DNA of 39,649 nt from a virus, in the IMG/VR virus record IMGVR_UViG_3300009173_000032, positions 1-39,649 of that record; one strand, written 5' to 3'. A program made the position numbers and the translations under genes. The notes under the pieces are model-generated. The model was not told the DNA's origin. It ran no database searches and worked only from the letters and a program-made list of their open reading frames with translations. How positions within the stretch are numbered: the stretch's first letter is position 1; every line of letters starts with the position of its first letter. Shown piece after piece: positions 1-39,649 of this stretch.

Positions 1-3
1 ATT

Positions 4-168
4 ATGCATACAATAGATACAATAGAAACAGATCCTGCCATTAAGGACATGAATATGTCAAGGGTACAATTGATTGATTACCTTCTTGATCTTATGGTGC
101 ATGGAGAGGCCGAAGAAAGAAAAGAGGCGCAAGAAAAATTATATGTCCTTTGCCCAAATAGGGGCTAA
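4..168 (+). CDS. Small hypothetical protein (54 aa)
   Basis: The ORF starts at the first ATG in the window and ends in TAA. The true start could lie upstream of the window. The product is acidic and probably helical, with a Leu-rich stretch (QLIDYLLDLM) followed by a charged E/K/R segment. I do not recognise a family. The 3' end overlaps the first copy of a 26-bp tandem repeat (155-206), so the last codons are repeat sequence. It is the first of a long series of tiny rightward genes. Confidence 0.55.
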   Translation: MHTIDTIETDPAIKDMNMSRVQLIDYLLDLMVHGEAEERKEAQEKLYVLCPNRG

Positions 169-206
169 ATAGAGAAGCTCCAAATAGGAGCTAAATAGAG
201 AAGCTC
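155..206. repeat. Tandem 26-bp direct repeat, two copies
   Basis: Copies lie at 155-180 and 181-206 and differ by one base (GGGGCTAAAT versus GGAGCTAAAT). A third partial copy (CAAATA) follows. Each contains GAGCT...AGCTC or a near form that could fold as a small hairpin. The first copy forms the end of the preceding ORF and its stop codon. Confidence 0.8.
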
Positions 207-255
207 CAAATATTACCCTTAGGAGGAAGCCTGCGGGGATTTGGCAATCTCAGGA

Positions 256-288
256 TTGGCACGGAACGTGCAGCCCGCGCCGTGCCAA
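256..288. repeat. GGCACGG hairpin, copy 1
   Basis: TTGGCACGG at 256-264 and CCGTGCCAA at 280-288 form a 9-bp perfect stem around a GC-rich loop containing ACGTGCAGCCCGCG. This is one of eight intergenic copies. No T-run follows, so a simple terminator role is not supported. Confidence 0.85.
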
Positions 289-295
289 CTTAATT

Positions 296-314
296 TGTAT
301 GCAAAATGCATACA
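296..314. promoter_or_regulatory. TGTATGCA palindrome (operator candidate)
   Basis: TGTATGCA (296-303) and TGCATACA (307-314) are perfect 8-bp inverted arms separated by AAA. It sits between hairpin copy 1 and the promoter of the 392 gene. The half-site TGCATACA recurs in most intergenic regions of the left arm, suggesting a site for a dimeric DNA-binding protein. Confidence 0.55.
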
Positions 315-357
315 TTTGTCCACCGCAAAAAAACTTTATTTTTTGTGTAATTGATTC

Positions 358-385
358 TTGACTTTATAGATTTTTCTGTCATACT
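358..385 (+). promoter_or_regulatory. Early promoter 1
   Basis: -35 TTGACT 358-363, 16-bp spacer, -10 CATACT 380-385 preceded by TGT (extended -10). The ATG at 392 is 7 nt after the end of the -10, where transcription is expected to begin. This suggests a leaderless mRNA. Confidence 0.8.
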
Positions 386-391
386 AGGGTT

Positions 392-580
392 ATGATTAAA
401 GTAAAAACCACATTAAAAAAGGGCGACATTGTTACCGCCAGTACAGGAGAAATTTACGAGATTGAAGAAATTGTCAATCATCCTAGTTGGGGCGAAGTTG
501 CAAATTGCCGTTTGTATCAGTCACAAGTCAGGCATGGCATCCGTTGCAAGGGATTAAAAAAGCATCCATTTTTTTCCTAA
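392..580 (+). CDS. Small hypothetical protein, KKHPFFS family copy A
   Basis: This 62-residue basic protein has the look of a small beta-barrel (KGDIV...GEIYEIEEIV...). I do not recognise a named family. It is paralogous to the 4280-4453 protein: both start MIK, share a D-I-V-T...T-G-x-(hydrophobic) core, and end in the identical KKHPFFS. The DNA just after both stop codons is also alike and contains the next promoter, so gene and promoter were probably duplicated together. The start is the ATG at 392, at the predicted +1 of early promoter 1, with no room for a Shine-Dalgarno sequence. Confidence 0.75.
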   Translation: MIKVKTTLKKGDIVTASTGEIYEIEEIVNHPSWGEVANCRLYQSQVRHGIRCKGLKKHPFFS

Positions 581-585
581 AAGCC

Positions 586-613
586 TTGACTTCACTAAAT
601 TTTCTGTCATACT
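586..613 (+). promoter_or_regulatory. Early promoter 2
   Basis: -35 TTGACT 586-591, 16-bp spacer, -10 CATACT 608-613 in TGTCATACTA. The leader to the ATG at 651 is about 30 nt, A-rich, and ends AAAAACC-ATG, a leader shared by several early genes. Confidence 0.8.
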
Positions 614-650
614 ATTATTATAATTAAGATTAACCTATAGAATAAAAACC

Positions 651-947
651 ATGTCCGATCCAACCAAAACTTACATCACCGACACCAACCAACTCGCCAA
701 GGATGCATTCGATGCAGGCTTTGAGGGTCGGGAGTCCAATTGCATGAATCCCTCCGTTTATGCCGACACGGGCGACAACTGGCGGATCTGGGCCGACCAG
801 TATCAGGCTGGTGAGCGCGACGCACGCCAAGACGCTCAGGAGTTTCTGGCGGATGCTCAGTCTCCTGATGCTACTGGTCAAAACCAGTGGAGGCAGGACG
901 AGGCCGTGGATCTCGATTATGGTTATCACTCGTTCCACGATATGTAA
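651..947 (+). CDS. Hypothetical protein with RMF/CrpP-like pattern (98 aa)
   Basis: This is an acidic 98-residue protein. The N-terminal half reads KDAFDAGFEGRES...NPSVY...NWRIWADQYQAGERDA. That resembles the A-x-x-A-G-x-x-G ... N-P-Y ... W-x-x-G layout of ribosome modulation factor-like and CrpP-like small proteins. The second half is Asp/Gln-rich and looks disordered. The RMF-like relation is recalled from motif layout and is tentative. The start ATG at 651 follows the AAAAACC leader of early promoter 2. Overlapping ORFs in two other frames here are shadows. Confidence 0.65.
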   Translation: MSDPTKTYITDTNQLAKDAFDAGFEGRESNCMNPSVYADTGDNWRIWADQYQAGERDARQDAQEFLADAQSPDATGQNQWRQDEAVDLDYGYHSFHDM

Positions 948-999
948 TCATTTTGCATAAAAAGCCCATCACCCCGCTCTGCTACCATGCCATGTGAGA

Positions 1000-1032
1000 T
1001 TGGCACGCGGCGGGCTGCACGCCCCGTGCCAA
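1000..1032. repeat. GGCACGG hairpin, copy 2 (loop inverted)
   Basis: TTGGCACG at 1000-1007 and CGTGCCAA at 1025-1032 pair. The loop reads like the reverse complement of the loop in other copies (CGGGCTGCAC rather than GTGCAGCCCG). The hairpin has therefore flipped while keeping its stem. Confidence 0.8.
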
Positions 1033-1039
1033 TTACATT

Positions 1040-1058
1040 TGTATGCATTTTGCATATA
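1040..1058. promoter_or_regulatory. TGTATGCA palindrome, degenerate copy
   Basis: TGTATGCA 1040-1047, TTT spacer, TGCATATA 1051-1058. One mismatch separates it from the perfect palindrome at 296-314. It has the same position between a GGCACGG hairpin and an early promoter. Confidence 0.5.
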
Positions 1059-1101
1059 TCTTAAGGCAGGCAAAAAAACTTTATCTTTTTTCAATTATTA
1101 C

Positions 1102-1129
1102 TTGACTTCATGTAAAATTCTGTCATACT
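1102..1129 (+). promoter_or_regulatory. Early promoter 3
   Basis: -35 TTGACT 1102-1107, 16-bp spacer, -10 CATACT 1124-1129 in TGTCATACTA. It drives the gene at 1164. Confidence 0.8.
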
Positions 1130-1163
1130 AAAAGGTACAAAATTAAACGAACCAAAAAAAATT

Positions 1164-1424
1164 ATGACACAAGAAAACGAATACAACGGCTGGAGCAATC
1201 ACGCAACCTGGAACGTCGCCCTTTGGATTGGCGGAGATGAAGGAATTTATAATTTCGCAAAGTATTTTTCAAACTATCTCGATTTTGTCGCTGGCATGAA
1301 GGAAGTCAACGAAACTACCAGTCTAGCTTTCGAGACTCCTGACGGAGTAAGCTGGACAGACTCGGCTCTCGACCATGATGAGCTTAACGAGGTTTTTTCT
1401 GACATGGAAGACGAAAATTCTTAA
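1164..1424 (+). CDS. Small phage protein, NGW-S/T-N-x-x-TWNVALWI family
   Basis: The N-terminus (NGWSNHATWNVALWIGGDEGIYNFA) matches a small protein family I recall from many phage genomes, with consensus NGWxNxxTWNVALWIxNDExLYxxA (I believe DUF7249). Its function is unknown. At 86 residues it is of normal size for the family. The start ATG at 1164 lies about 28 nt after the predicted transcription start of early promoter 3 and follows an A-rich leader without a clear Shine-Dalgarno. The C-terminus is strongly acidic. Confidence 0.85.
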   Translation: MTQENEYNGWSNHATWNVALWIGGDEGIYNFAKYFSNYLDFVAGMKEVNETTSLAFETPDGVSWTDSALDHDELNEVFSDMEDENS

Positions 1425-1428
1425 ACCT

Positions 1429-1491
1429 ATGAAAGACCAAGCTTGGAAACCTTACTCGGAAGAATTAAAATTCTACTTGACAAAAACCTAA
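1429..1491 (+). CDS. Possible 20-residue peptide
   Basis: ATG at 1429 opens 4 nt after the preceding stop. The first residues (MKDQ) match those of the 30-residue peptide at 2396. The ORF runs through the next promoter (1477). The product is short and unrecognised, and may be chance. Confidence 0.3.
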   Translation: MKDQAWKPYSEELKFYLTKT

Positions 1492-1505
1492 AACTACTAC
1501 ATTAT
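1477..1505 (+). promoter_or_regulatory. Early promoter 4 (variant)
   Basis: -35 TTGACA 1477-1482 with a poorer -10, CATTAT 1500-1505, at 17-bp spacing. It lacks the TGTCATACTA box. The ATG at 1513 is only about 8 nt beyond the -10. Confidence 0.5.
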
Positions 1506-1512
1506 TATTACC

Positions 1513-1842
1513 ATGAAATTATTCAAAGACTTAGAATTTAAACCTCACGCAAACAACTCGGAAAGCGTTCAAGCTAGTTGCAAGCTTGGCAACAGCATCT
1601 CAATTTCTGTCGTAGCTGGCCGAGGTCTTTATGGAAGCGTTGAGTCTGACCTTTACGAAGTAGGAGCGTTTCAAGGCAAGGAGTGGATTCCGCTTTCTTG
1701 CGCTGATGATGTTATTGGCTGGCAAAGTCCAGAACAGATCAGCTATCTAATGGCAAAGCTCCAAGCGGATGATGTCCAAGAGTGGATCAAACAAAAGATT
1801 GGAGAGAAAATTGATTTTCAAGAAGAGCTTGATACTGCATAA
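1513..1842 (+). CDS. Hypothetical phage protein (109 aa)
   Basis: The middle and C-terminal part (LYEVGAFQGKEWIPLSCADDVIGWQSPEQISYLMAKLQ) resembles small phage proteins I recall with a Y/F-E-V-A-V ... DDVxGxxSPEQVxxLMxxxQ layout and no known role. The N-terminal half is predicted beta-strand and the last third helical and acidic. The start ATG at 1513 fits variant promoter 4. The gene is followed 37 bp later by a strong Rho-independent terminator, which closes the operon. Confidence 0.75.
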   Translation: MKLFKDLEFKPHANNSESVQASCKLGNSISISVVAGRGLYGSVESDLYEVGAFQGKEWIPLSCADDVIGWQSPEQISYLMAKLQADDVQEWIKQKIGEKIDFQEELDTA

Positions 1843-1879
1843 GTATTAAAAAGTATTAACTTTTGTATAGGCATGGTGC

Positions 1880-1920
1880 GCCCTGTCGAGGTTGGTGGTT
1901 CTCCTCGGCAGGGCTTTTTT
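1880..1920 (+). terminator. Rho-independent terminator, invariant-loop family, copy 1
   Basis: The stem is GCCCTGTCGAGG (1880-1891) with CCTCGGCAGGGC (1903-1914), 12 bp with one G-U pair. The loop is TTGGTGGTTCT and TTTTTT follows. Copies at 5077 and 6261 keep the loop exactly while the stem changes by compensation. Confidence 0.9.
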
Positions 1921-1951
1921 GGCACGGGACGTGCAGCACGCCCCGTGCCAA
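1919..1951. repeat. GGCACGG hairpin, copy 3
   Basis: TTGGCACGGG (1919-1928) pairs with CCCGTGCCAA (1942-1951), 10 bp. The loop holds a second small palindrome, GTGC-A-GCAC. It abuts the T-run of the terminator before it. Confidence 0.85.
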
Positions 1952-1953
1952 TT

Positions 1954-1979
1954 GGCTCTATCACTGGGCTGACGGCCGA
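1954..1979. repeat. GGCTCTAT element, copy 1
   Basis: This 26-bp element starts GGCTCTATCACTGG and ends CGGCCGA. Its 3' half can form a short GGCY/GGCC hairpin. Eight copies occur between 1954 and 8023. Here two TGCATACA half-sites follow at 1984-2001. Confidence 0.75.
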
Positions 1980-2042
1980 CAAGTGCATACAAGTGCATAC
2001 AAACACTAGGTTAAATTATTTTACTTTTTTTGCGATTAACCC

Positions 2043-2070
2043 TTGACTTTACGTAAAATGTTGTCATACT
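2043..2070 (+). promoter_or_regulatory. Early promoter 5
   Basis: -35 TTGACT 2043-2048, 16-bp spacer, -10 CATACT 2065-2070. The ATG at 2077 is exactly 7 nt after the -10 end, as at promoter 1. A leaderless mRNA is predicted. Confidence 0.8.
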
Positions 2071-2076
2071 AAGGTT

Positions 2077-2232
2077 ATGAAAAGTTGGAAAAGAAAAGTA
2101 GTTTGGTTGTCCTTGCCTGAGCCTCGGCTGGACTGGGAAACCTTCAAAAGAGTTTGCAGTCACTTGAGCGTAGAAGACGCAAAGGAGCGGGCAACTATAG
2201 TGATGGAAAGAATCCAAAAGAAAAAATCATGA
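2077..2232 (+). CDS. Small hypothetical basic protein (51 aa)
   Basis: This 51-codon ORF starts at the predicted +1 of early promoter 5. The product is basic and Trp-rich at the N-terminus (MKSWKRKVVWLSLPEPRLDW) with a helical, charged C-terminus. No family is recognised. Its stop overlaps the next start in ATGA (2229-2232), which supports real translation and coupling. An in-frame upward extension of the next gene into this region is therefore unlikely. Confidence 0.6.
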   Translation: MKSWKRKVVWLSLPEPRLDWETFKRVCSHLSVEDAKERATIVMERIQKKKS

Positions 2233-2399
2233 ACTATTACGGACAACCAGAATTATTACCTAACGGACTCTTGAGAATGTTTGACTATTATGCAAAATGG
2301 AGTCACCTCTTTAAAAAAGTAGATGGCGAGTGGAAACACTACGCTGGATCTGCATCCACCGAAACAAAAAGATTACTCGAAAACTACGTTAACGCATGA
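2229..2399 (+). CDS. Small hypothetical protein (56 aa)
   Basis: The start is chosen at 2229, in an ATGA overlap with the upstream stop. A longer in-frame start at 2154 would run through the 2077 gene. The product (MNYYGQPELLPNGLLRMF...WSHLFKKVDGEWKHY) is aromatic-rich and of unknown function. Its own stop again overlaps the next ATG by ATGA at 2396-2399, giving a tight translationally coupled string of three genes. Confidence 0.6.
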   Translation: MNYYGQPELLPNGLLRMFDYYAKWSHLFKKVDGEWKHYAGSASTETKRLLENYVNA

Positions 2400-2488
2400 A
2401 AGATCAAAATTTTAACAACTGGAAGAAACGCCTTAAAGCCTACATACTTAAAGATATAGAAAATCGTAAAACACATAGAAAATTATAA
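2396..2488 (+). CDS. Small basic peptide (30 aa)
   Basis: The ORF is coupled to the preceding gene through ATGA. The product is strongly basic (MKDQNFNNWKKRLKAYILKD...). It shares its MKDQ opening with the possible peptide at 1429. Its function is unknown. Confidence 0.45.
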   Translation: MKDQNFNNWKKRLKAYILKDIENRKTHRKL

Positions 2489-2491
2489 AAC

Positions 2492-2665
2492 ATGACAAAA
2501 GAAACACTAGCAATGATCCTCGCCGACAATTTTGAAAAAGCAAAGCATGGAGATACCTTAGCGGTTTCTCTCATCCTTGGGGCGCAAGAAGAATTGAAAA
2601 AGATTAAAGAGCTTGAAAGCTTAATCGCACAAGGAAATCCGTTACCCTCAAACCCATTGGTATAG
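2492..2665 (+). CDS. Small hypothetical helical protein (57 aa)
   Basis: The start ATG at 2492 lies 3 nt after the previous stop. The product is predicted almost wholly helical (ETLAMILADNFEKAKHGD...LILGAQEELKKIKELESLIAQG) and may form a coiled coil. No family is recognised. It is the last gene of the 2077 operon. The next promoter begins 9 nt beyond its stop. Confidence 0.6.
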   Translation: MTKETLAMILADNFEKAKHGDTLAVSLILGAQEELKKIKELESLIAQGNPLPSNPLV

Positions 2666-2674
2666 AAAAAAGAG

Positions 2675-2702
2675 TTGACAAAAACTAAAAACCTGTCAAA
2701 CT
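2675..2702 (+). promoter_or_regulatory. Early promoter 6
   Basis: -35 TTGACA 2675-2680, 16-bp spacer, -10 CAAACT 2697-2702 in TGTCAAACTA. The ATG at 2709 is again exactly 7 nt after the -10 end, so a leaderless mRNA is predicted. Confidence 0.8.
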
Positions 2703-2708
2703 AGAAGC

Positions 2709-2903
2709 ATGATAAGATTAAAAGTTATAAAACCACTTCGTATAAATGAACACCTTCTTAACGTGGGAGATGAATTTGAAGTTGCCGAGGTCAAAGAGGA
2801 TCTCACGACCAAGGCGACCTTTTTTCGTCCTGCAAATGTTAAGGGAATGCCCAAAGGCACTTTTTGGCTGTTCACCAATAAAACCTTTAAAGTTATAGCA
2901 TAA
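2709..2903 (+). CDS. Small hypothetical beta-rich protein (64 aa)
   Basis: The product reads like a small SH3-type barrel (VIKPLRINEHLLNVGDEFEVAEV...), recalling the DIV/GDxF layout of the 392 and 4280 proteins, but without convincing identity. The function is unknown. The start is at the predicted +1 of early promoter 6. Its TAA stop shares the A of the next ATG (TAATG at 2901-2905). Confidence 0.7.
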   Translation: MIRLKVIKPLRINEHLLNVGDEFEVAEVKEDLTTKATFFRPANVKGMPKGTFWLFTNKTFKVIA

Positions 2904-3094
2904 TGATTAAAATCGAAAGACACGTAAACTTCGACAACTGGATAAATGTTAGTATTTACAACAAGCTCGTGGATCAATTCAGTTCGCGCATCGAGGCGGT
3001 TCGTTTTGCTAAAAAGCTTGCCCAAAAGCGAAGGATGAAAGTGTTAGACCTAGACGATAACGAAAAAACCCACAAAGACCTTACTAATGGCTGA
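2903..3094 (+). CDS. Small hypothetical protein, DUF2188-like layout (63 aa)
   Basis: The product (IERHVNFDNWINVSIYNKLVDQFSSRIEAVRFAKKLAQKR...) has an H-V ... W-x-V ... F-x-s-R-x-E-A-v-x-x-A-K-x-L-A layout. This resembles small DUF2188-type proteins, which is a tentative match from memory. The start overlaps the previous stop (TAATG). The end overlaps the next tiny membrane peptide by 8 nt. Confidence 0.65.
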   Translation: MIKIERHVNFDNWINVSIYNKLVDQFSSRIEAVRFAKKLAQKRRMKVLDLDDNEKTHKDLTNG

Positions 3095-3149
3095 ATCAGT
3101 ATTTATTCTTATTGTAGCGATTTTTATATACGCTTATCTTACCCGATAG
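3087..3149 (+). CDS. 20-residue single-helix membrane peptide
   Basis: The ATG at 3087 overlaps the preceding stop (ATGGCTGA). The product, MAESVFILIVAIFIYAYLTR, is a near-ideal transmembrane helix with a basic C-terminal residue. It is one of five such peptides in the early region (others at 4755, 6145, 7681, 8591), all at or near operon ends. The role is unknown. Recurrence and overlap make it more credible than its length alone. Confidence 0.5.
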   Translation: MAESVFILIVAIFIYAYLTR

Positions 3150-3191
3150 GGTAGGGCGACGCGGAAGTCACTTACAGGCCTACGTTCAGGA

Positions 3192-3224
3192 TTGGCACGG
3201 GACGTGCAGCCCGCGCCGTGCCAA
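3192..3224. repeat. GGCACGG hairpin, copy 4
   Basis: TTGGCACGG 3192-3200 pairs with CCGTGCCAA 3216-3224. TGCATGTGTATT and AGTGCATACA (3240-3250) follow, a diverged form of the TGTATGCA/TGCATACA pair. No gene was seen in 3150-3349. Confidence 0.85.
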
Positions 3225-3283
3225 GTGCATGTGTATTAAAAGTGCATACATTTAGCGCTAACGAAAAAACTTTCACAAAACAC

Positions 3284-3311
3284 TTGACTTTATACAATTT
3301 TCTGTCAGACT
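3284..3311 (+). promoter_or_regulatory. Early promoter 7
   Basis: -35 TTGACT 3284-3289, 16-bp spacer, -10 CAGACT 3306-3311 in TGTCAGACTA. The leader to 3350 is about 30 nt and ends AAAAACC-ATG. Confidence 0.8.
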
Positions 3312-3349
3312 ATAAGAATAGTTTAATTAAAACCACGAAATCAAAAACC

Positions 3350-3658
3350 ATGGGAAGCCAACCAGTCAGAAGACCAAACCAGAACTTGTCCGCAAGTGAA
3401 TTACGTGCAGTCAATTCGTTGCACCGTCAGCATCAAGCCTTACTGGCGCAACCTCGGTTTGCCCTGTTGCTTCAATCCAACAGCAACCCCAATCATTCCT
3501 TTAGGGCTTCAGCTTGGGGCGCAAACGCTCAGGAAGCGGTCAATTCTTTCTTTGGCGAAGGCGCAGAAGGCGAGCATTCCCGTAGATGCGTTAGGGTTGT
3601 CAGCGTTCACGCTTGCGAGCATCCTTCGCAAGCCAGCCCTGCGAACAGGGTCAATTAA
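3350..3658 (+). CDS. Hypothetical protein (102 aa)
   Basis: The start ATG at 3350 was chosen because it follows the conserved AAAAACC leader of early promoter 7. The in-frame start at 3218 lies upstream of that promoter. The product is Ser/Asn/Gln-rich, with a central ASAWGANAQEAVNSFFGEG segment and a Cys/His-containing C-terminus (RRCVRVVSVHACEH). No family is recognised. A +1-frame ORF (3396-3695) overlaps most of it but has no leader and runs into the next promoter. Confidence 0.6.
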   Translation: MGSQPVRRPNQNLSASELRAVNSLHRQHQALLAQPRFALLLQSNSNPNHSFRASAWGANAQEAVNSFFGEGAEGEHSRRCVRVVSVHACEHPSQASPANRVN

Positions 3659-3665
3659 AAAACCC

Positions 3666-3693
3666 TTGACTTTACAGAAAAATCTGTCATACT
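3666..3693 (+). promoter_or_regulatory. Early promoter 8
   Basis: -35 TTGACT 3666-3671, 16-bp spacer, -10 CATACT 3688-3693. It begins 8 nt after the preceding stop. Confidence 0.8.
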
Positions 3694-3716
3694 AAAACCA
3701 TAGAAAATTAAAAACC

Positions 3717-3887
3717 ATGAACAAACAAATTATTATCGGCAACCTTACAAAGTTAATCGGCAAAGCAAATGCCCCAAGCGATTTTGCCATCGCAACCACA
3801 ATGGTTCGATTTTCGGATCTCGACAATTCAAACAAGATAAAACTGCATACATTTTTAGCACAAAAAAAGATTCAAAAAGGTCATTGA
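3717..3887 (+). CDS. Small hypothetical protein (56 aa)
   Basis: ATG at 3717 follows an AAAAACC leader downstream of early promoter 8. The product (MNKQIIIGNLTKLIGKANAPSDF...) is basic and unrecognised. Its coding DNA contains one TGCATACA half-site (3844-3851). Its stop codon (TGA 3885-3887) lies inside the -35 of the next promoter. Confidence 0.6.
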   Translation: MNKQIIIGNLTKLIGKANAPSDFAIATTMVRFSDLDNSNKIKLHTFLAQKKIQKGH

Positions 3888-3912
3888 CAAAAGCCTTTTA
3901 TTATGAGATAAT
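3884..3912 (+). promoter_or_regulatory. Early promoter 9 (divergent from the family)
   Basis: -35 TTGACA 3884-3889, 17-bp spacer, -10 GATAAT 3907-3912. It lacks the TGTCATACTA box. Confidence 0.55.
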
Positions 3913-3950
3913 TCTTTAAACTTAAGATTAACCACACACAAAAAACCATT

Positions 3951-4148
3951 ATGACAATCCAAGACCTCGCCCGCCAAGATTCAACCGAACGCGCTTTAAC
4001 TGTTCACGGCTTCGGCGCTTGGCTCGATTCCCAGCAACCCACACCTGAGGAACAGGACAGAATCCTGACGGACATGGAGGAACAAGATTTGCAGCGCAAG
4101 GCCGATCTCCATTGGGATCTATGCCTTGAGGATCTGCTCGCGCACTAG
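3951..4148 (+). CDS. Small acidic hypothetical protein (65 aa)
   Basis: ATG at 3951 follows an A-rich leader (AAAAAACCATT). The product is acidic and helical, with HGFGAWLDSQQPTPEEQDRILTDMEE and a Trp/Leu-rich end. No family is recognised. Base composition is more GC-rich than its neighbours. A 98-codon antisense ORF here is a shadow. Confidence 0.6.
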   Translation: MTIQDLARQDSTERALTVHGFGAWLDSQQPTPEEQDRILTDMEEQDLQRKADLHWDLCLEDLLAH

Positions 4149-4153
4149 CGAGA

Positions 4154-4186
4154 TTGGCACGGGGCGTGCAGCTCGCGCCGTGCCAA
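4154..4186. repeat. GGCACGG hairpin, copy 5
   Basis: TTGGCACGG 4154-4162 pairs with CCGTGCCAA 4178-4186. It is followed by TTGTAGGTATTTTGCATACA, a decayed form of the TGTATGCA palindrome, and then the ACCGCAAAAAAAC tract also seen after copy 1. Confidence 0.85.
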
Positions 4187-4245
4187 CTTGATTTGTAGGT
4201 ATTTTGCATACATTTGTTCACCGCAAAAAAACTTTGACAAAACAC

Positions 4246-4273
4246 TTGACTTTATAAAAAATTCTGTCATACT
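4246..4273 (+). promoter_or_regulatory. Early promoter 10
   Basis: -35 TTGACT 4246-4251, 16-bp spacer, -10 CATACT 4268-4273. The ATG at 4280 is exactly 7 nt after the -10 end, the fourth case of this geometry. Confidence 0.8.
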
Positions 4274-4279
4274 AGAGTC

Positions 4280-4453
4280 ATGATTAAATTAAATGATATA
4301 GTAACAAACAAGACAGGAGCTGTCTTTCAAGTAATTGACCCAAACTACCGCACCGATCGGTTGGGCAACCAAATCCTTTGCCGTAAGTACCGCAGTCAAA
4401 AGCGTGTTGCCTTCATGCCTTGGCAAGTGAAAAAACATCCATTTTTTTCCTAA
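4280..4453 (+). CDS. Small hypothetical protein, KKHPFFS family copy B
   Basis: This 57-residue paralogue of the 392-580 protein shares the MIK start, the D-I-V-T-x-x-T-G core, a basic C-x-x-Y-x-S-Q region and the identical KKHPFFS terminus. The function is unknown. The start is at the predicted +1 of early promoter 10, as in copy A. The following DNA (TCCTAAAAGCCTTGAC) is the same in both, so the duplication includes the downstream promoter. Confidence 0.7.
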   Translation: MIKLNDIVTNKTGAVFQVIDPNYRTDRLGNQILCRKYRSQKRVAFMPWQVKKHPFFS

Positions 4454-4458
4454 AAGCC

Positions 4459-4486
4459 TTGACATTACAGGGAATTCTGTCAGACT
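4459..4486 (+). promoter_or_regulatory. Early promoter 11
   Basis: -35 TTGACA 4459-4464, 16-bp spacer, -10 CAGACT 4481-4486 in TGTCAGACTA. Confidence 0.8.
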
Positions 4487-4525
4487 ATTAAAAGATTAAG
4501 ATTAAAACCACAAAACAAAAACCAT

Positions 4526-4750
4526 ATGAAAAAATTCATCACAAAAAAGTCCAAGATTCAAACCCTTATTAATGCAATTAACCTTGAGGTTAAATGCCCA
4601 AACCTTCCGTTACCCTTCCACAATGAAAGCCACAAGAAGGTTGCTCACGATGCGATTTCCTCCGTTGTGTTTGAGGTTGAACAATTCCTCAAAGAATTTG
4701 GTAGCGAAGATCTTGCCAAGGGTTTTGCCTCTAAGTGCTTAAAAAGGTAA
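4526..4750 (+). CDS. Small hypothetical protein (74 aa)
   Basis: ATG at 4526 follows an AAAAACCAT leader. The product is basic at the N-terminus (MKKFITKKSKIQTLINAINLEVKCP) and helical in the C-terminal half (HDAISSVVFEVEQFLKEFGSEDLAKGFASKCLKR). No family is recognised. The gene is first in a three-gene operon (4526, 4755, 4884) that ends at the terminator at 5077. Confidence 0.65.
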   Translation: MKKFITKKSKIQTLINAINLEVKCPNLPLPFHNESHKKVAHDAISSVVFEVEQFLKEFGSEDLAKGFASKCLKR

Positions 4751-4754
4751 TGCC

Positions 4755-4877
4755 ATGTCAGACATCACTTCAAACCCTCTTTATTGGTTATCCTACAATT
4801 TAGTCGAGATCACCATTGCCATGACGGCATTGACCTTTATTGGATTGACCATTATTGCATTAACCGAAAAACATTAA
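4755..4877 (+). CDS. 40-residue membrane peptide
   Basis: ATG at 4755 lies 4 nt after the previous stop. The C-terminal half (LVEITIAMTALTFIGLTIIAL) is a clear transmembrane helix after a short polar N-terminus, ending TEKH. It belongs to the set of tiny membrane peptides in the early operons. The role is unknown. Confidence 0.5.
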   Translation: MSDITSNPLYWLSYNLVEITIAMTALTFIGLTIIALTEKH

Positions 4878-4883
4878 AAGACC

Positions 4884-5054
4884 ATGACAAAGAAACATTT
4901 TGAACTTATCGCCCAAACACTTAACAAGGCACACAAGCACGACCACAACAAAAATGCGGTTGAAGCTATCGCCTTTGACCTCTCAGTAAAATTTCAGGAT
5001 CTCAATCCAAACTTTGACCAAGCACGATTTGTCGAAGCTGTTACAAAAGATTAA
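4884..5054 (+). CDS. Small hypothetical protein, MTKKHFELIAQ family copy A
   Basis: This 56-residue protein is a close paralogue of the 5917-6114 product. Both read MTKKHFELIAQTLNKA at the start and share AIAFDLSVKFQDLNPNFDQ and FVEA-(V/I)-TKD at the end. Copy B has an extra loop of about nine residues. I recall similar 'HFxxIAxxLxxA ... NPxFDxxRF' small proteins in other phages, role unknown. The 3' end overlaps no gene. The terminator at 5077 closes the operon. Confidence 0.75.
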   Translation: MTKKHFELIAQTLNKAHKHDHNKNAVEAIAFDLSVKFQDLNPNFDQARFVEAVTKD

Positions 5055-5076
5055 CTTTGATTACAATGACATGGTA

Positions 5077-5120
5077 GCCCGTCGAGGTTGGTGGTTCTCC
5101 TCGGCGGGCAATTCTTTTTT
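5077..5120 (+). terminator. Rho-independent terminator, invariant-loop family, copy 2
   Basis: GCCCGTCGAGG (5077-5087) pairs with CCTCGGCGGGC (5099-5109). The loop is TTGGTGGTTCT, followed by AATTCTTTTTT. Relative to copy 1 the stem is one pair shorter, with matching changes on both sides. Confidence 0.85.
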
Positions 5121-5150
5121 GGCACGGGACGTGCAGGCGGCGCCGTGCCA
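5120..5150. repeat. GGCACGG hairpin, copy 6
   Basis: TGGCACGG 5120-5127 pairs with CCGTGCCA 5143-5150. The loop is GGCGGCG-rich on its 3' side, unlike the usual CCCGCG. Confidence 0.8.
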
Positions 5151-5153
5151 TTT

Positions 5154-5179
5154 GGCTCTATCACTGGGCTGGCGGCCGA
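5154..5179. repeat. GGCTCTAT element, copy 2
   Basis: It starts GGCTCTATCACTGGG and ends CGGCCGA, immediately after hairpin copy 6. It opens the first AT-rich intergenic module. Confidence 0.75.
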
Positions 5180-5196
5180 TAGCTTTATGCTTATAG

Positions 5197-5346
5197 TGCA
5201 TACAAGTTACATTTATTTAGTATTTAATCCGAATTAAATCCCATTAAATGATTTAATCGAAAAACTTTAACGATTCGAGCGGCCTTTATGCGATTTTTAT
5301 GCAATTATTTTGCTGTTTGGCTCTATCACTGGCCTCACGGCCGATC
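5197..5346. repeat. AT-rich iteron-like intergenic module, copy A
   Basis: The 373-bp stretch 5055-5427 has no gene. After the terminator and hairpin it begins TGCATACA (5197-5204), then carries clustered ATTAAAT/ATTTAAT direct and inverted repeats (about 5220-5265). An A/T-rich tract follows, and a second GGCTCTAT element (5319-5344) closes it. The same order recurs at 6377 and 7877. Function is unknown. The repeats look like protein-binding or unwinding sites, for example a replication origin. Confidence 0.7.
5319..5344. repeat. GGCTCTAT element, copy 3
   Basis: GGCTCTATCACTGGCC then TCAC then GGCCGA. The two GGCC arms pair around TCAC. It is the distal member of the pair bracketing module A. 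Confidence 0.75.
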
Positions 5347-5353
5347 TTTCTAC

Positions 5354-5381
5354 TTGAGTTTTTCCCATTTTCTGTCATACT
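5354..5381 (+). promoter_or_regulatory. Early promoter 12
   Basis: -35 TTGAGT 5354-5359 (weaker), 16-bp spacer, -10 CATACT 5376-5381 in TGTCATACTA. Leader to 5428 about 40 nt. Confidence 0.75.
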
Positions 5382-5427
5382 ATAAGAATAAACTAATTAA
5401 ATTAACTCAATTAAAAAACCACATATT

Positions 5428-5634
5428 ATGCAAAAGAAAATTGAAATCCGCAAATGGTCGACACATTACAATGTCGCAATCTGGACAACACTTGACCAAG
5501 AAGGTTGCTACAAGTCAAGCCTGCCACGGGTTCGGGTTGCCAGTAGTCGCTCACATCTCAACAAAATTTTAAAGGATGAAGGATCTTGCGTGATGAACTC
5601 TCGATGGGTCAAGGCTGACTGCCTCGTAGATTAA
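5428..5634 (+). CDS. Small basic hypothetical protein (68 aa)
   Basis: ATG at 5428 follows an AACCACATATT leader. The product (MQKKIEIRKWSTHYNVAIWTTLDQEG...) is basic and likely alpha/beta, with two Cys in the C-terminal third. No family is recognised. An overlapping upstream-frame ORF (5288-5572) begins before the promoter and is a shadow. It is a monocistronic unit: the next promoter starts just past the stop. Confidence 0.65.
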   Translation: MQKKIEIRKWSTHYNVAIWTTLDQEGCYKSSLPRVRVASSRSHLNKILKDEGSCVMNSRWVKADCLVD

Positions 5635-5638
5635 ACGC

Positions 5639-5666
5639 TTGACTTTATAAAAAATTCTGTCATACT
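5639..5666 (+). promoter_or_regulatory. Early promoter 13
   Basis: -35 TTGACT 5639-5644, 16-bp spacer, -10 CATACT 5661-5666. Confidence 0.8.
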
Positions 5667-5706
5667 ATTATTATATTAAGATTAAAAACCACAAACCAAA
5701 AAAACC

Positions 5707-5898
5707 ATGCATAAACTATTAATTGATATTATCAACCCTGATGACAATTCTGTTGTCAAGTCAGGCGTTACAATGACCACGGACGGAAAGCTTTCCGTTT
5801 GCGAGATGAACAGCATTTTATTTAAACAAGGCGGAAATGTTTTCCGTGTTGTCGAAGTGATTACAAAAAACCCAAACCTACAATTTAACTTATTCTAA
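5707..5898 (+). CDS. Small hypothetical protein (63 aa)
   Basis: ATG at 5707 follows an AAAAAAACC leader. The product is probably beta-rich (MHKLLIDIINPDDNSVVKSGVTMTTDGKLSVCEMNSILFKQGGNVFRVVEVI...). No family is recognised. It is first in a three-gene operon (5707, 5917, 6145) that ends at the terminator at 6261. Confidence 0.65.
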   Translation: MHKLLIDIINPDDNSVVKSGVTMTTDGKLSVCEMNSILFKQGGNVFRVVEVITKNPNLQFNLF

Positions 5899-5916
5899 AA
5901 GAAGGAAAAAACTATT

Positions 5917-6114
5917 ATGACAAAGAAACATTTTGAACTTATCGCCCAAACCCTTAACAAGGCTTACACTATTGCGTCTCCTGGGTCTACAAGTCACCAC
6001 AATTCAGTAATGAATGTTGTCGAAGCTATCGCCTTTGATCTGTCAGTAAAATTTCAGGATCTCAATCCCAACTTTGACCAAGTCAGATTTGTCGAAGCTA
6101 TTACAAAAGATTAA
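5917..6114 (+). CDS. Small hypothetical protein, MTKKHFELIAQ family copy B
   Basis: This 65-residue paralogue of the 4884-5054 protein has nearly identical DNA in the first 48 bases and in the last third. The centre differs: copy B carries ASPGSTSHHNSVMNV where copy A has a shorter His-rich loop. Upstream spacing and operon position (second gene before or near a tiny membrane peptide, then the same terminator) also match, so a whole operon segment was duplicated. Confidence 0.75.
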   Translation: MTKKHFELIAQTLNKAYTIASPGSTSHHNSVMNVVEAIAFDLSVKFQDLNPNFDQVRFVEAITKD

Positions 6115-6144
6115 CTTTTAAGTATCATCAAAAAAAACAAAAAC

Positions 6145-6234
6145 ATGAAAACTCCATTAATTATATTCGCCTTGACTACCCTTCTGTATGTGTCGCACGT
6201 TGTTCTGATGGACTGGATGAAGTTTCTTGCTTAA
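6145..6234 (+). CDS. 29-residue membrane peptide
   Basis: ATG at 6145 follows an AAAAAC leader. The product starts MKTPLIIFALTTLLYVSHVVL and forms one hydrophobic helix ending in WMKFLA. It is the last gene before the terminator at 6261. The role is unknown. Confidence 0.5.
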   Translation: MKTPLIIFALTTLLYVSHVVLMDWMKFLA

Positions 6235-6260
6235 AAAGTATTAACTTTTATTTATGGTGG

Positions 6261-6299
6261 CCCTGTCGAGGTTGGTGGTTCTCCTCGGCAGGGTTTTTT
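6261..6299 (+). terminator. Rho-independent terminator, invariant-loop family, copy 3
   Basis: CCCTGTCGAGG (6261-6271) pairs with CCTCGGCAGGG (6283-6293). The loop is TTGGTGGTTCT and TTTTTT follows (6294-6299). Confidence 0.9.
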
Positions 6300-6329
6300 G
6301 GCACGGGACGTGCAGCCCGCGCCGTGCCA
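6299..6329. repeat. GGCACGG hairpin, copy 7
   Basis: TGGCACGG 6299-6306 pairs with CCGTGCCA 6322-6329, abutting the terminator T-run. Confidence 0.85.
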
Positions 6330-6332
6330 TTT

Positions 6333-6358
6333 GGCTCTATGACTGGGCTGGCGGCCGA
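6333..6358. repeat. GGCTCTAT element, copy 4
   Basis: GGCTCTATGACTGGG through CGGCCGA. It is the proximal element of module B. Confidence 0.75.
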
Positions 6359-6376
6359 TGCCTTTATGCATATAAA

Positions 6377-6530
6377 TGCATACAAGTAGTATTTAATCTG
6401 AATTAAATCGAATTAAATGCGATTAAATGATTTTCCGCTGAATTTCTCACAATTTAAAGAGCTTTAAGCGATTTTTTATGAGATTATTTTGCTGTTTGGC
6501 TCTATGACTAGCCTCAGAGCTGAAGATTGT
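6377..6530. repeat. AT-rich iteron-like intergenic module, copy B
   Basis: The 372-bp stretch 6235-6606 has no gene. The module begins TGCATACA (6377-6384). It holds GAATTAAATC, GAATTAAATG and CGATTAAATG repeats at about 6399-6429, then an A/T-rich tract and a distal GGCTCTAT element. It is very similar to module C, exactly 1,500 bp downstream. Confidence 0.75.
6498..6523. repeat. GGCTCTAT element, copy 5
   Basis: GGCTCTATGACTAGCC through GAGCTGA. The hairpin arms are AGC and GCT instead of GGCC and GGCC, so the stem is kept although the bases changed. Confidence 0.7.
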
Positions 6531-6532
6531 CG

Positions 6533-6560
6533 TTGTATTTTTCGAAAAATGCTTTATAAT
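6533..6560 (+). promoter_or_regulatory. Second-type promoter, copy 1
   Basis: -35 TTGTAT 6533-6538, 16-bp spacer containing the palindrome TTTTTCGAAAAA, -10 TATAAT 6555-6560. This consensus -10 differs from the CATACT family. An identical arrangement lies at 8033-8060. Confidence 0.75.
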
Positions 6561-6606
6561 GGTACATAGACAATTAAGAAAGACCTAACCAAGAAAGATA
6601 AAAACC

Positions 6607-6843
6607 ATGCAGTTATTCAAAGCCACTCACTTTTTCATCACACCTCACGCTGGAGATTCCGCTTGCGGGTTTGGGTTCTCCAAGTCACCTAAGCAAGCCG
6701 TCAAGCTTGCCAAGCAATCTGCCGAGGTCAATCTCGCCCGCTGGGATGCGGAGCATGAACATTGTTCCTCAATCGGTGGGGAAGTTACCCACCTCCTCAA
6801 TGCCAGCAATGGCGTTGTAGTCAAGCAGATCCTTGATCTGTAA
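6607..6843 (+). CDS. Hypothetical protein (78 aa)
   Basis: ATG at 6607 follows a purine-rich leader (AAGAAAGATAAAAACC). The product (MQLFKATHFFITPHAGDSACGFGFSKSPKQAVKLAKQSAEVNLARW...) has a beta-type N-terminus and an Ala/Lys-rich helix containing SPKQAVKLAKQ. No family is recognised. It is first in a run 6607-7060 driven by the second-type promoter. The antisense ORF at 6645-6863 is a shadow. Confidence 0.7.
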   Translation: MQLFKATHFFITPHAGDSACGFGFSKSPKQAVKLAKQSAEVNLARWDAEHEHCSSIGGEVTHLLNASNGVVVKQILDL

Positions 6844-6877
6844 ACCTTTATTTTAAACCACAAACAAAAAAACCATT

Positions 6878-7060
6878 ATGACAAAAAACCAACTTATTCA
6901 CGCAACAGAAACGCAAGAAATTGCTCGCCTTGAAAAGCAGATCCAAGAATGGACTGACAGGCTGAACCGCTCACGCAAAAACTCATTGCGTGCAATGCGT
7001 GCAATGCATCGCGAGCATCTCGTTGCCAAGCTTAACAGGCTACAGCGAGAAAACGCTTGA
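6878..7060 (+). CDS. Small basic coiled-coil protein, SRKNSLRAMRAM family copy A
   Basis: This 60-residue basic helical protein (ETQEIARLEKQIQEWTDRLNRSRKNSLRAMRAMHREHLVAKLNRLQ) is probably a short coiled coil. It is paralogous to the 8104-8256 product, with which it shares EWT-x-RLN-x-SRKNSLRAMRAMH. The DNA for that core is almost unchanged between copies. The highly basic core suggests nucleic-acid or acidic-protein contact, which is inference. Its TGA stop lies in the next -35. Confidence 0.65.
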   Translation: MTKNQLIHATETQEIARLEKQIQEWTDRLNRSRKNSLRAMRAMHREHLVAKLNRLQRENA

Positions 7061-7084
7061 CTTTAAACATTATTCTGTCAAACT
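7057..7084 (+). promoter_or_regulatory. Early promoter 14
   Basis: -35 TTGACT 7057-7062, 16-bp spacer, -10 CAAACT 7079-7084 in TGTCAAACTA. Confidence 0.8.
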
Positions 7085-7103
7085 ATATAAAGAATCAAAA
7101 ACC

Positions 7104-7367
7104 ATGTATCAAGTAACATTAGAAATCATCCAAGCAACACCATCAACCTGGCTGGAAGTTGGACACCGCAAGTCAATCAAAACCAATGAAGCTCTAAAGG
7201 TTGGGGACAAGTGGACAGACTTTGGGCAGGTTGCCAAGGTTATTGATGTTCAAGAAATCGAGGAAACCCCTTGGACTGATGAACAAGAAAAGGCTTTACA
7301 GAAACACCAGCACGAAGAGATTAACAAATCCTTTGACCGCATCACAAGAAACATTTTAAACAATTAA
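7104..7367 (+). CDS. Hypothetical protein (87 aa)
   Basis: The start was placed at 7104, after the AAAAACC leader of promoter 14. The in-frame ATG at 6990 lies inside the preceding gene. The product has an SH3-like beta half (VTLEIIQATPSTWLEVGHRKSIKTNEALKVGDKWTDFGQVAKVIDV) and a charged helical tail with KHQHEEINK. No family is recognised. It leads a four-gene string (7104, 7376, 7456, 7681). Confidence 0.7.
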   Translation: MYQVTLEIIQATPSTWLEVGHRKSIKTNEALKVGDKWTDFGQVAKVIDVQEIEETPWTDEQEKALQKHQHEEINKSFDRITRNILNN

Positions 7368-7375
7368 GAAAGAAA

Positions 7376-7459
7376 ATGATTACAATCGGAAAAAAGTATC
7401 AAGTCATTAAAGACAAGAAAAACAACAATTACGTTTTAGTATTCAAAAAAGCAAAATGA
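7376..7459 (+). CDS. Small basic peptide (27 aa)
   Basis: ATG at 7376, product MITIGKKYQVIKDKKNNNYV followed by LVFKKAK. Its stop overlaps the next start as ATGA (7456-7459). The short beta-type sequence resembles the N-terminal strand pairs of the other small barrel-like early proteins. The function is unknown. Confidence 0.45.
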   Translation: MITIGKKYQVIKDKKNNNYVLVFKKAK

Positions 7460-7668
7460 AAGATTTGTCAGAAGTCCCTTTTGTCCTCACCTCATTAAAC
7501 CAGCACAACATTATTTTACGCAAGGATAATCCATTTTATAAAGATACTGGTCGAGATTTACCCATGAGCATTGACTGCGTTTTAGCCAATGAGGACAGGC
7601 TTGAAGAAGTCACCGATCAACTTGACTTGCCGAGCGATCAAGCAATTTGGATTTTGCACGATGAATAA
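7456..7668 (+). CDS. Small acidic hypothetical protein (70 aa)
   Basis: The start ATG at 7456 overlaps the previous stop. The product (MKDLSEVPFVLTSLNQHNIILRKDNPFYKD...DQLDLPSDQAIWILHDE) is acidic with mixed secondary structure. No family is recognised. ATGA coupling to the 27-residue peptide before it supports translation of both. Confidence 0.6.
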   Translation: MKDLSEVPFVLTSLNQHNIILRKDNPFYKDTGRDLPMSIDCVLANEDRLEEVTDQLDLPSDQAIWILHDE

Positions 7669-7680
7669 TTTATATTAAAA

Positions 7681-7764
7681 ATGATTACAATTATTATATG
7701 TGCAGGGTTTGCCGTTGGGTCGGTTGGCCTTTGCTTCTTGTGTTGGTCGGGCATCGAGCGCTAG
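7681..7764 (+). CDS. 27-residue membrane peptide
   Basis: ATG at 7681 after TTATATTAAAA, the same short leader used by the peptide at 8591. The product (MITIIICAGFAVGSVGLCFL then CWSGIER) is one hydrophobic helix with a polar C-terminus. It ends the 7104 operon. Confidence 0.45.
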   Translation: MITIIICAGFAVGSVGLCFLCWSGIER

Positions 7765-7767
7765 CCC

Positions 7768-7792
7768 GCTCTATGACTGGGCTGGGGGCCGA
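7768..7792. repeat. GGCTCTAT element, copy 6
   Basis: GCTCTATGACTGGG through GGGCCGA. The first G is lost. It lies upstream of hairpin copy 8, the reverse of the usual order. Confidence 0.65.
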
Positions 7793-7798
7793 TGGTTT

Positions 7799-7829
7799 TG
7801 GCACGGGACGTGCAGCCCGCGCCGTGCCA
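7799..7829. repeat. GGCACGG hairpin, copy 8
   Basis: TGGCACGG 7799-7806 pairs with CCGTGCCA 7822-7829. There is no invariant-loop terminator before this copy. Confidence 0.85.
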
Positions 7830-7832
7830 TTT

Positions 7833-7858
7833 GGCTCTATCACTGGGCTGGCGGCCGA
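7833..7858. repeat. GGCTCTAT element, copy 7
   Basis: GGCTCTATCACTGGG through CGGCCGA, the proximal element of module C. Confidence 0.75.
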
Positions 7859-7876
7859 TGACTTTATACATACAAG

Positions 7877-8030
7877 TGCATACAAGTAGTATTTATTCCG
7901 AATTAAATTCGATTTAATCCGATTAAATGATTTTCCGCCGAATTTTCCGCAATTTAGAGAGCTTTAGGCAATTTTTTGTGCATTTATTTTGCTGTTTGGC
8001 TCTATGACTGGCCTCGGGGCCGAAGTTTGT
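7877..8030. repeat. AT-rich iteron-like intergenic module, copy C
   Basis: The 339-bp stretch 7765-8103 has no gene. TGCATACA (7877-7884) is followed by GAATTAAATTC, GATTTAATC and CGATTAAATG repeats, an AT-rich tract and a distal GGCTCTAT element. It matches module B closely over its whole length, including the promoter downstream. Confidence 0.75.
7998..8023. repeat. GGCTCTAT element, copy 8
   Basis: GGCTCTATGACTGGCC then TCGG then GGCCGA, forming a GGCC/GGCC hairpin with a TCGG loop. Confidence 0.75.
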
Positions 8031-8032
8031 CG

Positions 8033-8060
8033 TTGTATTTTTCGCAAAATGCTTTATAAT
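8033..8060 (+). promoter_or_regulatory. Second-type promoter, copy 2
   Basis: -35 TTGTAT 8033-8038, 16-bp spacer, -10 TATAAT 8055-8060. The spacer palindrome seen in copy 1 is broken here (TTTTTCGCAAAA). Confidence 0.75.
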
Positions 8061-8103
8061 GTATTACATAGAAAATTAAGAAAGACCTTTTAAAAACCAC
8101 ATT

Positions 8104-8256
8104 ATGAAAAAAGAACAAAAAATCATTCGCCTTCAAACCCAACTTAACGAGTGGACTGCACGACTTAACAAGTCACGCAAGAACTCATTGCGTGCAATGC
8201 GTGCAATGCACGTCAACCACATCCGTGGAGAGTTGGAGGCTCTCAAGGGAAGTTGA
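8104..8256 (+). CDS. Small basic coiled-coil protein, SRKNSLRAMRAM family copy B
   Basis: This 50-residue paralogue of the 6878-7060 protein (MKKEQKIIRLQTQLNEWTAR, then LNKSRKNSLRAMRAMH...) is basic and helical. Here it stands first behind a second-type promoter, while copy A is second behind the other copy of that promoter. Duplication therefore covered the intergenic module as well as the gene. Confidence 0.6.
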   Translation: MKKEQKIIRLQTQLNEWTARLNKSRKNSLRAMRAMHVNHIRGELEALKGS

Positions 8257-8275
8257 AAAAAACTTTCCTATTCGC

Positions 8276-8303
8276 TTGACTTTGTCAAAATTTCTGTCAA
8301 ACT
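8276..8303 (+). promoter_or_regulatory. Early promoter 15
   Basis: -35 TTGACT 8276-8281, 16-bp spacer, -10 CAAACT 8298-8303 in TGTCAAACTA. Confidence 0.8.
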
Positions 8304-8332
8304 ATTAAAAGAATCAAATTAAAAACCACATT

Positions 8333-8569
8333 ATGAAAAGTATATCAAAACTCCCTCTCGCCCTTCAATCCCTCTTTGCTGAGCTTAAAGCTGAGCAAGA
8401 TGTCCAAGAAGGCATTGACGGTACACAAACCCAAGCCTCGAAAGAGGACATCCTTGACGAAGTCGTCTTGCTCAAGACCGACGTTGACGTTGACCCCATC
8501 GACGAAGACGACGAGGAACAGATTGACATGGACGCAGTCAGTCCTGCAATGCTCGCAATGTTTAAGTAA
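8333..8569 (+). CDS. Highly acidic small protein (78 aa)
   Basis: ATG at 8333 follows an AAAAACCACATT leader. The C-terminal half is extremely acidic (VDVDPIDEDDEEQIDMDAVS). The N-terminal half is helical (LPLALQSLFAELKAEQDVQEG). The charge pattern is like that of DNA-mimic inhibitors found among phage early proteins, but no family is recognised and this is only a suggestion. Confidence 0.7.
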   Translation: MKSISKLPLALQSLFAELKAEQDVQEGIDGTQTQASKEDILDEVVLLKTDVDVDPIDEDDEEQIDMDAVSPAMLAMFK

Positions 8570-8590
8570 ACATATTAACTTATATTAAAA

Positions 8591-8656
8591 ATGATTGAAC
8601 CTATCTTAATTACAGCCATAGCCATTTTTATCGCAATCTCTATTGATAGTCGATAG
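8591..8656 (+). CDS. 21-residue membrane peptide
   Basis: ATG at 8591 after TTATATTAAAA. The product begins MIEPILITAIAIFIAISIDS and ends in Arg; it is almost entirely a hydrophobic helix. It is the last rightward gene of the early array. Confidence 0.45.
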   Translation: MIEPILITAIAIFIAISIDSR

Positions 8657-8668
8657 TCGATAGTAACT

Positions 8669-8698
8669 GGGGCAGTTCAAGCACTCCCCCCCATTTTT
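8669..8698 (+). terminator. Possible terminator of the early array
   Basis: GGGG-C-AGT (8669-8676) can pair with ACT-CCCC (8683-8689) with one bulged C, followed by CCCATTTTT. Stem is short, so this is weak. It lies between the last + gene and the convergent - strand gene. Confidence 0.3.
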
Positions 8699-8776
8699 CA
8701 AAAGAAAACCTCAACGCAATTTAGAAATCTTGCGGGGGGGTGGGTATTTTCATAATCAAAATCGATTTTAAAAAAA

Positions 8777-8850
8777 ACCGAAAGTAGCCCAATGCTATAG
8801 TGGACGATAGAGAACCGAAAGTAGCTCAGCACTACAGTGGACTATAGAGA
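8777..8850. repeat. Tandem 37-bp direct repeat
   Basis: Copies lie at 8777-8813 and 8814-8850. Each starts ACCGAAAGTAGC and ends ATAGAGA. The inner GTAGC...GCTAT or GTAG...CTAC can form a small hairpin in both despite base changes. They sit in the non-coding gap between convergent transcription units (8657-8861) and could be a binding site or transcript end. No function is assigned. Confidence 0.75.
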
Positions 8851-8861
8851 ATTATAGAGAG

Positions 8862-9269
8862 CTATTCGCCAGGACACTCCTTGGGAGTTTCGCAGTCGTC
8901 GGGCTTTTCGCAGCATTCTTGAGTTTCAGAGGCTGTAATATCTTCACTCGCGGCTACAGCCTGCGCTTGAGCGGCTGCTACTTCAGCTTCTTGACTTTCG
9001 TAAGCTGTTGCAAGGGATTCTTGCATATCAGCAAAAATAGCTTGCAGGTCTTCCTGAGAGGCTTCCTCAATTCTCTGAACCGCCTGCTTGCGACATTGGA
9101 GGTCAATTGTCGATAGCACCTGCGTAAAGGCAACGCCTTCAAACATGCGCTGGGCTACAAACATTTTCAATTGCTCTAAGACCTCGTCGTTGAAAGGTCC
9201 GTCTGCGGTTGGAGTCTCGCTTGCGGAAGGTTCCGTAGCCACAGGGGAATTCGTATTTTCTTCTTGCAT
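8862..9269 (-). CDS. Acidic Ala/Glu-rich protein with Cys-rich tail (135 aa)
   Basis: The start is placed at 9269 (MQEENTNSPVATEPSASETP) because it follows a late-type box by the same spacing as other late genes. The longer in-frame ORF to 9380 overlaps the upstream gene. A disordered Ser/Thr/Glu N-terminus precedes a helical centre (FNDEVLEQLKMFVAQRMFEGVAFTQVLSTID...) and an Ala/Gln-rich segment. The C-terminal tail has four Cys in about 15 residues (CCEKPDDCETPKEC). No family is recognised. It is the last gene of the leftward cassette. Confidence 0.65.
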   Translation of the reverse strand: MQEENTNSPVATEPSASETPTADGPFNDEVLEQLKMFVAQRMFEGVAFTQVLSTIDLQCRKQAVQRIEEASQEDLQAIFADMQESLATAYESQEAEVAAAQAQAVAASEDITASETQECCEKPDDCETPKECPGE

Positions 9270-9286
9270 ATGCCCTATATTACAAA
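9267..9286 (-). promoter_or_regulatory. Late-type box upstream of 9269 (minus)
   Basis: On the minus strand TTTGTAATATAGGGCAT precedes the ATG at 9269. It resembles the GTGTATTAGGG box before 10746 and the GTGTATAATAT boxes elsewhere. Confidence 0.45.
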
Positions 9287-9300
9287 CAGAACGCAAAAAA

Positions 9301-9522
9301 TCAAAAATCAATAGGATAAATTTTTTCAAAGTTAACGAGAGAATATTCGGAGCTCTCTCGGGTCTCGCGTTTGAGGCCAAAATTCAAGATATTTAATTCG
9401 TAATGAAGTTCTGATACCAAGTCCTTCCTTATACGAACAATAATGTTAGTGATTTCGGGATTATGAAAAATTTCATCAGCGAACTCAAGACAAATGTCTA
9501 TAGCTTCATTTTGGCTTTTCAT
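9301..9522 (-). CDS. Small hypothetical protein (73 aa)
   Basis: Start chosen at 9522 (MKSQNEAIDICLEFADEIFH), which overlaps the preceding gene by 17 nt. A longer start at 9561 (MKYIKSYLQTLIK...) would overlap by 56 nt. The product is helical with a charged centre (IVRIRKDLVSELHYEL). No family is recognised. The overlap with its neighbour suggests translational coupling. Confidence 0.55.
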   Translation of the reverse strand: MKSQNEAIDICLEFADEIFHNPEITNIIVRIRKDLVSELHYELNILNFGLKRETRESSEYSLVNFEKIYPIDF

Positions 9523-9694
9523 TTTTATTAAGGTCTGCAAGTAGGACTTTATGTACTTCATTTACGCGATCTAGCTTAAGAAGGTCTGCCGCGTTCTTAT
9601 TTTGGAATTCAATCCGTATTTTACTAAGCCACTTGGCAGCTTCATATAAAGAATAACTATTAGCTAGTTTTTTCATAAATTCAGTTTGGGTCAT
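9506..9694 (-). CDS. Small hypothetical helical protein (62 aa)
   Basis: Product MTQTEFMKKLANSYSLYEAA then KWLSKIRIEFQNKNAADLLK and more, basic and helical. Its start overlaps the end of the 9681-9959 gene by 14 nt. Its end overlaps the next. No family is recognised. The tight overlaps show a single leftward operon of at least three genes. Confidence 0.6.
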   Translation of the reverse strand: MTQTEFMKKLANSYSLYEAAKWLSKIRIEFQNKNAADLLKLDRVNEVHKVLLADLNKNEKPK

Positions 9695-9959
9695 ATAATG
9701 CTCTTTTATTTAGTGTGTCTCTATAGTACAACTCTTGTTGGTATTTTTTTATTATAATTTCGTAATTGTATAATATATCTTGTTGGCGTTGGCTAATATC
9801 AATTAGTTCTCTAATAGACTCGTCTTGTAAAAGCATTATTACATTAGCTTTTTTTAATTCCTGTGCGGCCTTCAGCAAGTGGGGATCATAATTATCTTTG
9901 ATAAGGCGATATTCTACCACTCCAAATAATAATAAAAATAATAAAAATCTCACCCACAT
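9681..9959 (-). CDS. N-terminally anchored coiled-coil protein (92 aa), spanin-like topology
   Basis: Residues 1-20 (MWVRFLLFLLLFGVVEYRLI) form a signal-anchor helix. The rest is a charged helix rich in Leu/Ile heptads (AAQELKKANVIMLLQDESIRELIDISQRQQ...). This topology and size match inner-membrane spanins (Rz type) of phage lysis cassettes. There is no sequence-level match that I can assert and no endolysin nearby, so this is a suggestion. It is first in the leftward operon and divergent from phoH, with a late-type box directly upstream. Confidence 0.6.
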   Translation of the reverse strand: MWVRFLLFLLLFGVVEYRLIKDNYDPHLLKAAQELKKANVIMLLQDESIRELIDISQRQQDILYNYEIIIKKYQQELYYRDTLNKRALYDPN

Positions 9960-9973
9960 ATTTTAATATACAC
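9957..9973 (-). promoter_or_regulatory. Late-type box upstream of 9959 (minus)
   Basis: Minus strand reads GTGTATATTAAAAT-ATG, with the box starting 14 nt before the start codon. It is back-to-back with the + strand box at 9981. Confidence 0.6.
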
Positions 9974-9980
9974 ATACTAA

Positions 9981-9998
9981 GTGTATTATATATAGATG
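9981..9998 (+). promoter_or_regulatory. Late-type box upstream of phoH
   Basis: GTGTATTATATATAG directly precedes the ATG at 9996, 15 nt from the box start to the start codon. There is no Shine-Dalgarno. Confidence 0.6.
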
Positions 9999-10730
9999 GC
10001 TAGAAAAAAGGCACTGGCAGCTGATGGGGATCTCGCGAAACATATTCAAGGTTTTAACGGACTAACTTCTCATTTTCATGTCCAATCCAAAAGACTGACA
10101 GATAAGCAAAAATCTTTTTTAGACTTATCTCTTGACCCAAAAACTAATGTTGTTTTTTGTGCAGGCCCTGCAGGTACCACCAAAACCTACGTAGCCGTTT
10201 ATTCGGCGCTTCGTTTCTTAAGCACTAATATTGATCTTGATCTATTTTATGTTAGAACCGTAGTTGAAAGTGGAGAACGAAACCTAGGTTCCCTTCCTGG
10301 GGATGTAGACGAGAAATTTAACCCGTATATGGCTCCTTTAGATGATAAGCTAAGGGAGATGGTAAAGCCCTCAATCATACCAGAGCTTATTCAAAAGCGT
10401 AGGATTGAAGCAATGCCTATTAATTATTTAAGGGGGGCGAGCTGGGAAAATAAAATCGTTATTGCGGACGAGGCTCAAAATTTTACATTTAAGGAATTAA
10501 CGACTCTCATTACTCGAATAGGAGAAAATACCAAGTTATTTGTTTGTGGAGACTTTTTACAATCAGACATTAATGGCAAGACGGGATTCCGTAAGATGTT
10601 CGATTTGTTTGATGATGAAATTAGCAAAACGAAAGGGATTCATACTTTTGAGTTTACCAAAAAAGATATTAAACGGAGTAAAATATTAGGCTACATTATT
10701 GAAAAAATCGAAAAAGCTGTGGGGTCTTAG
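9996..10730 (+). CDS. phoH: PhoH-family P-loop ATPase
   Basis: This 244-residue protein carries a Walker A GPAGTTKT (residues 57-64) and a Walker B VIADEAQN (155-162). Both are in the layout of the PhoH domain, an SF1-helicase-like ATPase common in marine and large phages. The size is normal for phage PhoH. Its role in phages is not established; ribonuclease-coupled RNA metabolism or phosphate-stress functions have been proposed. It is the first gene of the right-hand module. The start at 9996 is directly after a late-type box. Confidence 0.92.
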   Translation: MARKKALAADGDLAKHIQGFNGLTSHFHVQSKRLTDKQKSFLDLSLDPKTNVVFCAGPAGTTKTYVAVYSALRFLSTNIDLDLFYVRTVVESGERNLGSLPGDVDEKFNPYMAPLDDKLREMVKPSIIPELIQKRRIEAMPINYLRGASWENKIVIADEAQNFTFKELTTLITRIGENTKLFVCGDFLQSDINGKTGFRKMFDLFDDEISKTKGIHTFEFTKKDIKRSKILGYIIEKIEKAVGS

Positions 10731-10748
10731 TGTATTAGGGTATATATG
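10730..10748 (+). promoter_or_regulatory. Late-type box upstream of 10746
   Basis: GTGTATTAGGGTATAT-ATG. The box begins at the last base of the phoH stop codon, 16 nt before the next ATG. Confidence 0.55.
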
Positions 10749-11324
10749 GATAGTTATATCATTGCCGCCATCATAGGAGCCTCCGCAACAATTTGCGCGG
10801 TCGTTTTAAAAACTTATCTTTCGGGACATTGGCAAAAAGGAAAGCTTGAGAAGCATACCGTTCAAAACGAAAATGTTTATCGTGCCCTAGAATACGCTCG
10901 AGAGAAGCTATTGGCTGATAGGGTGGTTGTATATGAATTTCATAATGGAGATATCTACTATTCTGGAAGTTCACAACAAAAATTCAGTAATACTTATGAG
11001 GTAGTAGCAGACGGTGTTAGTTCTGAACTTAAAAACCAACAAAATTTACGAGTCTCTTCTTTCAATAGATTAATTAAGCCATTGGTAGATGCAGACGAAT
11101 ATGGATTTGACGACCTAGGAGATATTGAAGATGTGGTTTCTCGTACTTTTTTTGAAGATCAAGGAACGAAAAGTACATTTTGCGTACCCATTCAACTTTT
11201 GACGGGAAAAATAATTGGAATACTAGGGGTAGACTACGTTAAGTCCCCACAGAAGCTTAAAGCTCACCAGAAAGATTTTATAAAAAATCAGTCATGTATT
11301 ATATCGGGTTATTTAAAAGCTTAG
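10746..11324 (+). CDS. Membrane-anchored GAF-like protein (192 aa)
   Basis: Residues 4-25 form a transmembrane segment (IIAAIIGASATICAVVLKTYL). The soluble part has a GAF-like pattern: RVVVYEFHNGDIYYSG (59-74), a SNTYEVV strand, and STFCVPIQLLTGKIIGILGVDYV near the end. The FHNG motif recurs in a group of small membrane-linked GAF-type proteins I recall from phages and bacteria. A ligand is not known. A role in sensing or at the membrane during lysis is possible but not shown. It lies between phoH and the zinc-ribbon gene. Confidence 0.7.
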   Translation: MDSYIIAAIIGASATICAVVLKTYLSGHWQKGKLEKHTVQNENVYRALEYAREKLLADRVVVYEFHNGDIYYSGSSQQKFSNTYEVVADGVSSELKNQQNLRVSSFNRLIKPLVDADEYGFDDLGDIEDVVSRTFFEDQGTKSTFCVPIQLLTGKIIGILGVDYVKSPQKLKAHQKDFIKNQSCIISGYLKA

Positions 11325-11330
11325 AAAAAA

Positions 11331-11347
11331 AATTATAATATACTATG
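11331..11347 (+). promoter_or_regulatory. Late-type box upstream of 11345
   Basis: TATAATATACT-ATG, with TATAAT at 11334-11339. The 14 bases TATAATATACTATG are identical to those before 28381. The GTG of other boxes is absent here (AAT instead). Confidence 0.6.
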
Positions 11348-11752
11348 AATGTAGAATACTGTAGTCATTGCGGACATAAGAATATTTACTCAGCAACGGC
11401 CCCTAATTTTTGCGCGGGGTGCGGAAAGCCTTTGAGGGAACAAATGCAGGCTCACCATGGTGTTGAAAAAAAAGCCGAAGAAGAGGTTTCGGATGAAATT
11501 CCCCAGTTAACGAGTCTAGCCTATGAAGTAGAAATGGATTCAGGAAACAAAAAACTTACCTTGGGAGACGTCATGCGAGAAGGAGTACGAACCTATGGAG
11601 AGGGTGGTCCTCCTAAACAGGGAGCATCATCTGTTCCAGGACGAGAGAAAGCTCCTGAAGGTCAATCCTTTTCTAAAGCAGACATCCTTAAGGACGGCTT
11701 AAATTCGTGCAGAAGTGCAAGAGGTCAACTATCCCAGGAAATTGAAGAATAA
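11345..11752 (+). CDS. N-terminal zinc-ribbon protein (135 aa)
   Basis: Cys pairs C6-x2-C9 and C23-x2-C26 (YCSHCGHKN...FCAGCGKPL) form a zinc ribbon of the type seen in double-zinc-ribbon proteins. The remaining 100 residues are acidic and probably disordered, with two related segments, LGDVMREGVRTYGEGG and KADILKDGLNSCR. The function is unknown. The position just before a sigma-like gene, with a 38-nt overlap, suggests a transcription-related partner, which is inference. Confidence 0.7.
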   Translation: MNVEYCSHCGHKNIYSATAPNFCAGCGKPLREQMQAHHGVEKKAEEEVSDEIPQLTSLAYEVEMDSGNKKLTLGDVMREGVRTYGEGGPPKQGASSVPGREKAPEGQSFSKADILKDGLNSCRSARGQLSQEIEE

Positions 11753-12476
11753 GCCTAATTTTACTTACGAAGATAAATCCGATACCATAGACATAGAGCT
11801 TGCAAAGCGCCGAAATAAATGGTTCTTGTATTCTGTCGCTTGGATTGACTTCGATGATGTGTGTCAAATTATTAGGTCACATATTTTTGCTAAATGGTCC
11901 CAATGGGATCAAGAGCGGGCTTTAGAACCGTGGTTAAATAGAATCATATCCAATCAGCTTAAAAATATTTTACGCAATAACTATGGTAATTATGTACGGC
12001 CTTGTTTGAATTGCCCCTTTAATCAAAGCGGGCCTCCTTCAACTACTAGCGAGGGTTTGTGTGCATTTACATCAAACGGCCTTCAATGTAATGAATGCCC
12101 TCTCTACGCAAAATGGGAAGTAACTAAAAAAGATGCTTATAACACCAAGATGGCCCTAGCTTTAGAGAATCATGCCCACGAAGTTAATTCAATGCCCCAA
12201 GATTCGTTATGGAACATGGAAGAGTCTATCAATAAAATCCATGGTTATATGAAGGAGGAAATAGCTGAGAAAAAATACAAGATATATAAAATGCTTTATA
12301 TCGACTATTTAGAAGAATCAGAGGTGGCTCTGGCCATGGGTTATAAAACTTCTGAAAAAGGGAGAACGGCAGGGTATAAGCAAATTAGAAATTTAAAAAA
12401 ATTCTTCAAAGAAAAAGTGGAGAATATAATTGAAAAATATGACATTGTGATCCATGGAGGAACTTCAACTTACTGA
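11715..12476 (+). CDS. Sigma-factor-like protein (candidate late sigma)
   Basis: Residues about 43-90 (WIDFDDVCQIIRSHIFAKWSQWDQERALEPWLNRIISNQLKNILR) match sigma70 region 2 layout: D-x-x-Q ... W-x-x-x-D ... P-W-L-x-x-I-x-x-N-x-x-x-x-x-L-R. A Cys-containing insert (C97, C100, C116, C125, C128) follows and may bind zinc. Residues about 190-235 resemble a region 4 helix-turn-helix (YLEESEVALAMGYKTSEKGRTAGYKQIRNLKKFF). Such proteins can direct late transcription, as T4 gp55 does. The GTG start at 11715 is the best in-frame choice but is inside the previous gene and unverified. Confidence 0.7.
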   Translation: MQEVNYPRKLKNKPNFTYEDKSDTIDIELAKRRNKWFLYSVAWIDFDDVCQIIRSHIFAKWSQWDQERALEPWLNRIISNQLKNILRNNYGNYVRPCLNCPFNQSGPPSTTSEGLCAFTSNGLQCNECPLYAKWEVTKKDAYNTKMALALENHAHEVNSMPQDSLWNMEESINKIHGYMKEEIAEKKYKIYKMLYIDYLEESEVALAMGYKTSEKGRTAGYKQIRNLKKFFKEKVENIIEKYDIVIHGGTSTY

Positions 12477-13512
12477 CCAACAAAAGGCATACATTGATGC
12501 GAATCACAAGGAGTTGCCTGACTTGATACAACTCACGAGAAGAGTGTTTAATGATGACTCCCTAGACGGGCGCACTAAACAAGGGAAACTTGTGAGAGAG
12601 TTCTTGGTGGAGTGTGGGTTTAAATATAAGACCACTAAAAACAAAAAAGCCAAAAACATCTACTTAAGTGATGAGGAAAAGGAATTCATAGAACAATCTG
12701 CCAGAGACGGTATGAATGCATTTCAAACCGCCTGTATTATTTGGCATGATAGGGAAATCACTCCCTTAAGCAAGGAGACGCTAGTAGTGGCCGAACACAT
12801 TAAGTCCACAAAGCCTAATCTTCTACGGGCGGAGGATTCTGCGCTAGGAGAAGGGTACGAACCTCCACAAACTTCTTCGGCGGCAATAAAGCTATTAAAT
12901 CGGTATTGTTCAGCAAACATAAAGCCAGAAGCAATATCCTTAAAACAAAAAAAATACGTAGAGCAAATAATGAAGTTTGTTTCGACTCCTCGTTTCTTTC
13001 AAGTTATTAATAGTTATACTGATAAAGGAGACAGGGATTTATTTGAAGCAGAGTTTATTCGCACAACTTGGGATAAGCCTGATCTCACAGCAGATGAAAT
13101 AAATTTATATATCAATGTATGCATAGATTACATCAACCTTAAGAACATTAATAAAGCAATGGAAAAACTTAATAGAATGTTCCATGAAGCAGATGATCAA
13201 AGGGATATGACAGTAAGGCTTGCCGAATTATTAAAAACTAAAAGTGACGAATACAATCAATGCGAAAAGAGAATGGAGTCGCTCATCAACCGTTTAAACG
13301 GTGATAGAGCAAGAAGGATACAAGGAAGACAAGAGGAGAACGCTTCTATCTTATCTTTAGTAGAATTATTCCAGGACGAGAAAGAGCGTGCTATTATGCT
13401 TAAGATGGTAGAAATGCAACGAGAAGCTATTGATGATGAAGCTACCCTTATAGAATCAATGCCCGAATGGAAGGCTCGTGTTCTGGGCTTGGGGAGAGGG
13501 GAGGTAATATGA
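12454..13512 (+). CDS. Packaging-module protein of unknown function (candidate small terminase)
   Basis: This 352-residue, largely helical and charged protein starts at 12454 inside the 3' end of the sigma-like gene. The N-terminal 120 residues contain helix-turn-helix-like stretches (TKQGKLVREFLVECGF; SARDGMNAFQTACIIWHDREITPLSKETL). The C-terminal third is a likely coiled coil (KAMEKLNRMFHEADDQRDMTVRLAELLKTKSDEYNQCEKRMESL). DNA-binding N-terminus, oligomerising coiled coil and location near terL would suit a small terminase, but the size is large and no family motif is recognised. Confidence 0.55.
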   Translation: MEELQLTDQQKAYIDANHKELPDLIQLTRRVFNDDSLDGRTKQGKLVREFLVECGFKYKTTKNKKAKNIYLSDEEKEFIEQSARDGMNAFQTACIIWHDREITPLSKETLVVAEHIKSTKPNLLRAEDSALGEGYEPPQTSSAAIKLLNRYCSANIKPEAISLKQKKYVEQIMKFVSTPRFFQVINSYTDKGDRDLFEAEFIRTTWDKPDLTADEINLYINVCIDYINLKNINKAMEKLNRMFHEADDQRDMTVRLAELLKTKSDEYNQCEKRMESLINRLNGDRARRIQGRQEENASILSLVELFQDEKERAIMLKMVEMQREAIDDEATLIESMPEWKARVLGLGRGEVI

Positions 13513-14462
13513 TTGATCCATTAAAGCCTAATTTATATTGCAAGATATGTAGTGAGTCTTTCAAATCTGAACGGTCTTTACATTCTCATTTCAAGAAGCA
13601 TAAGCTTACGTTGGCAGAATACTATTGTCAACAATATCCTCGAGTTAATAAACTGAGTGGCGATCCGCTTCCTTTTAAGAATAAATTTGATTATTTTACT
13701 AAAGATTTTTCTACGCGGGCGCAAATGATAAAGTGGATTGACAAATCCCCCGTAGACGAAGTCAAGGAGTATATTCTTAATCAGTTACGTTTTCGTATTC
13801 AAAATAAAAATTTGAGATTGGGTCCCTCTCACATCGAAATTGAAACATTAAAATTACCTCCTATTGAGGTTTATATTGAGTATTTCGATTCGTATTCTAA
13901 TGCTTGTGAATTACTTGAAATTGAGCCTTTATTTAAAAGGGGGCTTGGCTCTCCTGAGCAATTTTTTGGATCAAGCAAAAAATTCGAAGACACGGAAATA
14001 TTTATAGATACTAGGGAACAGAAGCCTTTAGAGTTCCCGCGATCCCGTGATATGAAATTAGATTTCGGAGATTATACGGTAGGTGGGGATGATTATGCCT
14101 ATACCTACGTGGACCGTAAAAGTGAGGCAGACTTCAAGTCCACACTTAGTACTGGATTAGAAAGATTTAAACGAGAGCTTGATCGAGCGAGGGAGTTCGA
14201 TAGTTATCTATATATAGTAACCGAAAGCGATATAGCTAAAATTAAAAAAAATAATATATTCGGGCCACACAAATCTAATCTAGAATATGTCTTCCATAAC
14301 CTAAGAGTATTAAGTCATGAGTATGCAGATACTTGTCAGTTCATGTTTACTAGTAATAGAAGTAATTCTACTAATATTATTCCCAAGCTATTGGTGGGAG
14401 GGAGGAAATTGTGGAATGTGGATTTTCAATATTATATTGATCACTATGGAATTATGTCTTAA
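13509..14462 (+). CDS. C2H2 zinc finger plus ERCC4-type nuclease
   Basis: The start at 13509 has a strong GGGGAGG Shine-Dalgarno and overlaps the previous stop (ATGA); the longer ORF from 13467 is not needed. Residues 11-31 hold a classical C2H2 finger (C11, C14, H27, H31). Residues about 163-240 match an ERCC4/XPF-type nuclease: IFIDTREQKPL (D167), LDFGDY (D188), VDRKSEADF (D202-R203-K204) and STGLERFKREL. Such nucleases cut branched or flap DNA. Placed just before terL, it may resolve replicated DNA for packaging. The active site looks intact. Confidence 0.82.
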   Translation: MIDPLKPNLYCKICSESFKSERSLHSHFKKHKLTLAEYYCQQYPRVNKLSGDPLPFKNKFDYFTKDFSTRAQMIKWIDKSPVDEVKEYILNQLRFRIQNKNLRLGPSHIEIETLKLPPIEVYIEYFDSYSNACELLEIEPLFKRGLGSPEQFFGSSKKFEDTEIFIDTREQKPLEFPRSRDMKLDFGDYTVGGDDYAYTYVDRKSEADFKSTLSTGLERFKRELDRAREFDSYLYIVTESDIAKIKKNNIFGPHKSNLEYVFHNLRVLSHEYADTCQFMFTSNRSNSTNIIPKLLVGGRKLWNVDFQYYIDHYGIMS

Positions 14463-14676
14463 GAGAAAAGTCTTCGGCACGCATTATACCTGCTTGCCTG
14501 GCTTTATTAATATCTTAGATGATGGCCGAGTAATGGTAAACGATGGATACACAGAACGAATGAGAGAAATGAAAGAATATGATATTTATATCCAGCCCGA
14601 GGATAAGTGGCTAGATTTAACCTACGCTTATAACGAAGGCTTTTTAGATTCTAATCAACTAAGGAGGTGGTCATGA
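14446..14676 (+). CDS. Small hypothetical protein (76 aa)
   Basis: The start is set at 14446 (MELCLKRKVFGTHYTCLPGF), a 17-nt overlap with the nuclease gene. The longer ORF from 14317 would overlap by about 145 nt. The product is mixed alpha/beta with several Tyr and Asp (NILDDGRVMVNDGYTERMREMKEYDIYI...). No family is recognised. The stop overlaps the terL ATG (ATGA, 14673-14676), and its last codons contain the terL Shine-Dalgarno. Confidence 0.6.
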   Translation: MELCLKRKVFGTHYTCLPGFINILDDGRVMVNDGYTERMREMKEYDIYIQPEDKWLDLTYAYNEGFLDSNQLRRWS

Positions 14677-16553
14677 CTTGGGATCCTGGAGTTCAAAAAT
14701 ATACGCCTAACGACATTAATGAGAGGTTAGCGGGGAAAGAGGGTTTTCTAGAAGAGAAAGAGGCTAAGCTTTTATTATATGAATTTTTACGGGAGAATAC
14801 CACGTTCGCCGTGGATCTAATGACTGGGGTTAAGTTATTTCCTTTTCAACACATGGCCATCAAGGCAATGTTTGAGACTGATTATTTTATGGGCGTGTGG
14901 GCTCGAGGGATGTCTAAATCTTTTACTACTGCTATCTTTGCTTTTTTAGATGCTATTTTAAATCAGGGAGTAGAAATAGGAATTTTATCTAAGTCTTTTC
15001 GTCAGGCTAAAATGATCTTCCGTAAAATTGAAGATATCGCTGCAAAGCCTGAGGCTCGGTACCTTGCTCAGTGTATTACCCGCAAATCTAAGCAAAATGA
15101 TCAATGGACATTAGAGTTTGGGGAAAGTAAAATCCATGCGCTTCCTTTGGGCGATGGTGAGAAATTACGTGGTTTTCGTTTTCATCGAATCATTATTGAT
15201 GAATTTCTTTTGATGCCCGAAAGAGTTTATAACGAAGTCATTGTGCCTTTCTTATCTGTTGTTCAGAATCCTACTCAGCGAGAAGATCTCTATAAACTAG
15301 AAACTACATTAATAGAGCAGGGCAAGATGAAGGCTGAAGATCGCCATAAATGGCCAAATAACAAACTTATTACCTTGTCTTCTGCGTCATACAAATTTGA
15401 GTATATGTATAAATTATATCAGGAATTTGAAGGTCTTATAAAGGGTGATTATAAAGAAGAGGATAATCCTTATGGAGAGAACGCTCGCCGCGCAATTATG
15501 CACTTCTCTTATGATTGCGCCCCGAAAGCCTTATATGACCAAAATCTAATTAATCAGGCACGAGCCTCTATGAGCCAAAGCCAATTCGAAAGAGAGTTTG
15601 GCGCTGTATTCACAGACGATAGTAGTGGTTATTTTAAAAGCTCTACCATGACTAAATGCTCAATTCCTGATGGAGATACTCCTTCATTGGAGCTAGCTGG
15701 AGACCCTAAGGCCAAGTACATTCTCGCCTTTGACCCTAGCTGGGCAGAGACAGAAGGAAGCGATGATTTCGCGATGCAGATTTTAAAATTAAATGACTCC
15801 AATCAAACTTCCGTATTAGTTCATAGTTATGCCTTAGCTGGCTCCAAGCTAAAAAATCATATTAATTATTTTCATTATCTTCTCACTAACTTTAATATAG
15901 TAGCGATTATCGGAGACTATAATGGAGGAGTACAATTTATTAACTCTGTTAATGAAAGCCAGTTATTTAAGAAAAATAATTTAAATATCGGGATTATAGA
16001 GGCTAAATTTGATGACCTAACTAAATACCAAGAGTCTTTGCGTACCACGAAGGCACAACTCAAAGAAGGTCGTATTTGCTATTTACGCACACCAACTTCT
16101 GCGTGGATTAGGCAAGCCAATGAATTATTGCAACGAAACTTTGATCATAAAAAAATCTGGTTTGGGGCAAGAGCTATAAATGAAGAATATCAAAGTCAGC
16201 GCAAGAAACAAATTCCAATAAAGGATTTAAAATACTTGCCCGATACTGCCCAGGGAGATTCATTGATTTTAGAAAAAGGAGCAAAGATGATTGACTTCCT
16301 GGAGCACCAATACGACATGATCAACCTCACAAAGTCGGAATGCGCACTTATTCAAATAAAAACATCTCCACAAGGAACTCAGACCTTTGACCTCCCTGAT
16401 AATCTAAGAAGACAAACAGGACCCAATAAGGCTCGTAAGGATTCTTATTCAGCCCTAGTACTAGGGAATTGGATGGTGAAGTTGCATTATGATATGCTGG
16501 GAGTTCAAGAGGCGCCTATTTATCAAGGTTTTACCCCTACGTTTATAAGGTAA
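14673..16553 (+). CDS. terL: Terminase large subunit
   Basis: This packaging motor ATPase and nuclease has 626 residues. The start at 14673 follows AAGGAGG by 5 nt; a GTG at 14667 lies inside that Shine-Dalgarno. The ATPase half has an adenine-binding FPFQHMAI segment, a Walker A variant ARGMSKS (77-83), and a Walker B IIIDEF (173-178) with the catalytic Glu. The C-terminal RNase H-like nuclease half starts at YILAFDPSWAETEGSDDFA and continues with IGDYNGG and a late LPDTAQGDSL segment. It is of the T4 gp17-like size class. Confidence 0.92.
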   Translation: MTWDPGVQKYTPNDINERLAGKEGFLEEKEAKLLLYEFLRENTTFAVDLMTGVKLFPFQHMAIKAMFETDYFMGVWARGMSKSFTTAIFAFLDAILNQGVEIGILSKSFRQAKMIFRKIEDIAAKPEARYLAQCITRKSKQNDQWTLEFGESKIHALPLGDGEKLRGFRFHRIIIDEFLLMPERVYNEVIVPFLSVVQNPTQREDLYKLETTLIEQGKMKAEDRHKWPNNKLITLSSASYKFEYMYKLYQEFEGLIKGDYKEEDNPYGENARRAIMHFSYDCAPKALYDQNLINQARASMSQSQFEREFGAVFTDDSSGYFKSSTMTKCSIPDGDTPSLELAGDPKAKYILAFDPSWAETEGSDDFAMQILKLNDSNQTSVLVHSYALAGSKLKNHINYFHYLLTNFNIVAIIGDYNGGVQFINSVNESQLFKKNNLNIGIIEAKFDDLTKYQESLRTTKAQLKEGRICYLRTPTSAWIRQANELLQRNFDHKKIWFGARAINEEYQSQRKKQIPIKDLKYLPDTAQGDSLILEKGAKMIDFLEHQYDMINLTKSECALIQIKTSPQGTQTFDLPDNLRRQTGPNKARKDSYSALVLGNWMVKLHYDMLGVQEAPIYQGFTPTFIR

Positions 16554-16575
16554 GTGCCCATAAAATAGAAAGTCT

Positions 16576-16596
16576 CAAAGTTAACTTTTAACTTTG
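16576..16596. promoter_or_regulatory. Inverted repeat between terL and portal
   Basis: CAAAGTTAA (16576-16584), CTT, TTAACTTTG (16588-16596) is a perfect 9-bp stem with a 3-nt loop. No T-run follows, and a late-type box begins 10 nt downstream. It could be an operator or RNA hairpin. A further ACTTTGG lies at 16601. Confidence 0.6.
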
Positions 16597-16606
16597 GGCA
16601 ACTTTG

Positions 16607-16623
16607 GTGTATAATATGTTATG
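16607..16623 (+). promoter_or_regulatory. Late-type box upstream of portal
   Basis: GTGTATAATATGTT-ATG, with TATAAT at 16610-16615. The box starts 14 nt before the start codon. Confidence 0.65.
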
Positions 16624-18636
16624 GCAAGAAAATATACTAAAAAATCGGACTATTGGCAAAAATTTCACAGAGAGGCTAATGCTGGAAACGCCCCTCTCGA
16701 AGATCTCTATAAATTGAATGATCCATGGGAACCCGCTTTCGAGGGAGAACCCTACTATGTCGCCCAAGCTACGTATAGCCGAGAGAAGGCCGCAGGTAAA
16801 TCTACTGGGTTTCGAGATAACCGCGCAGCACGAACAAGAGTTTTAGACAGATATGCTAATATTGCCGAAGGAATTTTACCTTATGCCTATAGGGAGCAGG
16901 GATATGTAGATATTCAAGAAGCTATTCAATTATGCCAGAAAGCCTACGCTAACATTCCTATTTTCAGGAATACTATTGACATTATGTCTGAGTTTTCTAA
17001 TTCCCCAATATATCTTGAGGGGGGCAATGAAAAGGTCCGAAAGTTTATTTATAGGTGGATGGAAAAAATTAAATGCTGGCAGATCAAAGATCAGTATTTT
17101 AGAGAGTATTATAGAAGCGGTAATGTTTTTATATACCGCATAGATGGAAAATATTCTCCAGAAAATATTAGAAAAATGCAAACCGTTTATGGTTCTAAGA
17201 ATTTCATTAAGCCTGGTACTATTCCTATAATGTATACTTTTCTTAATCCTTACGACATTGTAGCTAAGCGTGCATTATTATTTAGCCAAAGCGGTGGGCG
17301 ATATGGTAATTATTCCAAATTATTGTCCGAATATGAATTGGAATCTTTAAGGGATCCAAAAACCGAATATGACCAAGAGGTATTTGATGCATTGCCTAAG
17401 GAGATAAAAAAGAGAATTAAAGATGGCGCCTGGACCCAAAATGGTGTCACTATCTTGTTGGATGCTAAAAAGTTAATTTATTCTTTTTACAAGAAGCAAG
17501 ACTACGAACCCTTCGCAATGCCTTTTGGCTTTCCTGTATTAGACGATCTCAATTGGAAAATTGAATTGAAGAAAATTGATCAGGCCATTGTAAAGACCGT
17601 AGAAAACGTTATCCTTTTAATCACTATGGGTGCAGAGCCTGATAAAGGGGGGATTAATCCGCGCAACCTTTCAGCAATGCAAGGATTGTTTCAAAACGAA
17701 AGCATAGGCCGCGTACTCGTCTCCGATTATACTACTAAAGCAGATTTCGTTATGCCTGACTTAAATAAGGTTTTGGGCTCTGAAAAATATAAAGTGGTCA
17801 ACGAAGACATTAAGGAGGGCTTGCAGAATATTATTATTGGACATGAAAGATACTCCAATACAGAGATTAAGGCGAAAATCTTTTTAGATAGATTAAAAGA
17901 ATCACGAGCTGCCTTTATTAATGATTTTCTTCAGCCGCAAATAAAATTAGTATGTAATGCTCTAGGTTTTAGGACTTATCCCATTGCTCGTTTTGAAGAT
18001 ATTGACCTAAAGAACGAAACCCAATTTCAGAGAATCGTAACTCGCCTTATGGAATTAGGTATTCTCGCTCCCGACCAAGGCATTCGGGCTATTGAAACTG
18101 GAGTACTTCCTCCGAGGGAAGAACTCGACCATGCCCAGCGTAAGTTCTTAGATGACCGAGAAAAAGGCTACTATAATCCTTTGGTAGGGGGGGTACCTAT
18201 GATTCCTCCTGCGATGGATGGTTTCGAAGAACCTCCCACGCAGAATAAAACCCCTGAGTCTCCTGGTCGTCCTGGAGGTACCAGTGAAATTTCGCAGGAG
18301 GTAGAGGCAACAGAAAAGTATACGACCAAACATATTCAAAAGGCCGTTTACAGGATCGAGGAGTTTCGTGCGGTAGTTGCTGCAAAAATGAAATCTCATT
18401 TTGATATTAAGCGACTCAGTAAACAGAAGAACGTTCTAATTGATTCGCTATGTGAAAGCATTGTCGTAGCTAGCGAAGCAGAAAACTGGGAGTCTCTAGC
18501 TGCAGACTGTATACAAGACTTCTCTAAAATGGAAGGGCTGGGAGTGTTGGGTCCCATTAATGAAATTGCCGCAGAGCACAACATCAAGCTCTATGAGGCC
18601 TCTTTACTTTATCATAGTAATAGTAAGGACTTTTAA
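16621..18636 (+). CDS. Portal protein
   Basis: The portal forms the dodecameric ring at the capsid vertex through which DNA enters. The assignment rests on position (directly after terL, before the protease), length (671 residues) and layout. An N-terminal arm precedes a helix-rich region IPIFRNTIDIMSEFSNSPIYLEGG (about 115-140) and a WMEKIKCW...YYRSGNVFIYRIDGKY segment typical of portals. The core is followed by a long C-terminal helical extension (about 560-671) after a Pro/Gly-rich linker, a likely barrel or crown region. No Shine-Dalgarno; a late box touches the ATG. Confidence 0.85.
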   Translation: MARKYTKKSDYWQKFHREANAGNAPLEDLYKLNDPWEPAFEGEPYYVAQATYSREKAAGKSTGFRDNRAARTRVLDRYANIAEGILPYAYREQGYVDIQEAIQLCQKAYANIPIFRNTIDIMSEFSNSPIYLEGGNEKVRKFIYRWMEKIKCWQIKDQYFREYYRSGNVFIYRIDGKYSPENIRKMQTVYGSKNFIKPGTIPIMYTFLNPYDIVAKRALLFSQSGGRYGNYSKLLSEYELESLRDPKTEYDQEVFDALPKEIKKRIKDGAWTQNGVTILLDAKKLIYSFYKKQDYEPFAMPFGFPVLDDLNWKIELKKIDQAIVKTVENVILLITMGAEPDKGGINPRNLSAMQGLFQNESIGRVLVSDYTTKADFVMPDLNKVLGSEKYKVVNEDIKEGLQNIIIGHERYSNTEIKAKIFLDRLKESRAAFINDFLQPQIKLVCNALGFRTYPIARFEDIDLKNETQFQRIVTRLMELGILAPDQGIRAIETGVLPPREELDHAQRKFLDDREKGYYNPLVGGVPMIPPAMDGFEEPPTQNKTPESPGRPGGTSEISQEVEATEKYTTKHIQKAVYRIEEFRAVVAAKMKSHFDIKRLSKQKNVLIDSLCESIVVASEAENWESLAADCIQDFSKMEGLGVLGPINEIAAEHNIKLYEASLLYHSNSKDF

Positions 18637-18642
18637 AATTTT

Positions 18643-20235
18643 ATGTGTAACTCATCGTTACGGATGAAGGATTTTAAATATAAAGCAAAATTTTCAAGCA
18701 CAATATTAGCATGCTCCCATTTAGAGTCCGAAGACTGGATCCCCTGGAATATCTCCAAAGCCTCGCTTGACTCCCTTCAGGGCTTAATGCCTAAGGGTAT
18801 CGATCTAAATAAAAATATTGACCTTCTCGGAGTTGCATTCAATGCGGCCGTGGTTAATAGGTTTAATCGTAATGGAGATGGAATTAACACTGCTACAGCC
18901 CTCCAAATCAAAGATTATTTTGTTAATAAGCCAGCAAATATTGAACATCAAAGACAGAAGGTAGTTGGCCATGTCGTAGGAAGTTCCTTTAGCGGGTTTA
19001 AAACTAACAACCTTTTATCGGACGAAGAAATAGAGCACCTTAGCGGGCCTTTCAATATCGCTTTAGCCGCCGTGGTTTATAAAACTGTAAACCCTGGCTT
19101 TGCTGCAGCCCTGGAAGGAGAAGAAAAAAATAAATTCAATAAAGAGATTTCCGCTAGTTGGGAAATTGGGTTTAGCGATTTCGCTATCGCCCTTGGGAGC
19201 AAAAATTTAAGCGAGGCAGAAATTATTAGAGACTCGTCGAAAATTAAAGATTTTGAAAAATATTTAAGAGCCGAAGGCGGAGAAGGGGTAACAGATGATG
19301 GAGTTGAAGTATATCGTTTGGTGCAGGGAGAAGTTTATCCCTTAGGTATCGGCTTTACCACAAATCCTGCGGCTGATGTAGAAGGGGTGCATGTAATAGA
19401 AGACCCCTCTCATGAGATCCTTCCAACCATGAAACGCCAAGAGAAATCTAAACAAAACATTTCACATTTAAATAAATCAACTGTAAACACTGAAAATTAT
19501 AGAATTACTATGGAACAAGAAAAACTTATTCAAAAACTAGAAGAAATTCTGGACGATAAGCTTGAAAAGAAGGAATACGCTAAAGAAACGGTGGCTAGCA
19601 TTGCTGGTGTCATTTCGGAAGCTATCCGAGTAAAGAGCGATCAATACGTTCAGGAAAAGAAGGAACTCGATCACGAGAAAGAGCGACTCGCAAAAGCTGA
19701 AGAAGAATTTAAGTCTTCTACCCAGGCACTTCAAGAACAGCTTCGGGTGACCGAGGAAAAAGTTGAAACCCTGGAGGGCGAAAAAAATGAGCGAGAAGCG
19801 AAGGCTCGGTTTAATTCCCGCATGGCGGCAATTGATGAAGAATACGAACTCGATGATGCAGATCGTCAAATTATAGCCTCAGAAATTAGCGTTCTCGCTG
19901 AAGATGAGGAAGCGTTTGGCCAGATTAAGGAAAAGTTCTCTGTTGTTTGGAAAACAAAGAGCAAAGCATATATCGAAGAGTATAATCAGAAATTAGAAGC
20001 CCAAATAGAAGAAGAAGTCGGTAAACGCCTGGAATCCCTTGCGGAGGCTCAAGCATCGACACCACCTCAATCTTTTGAACCAAGTGAATCTGTCGAAGAT
20101 GTTTTAGAAAACGCTGAGATAGAGGAAACGACGGTCGTAACTAATAATAGCGCAGAGGCCTCTAGACGGGATGAAACGTTAGCAGAAAAATTTCGATCAG
20201 TCTTTAACAAAGAAAACGTAAACATTAAATATTAA
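18643..20235 (+). CDS. Prohead protease fused to scaffold-like coiled coil
   Basis: Residues about 55-250 look like a phage prohead protease of the herpesvirus-protease fold. A conserved VAFNAAVVNRFNRNGDGI core is followed by NIEHQRQKVVGHVVG (H102 or H110 the likely catalytic His) and EISASWEIGFSDF (S170 or S172 the likely nucleophile). Residues about 290-490 are a charged coiled coil like a scaffold core. An internal ATG at 19510 (MEQEKLIQKLEEIL) marks the boundary and could give a separate scaffold. Start at 18643 was kept; MKDF at 18664 is an alternative. The fusion is like lambda C/Nu3. Confidence 0.8.
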   Translation: MCNSSLRMKDFKYKAKFSSTILACSHLESEDWIPWNISKASLDSLQGLMPKGIDLNKNIDLLGVAFNAAVVNRFNRNGDGINTATALQIKDYFVNKPANIEHQRQKVVGHVVGSSFSGFKTNNLLSDEEIEHLSGPFNIALAAVVYKTVNPGFAAALEGEEKNKFNKEISASWEIGFSDFAIALGSKNLSEAEIIRDSSKIKDFEKYLRAEGGEGVTDDGVEVYRLVQGEVYPLGIGFTTNPAADVEGVHVIEDPSHEILPTMKRQEKSKQNISHLNKSTVNTENYRITMEQEKLIQKLEEILDDKLEKKEYAKETVASIAGVISEAIRVKSDQYVQEKKELDHEKERLAKAEEEFKSSTQALQEQLRVTEEKVETLEGEKNEREAKARFNSRMAAIDEEYELDDADRQIIASEISVLAEDEEAFGQIKEKFSVVWKTKSKAYIEEYNQKLEAQIEEEVGKRLESLAEAQASTPPQSFEPSESVEDVLENAEIEETTVVTNNSAEASRRDETLAEKFRSVFNKENVNIKY

Positions 20236-20240
20236 AAACT

Positions 20241-20936
20241 ATGGCACTTAGAATCTTACCATTTCGGCAATATGTCGAGCAAGATGTCATCAATCTTTAT
20301 GCCCTGGATGGAGCTGACGTTAATTCGCAGCTTGATACTAAGGGCAATGGGGATGCTGGCACTTTTGTTTCGATATCGGCGGGAGCCCTGAACGATGGTC
20401 CAGTTCAATACGTAACCTCTTCCTACCTGGGTAAAACCGATTACCCTCATATTGGTAGAGATCAATATCCCGTTAATGTCCTCCGCGTTGGAGCGGCGGC
20501 GACAGGAGATTCCGTATTGGGCATGACCCTAAATCAGACAGCGACCCACGATGAAAACGGAGAAAAACTTCTCTATTACCCTCAAAAAGCTCTTGAAAAT
20601 CAGGCTGTTCTTTCGGGACAGGCTGTACCTGTTTTAAGCCGCGGAGTCGTTACTCTCGCAGGTGGGACAGGAACCTCTGTTGGGGGGAGCTTCGGCAATA
20701 ACGCATACATTGATGATGCGAATTGGGTGATAGGGGGAAATTTTGTTATCGCCGCGGGCGGTCTAGGAAAAGTTTCAGGTGTTGGGTTAACCTACACACT
20801 TGTTGATCAACAGCAAAACGTAGGCGTCGTCCTGGCAACAGGAAGTCGAACCGCAGTAGCTACCGAGGATCAGTTCGCTGGTGCCGCGGGATCAGTAGGA
20901 GCTTATTCCATCGTCAAGATTAACTGCGCTTTATAA
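20241..20936 (+). CDS. Probable capsid decoration/cement protein (231 aa)
   Basis: The protein is beta- and Gly-rich (TLAGGTGTSVGGSFGNNAY...; VIAAGGLGKVSGVGLTY) and lies between the protease-scaffold and the major capsid gene, the usual place for a head decoration protein. The opening (ALRILPFRQYVEQDVINLYALDG) and the C-terminal SVGAYSIVKINCAL fit a secreted-like beta fold, but no family motif is recognised. It has no Shine-Dalgarno and lies 5 nt after the protease gene, suggesting expression with its neighbours. Confidence 0.65.
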   Translation: MALRILPFRQYVEQDVINLYALDGADVNSQLDTKGNGDAGTFVSISAGALNDGPVQYVTSSYLGKTDYPHIGRDQYPVNVLRVGAAATGDSVLGMTLNQTATHDENGEKLLYYPQKALENQAVLSGQAVPVLSRGVVTLAGGTGTSVGGSFGNNAYIDDANWVIGGNFVIAAGGLGKVSGVGLTYTLVDQQQNVGVVLATGSRTAVATEDQFAGAAGSVGAYSIVKINCAL

Positions 20937-20957
20937 GTCTAGAGAGGACAAACAAAA

Positions 20958-22052
20958 ATGAAAATTACATTAAAAAGAACAGAAGAACAGTTGGAACTTA
21001 TTAAGGCGATGGCCTCTAAGAACCGTGATACCGCTTATGAGGCACAAGCTGCCTTGGGCTCCTTCATGGGACCTATTTTAGCCGAAGTAATTAATAATGC
21101 TCCTGCTATAAGTAATCTCTTTAGTAGCTTAAGCTTCAATCCAGATGACAATCCATCTATCCCGTTGGACCTTTATTATGACATTACTGCTGCCGATTAT
21201 GTTACGGTTTATTCGCAGTCAATGCCTGGAGGGCTCCCGACCAATCATGTGGCACCTACAGCCAGCGAACTTAAGTTTACTACTTACACTCTTGATAGTG
21301 CTGTAAGTTTTGATAAGCGTTACGCTGCTAAGAGCCGCCTTGATGTTGTTGGCAAATCTTTTACGAGAGTTGCTCAGGAAGTACTGCTTAAGCAGGAAAG
21401 AACTTCCGCTAATCTATTGCTTGGTACACTGGCTGATACCCAGGCAGCTGCTACTAGTCATACTGCTCTCTCTGCTTTCGCAGGGAACTTTTTACTTGGT
21501 GACCTTAATGCCCTTATTACTCTCTCTAAGAGGGTAAATTCTTCGTGGTCAGGTGGAACCCCTGATACAAAGCGGAACGGCGTCACCGATCTCTTGGTAA
21601 GTCCTGAGGTTGTGGAAGGTATTCGCGGTATGGCTTATAATCCTATCAATACGGAAACTGCAGATCATACCATTCCTGCGGCAGGCAATGACGCGTGGGT
21701 AACTGCTCCCGATGAAATTCGGATGAAGTTATTTAATGACTCGGGCGAAATGGCTAGTTTCTTTGGTGTGAACATCATGGAAATCTGGCAGCTCGGTGCT
21801 GGACAGCAATTCACGAATATCTTCGCTGGTCTAGGGGCCATGGGCGGCAGAACTGATTTAGTTCTCGGCCTTGACCTTAGCAGAGACTCCCTCTTCAGGG
21901 CGGTAGTCTTGGATTCCGAAAGCGGGGCCGAATTCAGCCTTATGGCCGACGATCAATATAGCGTTCGTCAGCAGAAGATTGGGTACTATGGCTCCGTTGA
22001 AGAAGGCCGTATGGTTCTTGATAACCGTGCAGTCTACGGAGTATTGGTATAA
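20958..22052 (+). CDS. Major capsid protein
   Basis: The protein has 364 residues and a GAGAGG-type ribosome site. Position after the scaffold and decoration genes, length and layout fit an HK97-fold capsid protein. An N-terminal charged helix (KRTEEQLELIKAMASKNRDTAYEAQAALG) is the possible delta/N-arm region. A central domain follows, and a C-terminal FGVNIMEIWQLGAGQQF...GRTDLVLGLDLSRDSLFRAVVLDSESG stretch like the P-domain and A-domain strands. A strong terminator directly after the stop fits a highly expressed end product. Confidence 0.85.
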   Translation: MKITLKRTEEQLELIKAMASKNRDTAYEAQAALGSFMGPILAEVINNAPAISNLFSSLSFNPDDNPSIPLDLYYDITAADYVTVYSQSMPGGLPTNHVAPTASELKFTTYTLDSAVSFDKRYAAKSRLDVVGKSFTRVAQEVLLKQERTSANLLLGTLADTQAAATSHTALSAFAGNFLLGDLNALITLSKRVNSSWSGGTPDTKRNGVTDLLVSPEVVEGIRGMAYNPINTETADHTIPAAGNDAWVTAPDEIRMKLFNDSGEMASFFGVNIMEIWQLGAGQQFTNIFAGLGAMGGRTDLVLGLDLSRDSLFRAVVLDSESGAEFSLMADDQYSVRQQKIGYYGSVEEGRMVLDNRAVYGVLV

Positions 22053-22079
22053 TCTAAAATTAACATTCAACACTTTAAG

Positions 22080-22106
22080 GGGCTCCCATTCTGGGGGCCC
22101 TTTTTT
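22080..22106 (+). terminator. Rho-independent terminator after the capsid gene
   Basis: GGGCTCCC (22080-22087) pairs with GGGGGCCC (22093-22100), 8 bp with one G-U, loop ATTCT, then TTTTTT. Confidence 0.92.
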
Positions 22107-22141
22107 GTTTCTCTGAAAGTGGATTTTTGTGTAGCTCTAGT

Positions 22142-22175
22142 TAGTATATTATAAATATCAACCAAGGAACAAGGA
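22142..22175 (+). promoter_or_regulatory. Possible late promoter with leader and SD for 22182
   Basis: TAGTATATTATAAATATC (22142-22159) resembles the late box. Unlike other copies it is followed by a leader with AAGGAG at 22170-22175, so this gene would have a normal ribosome site. Confidence 0.45.
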
Positions 22176-22181
22176 GTTAAT

Positions 22182-22649
22182 ATGACAAAAAAAAATGAAA
22201 CAAATAAGGGAAAGAAGGGGCGAGCACAAAAGCTGGATACGTTAAAAAAGGCGGATGGCAAAGAAGAAAAAAAGAAGCCAAGAGCCAAGCTGGACTCTTT
22301 AACACAAGCGCACGGTAAGGACGAGCGCCAGAAAGTTGCTATTGCGAGAGCTCAAGAGCTAGAGGAATTACTAGGAATCAAGGAGGTTAACCCCTTTGGT
22401 ACCACTATTATCAGCGATTTTGAGGAAAAGATTCAAAGCCTTCCGATAGTAGACCTTCAGGCTTTGGCTGTAAAAACAGGAGTCTTCCCCAATGGAACCC
22501 AGCGTAGCCTCAAGGGTAAATTAATTCGTGCTTTTCAGGAATACAATAAGTCAAGTATGGTCATTCCCTCCCCGCAACCAATTGGCATTAAAAATCAAGA
22601 TACCGACGCCTATAAAGAAGCGCGGAGATTAATGCAGGAAGGATTGTAA
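22182..22649 (+). CDS. Basic protein with SAP/Rho-N-like domain (155 aa)
   Basis: The N-terminal 55 residues are very basic and contain a duplicated unit (AQKLDTLKKADGKEEKKK then RAKLDSLTQAHGKDERQK). Residues about 78-122 (SDFEEKIQSLPIVDLQALAVKTGVFPNGTQRSLKGKLIRAFQEYNKS) have the helix-extended-helix layout of SAP/Rho N-terminal-type nucleic-acid binding domains, which occur beside head genes in other phages. The start follows AAGGAG. A head-internal or DNA-contact role is inferred. Confidence 0.7.
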   Translation: MTKKNETNKGKKGRAQKLDTLKKADGKEEKKKPRAKLDSLTQAHGKDERQKVAIARAQELEELLGIKEVNPFGTTIISDFEEKIQSLPIVDLQALAVKTGVFPNGTQRSLKGKLIRAFQEYNKSSMVIPSPQPIGIKNQDTDAYKEARRLMQEGL

Positions 22650-22650
22650 C

Positions 22651-23172
22651 ATGAGCGACATTGGTGATTTAGCTACGTCAATCTGGGACACTGAATTTGG
22701 CGACGCTACTGGTGCCGCCATGCGCACTGCTGAGATCTCTTCGATTTCGGGCTGGCTTAGCGCTAATGTGGGGCTTTTAAATACGTGGATATATTCTACC
22801 TATAGTGGTACGACGCCAGGGAATATGGTGCCATCGGGCACTTTTAGGCTAGAAGAACAAGACATTTATACCCAGCTTTATCTCAAGCATTTTTACGAGA
22901 AGAAAGGTCGAAATGTCCTTCGGGGTATAGATGGGTCCCTCAATAATGATATCGATTGGATCCGTTTAAGAGAAGGGGATTCCATGATTGTTAGAAGTAA
23001 TAAAACTGATGTGGCCAAATTATATCTTTCTTTAGCTGCAGAAGCCGAAGCTGAACTTAAGGATTTGACTTACTATTATAATTCCTATAAATCTCCTCCT
23101 CGACAAGTGGCTGGAAACGATGGAAATACCAATCTAAAAAGTGGTTGCGGTAGCGTTTACGTTAACCTATAG
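22651..23172 (+). CDS. Head-tail connector candidate (173 aa)
   Basis: ATG at 22651 lies 1 nt after the previous stop. The product has a helical core (EQDIYTQLYLKHFYEKKGRNVLRGI...DWIRLREGDSMIVRSNKTDVAKLYLSLAAEAEAELKDLTYYYNSYKS) that fits an adaptor of the phage connector, and a C-terminal Gly/Asn tail. The family is not recognised; the assignment is by gene order, after the capsid and before other small neck genes. Confidence 0.6.
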   Translation: MSDIGDLATSIWDTEFGDATGAAMRTAEISSISGWLSANVGLLNTWIYSTYSGTTPGNMVPSGTFRLEEQDIYTQLYLKHFYEKKGRNVLRGIDGSLNNDIDWIRLREGDSMIVRSNKTDVAKLYLSLAAEAEAELKDLTYYYNSYKSPPRQVAGNDGNTNLKSGCGSVYVNL

Positions 23173-23176
23173 GCTC

Positions 23177-23623
23177 ATGGCAGATTTTTTCACATCGGGA
23201 CAGAAGGCTAGTCTGGAAAACGTTTTCGTTAACGTTCATGACACTTTCGCCAGGAACATAACTATCTATAAAAAAAAGAAGTCTATTTTTGTTGCCACAA
23301 ATCAAACCTATAATGCTTTGTATGCAAAAATACAGGATGCGGTCTCTACTACCGAACAAGTTACCAAAACAGTCGTTTCTGCACGGGTGCAATATATGTC
23401 CAAGCAGTATATCGAGGAGGAGTATGCTTTTCGGGCGCAAACCAATCTCCCCATTTCGGAAGGCCAGCTTCGAATTAAACTTAATGAAGCTGGGTATACG
23501 GCTTTTAAGTTCGCCGACAGAATAGAGATAGACGGTTCCGTATGGAAGATTAAGACTGATGCATCAAGAGTAGGCTTGTTTACCCCTCAGTTCTATACGT
23601 TATTTTTAGAAAGGGCTGATTAA
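23177..23623 (+). CDS. Head-closure/neck protein candidate (148 aa)
   Basis: The start is set at 23177 (MADFFTSGQKASLENVFVNVHDTF), 5 nt after the previous stop. The longer ORF from 23141 would overlap that gene. The product is beta-rich (ITIYKKKKSIFVATNQTYNALYAKIQD; GYTAFKFADRIEIDGSVWKIKTDAS), similar in layout to SPP1 gp16-type stopper or neck proteins. No sequence motif confirms it; the position between connector and tail genes is the main evidence. Confidence 0.6.
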   Translation: MADFFTSGQKASLENVFVNVHDTFARNITIYKKKKSIFVATNQTYNALYAKIQDAVSTTEQVTKTVVSARVQYMSKQYIEEEYAFRAQTNLPISEGQLRIKLNEAGYTAFKFADRIEIDGSVWKIKTDASRVGLFTPQFYTLFLERAD

Positions 23624-23624
23624 C

Positions 23625-24221
23625 GTGCGCATTAATAGAAATATATTAAAAAAAGAATTAAGTAAGCAAGGTCTTCCTATTTTAGAAAAGAAAATTATGC
23701 CTCGATTAGAGAAGCAATTCGAAAACGCCAAAAAAGCAGCACTTCGCGCTTTTGAGAATCATCCCGTTACAAAGGAAATCGAAGCAGGGAAGGCTTCGGC
23801 GAATAGCAGTGGAACTCTCGGCGGTGAGGGTAGTCTATATTCTTTTATCGGTTTTAATGCGGGCGACGATCCCATTTCTAAATTAAGAGAATTTTTGTCT
23901 TCTAAAATTCAGATAATAAATAAAGGGGCTCGCCAAAGCGACATGGTGTTTTATATTAGTGTAGACCTGCCATCAGAGGATGATTTAGCAGAAGTTACTC
24001 CATTGCCATGGGCCCCAGGAAGAAGCTGGGCAGAAGGAATAGAAAGGGGTTTAGCAGGCCTAGGCAACTATTTGGTTAAAGAAGATTCCCAAAGCCGTTC
24101 GGGAGGAGGAATTCAGGTGGAAGCTATGATAAGAAATTCTAGCTTTTCCACCACCCCTTATTTAACTCAAATCATTACCGATTTAATTAAAGCACTTCAA
24201 CAAAATATTTCAATAGGATGA
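23625..24221 (+). CDS. Neck/tail-completion protein candidate (198 aa)
   Basis: It starts with GTG at 23625, 1 nt after the previous stop. A basic N-terminal helix (NILKKELSKQGLPILEKKIMPRLEKQFENAKKAALRAFENHP) precedes a Gly/Ser linker. The C-terminal part has ADMVFYISVDLPS-like strands and WAPGRSWAEGIERGLAGLGNYL. Length and helix-first layout resemble HK97 gp10-type or minor tail-completion proteins. It overlaps the next ATG by 4 nt (24218-24221), suggesting coupled translation. Confidence 0.58.
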   Translation: MRINRNILKKELSKQGLPILEKKIMPRLEKQFENAKKAALRAFENHPVTKEIEAGKASANSSGTLGGEGSLYSFIGFNAGDDPISKLREFLSSKIQIINKGARQSDMVFYISVDLPSEDDLAEVTPLPWAPGRSWAEGIERGLAGLGNYLVKEDSQSRSGGGIQVEAMIRNSSFSTTPYLTQIITDLIKALQQNISIG

Positions 24222-25084
24222 AGGTACAATTTGATCATACTCTCCAATCTAGTTTCTATCTTTGGTTTGACGATAGATTAACGCGGGTCGCCGAAGGAGT
24301 TTCGGCAGACATCGGCATGAATTTTAATTATTACGCAGAAACCAATGATGTACCTACAGGTTTAGATGCCTATTATGGCCCTTATAGACAATTAGTATCA
24401 AATGGGACGGGGGTCCCGACAGGGGTTTATCTTGACGGGGTATTTACTCCGCAAAGTACGGACCCTGCTTCTTGGATGTTGATTGACCACAATGAAGGGC
24501 GAGTTATTTTAGATCCCAATATTTACGGGAGCAACCTTACTGTAAGCGGTGATTTCCAAACCAAAGACTTTAATGTTTATATTACAAACGACACCGAAGA
24601 AGAGCTTTTAATAGAGGGTACCTTTTTATTGCCCGACGATAAAACCCAATTAGAAAATGTAGCAAATTTAAATGTTGATCATTATGTAGTACCTGCTGCT
24701 TTTATTACTTTAAGCAATTCTCGTAATAAGCCTTTTGCTATAGGAGGTCTAGATCAAACAATAGTAGACATGAGAGTGGTGGCCCTAGCAGATAGTAATT
24801 ATAAACTAGATGGAATCCTCTCTCATTTTAGAGATACCAAAAATCTAGGCTCTTATATAATACCATATCAAAATTTTCCCTTTGGAGAGTTCTTTCATAT
24901 TAAAAATCCTCCTTACAGTTATCCTGCGTTAATTAGCGGCAAAAGCCCTAGTATATGGATAGAAAGCGTGAGAACTTCTAAATTATATGATAGAAATAGC
25001 GTCTTGAGATTAAGCAAGGATCTCAATGTGGGTTTTATTGATTTTCAATTAAATGTAGTAAGAGATCCTCGTATTTATTCATAA
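24218..25084 (+). CDS. Structural neck/tail protein of unknown type (288 aa)
   Basis: The ATG overlaps the previous stop (ATGA). The product is beta-rich with many Asn/Asp/Tyr (DIGMNFNYYAETNDVPTGLDAYYGPYRQL...; GVYLDGVFTPQSTDPASWMLIDHNEGRVILDP). By position, just before the tail-tube candidates, it could be a tail terminator or neck collar. No family motif is recognised. The 86 bp that follow have no gene and no clear hairpin. Confidence 0.58.
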   Translation: MKVQFDHTLQSSFYLWFDDRLTRVAEGVSADIGMNFNYYAETNDVPTGLDAYYGPYRQLVSNGTGVPTGVYLDGVFTPQSTDPASWMLIDHNEGRVILDPNIYGSNLTVSGDFQTKDFNVYITNDTEEELLIEGTFLLPDDKTQLENVANLNVDHYVVPAAFITLSNSRNKPFAIGGLDQTIVDMRVVALADSNYKLDGILSHFRDTKNLGSYIIPYQNFPFGEFFHIKNPPYSYPALISGKSPSIWIESVRTSKLYDRNSVLRLSKDLNVGFIDFQLNVVRDPRIYS

Positions 25085-25170
25085 AGAAGAAAATATTTCC
25101 CAAGAGAGAGAGTCAGCTGTAATAACAGTAAATTTAATAGAATTCAACCTTAACTTAATTACAAAATATT

Positions 25171-26409
25171 ATGGCAATTAGAAACAGAATCTTATATCAA
25201 TCAGAAGCGCTTTACGTTTCTGATCTCACCGCCGCTGCTGGTGTAGCGAATACAGCTCAACAGCTCAATAGGGTGCAGGACATCAGTCATGACCTGGACA
25301 TTAACCGTACTGACATTTATGAGTTTGGTCGTTTGGCGCCTTTAACTCGCCAAGTGGTTGACGCTCCTACCGTATCTTTAGACTTTAGTTATCTTCTAGC
25401 AGACGGTGACAACGAAGTTAAAATGGGCTTCGAGTTGCAAAACTCAAGCGATGGTGGCAGTGCTGCCTGGCCTAGCGCTATTAGTGGCATCGTTTCCGTA
25501 GCCGCGGAAAAGGAAAAGAATTATTATGTTGTTACTACTAAAGAATACCTTGACGCTGACGACGGAGCTGTTGGTGCTGGCACTGGGCCCACTGCAGCCG
25601 ATTGTACGGTCGTTGGTTTTGGTAACGGCGTAATTACTAACTATGGTGTCAATGTAGCCGTTGGTGATCTTCCTACAGCCAGCCTTAGTGTTGAAGCTTA
25701 CAATTGTAAGTTTCAACAGGGTATAGCCTCTGCGAGTCAATGGATCTCAGGGCAGGCACCTACCATTATACAGGATGCCTCTTCAGCCAAGGGCCACCTT
25801 AAAGATAATTACTTTGAGCTTCCTGCTGCAAACACAGGAACTCTAGAAGTGTTTAGTCTTCGTCCTGGCGACGTAAGCGTTGCATTTGGCGTAGGCTCTA
25901 TTGACAGTACGCAAGCCAATAAGCTGCAAATTGGTGGGGCTATCCTGCCGACAGGCGATCCTGACTCAGCAAGCATGCCTGATGGAGAAACCCCAATCCA
26001 TCTCCAAAACTTCAGTATTGAAGTTCCTTTGGCTCGGACACCCCTCAATCAAATCGGTAGCACTTTCGCTTATGATCGTGCCATTGATTTCCCGCTTGAC
26101 ATGACGTTTAATATGAGCGCATTTTTAGCGGACGTCAGTGCAGGTCAATTAATTGACTTAATGTGCGAGACTCAAGACACGCGTGAGATTACTGTTGACT
26201 GTCGCTTCCCTTGCGGAAAGTCAGATGACGCCTCGGCCACGACCACTAACATTCAGTACGTAATCAAAAATGCTTATCTCCAAAGCCAAAACTTCGGAGC
26301 AACCATTGGCGATAATAAAACCGTTGATCTGTCCTTCACCGCTCAGTTTGGTGGACTTACTGATACGAGTAATGGACTGTTTATCTCGGGTATTAGCAAC
26401 GCTTCCTAA
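25171..26409 (+). CDS. Major tail (tube) protein candidate, paralogue 1 (412 aa)
   Basis: First of three related tail proteins. The N-terminal layout is ILYQSEALYVSD...LNRVQDISHDLDINRTDIYEFGRLAPLTRQVVDAPTVSLDFSYLLADGDN: short strands, then an I-x-x-F-G, then P-T-x-S-x-x-x-x-Y-L. This is like tail-tube proteins, with a central insertion of about 150 residues (possible surface domain). A strong terminator follows, as after the capsid gene, which fits an abundant structural product. No Shine-Dalgarno is seen. Confidence 0.68.
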   Translation: MAIRNRILYQSEALYVSDLTAAAGVANTAQQLNRVQDISHDLDINRTDIYEFGRLAPLTRQVVDAPTVSLDFSYLLADGDNEVKMGFELQNSSDGGSAAWPSAISGIVSVAAEKEKNYYVVTTKEYLDADDGAVGAGTGPTAADCTVVGFGNGVITNYGVNVAVGDLPTASLSVEAYNCKFQQGIASASQWISGQAPTIIQDASSAKGHLKDNYFELPAANTGTLEVFSLRPGDVSVAFGVGSIDSTQANKLQIGGAILPTGDPDSASMPDGETPIHLQNFSIEVPLARTPLNQIGSTFAYDRAIDFPLDMTFNMSAFLADVSAGQLIDLMCETQDTREITVDCRFPCGKSDDASATTTNIQYVIKNAYLQSQNFGATIGDNKTVDLSFTAQFGGLTDTSNGLFISGISNAS

Positions 26410-26434
26410 TCTTAGCGCCTAACTACTTAAATTT

Positions 26435-26470
26435 ATCTCCTCCTGATTTTAATCGGGGGGAGATTTTTTT
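26435..26470 (+). terminator. Rho-independent terminator after tail paralogue 1
   Basis: ATCTCCTCCTGAT (26435-26447) pairs with ATCGGGGGGAGAT (26452-26464), 13 bp with two G-U pairs, loop TTTA, then TTTTTT. Confidence 0.93.
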
Positions 26471-26476
26471 ATTATA

Positions 26477-26493
26477 GTGTAATTACTATCATG
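26477..26493 (+). promoter_or_regulatory. Late-type box upstream of 26491
   Basis: GTGTAATTACTATC-ATG, box start 14 nt before the start codon. It follows the terminator by 6 nt, restarting transcription for the second tail gene. Confidence 0.6.
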
Positions 26494-27399
26494 GCTTACG
26501 GAAGGATACTTTATGGGGAAGAGCTTGTATTTTTGGAGGGTTCTGGCCTAAGAGGAGTGCAGTCGGTAGATACGCGCTTTGATATTCCCTTTGAGCCCAT
26601 AGCCTTTGGGGGTAACAGGTTTGAAAGCGCCATATTGAAAGACTCCAAGCCTACCACTTCGTTCGGTATAGATAGTCTTATTGTAAATTCGGGAGAATTA
26701 GATCCTATTGTCGGGATGCCATTATGGGATAGCCCTATTAGTGGGGTACTACACGCTCAAGCTGATCCCCTTGAGGGAGATCCAGGACCTGCGCCCATTA
26801 ATGATTGGAGTTTTACTAGCGGTTATATTTTGAATTATTCTTCTTCCTGTACCGTAGCGGAAGTGGCGACTACTTCTTGCGAAATTCGCGTGTTTGGGGA
26901 TGTTCATAACGTTAGGCCTGACAACCTTTTTCCCGAGACGGGGAAGGTTGACGCGTCTAATCAATTTATTAATATTGCCAAAGCAGGAGATATTACCCTT
27001 ATCAATGTTACAGGGCAAGATTCAAATCGCGTGCAATCTTATAATTATAATTTAACAATTAATCGCTTAGACGTAGATAAGTTGGGCGGCAATTATCGCA
27101 ACCATATTCACGACATCATATACCCTATTGAGGTAGAGCTTTCTTTTGTAATAGATGTGGATGATATAGAGGCCCCATTATTAAGTGGGTTATTATGTAA
27201 TCCAGATTTAGATGACATTACTATTCAACTAGGGGATTGTAGTATTCCTGACTCAGGTCCAATAAGAAGCTTTATAGTAGAAAATCCTATCTTGGTTGCA
27301 ATGGAGGAAACCGTGTCTATAGGGGACGCGCTACAAGCCCAGCTTACTTATAAATCTTATATCGGAGATGTAAATAATTTAGCTACTTTGATTACTTAA
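26491..27399 (+). CDS. Tail protein, paralogue 2 (302 aa)
   Basis: The N-terminus repeats the paralogue 1 layout (GRILYGEELVFLEGSGLRGVQSVDTRFDIPFEPIAFGGNRFESAILKDSKPTTSFGIDSLIVNSGE): strand pair, VQS-(V/I), I-x-x-F-G, P-T-x-S. It lacks the long insertion. The C-terminal NPILVAMEETVSIGDALQAQLTYKSYIG is similar to tube-type C-terminal strands. It could be a second tube subunit, an initiator-end protein or a decoration protein. It has its own promoter, so its amount could be set separately. Confidence 0.62.
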   Translation: MAYGRILYGEELVFLEGSGLRGVQSVDTRFDIPFEPIAFGGNRFESAILKDSKPTTSFGIDSLIVNSGELDPIVGMPLWDSPISGVLHAQADPLEGDPGPAPINDWSFTSGYILNYSSSCTVAEVATTSCEIRVFGDVHNVRPDNLFPETGKVDASNQFINIAKAGDITLINVTGQDSNRVQSYNYNLTINRLDVDKLGGNYRNHIHDIIYPIEVELSFVIDVDDIEAPLLSGLLCNPDLDDITIQLGDCSIPDSGPIRSFIVENPILVAMEETVSIGDALQAQLTYKSYIGDVNNLATLIT

Positions 27400-27474
27400 G
27401 GTGTATTCATGAACAAGAAAGGTTTTTAGGAATGATAAAATATATAAAAAATTTCATAAAGGAGGTCAAATAAT

Positions 27475-28347
27475 ATGCCCGCTGCTACAACTTATTATAA
27501 TTGTCCCGTTTTAATTGGAGAAGGAGGGCCCGCAAGTAGCCCGAACAAGTTCTTTGTGGCACAACAGGCCAGCATAGAAGAAACCCTTCCTTTATTGCCT
27601 GTTAAAAGCCTAGGGCAAACCAGTGTCCTTAATACTATTCCAGAAAACGTGCTGCAGGGGACCATTAGTATAAGTTATCTACTATCTGCGGGGAGCGCGG
27701 GAGGCAAGGGCTCTCTTAGCATCTCTGATATCTTAGGCTGGAGCACTATGGATCGCACAATACCCCTAGAACTTAATGGCCAAATTGGAGTGACGCGATT
27801 TCAAAACGCCGTACTTACCAGTTTTTCATTAGATGCTGGCGCTCAATCCGTAATTTCGTGTTCTATAAACTTGGCTTATTACAAGCAGTCGCAAGCCTTA
27901 ACTGACGGCGGGGACACGAGTGAAACCTTATTAGATACTAATAGCTTGGAATATGCACACGGAGCGAATTCTACGCCCGATGCAGGCGAATTAGCTTTAA
28001 ATGACAATCTTTTTAGTTTTAAATTTGATCTAACTGAATCGGTGACCCCTATCCACATACTAGGGGCCATTGATCAAACGCAGCTATTAAAGGGGGGCGG
28101 AGAAGCAAAAATGACATGGGTCGGCAATAATTTACCCCAAGCCCTCGTAACGAGCCCAGACGAGTTATGCATAACAGCCCGCGGTGCAAGCTTTACTGCT
28201 AGTAGTTGCGGAGAGGCCATGACCGAATCGATTTCATTTCCCCTAGGATCAAAGGGGGATGAAAATGCATACATGAGCAATCGCTCTATTGACGTTTCTG
28301 AAGGGGGCGTACTTAATGGAACTGCCACTCTTACGCAATTTTATTAA
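27475..28347 (+). CDS. Tail protein, paralogue 3 (290 aa)
   Basis: The start has AAAGGAGG 8 nt upstream. The layout again fits the tail-tube-like set: YYNCPVLIGEGG, VAQQASIEETLPLLPVKSLGQTSVLNTIPENVLQGTISISYLLSAG. The C-terminal part has a Gly/Ser-rich beta pattern (ALVTSPDELCITARGASFTASSCGEAM). The 75-bp gap upstream holds GTGTATT at 27401 and a six-codon ATG ORF (27409-27429), which may or may not be meaningful. Confidence 0.62.
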   Translation: MPAATTYYNCPVLIGEGGPASSPNKFFVAQQASIEETLPLLPVKSLGQTSVLNTIPENVLQGTISISYLLSAGSAGGKGSLSISDILGWSTMDRTIPLELNGQIGVTRFQNAVLTSFSLDAGAQSVISCSINLAYYKQSQALTDGGDTSETLLDTNSLEYAHGANSTPDAGELALNDNLFSFKFDLTESVTPIHILGAIDQTQLLKGGGEAKMTWVGNNLPQALVTSPDELCITARGASFTASSCGEAMTESISFPLGSKGDENAYMSNRSIDVSEGGVLNGTATLTQFY

Positions 28348-28366
28348 TAGAATATTGCGCTCGAAA

Positions 28367-28383
28367 GAGTATAATATACTATG
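28367..28383 (+). promoter_or_regulatory. Late-type box upstream of 28381
   Basis: GAGTATAATATACT-ATG, TATAAT at 28370-28375. It shares the 14 bases TATAATATACTATG with the box at 11334-11347. Confidence 0.62.
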
Positions 28384-28680
28384 GATATTAATGGGGAAGA
28401 ATTACTAAAGTTTCAACTGGCAAGAAATGTTACTCAGCTATATAAGACTTTTTTAGTTATGGTAGAGGATTTAAACAAGGAAAACGAAATCGCATTTCAG
28501 AAACTAAAGCGTCAAATTCCCAGCCACACCTCATCTCTCGATTGCGCCAATTACTTTGATGACGCAAAAATGGAATATGTAAGGAAGAAGATTTTAGACG
28601 CAGGTAATGGATGTATTAGAACCATGAGCGGAGAAATGGAAAAATTTGATATTAACGTTAATATAACAGACAAGGAATAA
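28381..28680 (+). CDS. Tail-assembly-region protein (99 aa)
   Basis: A small helical charged protein (LLKFQLARNVTQLYKTFLVMVEDLNKENEIAFQKLKRQIPSHTSSL...) with two Cys in the C-terminal half. It is first of three genes between the tail-tube set and the tape measure, where tail-assembly chaperones are usually found. No family motif is recognised. The ATG is immediately after a late-type box. Confidence 0.62.
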   Translation: MDINGEELLKFQLARNVTQLYKTFLVMVEDLNKENEIAFQKLKRQIPSHTSSLDCANYFDDAKMEYVRKKILDAGNGCIRTMSGEMEKFDINVNITDKE

Positions 28681-28688
28681 GGAATATT

Positions 28689-29555
28689 ATGAAGGAATTA
28701 TATAGTTTTGACATTGAGTTGGAGAAGGCTGTGCAAAAGGAAGTCGAAGTCGAAAAGGAAGTCGAAGTCGAAAAGGAAGTCGAAGTCGAAAAGCGGCGCA
28801 AAAACAAAGAGACCAAAAAGTTTGAAAAGTACACTACTACTGAGGTCAGAAAAGTTAAGGAAAAGCAGCTGATTACCGAACTCCGCGAAGTTACAGAACA
28901 AATCCCTATACGCATCGTTCTTAAGAAGCCCACTCGCTCTCAACTTGAAGAGGGAGATATGTTTTACAGCATCTGGCTAAATAAGTTTATTAAAATGGGG
29001 CTCCTGACGCGATCTATGTTGGCAAAGCAACACTTGGAATTAGGCGGCACACTAAACGAAGACGAGAAGCAAAGATACTCTCGCCTTTATGTGCAGCTCT
29101 ATGAAAAGCAAATGGTAGTACAGCGACTGGGCATTTTAAATGAAGATGAAATGTCTAACGATCAACAGGAAAGATTACAACACGCAATTTCTGATTTAGG
29201 TTTGATCCGTAAGGAGCTTACTGATTTTGAAACAGTACAGGCTGCGATGTTTGAACATACCGCAGATATCAAAGCTCGAAATAAGACTATTACATGGTAT
29301 TTATTAAATCTAGCCAATTATATCGTGGGAGAGGATGATTCTGCCCAGCCTATTCCTATGTTTCCTGGAGAAGACTACGATTCCCGCTATGAGATTTATC
29401 AAGAGAAGGACGAGTTGGAGGATGAAATCTATTCGAAAAGCATAGATAAGCTTTCTTCTATCGCTACTATCTGGTATATGAGTGGAGTTCAGAAGCAAGA
29501 AGACTTTGATCGCCTCCTGGAGGAAGTTCAAGAAGACGCCCTCTTAAATGTCTGA
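28689..29555 (+). CDS. Tail-assembly-chaperone-like protein (288 aa)
   Basis: The N-terminal region carries three EVEVEK repeats (residues about 18-35) encoded by an 18-bp tandem repeat. The core RIVLKKPTRSQLEEGDMFYSIWLNKFIKMGLLTRSMLAKQHLELGG resembles a family I recall next to tape-measure genes in other large phages (K-P-T-R-x-x-x-E-E-x-D-M-x-Y-S). A long helical region follows, with HTADIKARNKTITWYLLNLANYI. Its position before the tape measure suggests a chaperone role. It overlaps the next gene by 8 nt. Confidence 0.68.
   Translation: MKELYSFDIELEKAVQKEVEVEKEVEVEKEVEVEKRRKNKETKKFEKYTTTEVRKVKEKQLITELREVTEQIPIRIVLKKPTRSQLEEGDMFYSIWLNKFIKMGLLTRSMLAKQHLELGGTLNEDEKQRYSRLYVQLYEKQMVVQRLGILNEDEMSNDQQERLQHAISDLGLIRKELTDFETVQAAMFEHTADIKARNKTITWYLLNLANYIVGEDDSAQPIPMFPGEDYDSRYEIYQEKDELEDEIYSKSIDKLSSIATIWYMSGVQKQEDFDRLLEEVQEDALLNV
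28740..28793. repeat. Tandem 18-bp repeat, three copies
   Basis: Three identical copies of GAAGTCGAAGTCGAAAAG at 28740-28757, 28758-28775 and 28776-28793. They encode EVEVEK three times in frame. Identity at DNA level suggests a recent expansion. Confidence 0.9.
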
Positions 29556-30552
29556 TGAAGGCGATATCAAGTTAGCTCGCCGTGGTCTTATAGATATCTC
29601 TCGAGGGTATTCAGAAACCCTGTATAACCAAACGCCCTTATATATAAAACATTTTGGCCTAACGAACCAAGATGGATTAGACCGCCAAGCAGAAAAGATT
29701 TCAGAACGCTATGAGAAATCAGGCTTGCGGAGCTCCGAAGACATTCTAAAAGAGTGTTTAAAGAACGGTTCTTGGACGGCTAAAGACGAGGCGAGCCTCG
29801 AGTCTCAGGAGCAATTTATCACCACTCTCGAAAATACGCGCAAAGCCATATTAATTCCCTCTCAAAAAGACAAGGTAGAAAAAAAAATAGATTCGCTCAA
29901 AAAGGAACTCTCTGAACTGAAGTCGAAGAAGCGCGCTTTATTGGCGGAAAGCCGTGAGGCCTTTACCGAACGGCGCATTAGCGACTTAACTATTCTTCAT
30001 TCTCTTTTTAGAGATAAGAAGCTGGAGGATTTATTTTTCTCTCCAGAAGATTTTGATGAGCTAGAACGTTCCGATATTTATGGTCTTGTTTCTATTTACA
30101 ATGAAGCCTTCAAAATATTATCTATAGATAATATTAAGCTTCTTTCTTTGAGTGGAATGTTTTCTAATTACTATTCAGTAGTAGAAAAAGATCCTTGTAA
30201 AATGTTTAATAAAGGGCCGTTAGAGCTAACTTTTTTTCAATTAAATCTTTTAAACTATGCTGAGGTTTTTAGATCTATATTTAAGAACATACCCAATATC
30301 CCTGACGAAATTAAAAACAATCCCGATAAACTCCTAGAGTTTGCAGAGTCAGGGAACAAGAATGAGGCCGCAATACGAAAGGCGCAGGCAAAGGGTGATC
30401 CCAACAAGAAACGAGCGGGAAGTATGGTGGGCGCTACGAAGGAAGATATGGAAAAAATGGGGATGGATACCTCTCAATTCATGACCCCTCACGAAATCCT
30501 AAAAAGGTCAGGGAAAAAAAGTATGTCTACTTTGGACGACGACTTCAAGTAA
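29548..30552 (+). CDS. Pre-tape-measure protein (334 aa)
   Basis: The start ATG at 29548 overlaps the previous stop (ATGTCTGA). The product is strongly charged and helical, with a coiled coil at about 110-140 (KDKVEKKIDSLKKELSELKSKKRALLAES) and a KRAGSMVGATKEDMEKMGMDTSQFM segment near the end. No family is recognised. Position just before the tape measure suggests an assembly factor or second chaperone. I saw no slippery site linking it to the gene before. Confidence 0.65.
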   Translation: MSDEGDIKLARRGLIDISRGYSETLYNQTPLYIKHFGLTNQDGLDRQAEKISERYEKSGLRSSEDILKECLKNGSWTAKDEASLESQEQFITTLENTRKAILIPSQKDKVEKKIDSLKKELSELKSKKRALLAESREAFTERRISDLTILHSLFRDKKLEDLFFSPEDFDELERSDIYGLVSIYNEAFKILSIDNIKLLSLSGMFSNYYSVVEKDPCKMFNKGPLELTFFQLNLLNYAEVFRSIFKNIPNIPDEIKNNPDKLLEFAESGNKNEAAIRKAQAKGDPNKKRAGSMVGATKEDMEKMGMDTSQFMTPHEILKRSGKKSMSTLDDDFK

Positions 30553-30557
30553 TTTCA

Positions 30558-30578
30558 GTGTAATTATTATCGCAAATG
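30558..30578 (+). promoter_or_regulatory. Late-type box upstream of the tape measure gene
   Basis: GTGTAATTATTATC (30558-30571) matches the box at 26477 at 13 of 14 bases, here 18 nt from its start to the ATG at 30576. Confidence 0.58.
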
Positions 30579-33500
30579 GCGCAGGAAAGCATAGGTATTA
30601 GAGTAAAAGCGGTTGGCCTACAGAAGGACGTAGAGAACCAAGCGAAGGCCGCACAGCGTACTATTTCGAAGACTCCTGTTAAATTAGCTTTGGACTCCAA
30701 GGCTTTCCAGCAACCTCTTGGCAGGATTTCGGGCGACATGTCGGAGTTCCAGAAATCCCTGGACGCTTCCACCGCTCGTGTATTTGCATTTGGCGCAACC
30801 GTCGGAGTGATTAACGGCATAAGCGAAGCCTTCAAAGGAACCACGCAGGCCATTATTGAGGTACAACGTGCCCTCACCGACATTAATGTTGTCATGGAAT
30901 TAAACGCCAGTCAATTAGACTCTTTTTCCGATGGGCTTTTTAAGGTAGCTCAAAATACAGCTCAAACTTTTGCGACTGTAGCTACGGCTGCTACGGAATT
31001 TGCGCGGCAAGGGCTAGGGGCCGAAGAGACCTTAAGGAGAGTAAACGATGCTCTGGTCTTGACTCGACTCTCAGGAATGGATGCCACCCGTTCTGTAGAA
31101 GCCTTAACTGCTGTTGTGAATGGCTTCGCCAAAGAAGGGCTCAATACTACCGAGGTGATTAACCGCCTAGCTAATGTAGACGCTGCATTCGCCGTAAGCT
31201 CTAAAGATTTAGCAGATGGATTATCGAGGGCGGGAGCTACAGCCCAGGGAGCGGGAGTAAACTTTAATGAGCTTTTAGCAATTGTAACATCCGTTCAACA
31301 GCAAACCGCTCGAGGGGGCGCAGTTATCGGAAATGCATTTAAAAGTATTTTTACTCGCCTTCAGCGAAGCAAAGTAAGAGAAACGTTAGAGGGGATTGGG
31401 GTGGCCACTACTGATTCTATGGGAGGTTTTAGATCTGCTATTTCTGTTTTGAAAGATTATGCTGGCGTTTTCCCTGCTCTAACTGACGCGCAACAGGCTT
31501 TTACTGCAGAACAAATTGCAGGGGTTTTTCAAATCAATAATTTAAAAGCCCTCGTAAATGATTTAAATAATGAATTCTCTATTTATAGCCAGGCTTTATC
31601 TACCGCTGCCAACAGTACTAATGAGGCTACTCGACGGAATGAAGCACTCAACCAAACTTTTGCTGCATTAATTGCTCAAACTGGAGAAGGTGTACGCCAA
31701 CTGGCTGAGTCTTTTGGGTCTCTTACTTTAGAGCCTGCCATGAATCGGGTCTTAACAATGTTGCAATCGGTGGTGGACACAATGAATTCAATGCTTGACC
31801 AAGACAGCGGGAACAAAATGATGCAAGGCTTTTTTAAGGGGTTAGGTAATTTTATTTCTGGCCCAGGATTGGCGCTCGTGGCAGGAGCCTTTGCGGCTCT
31901 TTTGAAAAATATAGCGATGATGGGGGCGGCTGCCGTTAAAGATTTATTTAAAATTAATACTGAAGCGGGTCGTCAAAAGGCTTTACAAGAAGGGATTTTG
32001 CAGGTTCTGTTAAAAGACGAAGCGGTTTATGGACGCCTAATCGCAGCAGGAGGAGATCAAAATAAACAATCTCAGGTTTTACTTCAAACAGTTCGTCAAA
32101 TTACTTCTGAGTACGCCAAACAACAGGGGCTTATTGTTGGTCTCGCAAAAACCCCCGCTATGAAGGGTGTCACCTTTCAAGGCGGCCAATTTAAGGGTAC
32201 CAGCCCAACGGGTCAAAAAAAAATAGGAGGGACCGCCGCTCAGGGATATGTTCCCGCAGAAAAAGGAGTAGTTTTTGCAGCGGGAGCCACGCCGAGTAAG
32301 GACGCCTTTGCCTTGGGAGGGATGCCTGAGGTTCAAGCAGCTCAAGCCGCAGGTTATGCGAAACCTGTCCAGCTGCATGAAACGCGAACAATGGCTGTTC
32401 CGAATTTGGGTCAAATAATATATAATACGCAAGAGCGCGTGGTTAACGTGCCTAATATGGCGCAGCCTTTTATTGTGCCACCCACCTCTTCTAAGGCCTA
32501 TGCTAATTACGCCGACACCGTAAAAGAAAAATTTGGAGAGCCCATGAGTAAAAATGTGTTGGGTCGCGCTTTCACCCCCGCTCAGCGAGCATACGCAGAG
32601 GGCTGGAGTCCTGTAGCTACAGCACAAAGAGTGGGAGAAGCGGCTCGGGCGGCCTCTGGCCTCGTACCTAATTACGCTATTAGCGCTAGAAACATACAAA
32701 ATTTGCTAGGGACAAAGCACAAAATTGACCCTACACAGTATTATGAATATCGGGGGACGGTAGCGAGGGGGTCGGCTTTGCAAAAGGCGTTTAAGACGGA
32801 TGAAGATGGCGCCCTTGCTTGGAACCCTAAATCTATTGTGGCGAGAAACCTCGCTAAAAAAGGTGATTTTGCAGGAGGACTCACAGAAGGAAAAGGACTG
32901 CGTCGCCATAAGCTTGAATCCAAGAGTGGAGTTTCTATGTTGCTTCCCGAGCAAACCTCCAGCAATAGTGCAACAGGAGTTAATATCTCTATTTCAGGAA
33001 AAGACTTAACAAAAACATTTAAGTCGGGCACCATCAATAAAATTGTAGGGAAACGAGCCTTAGCTCGCAAGGGAATTAGAACAGAAAAAGATGCGAAGAA
33101 GGCGGTGCGGTCGAGCCTTGCTAATGATATTTTTGATGTAAGCTTTTCGCGGTCGGGGGTCCAAGATTTAGAACGAGAGACTTCTCTGCGAGAAAAAATT
33201 GATACAAAACTGTCTTCACAGATGGCTAGCATTATGGGTTCTACCGCCAAGGAGTTGTTAACCCGAGCTAAGATGACCGCCCCTATGGATCAGGGCGCAA
33301 TACAACAAAGAGCTAAAAAATTAGTAAGCAGAAATTCCCCCCTCACGGGACAACTATTTGAAGATATTGTTACAATTGCAATTGGCAAGTCTCAGGAGTT
33401 TCAAGGTACCGACGATTACAGAACGTGGGACTTTGGCGCAGCCGAACGTGGGGGCCTAAATGAAATTTTTGATAGAGACGTAAGTGCGCGGTCTGATGCA

Positions 33501-36500
33501 AAAAGATCAGATACTCCCCATGCGCGGGCCTCTATAGCCAAAAAGAGTTTGGTAGGAACCCCCAAAGGTCGGGCACTATTAAAAAAGGCGGGGCTTAGGC
33601 TTGGCGGCTTAGGAGCCTCAGAGCTAGGGGCCAGCGGCTTAGTCCCTAATTTTGCTGGCCCCCGAATGACGGCCGCTCAGGCCGCCTTTATAAAAATTAC
33701 AGGCCCCAAAGAGATCGCAGCGAATAAAAAGCTCGGGTGGGAACCTGGTCCCAATGGAGGGTGGGAACGGATTCCTAAGGCTACAGCCCCGAAGGCTGCA
33801 GTAGCCCTCCCTAAGGATTTAGAAACTTTTAATAAATACCTAACGACTTTTAGAGCTAAGAATTTCAACGGAAACCCTATTAAATTTACCAAGGGTCAAG
33901 GTGCGCCTTATGTCTGGAAAAATAATAAAGCCGCGTTTTCGCGAGGGAACCCCAATATAGGGTTATCGCAGGGGTCTAATCCTGATATGTTTTTCTTGGA
34001 AAAGAAGGGTATGAGCGACGAGTTGAAAGATAAAATTAGAAAATTAATGTTTCAGAGCCCTCGTATGCAACGGGTGGATCCTCTTGGGGGAAAGATGGCT
34101 CAGAGGGAAAAGAATTATGAGCGCGCCAAAAGTGGAAAAGTGCGGGCTAAAGGTTTAGTTCCTAATTTAGCTGAACGCGCTAGTTTAACGGACCTTTCTA
34201 CTTTGAAAAAATCTCCTGGACTTCTGTCCAATGCCAGACAAACCTCCAGGTTATATGAAGCCGCTATGGGCAGCCAGCTTTATGATAATCCCGTTCAATT
34301 TGGAGATACTAGGGTTGAGAAAATCCAAATGGCTAGCGGCGGAATGGTTCCCGTGGCAGTCAATAATCAAGAGCAAGTATTTAAAACAGGTACAGATGTA
34401 AAGCGACATTTCGGCCTAAAGTCTGCCCCTGACGGAGGAATGGTATTGCCTCCCGCAAGTGCCCCCGTGGGCAAAGAAGCGAGAAAAGTTTTTACAGAAC
34501 GGGTACAAAATGCGGCAGGAGGAGTAGTTCCGAATTTTGCAGCAAGCTCTATGGACTTAGCTGATTTTTTTGATAAGCTAGAAAAAAGAGATCCTGAGGC
34601 TTTAGAAAAGAAAATTAATATTGGGCAGTTAAGTAAAGACCTTTCCAAGGGAGGCATATTGACAGGTAGTCACCCCGCCAATGTATTAGAAAAATTTCCA
34701 GGATATATGCGACTAGGGGGAAAAACCCCTCCTGGTCAAGACAGCTCTATTAGATTAAGCCCCAAGGTTTTGGGTAAATTAGGGTGGGGCGATAACGTTA
34801 CAGGATCCCAATTATTGGCCCTCAAGGGGAGTTCGGGCGATTCTACTTATAAACAAATACGTACCGCCTTACTTACCAAGGCAGCGCATGGAGAGGGCAA
34901 AAGACTCACGCAGACTTATGGGGGTCGCGCAGGTCAAGCAGGGATGAAGGTGAAGAAAAAAATGGAGGAAGCAATTAATGTTCCTGCTAATCTTCATGGA
35001 GTAGGAGCAGGGTTTGTAGACCCTCTCGGCGCAGGACAACAGAATTTTAATGTTAAAATGCAGGTTGGGGATCAACCTTATAATATTGATTTTCAAGGAA
35101 GCCATGTTTTTAAAAGCTTTATGCCTAAAATTGGCAATTGGCAGGAGACAGTAATAAAACAATTTAGTCAAGGATTGGCCAATATAGCTAAGAGCTTTAA
35201 TTTTTCAGGAGCTTTAGCTGCAGTTAAGGAATTGCCTAACTTTCCTGTAGAATTTAATAAAAGCCTTGACAAGACTATGGTCGCTACAATTGCAGGTAAT
35301 GCTTTTGACGCTACAATACAAACTCTTTTAAAAACAGCTCCTGGTTTTGATAGCAGGGGCAGTGCTGCCAAGCTGCCTATTCAGCGCAAGGCAGGAGTGG
35401 ACCCTATAGATTTAAATACCATTCCGCCCGCCTTAAAAGAAATAATGAATATACCTGCGATGGCGCACAGGTTAGAATTGAAGAGTACCTCCACGAGCGC
35501 TGATCTCAGATATGATATAGGAAAAAAGATTTTGGGTGTAATTTCTAAAAACCCAGAAATGGAGAAGAAACTAGGGATTGCGGGAGATAAAACGAAGAGC
35601 AAACGTTTTCAAGCGCTTGGTACAGAAGAGGACTATAAGCAAAAGGGCCTTCGTATTCAGCGTAAGTTTGCTGCATCTGCGGGTACTCCTTTGGCCGCAG
35701 GAATAATACCTAATTTTGCTTTTGAAGATTATGCTGATAAAAGATTTAAGTTAAATGAATTGCCCAAAAAGTTACCTGCTAATATTAGTGATGCAGTAAA
35801 AAGGGAAGAGGCTGCGGGAGTTCCAAAAAGCGCTATACGCGTAGATTTTCCTGCCGCTGGAGGGAGAGTGCCTAACTTTAATAAAATGCCCCCTATTGCG
35901 GTTACCAATACGGAGCATGAAGGGAGTACTTCTTCTGCCAAACAAGCCGTATCTATAGGTATTCGTAATAGGTTGACTGCTTATAAGAGCGCGGGCATTT
36001 CAGGTAATCCAATGCTTGCTGGAACAAATATGGAATTTGCCGCAGGCGGAATTGTGCCAAATTATGCGTTGCCTTTGGGGGGCGGAGGAGACCAGAGGAA
36101 AAGAAATAAACTAATAGCGGAATTATTGGAAGACATAGACAAGGCTGAGCCAGCTAAGGTAGGCAGCCCTGATACTCAAGAAAAGGTAGACGAGGCTCTT
36201 AACAAGGAGAAGGAGCGCATTAAAGGCTTACGGCAGCAGATTACCGAAAGATTAGACGTTAAGGAGGGATCGATTTTTAGTAAAAGCACTGGGAAAGATA
36301 CGCCTAAAATGTTAGAAATTTTACAAAAAAGGCAGGCAAATGAAGTCCTAACGAAAAAAGGCGAGCCGCAGCAAAGCAGAGCCGCCGCGTTCTCTACGAG
36401 CCAAATAGAAACAATGCAAACAGCGCAAACTTTAGAGGAATTTAATAAAGTTAGTGAAGATGCTATCCGTGACAGTAAAAAGCAATATGAACGAGGAGAG

Positions 36501-39500
36501 ATAACCCGCGGACAATTAACAAAGAGACAGAAGGCTATATTTAAACAGACAGGCTACACAGGTGTTGAGGCGCCCCAAAAGGCGCAGGAATTTAAGCAGC
36601 AAAGCGTTTCTAATGTAAAAAATCCTAAATTAAAAACACAGCTACAAAACCAAGCCCTGGCCCCCACGCCCGCAGGCGAGCTCACCCAAGCGCAACAAAC
36701 CGCTATTCTTGACGAAGGAGTAGTGAGAAAGAAAGATCTTAACCCGAAGGAAGGTTTAAGCGGAAGATCACAAACCATGCGGGCGCAGATGGAGACGGCA
36801 ATTAAGAAGCATGCCACATTGGGGGGCGCAAACATTACACCAGAGCAAAGTGCCCAGCTTCAGCCTGATGCAGAGGAAAGACGCCAATTAGTTAAAGCGC
36901 GAGATGCTGCGCTGAAAAAGACACAAATAGCTTTTAAGGCTTCGGATGAAGCACTAGGAGGGACCCAAAAGGGCACTGCTGGAGGCGCCAGGAGCGGAGG
37001 CCTCAACGCTGAAATCACAAAATCGGAAGCTCGCCAAAAACAAATAGTACAAAACGCTGCACAAGAGATAAGAATAGCTGAAACTAAAAAGGCGGATAAG
37101 GCGTACATGGATGAGGTTAAGAAAATAACGGGCGACGCAGGAGGCGACGTGGGCAAAAAACTGACACCAAAAAGTATTTCCGCTTATGAAGCTGCATTTG
37201 GCGATACTACTGAACAGGGAGAGGTAAGCAAAGGTAAAAAACAGTTTAGGGGTGATTTAGATACCGCCATAAGAACCCAGGAGGCTATTGACAATAGTAG
37301 GATGGAGGATGCCAATAAAGGCATTGCCGAACAAGATAAAAGGCTTGCAGCTTTAAAAGAAGAAATAGCCCAAGAAAAGAAAACTGCACGTAAAGGTAAT
37401 GAGGCGGAGAAAAAGGTAGTAAAAGTTAAAGAACAAATATTTAAGGATTTAAAGGCGCAGCGCAAACAACAAAACGCGGCTTCAGATAAAGCTTTCGGAA
37501 AAGGCATGCATCGTCCTGGGTTGGCAAATGCAGCTTTTACGTTACCTTTTGTTTTATCTATGGGAGCGGGAATGATGCCCGAACAAGCAGGAGGTACTAA
37601 GGGTGGAAAAACAATGGGGGCCGCTCAAGGCGCTATGCAGGGTGCGGGTATGGGAGCCATGGGCTTTATGGCAGGAGGCCCAACGGGCATTATTACAACT
37701 GTAATTGGGACGGTGGTAGGAGGACTCATGGGCTTCATGGGCAAATTAAGTCCCAGCATAGAAGAGCTTACGAAAAACTTTGCAGACATGAACGCACGGG
37801 CAGTTTCTGTTACAAACACTACAAGCGGCTATTTAAAAATTCAAGAGCAATTAAATCAAGCCCTACAAACAGGAGACGCAAAAAGACAACTAAAACTACA
37901 AAAAGACCTAAAGGAAGCTTTTGTGGATATCGTTGATTCTGATGTGCGGTCACAAATTATTAGCACAGGAGGAGATTTAGATCAGTTAGGAGACGTTTTA
38001 CAGAGAGTTAGCTTAGACGCTAAAAATGCCGCTCAAGAACTGGCACTTGTAGCTCAGTTTGCGCAGACAGGGGAAGACGCGGGGGGTTGGCACGGCATGG
38101 GTAAGCGGGCAGTTAAGGAAAGCGAAATAGAAAAACTTGGCCAGACGCTACAGTTAAAGGGAAAAATTGAAGACCCCAAACAAATAGAAAAAATTCGAGG
38201 AGCTATGTCGAAAGGGGACCCGCGCGCAGCGCTTGAGGGGTTTGGGCTTTCTGGTGAGGCGCAGGATACTATTGTTGACGATTCCCGCATGAAGGTAACC
38301 GATATTTTTAGAGCCATAGAAAAAGCGCTAGACAATAGCGCCCAAATAATTGAAGAATCTCGTTTTATAGAAATTCTCCAGAAAGATGCGCACTCCCTTA
38401 AGAGTTATAATGAAGAGATTACCCGCACCGCTAATATTTTATCTCGGGGTTATGGGCGTATAGCTGATTACTTTGGCCAGCTCTCAAAATTAAGCGAGAA
38501 TCTTTTTCAGCGCCGCCTGGCATTACGAGATACTCTGGGCCTAGAAGCGCCCACGCGGAGCCGCGAAGATTTAGCGGCTTATCGGACTGCTCAACTAGAT
38601 ACGTCACAAGCCATACAGACGCAAAAATTATTCGCAGACTTTATTGAGGAGTCTCGCGACTTCGGCAACGAACCCCTTAAGACGGCTTATGAAAGCGCAT
38701 TAGCCAAGAGTACATCCCCAGGGGGGATAGATCCCACTAAACTCGCAGAACAAATCCTTAGGGTGGTTGGGAACCCTAGGACGAGCGACGGCGAAACGAT
38801 CAAGCTAGAAGAGGGCTCCGACGAGATTGCAGCGAGGAATACGTTAATTAAATCACTTCAAGATTTAAACGTTTCTACTCAACTAGAGAAGGCTTCCATT
38901 GATTTAAACAATAGGCTTCTGGATAGGCAAAAACTAGTAGCCAGTCAGAGCCGCATGACCAAAATGTCCTCTGACGAAGTAAAGCTTTTTAAGAACTTCA
39001 CGCTAGTTCAAGAGGATCGCGCCCAGGATGTTTCGGACAATATCATTGCCCAATCCCAGAAGGCAAAATTTACTTTGGATTTGGCGAGCTTTTTTAAGCA
39101 GCGTAACATGACCACGAATGATGAATTTCGGGGAGACGTTCAAAAAGCTACAGAAACAAAGCTTTTAGTTAATTCTATTAGAACTCTTACTGCTTTTGGG
39201 CAAGAGTTTGTTAGAGAGACCGATCCTAACTTTGGGGTTACTGATCCCGTAAAGTTCTTTTTCCCCTCCCAGGCACCTGGAGAATTCGAAAAGGAGATGC
39301 AAAAACAAGAAGGAGAAAGTGATACTGACGCCCTAACTAGAATAAATAACTATGTAGAAAAGCTGCAAGATCCTACTGAATTTTTAAACACTAGGCTTTT
39401 TGAAACTCCTCAATGGGGGGAATATACCAAAAAGAACTTCTCGGGGCCTGATGGTGAGGAACGACAGCGAAAACAAGAAAATCTCGCAAGGATTTCTTTA

Positions 39501-39649
39501 GGCGGCACAAGGGCATCGATTATAGCTTCCAGAGCAGAAGAGGCTAAAGGACCTATGGCCGCGGCCGAAACTGGTTTAATGCTGCAGGATTCTCTCAAGA
39601 AGTCTGGGGTAGATATGCAGGAGGTGGTAGAGAGATTTTTCGGTAAAGG
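30576..39649 (+). CDS. Tail tape measure protein (partial, more than 3,024 aa)
   Basis: The frame is open from ATG 30576 to the window edge, 3,024 codons without a stop. Residues about 1-430 match the TP901-type tape-measure core (FAFGATVGVINGISEAF; FAQTV-like coiled helices; GLSRAGATAQGAGVNFNELLAIVTSVQQQTARGGAVIGNAFKSIFTRL). Residues about 690-1830 hold seven G-x-[VI]-P-N-[FYL] motifs and two segments with PD-(D/E)XK-like residues. Residues about 2319-2388 form a Gly-rich hydrophobic stretch (MGAAQGAMQGAGMGAMGFMAGG) like a membrane-inserting zipper. The rest is coiled coil. Tail length would exceed about 450 nm at 0.15 nm per residue. Many antisense ORFs are shadows. Confidence 0.9.
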   Translation, partial: MAQESIGIRVKAVGLQKDVENQAKAAQRTISKTPVKLALDSKAFQQPLGRISGDMSEFQKSLDASTARVFAFGATVGVINGISEAFKGTTQAIIEVQRALTDINVVMELNASQLDSFSDGLFKVAQNTAQTFATVATAATEFARQGLGAEETLRRVNDALVLTRLSGMDATRSVEALTAVVNGFAKEGLNTTEVINRLANVDAAFAVSSKDLADGLSRAGATAQGAGVNFNELLAIVTSVQQQTARGGAVIGNAFKSIFTRLQRSKVRETLEGIGVATTDSMGGFRSAISVLKDYAGVFPALTDAQQAFTAEQIAGVFQINNLKALVNDLNNEFSIYSQALSTAANSTNEATRRNEALNQTFAALIAQTGEGVRQLAESFGSLTLEPAMNRVLTMLQSVVDTMNSMLDQDSGNKMMQGFFKGLGNFISGPGLALVAGAFAALLKNIAMMGAAAVKDLFKINTEAGRQKALQEGILQVLLKDEAVYGRLIAAGGDQNKQSQVLLQTVRQITSEYAKQQGLIVGLAKTPAMKGVTFQGGQFKGTSPTGQKKIGGTAAQGYVPAEKGVVFAAGATPSKDAFALGGMPEVQAAQAAGYAKPVQLHETRTMAVPNLGQIIYNTQERVVNVPNMAQPFIVPPTSSKAYANYADTVKEKFGEPMSKNVLGRAFTPAQRAYAEGWSPVATAQRVGEAARAASGLVPNYAISARNIQNLLGTKHKIDPTQYYEYRGTVARGSALQKAFKTDEDGALAWNPKSIVARNLAKKGDFAGGLTEGKGLRRHKLESKSGVSMLLPEQTSSNSATGVNISISGKDLTKTFKSGTINKIVGKRALARKGIRTEKDAKKAVRSSLANDIFDVSFSRSGVQDLERETSLREKIDTKLSSQMASIMGSTAKELLTRAKMTAPMDQGAIQQRAKKLVSRNSPLTGQLFEDIVTIAIGKSQEFQGTDDYRTWDFGAAERGGLNEIFDRDVSARSDAKRSDTPHARASIAKKSLVGTPKGRALLKKAGLRLGGLGASELGASGLVPNFAGPRMTAAQAAFIKITGPKEIAANKKLGWEPGPNGGWERIPKATAPKAAVALPKDLETFNKYLTTFRAKNFNGNPIKFTKGQGAPYVWKNNKAAFSRGNPNIGLSQGSNPDMFFLEKKGMSDELKDKIRKLMFQSPRMQRVDPLGGKMAQREKNYERAKSGKVRAKGLVPNLAERASLTDLSTLKKSPGLLSNARQTSRLYEAAMGSQLYDNPVQFGDTRVEKIQMASGGMVPVAVNNQEQVFKTGTDVKRHFGLKSAPDGGMVLPPASAPVGKEARKVFTERVQNAAGGVVPNFAASSMDLADFFDKLEKRDPEALEKKINIGQLSKDLSKGGILTGSHPANVLEKFPGYMRLGGKTPPGQDSSIRLSPKVLGKLGWGDNVTGSQLLALKGSSGDSTYKQIRTALLTKAAHGEGKRLTQTYGGRAGQAGMKVKKKMEEAINVPANLHGVGAGFVDPLGAGQQNFNVKMQVGDQPYNIDFQGSHVFKSFMPKIGNWQETVIKQFSQGLANIAKSFNFSGALAAVKELPNFPVEFNKSLDKTMVATIAGNAFDATIQTLLKTAPGFDSRGSAAKLPIQRKAGVDPIDLNTIPPALKEIMNIPAMAHRLELKSTSTSADLRYDIGKKILGVISKNPEMEKKLGIAGDKTKSKRFQALGTEEDYKQKGLRIQRKFAASAGTPLAAGIIPNFAFEDYADKRFKLNELPKKLPANISDAVKREEAAGVPKSAIRVDFPAAGGRVPNFNKMPPIAVTNTEHEGSTSSAKQAVSIGIRNRLTAYKSAGISGNPMLAGTNMEFAAGGIVPNYALPLGGGGDQRKRNKLIAELLEDIDKAEPAKVGSPDTQEKVDEALNKEKERIKGLRQQITERLDVKEGSIFSKSTGKDTPKMLEILQKRQANEVLTKKGEPQQSRAAAFSTSQIETMQTAQTLEEFNKVSEDAIRDSKKQYERGEITRGQLTKRQKAIFKQTGYTGVEAPQKAQEFKQQSVSNVKNPKLKTQLQNQALAPTPAGELTQAQQTAILDEGVVRKKDLNPKEGLSGRSQTMRAQMETAIKKHATLGGANITPEQSAQLQPDAEERRQLVKARDAALKKTQIAFKASDEALGGTQKGTAGGARSGGLNAEITKSEARQKQIVQNAAQEIRIAETKKADKAYMDEVKKITGDAGGDVGKKLTPKSISAYEAAFGDTTEQGEVSKGKKQFRGDLDTAIRTQEAIDNSRMEDANKGIAEQDKRLAALKEEIAQEKKTARKGNEAEKKVVKVKEQIFKDLKAQRKQQNAASDKAFGKGMHRPGLANAAFTLPFVLSMGAGMMPEQAGGTKGGKTMGAAQGAMQGAGMGAMGFMAGGPTGIITTVIGTVVGGLMGFMGKLSPSIEELTKNFADMNARAVSVTNTTSGYLKIQEQLNQALQTGDAKRQLKLQKDLKEAFVDIVDSDVRSQIISTGGDLDQLGDVLQRVSLDAKNAAQELALVAQFAQTGEDAGGWHGMGKRAVKESEIEKLGQTLQLKGKIEDPKQIEKIRGAMSKGDPRAALEGFGLSGEAQDTIVDDSRMKVTDIFRAIEKALDNSAQIIEESRFIEILQKDAHSLKSYNEEITRTANILSRGYGRIADYFGQLSKLSENLFQRRLALRDTLGLEAPTRSREDLAAYRTAQLDTSQAIQTQKLFADFIEESRDFGNEPLKTAYESALAKSTSPGGIDPTKLAEQILRVVGNPRTSDGETIKLEEGSDEIAARNTLIKSLQDLNVSTQLEKASIDLNNRLLDRQKLVASQSRMTKMSSDEVKLFKNFTLVQEDRAQDVSDNIIAQSQKAKFTLDLASFFKQRNMTTNDEFRGDVQKATETKLLVNSIRTLTAFGQEFVRETDPNFGVTDPVKFFFPSQAPGEFEKEMQKQEGESDTDALTRINNYVEKLQDPTEFLNTRLFETPQWGEYTKKNFSGPDGEERQRKQENLARISLGGTRASIIASRAEEAKGPMAAAETGLMLQDSLKKSGVDMQEVVERFFGK
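32652..36068 (+). repeat. Seven G-x-[VI]-P-N-[FYL] motif copies within the tape measure
   Basis: In-frame copies are ASGLVPNYA (32652), ASGLVPNFA (33630), AKGLVPNLA (34146), AAGGVVPNFA (34512), AAGIIPNFA (35694), AAGGRVPNFN (35853) and AAGGIVPNYA (36039). These are protein motifs, not DNA repeats: codons differ among copies. They flank segments of 50-370 residues. Confidence 0.85.

Follow-up and report, generated by a model that had tools for sequence, protein, structure and literature searches.

The question raised by this locus is why one protein of a phage tail should carry seven copies of a nine-residue motif, A-x-G-[LIV]-[VI]-P-N-[FYL]-A, and what lies between these copies. The window, by which we mean the whole 39,649-base IMG/VR virus record analysed here, contains a terminase large subunit gene and, downstream of this and other late genes, a very long gene in the tail module. 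This ORF (30576-39647, + strand, as are all features given below) encodes more than 3024 aa, of which 3024 lie in the window before the reading frame runs off its 3' end. It scores 93 bits with the PF10145 PhageMin_Tail profile (cut-off 33; E-value 2.4e-26) and also matches several PHROG tape measure families. Judged by its sequence, the ORF is the tape measure protein of an uncultured tailed phage. All seven copies that a sequence-only reading of this DNA had claimed between 32652 and 36068 were found in place: ASGLVPNYA (copy 1, aa 693, 32652-32678), ASGLVPNFA (copy 2, aa 1019, 33630-33656), AKGLVPNLA (copy 3, aa 1191, 34146-34172), AGGVVPNFA (copy 4, aa 1314, 34515-34541), AAGIIPNFA (copy 5, aa 1707, 35694-35720), AGGRVPNFN (copy 6, aa 1761, 35856-35882) and AGGIVPNYA (copy 7, aa 1823, 36042-36068). 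Six of the seven fit the strict pattern, while copy 6 is a variant that departs from it at two positions. The further claim that each copy follows an Ala/Gly run holds only loosely, copy 3 being preceded by V-R-A-K. Two diverged copies that had not been counted before lie upstream, AVPNLG (aa 607-612, 32394-32411) and NVPNMA (aa 624-629, 32445-32462), which match SIPNFA and IVPNYA of relatives, respectively, by position and by eye.

Shuffles that kept the composition of the protein gave on average 0.001-0.002 matches to G-x-[VI]-P-N-[FYL]-[AN], with a maximum of one, compared with seven copies in the real protein. Pairwise, the copies have only 13-21 of 27 bases in common (mean 17.8), so that the constraint appears to act on the peptide rather than on the DNA, consistent with the earlier suggestion that differing codons reflect selection on the protein. 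For the same reason a DNA-level recombination site was thought unlikely. The distances between successive copies are 326, 172, 123, 393, 54 and 62 aa. Because this spacing is irregular, we also rejected a fixed-period ruler, in which a constant short period, such as 11 aa, is tied to tail length (PMC3271669).

The motif is not peculiar to this protein. When IMG/VR was scanned with a back-translated pattern for A-G-G-x-[IVM]-P-N-F-A, at least 120 stretches matched, and among the matches listed most of the motif-bearing ORFs are long (up to 3487 aa) and carry one to seven copies, many being cut by the ends of their stretches. A decoy scan of full IMG/VR with P-N permuted to N-P returned 26 stretches, with single copies in ORFs of at most 606 aa. 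Three short ORFs among the matches listed (219-340 aa), with one GEMPNFA each, look unrelated. In fetched loci amounting to 1.41 Mb, no ORFs other than these tape measure ORFs showed the motif, with two listed exceptions, namely the window's own copy and L031, a 370-aa ORF that itself holds three copies. The logo over 387 unique contexts reads [AS]-x-G-[YF]-[IV]-P-N-[FY]-A, for which the search pattern required P and N and the other positions only in part, and the P-N-[FY]-A core is strongly kept among these contexts.

Evidence that the motif-bearing proteins form one family comes from their N-terminal domain. The PhageMin_Tail domain of the window protein (aa 124-316, 30945-31523) is the region common to most motif-bearing relatives; among 93 ORFs with enough upstream sequence, most can be aligned to it, the strong alignments at 33-62% identity, and an alignment of 29 sequences has a mean column identity of 58%. 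When bacterial genomes were searched with the domain alone, and not with the motif, nine relatives came up, all in metagenome-assembled genomes, with the labels Halobacteriovorax, Flavobacteriaceae or Flavobacteriales, Verrucomicrobiales and Proteobacteria; of these, Flavobacteriaceae and Halobacteriovorax may be candidate hosts. Five of the nine carry the motif (L148, L151, L152, L153 and L154) and three are too short for its presence to be judged (L149, L155 and L156), while the complete 1447-aa protein of L150 has no intact copy. L148 and L152 come from one isolate, so that about four of five relatives carry the motif when counted independently. That the repeats arise by chance or as a compositional effect of a low-complexity protein might be suggested by the richness of this protein in Ala, Gly and Lys; however, the shuffles, the decoy scan and these independent relatives exclude it, and we regard its probability as negligible. 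The sequence-only reading had itself raised the possibility of a motif no commoner than chance, and neither the shuffles nor the IMG/VR and decoy scans bear this out. A tblastn search of 50,697 phage records found no match for the whole region, the last module, the family-consensus spine or the C-terminal third. No related loci came out of IMG/VR searches either, whether the query was the whole region or module D. The layout of motif and modules recurs in dozens of uncultured viruses and was not found in the catalogued phages searched.

What does the motif bound? In the window protein it separates module A (aa 702-1017, 32679-33626), module B (aa 1028-1189, 33657-34142), for which no relatives were found, module C (aa 1200-1312, 34173-34511), which by eye may repeat an element around aa 600-693, and module D (aa 1323-1705, 34542-35690). 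Cutting the family at the motif gives 298 segments that fall into 50 clusters, many of them single, with recurrent sizes of 24-26 and 44-46 aa and larger modules of up to 1239 aa. Pfam and PHROG scans of 91 modules found almost nothing. In 22 ordered pairs from 19 loci that align, lose homology and align again, 57% of the breaks in homology fall within 15 residues of a motif, compared with 9% for random positions, at identities of at least 50%; with lower identity cut-offs the figures are 38-48% and about 11%. These results support the domain-boundary reading proposed earlier, in that the motif is confined to tape measures, lies next to modules that are not related from one relative to another, and falls where homology breaks off. 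Taken together, our comparisons show the motif to be a protein-level signature that is confined to these tape measures and marks the starts and ends of their modules. We also considered a constant C-terminal tape combined with variable cargo, but the measurements come from just 13 complete proteins, of which five gave the same figures, and are too few to use. The interval between copies 5 and 7 (REEAAGVPKSAIRV ... NTEHE, aa 1716-1822, 35721-36041), which we call the spine, aligns across 55 relatives, and R1743, E1744, A1747, G1748, I1754, N1778 and E1782 are invariant (100%) among them. This alignment confirms that the last module, which the sequence-only reading had likened to one in other large environmental phage tape measures, is real and strongly conserved in the family.

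AlphaFold models were obtained for parts of the protein that cover copy 2 and copies 4 to 7, as monomers and hence silent on contacts with the tube, a chaperone or other chains. The model of aa 1300-1850 has a mean pLDDT of 60; copies 4 to 7 lie in linkers of low confidence (block pLDDT about 32-50), while the core of the nuclease-like domain in module D (pLDDT 73-90) and the helix and strand of the REEAAGVPKSAIRV element are modelled with confidence. In a separate 180-residue model, that of the nuclease-like domain in module A, copy 2 falls in the C-terminal tail, where confidence is low. The predicted position of the copies in inter-module linkers that are probably exposed would suit a protease recognition site, at which a cut at each copy, in maturation or after ejection, would free the modules as separate proteins. 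Tape measure processing occurs in other phages, and the strong conservation of the P-N-[FY]-A residues would agree with such a site; however, no matching protease was noted in passing, and we consider this explanation improbable. A passive structural repeat, whose turns or strands pack on their own chain, on the tube or on neighbouring chains with no role in loading cargo, seems to us unlikely as well, but less so. Some copies bound mere spine segments of 24-46 aa rather than large modules, and few parts of the protein are better conserved than the spine beside the final copies, as a structural role might lead one to expect. Irregular spacing and low confidence in the monomer models do not point to a regular packing unit, though contacts in the tail could still be made.

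The content of the modules is the more substantial finding. Modules A and D each hold a domain, not noticed in the sequence-only reading, with the conserved order E, D, [DE]-x-K of the PD-(D/E)XK nuclease superfamily. Domain 1 (33192-33626) has a putative site at G925, E929, D952 and D974-x-K976, and domain 2 (35142-35690) at G1574, D1578, D1612 and E1634-x-K1636, D1578 being E in most relatives. A profile of the relatives that was not trained on the window matches modules A and D at 36-42 and 25-42 bits, respectively, and does not match B or C. An alignment of 91 modules, in whose selection the pattern played no part, gives G-x-x-F-E ... D ... K as its consensus. Among 55 sequences chosen only by the spine, the positions are conserved as G in 96%, E/D in 94%, D in 94%, [ED] in 98% and K in 96%, and in the A3 set, which was partly chosen by the pattern, the E, D and [DE]-x-K columns are 93-100% conserved. 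The domain is found in 39 of 40 ORFs that span both the N-terminal anchor and the spine, L034 being the exception, by a profile built largely from the same family, so that this is no independent frequency. Nearly every family member is shown to carry a module with this E-D-[DE]xK pattern. Despite the lack of an intact motif, L150 retains the domain at 76.5 bits, so that the motif is neither universal nor required for it.

The fold of the domain is less clear. The AlphaFold model of domain 1 (pLDDT 80) is mostly helical with almost no strand, its strands being of single residues. Foldseek and VIA-align found no credible match for the models of either domain, structure and sequence libraries yielded no match, and a Pfam scan of the nuclease-like set found nothing in common. 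Mrr-type and other PD-(D/E)XK nucleases have the same order of FE, D and [DE]xK but no significant profile or fold similarity to the domain; in a comparison with Mrr_cat, FE, D and K fall in register at P 0.1-0.2, in a set-up that also misses the link between two accepted PD-(D/E)XK families. The word nuclease thus rests on the sequence pattern and its conservation, the fold having found no confirmation in structural or profile comparisons, and it is for the mostly helical model, the lack of a library match and the non-significant Mrr_cat alignment that we use the label nuclease-like, which we think somewhat more probable than its contrary. The missing fold match, the predicted helical structure and the near-universal presence in the family would also suit a structural domain, or a metal-binding tape measure domain of another kind, and to this we give an appreciable chance, though well short of even. 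Against it, the conserved residues are mainly G, F, E, D and [DE]xK, most of the remaining positions being variable, as expected of catalytic sites, and the order and spacing align with Mrr-like nucleases, albeit not significantly. Our best reading is that these proteins represent a clade of tape measures from uncultured phages in which a string of modules lies between the N-terminal domain and the C-terminal part, a nuclease-like domain being the core and the additional, exchangeable modules sitting on flexible linkers that bear the motif.

Such an arrangement differs from that of known relatives and comparable systems. The N-terminal domains of Bacillus phage Stills, Lactococcus phages AM4 and 949 and Microcystis phage MaeS are about 23-34% identical to that of the window protein, but in the three tape measures checked (Stills, MaeS and vB_BcoS-136) both the motif and the nuclease-like domain are absent. 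The Stills protein is annotated with LysM and lysozyme domains, so that enzyme domains in PhageMin_Tail tape measures are already known. Our motif might be a diverged form of a GEAGPEAIIPL-like element of other tape measures, of which one example was seen, in Stills. The tape measure of mycobacteriophage TM4 contains a peptidoglycan hydrolase motif that aids infection, and hence a functional motif inside a tape measure, but it targets the cell wall, and the protein is not reported to have a repeated linker motif or nuclease-like module (PMC1796659). Polyvalent proteins and MuF fusions (Iyer et al. 2017, PMC5512222) are large, multidomain proteins with exchangeable enzyme domains that are thought to be co-injected with DNA, and the window protein, with several modules of which two are nuclease-like, would resemble them if it is injected. 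Polyvalent domains, however, sit on MuF, portal or free-standing proteins, and the paper makes no use of the term tape measure. The contractile injection system effectors Tme and Sle1 combine a tape-measure-like coiled coil with an effector part in the tube lumen, but they belong to bacterial nanomachines, have a single C-terminal effector part and are not reported to carry a string of modules delimited by a motif (PMC11126660, PMC13277306). The open-access full texts searched, outside of which lie most subscription papers and all bioRxiv preprints, contain nothing on the motif or on nuclease-like tape measure domains.

It is established for other phages that the tape measure leaves the tail on infection, and it is believed to assist the passage of DNA across the envelope (PMC5099701, PMC13277306). 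Motif-bounded nuclease-like modules, in a layout that recurs in uncultured viruses, suggest that the tails of these viruses may deliver enzymes besides DNA. We propose that the conserved module may be a PD-(D/E)XK-type nuclease that would travel in the tail lumen and, after ejection, act inside the host, with host or rival DNA or defence components as its targets. We further propose that the hydrophobic G-[YF]-[IV]-P-N-F-A would be a short linear motif that keeps the string packable and ejectable. Most likely it would do so by binding the tail assembly chaperone while loading takes place, or else, once loaded, the tube or adjacent chains. For phage TP901-1, hydrophobic parts of the tape measure have been proposed to bind the chaperone (PMC5099701). 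One copy of the motif per junction would allow modules to be added or exchanged with the tape undisturbed. For this explanation as a whole, that is, motif-delimited modules as nuclease-type cargo of the tail lumen and the motif as a linear motif for packing or loading, we put the chances at about even. Against it weigh the unconfirmed nuclease fold, with almost no strand in the model of domain 1, and L150, which keeps the domain despite having no intact motif. A broader speculation, that such proteins are a phage counterpart of polymorphic effector systems built on the tape measure, with a constant lumen scaffold, a core nuclease, exchangeable effectors each loaded by a common docking motif, and hence genome and a set of enzymes delivered in a single infection, is possible but rather doubtful. 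If the modules are indeed enzymes delivered by the tail, the tape measures of a widespread clade of uncultured phages would be effector carriers, and the motif would provide both a simple marker for finding such cargo in metagenomes and a handle on the loading of a folded protein string into so narrow a tube as that of the tail. Because almost all members have the nuclease-like domain, it makes a direct biochemical test feasible with one purified fragment.

The short G-x-[VI]-P-N-[FY]-A linker that bounds modules in tape measures of this family is not intact in every member. In L150, a short relative of 1447 aa (9959-14299), the expected motif sites hold degenerate NQIPRFN and ISRFAKG stretches, and the nuclease-like domain is intact. 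In the tape measures of L148 (9911-21340) and L152, which come from the same Halobacteriovorax MAG, the motif marks eight intervals across more than 3800 aa; profile searches of these two proteins detected the spine, the conserved segment between the last motif copies, and did not find the nuclease-like core.

By profile, L034 is the single ORF spanning both the N-terminal anchor and the spine that is without the nuclease-like core. Inspection by eye of its modules at aa 639-844 and 1016-1229, with their LYRG and GSGSYKSVF stretches, suggests ADP-ribosyltransferase-like and kinase-like domains. An 87-aa module of L006 (2013-2273), also judged by eye, resembles a GNAT acetyltransferase; Acetyltransf_1 was matched at 5e-4 by one module of the set, listed without its locus.

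The C-terminal part of the window virus's own tape measure includes a hydrophobic run rich in Gly and Ala at aa 2300-2395 (window about 37470-37760), which, read by eye, is possibly a membrane-inserting segment. Upstream of this gene lie three successive ORFs of 412, 302 and 290 aa (window 25171-28347), which have no family match and may be related tail proteins. Among ten predicted late-gene products tested against PHROG families (window 16621-29552), only the terminase found a match; probable portal and capsid genes are among the nine others. The window virus is distant from described phages.

Follow-up and report, generated by a model that had tools for sequence, protein, structure and literature searches.

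In the phage tail, the tape measure occupies the tube and exits it as the DNA enters the cell. Enzyme motifs in tape measures are already known from mycobacteriophage TM4, whose tape measure contains a peptidoglycan hydrolase motif according to the available excerpt of PMC1796659, and nuclease effectors on tape-measure-like proteins are known from Tme, an endonuclease effector that is related to tape measures, belongs to the contractile injection systems of Streptomyces and has a proven nuclease domain (PMC11126660). Multidomain injected proteins are likewise on record as the polyvalent proteins of phages and conjugative elements, i.e. large proteins that carry enzymes and are thought to be delivered with the DNA (PMC5512222). 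In polymorphic toxins, as far as the accessible part of PMC3482391 describes them, a constant carrier has its toxin cassettes swapped by recombination. In the course of lambda injection, the tape measure has been found labelled beside proteins of the inner membrane (PMC13190303), and a large study of protein shuffling was unable to confirm genuine recent mosaicism in tape measures (PMC10684548). The locus that is compared with these systems below lies in a window, here the whole analysed stretch of viral DNA (IMGVR_UViG_3300009173_000032), of 39,649 nucleotides.

A nuclease-like domain in the tape-measure protein

The frame at 30576..39647 (+ strand) is intact, encodes 3024 aa and extends past the window end. 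Its N-terminus holds the tape-measure domain PF10145 (aa 124-316, E 2.9e-27) and is matched by the PHROG tape measures with E-values down to 1.7e-54; this N-terminal domain, together with the very long ORF (3024+ aa) in a tail gene region, is what characterizes tape measures. The features relevant to the domain, all on the + strand, are as follows.

30576..39647, + strand: ORF of the tape-measure protein, 3024 aa, continuing beyond the end of the window (PF10145 and PHROG tape measures)
32655..32681, + strand: VPN motif SGLVPNYA, 5' border of the cassette; in relatives, the same borders are the exchange points
32913..33608, + strand: nuclease-like domain, copy 1, aa 780-1011 (profile envelope E 2e-34, the domain itself being a seed row of the profile; AF2 pLDDT 84.8)
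33348..33365, + strand: GQLFED, starting at aa 925, with the invariant G925 and with E929 in a predicted helix (translation, alignment, AF2 model)
33420..33437, + strand: RTWDFG, starting at aa 949, with the conserved D952 (translation, alignments)
33492..33509, + strand: SDAKRS, starting at aa 973, with D974-A-K976 as (D/E)xK on a predicted strand (translation, alignment, AF2)
33633..33659, + strand: VPN motif SGLVPNFA, 3' border of the cassette (motif position)
34518..34541, + strand: VPN motif GGVVPNFA, 5' border of the copy 2 module (motif position)
34815..35600, + strand: nuclease-like domain, copy 2, aa ~1414-1675 (profile E 1e-36, itself a seed row of the profile)
35697..35720, + strand: VPN-type motif AGIIPNFA, 3' border of the copy 2 module (motif position)

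The initial annotation had proposed a PD-(D/E)XK-like segment at 33343-33560. Its residues E929, D952 and D974-A-K976 are in frame within the intact tape-measure ORF at the positions it gave, but its domain boundaries were too short, as the profile envelope covers ~32913-33608. The second copy, the cassette exchange and the wider family were all absent from it. Copy 2, with the residues GNAFDATI (D1578), DPIDLN (D1612) and LELK (E1634, K1636), is diverged, and Asp replaces the helix Glu. When 12 related virus records were searched, the domain was present once per record in nine, always in the long tape-measure frame. Searches of Pfam and PHROG matched no family to the window module, a search for close relatives of the module found none, and named phage isolates gave no match to it or to the slot and downstream segment of the relative L007, so that the family has no cultured member among them. 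Elsewhere in the window, the ORF at 13467-14459 shows similarity to ERCC4-type nucleases (phrog_3490, E 9.6e-10).

Conservation of the residue pattern and predicted fold

In a single slot the pattern of Glu, Asp and (D/E)xK is weak by itself, since ~2.7% (about 3%) of shuffles of the window's 320-aa slot contain it, and its strength comes from its conservation across slots. It was present in 49 of 82 inter-VPN slots, where shuffles lead to an expectation of 1.75, and in 5 of 192 control windows taken elsewhere in the same tape-measure proteins. The loci of relatives were obtained from IMG/VR, a search with the L007 slot yielding 52 of them. Between their GxVPNF motifs, L003 (LFEEVI / WDFN / SDAKRT), L005 (IFESAI / FDFEE / ADAKRS), L006 (AFEIAT / DFDIR / GEFKVS) and L007 (IYEAAI / FDFVG / IEAKIS) have quite different sequences, with the same residues as the window at the same place.

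The family domain comprises ~200-240 aa and was found in 126 modules between GxVPNF motifs of tape measures on IMG/VR contigs, many of them near-duplicates. Among these, the acidic position of the helix was E or D in all 126 (121 E, 5 D), the Asp was kept in 122, and both the D/E (65 E, 60 D) and the K of (D/E)xK were kept in 125. In alignment A1 (39 rows, 12-40% identity to the window), G, D and K were invariant and E nearly so, and in alignment A2 (70 rows) G, D and K were again invariant with E in at least 90% of the rows; the invariant columns thus hold in both alignments at 12-43% identity to the first row. The seed sequences had been chosen by motif, and an independent set was fetched via a 66-aa segment downstream of the slot, from which removal of sequences more than 70% identical left 27 new slot domains. 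Here G, E and K were present in 27/27, D in 26/27 and D-or-E in 27/27 (12 D, 15 E). These 27 were recognised with the A1 profile, which may bias the set toward the motif. Of the 53 non-redundant slots bounded by both borders, however, 51 hold the domain (many being rows of the model), and few members can therefore have been missed. The remaining two were L049, which holds other modules, and L108, which belongs to a separate E / DLV / EVK family.

The slot domain is under purifying selection, with dN/dS of 0.1-0.5 among the closer pairs listed. The active-site reading of the initial annotation is supported by conservation, in the 126 modules as well as in the independent 27. The conserved set is, in sequence, the residue signature of PD-(D/E)XK nucleases: an Asp is followed by (D/E)xK with interchange of D and E (126 modules; 26-27 of 27 in the independent set), and upstream lies a helix with a conserved acidic residue (AF2 helices 146-160 in the window domain and 86-105 in L007).

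The fold was modelled by AF2 for the window domain (39-row alignment; pLDDT 84.8, pTM 0.78) and for the compact relative L007 (70-row alignment; pLDDT 87.8, pTM 0.81). Both models display the same order, with three N-terminal strands, two helices, the Glu-bearing helix and a beta bridge adjoining the Asp, then a helix, the (D/E)xK on a short strand, and further helices. The models of two distant members thus assign the Glu to a helix and (D/E)xK to a strand, with lower pLDDT around the Asp (block means ~62-77). Judged by the refutation criterion of the initial annotation, the two models do not confirm the fold, as their strand order differs and neither has an obvious alpha-beta-beta-beta-alpha-beta core. 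Foldseek (PDB, BFVD) and VIA-align returned no nuclease among the matches and no meaningful structural match, profile searches of PDB sequences gave nothing relevant, and no family of Pfam, PHROG or NCBIfam matched the nuclease-like domain. The hhalign comparisons with Mrr_cat, UPF0102 and PDDEXK_1 were not significant, a result of low power, as the control Mrr_cat recovered UPF0102 (93.6%) but likewise failed against PDDEXK_1. Because the AF2 core is non-textbook and neither a fold nor a profile match was obtained, we call the active site PD-(D/E)XK-like and do not assign the domain to the superfamily.

A more classical arrangement is seen in another family that occupies the slot. The slot domains of L108 and L241 are related to each other (BLASTP E 4e-10) and share the motifs YGExFE or YGExYE, NSA[VI]DLV and AEVKxG and a final strand-like segment. 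Their order of helix-E, strand-D, strand-ExK and last strand is that of the PD-(D/E)XK core. The next slot of L053 has FGNNAEKKA / SAVDFI / GVMELKAG, conserved in L241, and no Pfam model recognises slot domains of the L108, L241 or L053 type.

Exchange of the slot at VPN motifs

Exchange was assessed in 74 tape measures, for each of which the slot and its flanks (350 aa on the upstream side, 60 aa on the downstream side) were compared separately. The upstream parts were at least 80% identical in 150 pairs, in 104 of which the slot was less than 30% identical (some loci being duplicates of one contig), while the downstream parts in such pairs remained near 88-97% identical. L070 and L065 share 99.3% identity across the 1841 nt that lead to the first VPN motif and 99.1% across the 5192 nt that start at the second, with no similarity detectable by BLAST between the slots. 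Nevertheless, these two slots, which are also represented by the handles L013 and L027, both have E, D and (D/E)xK. This pair looks like a case of recent mosaicism in a tape measure.

The VPN motifs are the cassette borders, with breakpoints within a few codons. Over 91 pairs (a redundant set), the upstream match ended a median of 19 nt past the first base of G[YF]xPNF at the first border, and the downstream match began a median of 14 nt before xPNF at the second. Conservation of the border motif is at the protein level, approximately AAxG[YF][IV]PN[FY]A, with varied codons, and on the coding strand of the window the GxVPNF form is confined to the tape measure. All 53 non-redundant slots with both borders were filled, with 204-337 aa, and no empty slot was found among them. 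Such exact exchange at these motifs is what an effector engaged in an arms race might show.

The L070 and L065 flanks, 99% identical across 1.8 kb on the upstream side and 5.2 kb on the downstream side, were also inspected for a cognate immunity gene; none of the neighbouring genes differs along with the cassette, so that an immunity gene of the usual kind is absent beside it. Self-protection is consequently unexplained, which counts against the reading of the domain as an effector.

Other modules also occur between VPN motifs. One found in nine copies (e.g. L043:2945-3430 and L136:3669-4166) contains the Walker-A-like sequence VAPAGAGKT and hits AAA weakly (E ~1e-3). Three inter-VPN modules at L049:3211-5013 resemble, by eye, an ADP-ribosyltransferase, an acetyltransferase and a kinase; the ADP-ribosyltransferase and kinase identities (L049) and those of GNAT type (L048, L058) are not claimed, the database comparison being unconvincing. 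The inter-VPN module at L058:136-861 has 27-29% identity (E 4e-4 to 6e-7) to a stretch of a protein of 945-995 aa, the gene for which directly follows that of the portal in podophages CRP-207 and ctYwJ313; this module may be carried in virions of another type too. After the slot, many of these tape measures have a conserved segment of ~60 aa, AI.RE.AAGLP..QIRINQ...NP.GLAVTNTRDEPTG.IPNF, which was seen at L007:12380-12577 and in 186 similar stretches in IMG/VR. Against genome contigs, the 66-aa downstream segment matched only two MAG contigs and no isolate host.

Interpretation and comparison with known systems

The explanation that best accommodates these data is that the slot between GxVPNF motifs is an exchangeable cassette encoding a metal-dependent nuclease-like domain, which is carried as an effector on the tape measure; we give this an even chance of being correct. 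The active site would be of PD-(D/E)XK type, in which a helix supplies the Glu, the Asp adjoins a beta bridge and a strand carries (D/E)xK. The tape-measure protein would be packed in the tail tube and would probably reach the envelope or cytoplasm of the cell together with the DNA or before it. There the domain would act on nucleic acid, be it DNA of the host, of a plasmid or of a rival phage, or the nucleic acid on which a defence system acts. Nuclease chemistry, a PD-(D/E)XK fold, delivery and the target are what we infer for this domain, and ejection ahead of the genome with cutting of host or rival DNA, as put forward in the initial annotation, may form part of the same scheme. The combination of conserved catalytic-type residues and rapid cassette exchange fits an enzyme in conflict with hosts, defences or rival phages. 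On a wider and more tentative view, to which we lean somewhat less than evenly, the tape measure shared by a large group of uncultured phages could be a polymorphic cargo carrier. Its VPN motifs would frame a slot for divergent nuclease domains, and possibly for domains of other enzymes, that are swapped as exact cassettes and reach the cell as first-wave effectors, together with the phage genome or before it.

A domain of PD-(D/E)XK-like or unrelated fold could instead serve injection itself, through docking to inner-membrane proteins, pore formation or holding of the DNA end, and the slot could diversify to match host membrane proteins or to evade defences that sense tape measures, e.g. SNIPE. 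The tape measures of lambda and Bas14 decide which inner-membrane protein is used and are bound by the defence nuclease SNIPE (PMC13190303), and the slot is very diverse compared with its conserved flanks. However, a docking surface would not retain E, D and (D/E)xK across sequences without BLAST similarity, and we consider such a role unlikely. To an equally small degree we would credit an enzyme of other fold or chemistry with the same delivery, e.g. a different metal-dependent phosphodiesterase, a nucleotidyltransferase or a hydrolase. The AF2 topology, unlike the textbook core and lacking a structural match, speaks for such an enzyme, whereas the D/E interchange beside an invariant xK and the upstream helix Glu are the PD-(D/E)XK pattern, which the L108/L241 slot family has in canonical order.

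A selfish in-frame element, with a homing-type nuclease spreading itself through tape-measure genes, is a very improbable source of the cassette. The nuclease-like domain and the exact replacement of cassettes between near-identical phages would suit it, and homing nucleases are often found at phage gene-exchange boundaries, as stated in the available portion of PMC10448857. Yet no slot was empty among the 53, an intein-like or separate gene structure is lacking, the border motif is preserved as protein with varied codons, and the cassettes diverge strongly from each other. Finally, a motif that arose by chance in a coiled or disordered linker, which the roughly 3% of single-slot shuffles with the pattern might bring to mind, is contradicted by the slot counts (49 of 82 against 1.75), the conservation in the independent set (n=27) and the confident, folded AF2 models, and is scarcely credible.

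If the effector reading is true, the phage tail delivers an exchangeable enzyme besides DNA, which would offer a route for takeover, counter-defence or rival exclusion acting before phage gene expression, and would help to account for giant tape measures with globular modules. The active-site prediction rests on four mutable residues and is hence directly testable. The literature searched contained no nuclease-like cassette that lies inside a phage tape measure, can be exchanged exactly and is framed by a short motif across many uncultured phages, and nothing on VPNF or on injected effector domains in connection with tape measures.

Measured against the PD-(D/E)XK superfamily, including the T6SS DNase PoNe as the accessible part of PMC6688995 presents it, the order of helix Glu, Asp and (D/E)xK is the same, with similar spacing and D/E interchange; the domain differs in the helix between Asp and (D/E)xK and in three extra N-terminal strands (AF2), and neither a profile nor a fold match was detected. 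The phage tape measure of TM4 likewise contains an enzyme motif, though one that acts on the cell wall and whose pattern, in the excerpt of PMC1796659, is not that of a nuclease. As in polymorphic toxins, cassettes are exchanged behind a constant carrier (104 of 150 pairs, duplicates included), but the cassette here is internal and, in L070 and L065, no immunity gene beside it is exchanged with it. Like the polyvalent proteins, the window protein is large and multidomain. It has two nuclease-like copies, and other slot modules have only weak P-loop and acetyltransferase similarity; tape measures are unmentioned in PMC5512222, whereas here the tail tape measure is the carrier, with VPN borders. 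Finally, the locus shares with Tme a tape-measure-like protein with a nuclease, here putative, that is loaded in a tail-like particle (PMC11126660). While Tme has a C-terminal domain of EndA type (DRGH) and belongs to a bacterial system, the candidate nuclease described here would be an internal, exchangeable PD-(D/E)XK-like cassette of a phage.

Follow-up and report, generated by a model that had tools for sequence, protein, structure and literature searches.

Tape-measure proteins (TMPs) are usually viewed as rulers and as aids to DNA entry. Phages are also known to carry effectors within the virion, the virion RNA polymerase of phage N4 and the Alt protein of phage T4 being two examples. 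These proteins and DarA of phage P1 are thought to enter with the genome and to act early. In polymorphic toxins, which include CdiA, Rhs, and the phage-type MuF systems, a constant frame carries a highly variable, recombining effector region; one survey predicts that MuF systems are packaged in phage heads (PMC3482391). Fusion of an enzyme domain to a TMP is found in SPbeta-like staphylococcal phages, whose TMPs bear a lysostaphin-like annotation.

A further point of comparison is provided by the PD-(D/E)XK nucleases, such as NERD, Mrr, and Tox-REase, which share the order Glu (within a helix), Asp, and [Asp/Glu]-x-Lys. Free exchange of Asp and Glu before x-Lys, together with a fixed Glu, Asp, and Lys, is a mark of an active site of this type. 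In the usual PD-(D/E)XK fold, Asp and [DE]xK lie on a beta-hairpin, and a helix between them is unusual. Among the families described in the survey, Tox-REase-7 has the motifs GxxxE, IxD, and ExK, and Tox-REase-2 has E, DG, and [DE]xK (PMC3482391).

The window analyzed here, a virus record of 39,649 bases (IMGVR_UViG_3300009173_000032), encodes a TMP in which a domain with this order of residues occurs twice, as module 1 and module 2 (Table 1). The reading that is slightly favored is that module 2 is a second, divergent nuclease-like copy, which lies in an exchangeable cassette of the TMP and acts at entry.

The tape-measure gene and its relatives

The long ORF at the 3' end of the window matches Pfam PF10145 (E 2.4e-26) and tape-measure families of PHROG (best phrog_4211, 2.1e-53), and it has both the N-terminal TMP domain and the length that characterize a tape measure. 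A left constant block is followed by four segments bracketed by VPN motifs and then by the right constant block, DAVKREEAAGVPKSAI. The first of these segments holds module 1, and the last holds module 2, immediately before the DAVKREEAAGVPKSAI block. The pattern of this block is present in the window and in 39 of the 58 other TMPs scanned, and in relatives it comes after the cassette. The first half of this last cassette (34542-35147, TMP residues ~1323-1524) has no match in Pfam or NCBIfam and may be a further cargo domain.

Table 1. Features of the tape-measure gene in the window
Feature	Position	Strand	Basis or remark
Tail tape-measure protein (TMP) gene	30576..39647	+	ORF, 3024 aa, runs off the window's 3' end
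PhageMin_Tail, conserved TMP N-terminal domain	30945..31523	+	Residues 124-316, Pfam
VPN motif 1, GLVPNY	32658..32675	+	Motif scan
Module 1, intact nuclease-like domain copy	33192..33545	+	E929, D952, D974-x-K976, K990
VPN motif 2, GLVPNF	33636..33653	+	Motif scan
VPN motif 3, GLVPNL	34152..34169	+	Motif scan
VPN motif 4, GVVPNF	34521..34538	+	Left border of the module 2 cassette
Module 2, divergent nuclease-like domain copy	35148..35531	+	Residues 1525-1652, profile match
D1578, where 114/115 family copies have Glu	35307..35309	+	Alignment column
D1612, near-invariant Asp	35409..35411	+	Alignment column
E1634-L-K1636, [DE]xK element	35475..35483	+	Alignment column
K1651, second conserved Lys	35526..35528	+	K in 104/104 rows having the column
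VPN motif 5, GIIPNF	35700..35717	+	Right border of the module 2 cassette
Constant block DAVKREEAAGVPKSAI, 3' of the cassette	35790..35837	+	Relatives' pattern DAIGRExAAGVPVSQI
VPN motif 6, GRVPNF	35862..35879	+	Motif scan
VPN motif 7, GIVPNY	36048..36065	+	Motif scan

Direct searches of viral contigs with module 1 and module 2 gave no match because the relatives are too divergent; consequently, relatives were gathered through the conserved N-terminus of the TMP. This yielded one close relative (L002), then 58 loci including L002, 80 more that were the best of at least 572 relatives, and 5 MAG contigs, four of which are labeled Flavobacteriales or Flavobacteriaceae and one Neomarinimicrobiota. 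With the window, 144 records were obtained, 141 of which have a TMP ORF of at least 700 aa, and removal of duplicates left 121 TMPs. The family counts given below refer to this set, which draws in part on the best 80 of at least 572 relatives. Module 1 is conserved in L002, the contig of which stops short of the position of module 2. The tail-region proteins of L002 at 1724-4282 and 4324-6903 have long threonine/proline-rich TTT repeats between short folded-looking segments.

Among the matches listed, isolate phages have a TMP N-terminus that is ~23-28% identical. The domain itself had no match in a collection of 50,697 phage records when module 2, L054, L060 copy 2, and L055 were used as queries, and in 52 and 395 genomes representing the family and the phylum of the phage-bearing MAGs, it was present solely in those MAGs. 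A stand-alone homologue of the module 2 segment, which the original prediction had proposed as a check, was found neither in the phage records nor in the MAG-related genomes searched.

A family of divergent domains

Seven similar segments were picked by eye and aligned, and the resulting profile was iterated over the 121 TMPs. Module 1 joined at the first round and is recovered at E 2.7e-19 with a profile lacking module 2. In all, 115 copies of the domain are present in 107 of the 121 TMPs, eight of which have two copies; the 14 TMPs without the domain include two short ORFs (L086, L143) and seven others with a GNAT motif. Although the median pairwise identity among the 115 copies is just 20%, several columns are nearly invariant: Gly (115/115), Glu, Asp, and Lys (114 each), [DE] (115, with 78 Asp and 37 Glu), a second Lys (all 104 copies in which it is present), and two Phe (108 and 103). 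The family signature is Glu-Asp-[Asp/Glu]-x-Lys plus Lys, and its E, D, and [DE]xK elements are all present in 112 of the 115 copies. Module 2 reads D-D-ExK.

The motifs of module 2 lie where they were first reported: GNAFDATIQTLL from residue 1574 (35295), VDPIDL from 1608 (35397), HRLELKSTSTSAD from 1631 (35466), and KKILGV from 1650 (35523), with D1578, D1612, E1634, and K1636 at the expected positions. Taken alone, these motifs are at about the level of chance. A strict motif pattern is found 3 times in the TMP versus 0.48 times per shuffle, and 9% of 2000 shuffles contain it at least twice. Furthermore, direct alignment of module 1 with module 2, another check that had been proposed, is not significant, the score being reached by 127 of 1000 shuffles. 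Such results would be expected if module 2 were a linker that fits a loose nuclease pattern by chance. As a member of the family, however, module 2 is above chance. A profile built without it, from the TMPs of other phages and module 1, matches residues ~1521-1653 of the window TMP at 19.9 bits (E 5.2e-6) with the catalytic columns in register, whereas 726 reversed or shuffled TMPs give at most 9.5 bits and the best non-TMP ORF under 700 aa reaches 11.2 bits; once module 2 is included in the profile, its E is about 4e-13. In addition, module 2 lies directly before the constant block, which in relatives comes after the cassette. A chance resemblance is very improbable, and by profile comparison module 2 is almost certainly a genuine, if divergent, member of an undescribed domain family.

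The profile and the alignment columns thus place modules 1 and 2 in one family and bear out the claim that they share an order of residues. The KK ending proposed as common to both was right in part: the second lysine (K990 and K1651) is truly common, but module 1 has KKSLVG and module 2 has KKILG, with no residue between Leu and Gly.

Comparison of the family with Pfam, PHROG, NCBIfam, PADLOC, and the PDB gave no family match, and single members gave scattered weak matches or none. Profile matches in the PDB to a lectin (0.014) and to a histone doublet were dismissed as unrelated; those to the lectin span just the GxxFE stretch and the residues after it up to the Asp. By these comparisons the domain family appears to be new, with no described family matching it.

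Three of the 115 copies deviate at the active site: Glu is replaced by Asp in module 2, Lys by Ser in L061 copy 2, and Asp by Glu in L071. The Asp in place of the first Glu had been pointed out in the original prediction, and module 2 proves to be the sole case. One explanation is that module 2 belongs to the right family but is dead, module 1 being the working copy and module 2 a decaying remnant that the cassette array tolerates. Two of the three deviants, module 2 and L061 copy 2, are indeed second copies in two-copy TMPs, and the E-to-D spacing of module 2 is the longest in the family (34 versus a median of 22). However, D1612, E1634, K1636, and K1651 are all retained, the second copies of L060, L067, and L068 show no such deviation, and acidic metal sites can use Asp; a dead copy is therefore considered unlikely. 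In this phage, the active copy is probably module 1. Asp-Glu-Lys is retained in module 2, but the Asp at the position of the helix Glu may have weakened it or altered its specificity, and activity of module 2 itself is possible but somewhat doubtful.

VPN motifs and exchange of cassettes

The 121 TMPs (303,457 aa) contain 594 examples of the motif G-[FYH]-[IV]-P-N-[FY]-A, as opposed to 4 in the remaining ORFs (410,030 aa) and 3 in the shuffled TMPs, and 120 of the 121 TMPs have at least two. VPN motifs flank 114 of the domain copies on both sides, with the next motif at a median of 32 residues; the remaining copy (L142) is not flanked according to this pattern. In the L042 TMP, a long repeat array (GSKNQ...PPQER units) occupies residues ~640-1130, between the first two VPN motifs. 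At the DNA level, the 594 motifs comprise 361 distinct 18-mers, and their codon use is near background. Because the codons are so diverse, the motif is taken to be conserved as protein, and a DNA-level recombination site was rejected.

Whole cassettes are exchanged between these motifs. Among TMP pairs that are at least 90% identical N-terminally, the domains are less than 35% identical in 66% of 80 pairs, and sister phages with N-terminal halves that are 97-100% identical have domains that are 12-18% identical. The extreme pairs are L018/L023 (100% versus 13%) and L030/L057 (99% versus 12%). The reverse is seen with L101/L074, in which the N-termini are 79% and the domains 98% identical; that is, a common cassette lies in different backbones. 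The DNA of L018 and L023 is 94% identical over 11.9 kb up to position 11893 (the motif is at 11873), and similarity restarts at 12623, exactly where the next VPN motif begins. Sixty-two pairs have an N-terminal identity of at least 93%, and 49 of these break before residue 1000. In 48 of the 49, the break lies within 30 nt of the center of a VPN motif, compared with 5.5 expected and a maximum of 15 in 2000 draws. It should be noted that each break position is uncertain by about 20 nt, since similarity continues through the conserved motif itself. The other end is looser: in 30 of the 49 pairs, similarity restarts no more than 30 nt from a VPN motif. The 62 sister pairs are not independent and were therefore also counted as 19 independent clusters, 18 of which break within 20 nt of a VPN motif, the exception being L042/L043. 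The TMPs thus have a constant frame in which the putative effector region is replaced by recombination at a fixed motif, and there is very little doubt that module 2 sits in such an exchangeable, VPN-bordered cassette. In L018/L023, L030/L057, L034/L057, and other sister pairs, the TMP sequence beyond the last VPN motif diverges as well, and so variability is not confined to the cassette.

In L030/L057 and L034/L057, the flanks align over their whole length (5 kb upstream, about 4.5 kb downstream) and the cassette has no aligned DNA, indicating that no neighboring gene was exchanged along with it. No immunity gene exchanged with the cassette was seen in the closest of 10 pairs examined; the flanks of several others are less complete. 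That cassettes are replaced with no immunity gene linked to them speaks against a toxin-immunity pair and is in keeping with a payload whose action is limited to entry.

The exchange could also be explained by selfish homing, in which a nuclease promotes the spread of the cassette that encodes it by cutting alleles that have a different one, so that replacement reflects homing rather than adaptation of cargo. A nuclease-like domain does lie inside the exchanged segment, and nuclease genes have been described at boundaries of genetic exchange between phages (PMC10448857). However, comparable VPN slots hold cassettes that lack the domain and carry a GNAT or a CCA enzyme instead, and the lack of conservation of the motif DNA leaves no common cut site at the motif. 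Homing is accordingly an improbable account of these data.

Other cargo between VPN motifs

Pfam and NCBIfam scans of 98 of the 220 non-redundant VPN segments revealed Acetyltransf_1 (Pfam) in 6 (best 7.3e-08) and the head of a poly(A) polymerase/CCA-adding enzyme in 2, with an NCBIfam match to CCA enzyme at 2.6e-52. Complete CCA domains lie between two VPN motifs in the TMPs at L067:14606-16153 and L066:13616-15019. In L067, the CCA tRNA nucleotidyltransferase (E 7.7e-20) covers residues 1547-2062, thereby filling the space between the motifs at 1540 and 2063, and it keeps the GG...RD...DxD residues of a nucleotidyltransferase; the L066 segment has an E of 9.4e-15. It is possible that a CCA enzyme borne by a TMP serves as a tRNA-repair counter-defense. 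The acetyl-CoA-loop motif of GNAT enzymes ([QR]G[KQ]G[YI]G) is found between two VPN motifs in 8 TMPs: L010 (cassette at TMP residues 1265-1422), L007, L070, L082, L115, L125, L138, and L140. Seven of these lack the nuclease-like domain, and L070 has both. With the GNAT and CCA-enzyme segments and the cassette breaks at VPN motifs, the earlier proposal that VPN motifs bracket enzyme-like cargo is well supported.

Nuclease signature and predicted fold

The active-site signature of the 115 copies favors a PD-(D/E)XK-like enzyme, and on this basis the designation as a PD-(D/E)XK nuclease is likely. AlphaFold2 models of both modules were made from 97- and 64-row alignments (mean pLDDT 73 and 77). 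As assigned by DSSP, both have one bridge residue just after the Asp (1613 in module 2; 953 in module 1) and another just before [DE]xK (1633; 973), and in both the active-site Glu is within the preceding helix, a predicted arrangement that would be compatible with an active site. Both models also have a helix between Asp and [DE]xK, at odds with the usual PD-(D/E)XK fold, and the strands there are short, consisting of single bridge residues. Searches of the PDB with Foldseek and VIA-align, and of viral models with Foldseek, returned no nuclease for either model but rather helical chance matches. A match to a nuclease fold, on which the original prediction had staked its reading, was thus not provided by structure search, the models being of middling confidence. 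Profile alignment of the family with NERD and Mrr by hhalign was not significant either; NERD against Mrr itself gives E 0.0024. The nuclease reading therefore rests on the signature, from which nuclease chemistry is rather probable.

The main rival to this reading is that the domain is a non-enzymatic adaptor with a structural or recognition role in the TMP, for example binding an inner-membrane protein during DNA entry. Its diversity would then arise from changes in the host or from escape from defenses that bind TMPs, with host factors that target TMPs, such as SNIPE, exerting the pressure, and the charged residues would form a salt bridge or a metal site. TMPs do contact host membrane proteins, and the defense nuclease SNIPE acts through TMPs (PMC13190303). 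The failure of the structure searches to find a nuclease fold and the variability of the C-terminal part of the TMP are likewise in line with an adaptor. Nevertheless, top columns of E, D, [DE]xK, and K with free exchange of Asp and Glu typify a metal site, not a binding face, and GNAT and CCA enzymes occupy VPN-bracketed slots in relatives. An adaptor is therefore judged to be distinctly unlikely.

A model for the tape measure as a carrier

Taken together, these results suggest that interchangeable proteins are injected into bacteria along with phage DNA. In the most likely model, the TMP would carry plug-in domains, which would pass into the host when it is infected. The conserved residues of the nuclease-like domain would make up a metal-binding nuclease site similar to that of PD-(D/E)XK enzymes. 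The cassette would travel in the tail and reach the host with the tape measure, before or alongside the DNA; such delivery of the domain into the cell is reasonably probable. Once injected, the domain would act early on nucleic acid, which could be host DNA, competing elements, or RNA, and the rapid exchange of cassettes would reflect an arms race.

A broader version of this model can be put forward tentatively. In these uncultivated phages, the TMP might constitute a polymorphic effector system in which VPN motifs are the joints and the plug-ins, which would be nuclease-like, acetyltransferase, CCA tRNA-repair, or unrecognized, are stored in the tail, injected along with the DNA, and traded among sister phages as part of an arms race with host defenses. 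The CCA enzymes might then restore tRNAs damaged by defenses, and the new nuclease-like family might attack nucleic acid of the host or of rivals upon entry.

Comparison with known systems

Here, domains that look catalytic, and of which some are clearly enzymes, are exchanged at a conserved slot of the ruler, which offers a testable case that tails deliver an early protein payload to the cytoplasm. The TMP relatives in metagenomes, of which there are hundreds (at least 572), could provide a natural catalogue of entry effectors and counter-defenses, with the VPN motif as a handle for locating such cargo. This would also be relevant to defenses that recognize TMPs (PMC13190303). In the open-licence PMC literature searched, nothing was found on VPN cassettes or exchangeable TMP enzymes.

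Despite the shared order of residues, the domain differs from PD-(D/E)XK nucleases in that it has no significant sequence, profile (NERD and Mrr compared), or structure match to them; in addition, it has the predicted helix between Asp and [DE]xK and an extra conserved Lys and, within what was searched, is found solely inside TMPs. Unlike the effector regions of polymorphic toxins, the cassettes occupy the middle of the TMP, flanked by constant sequence to the left and right; the closest pairs show no immunity gene that is exchanged along with the cassette, and TMP slots of the same kind also carry GNAT and CCA enzymes. The enzymes of SPbeta-like TMPs have cell-wall targets, whereas here the types are nuclease-like, acetyltransferase, and tRNA-repair and occupy exchangeable VPN slots. 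Finally, in contrast to the virion RNA polymerase of N4, Alt, and DarA, the effector here would be an exchangeable domain of the TMP itself.
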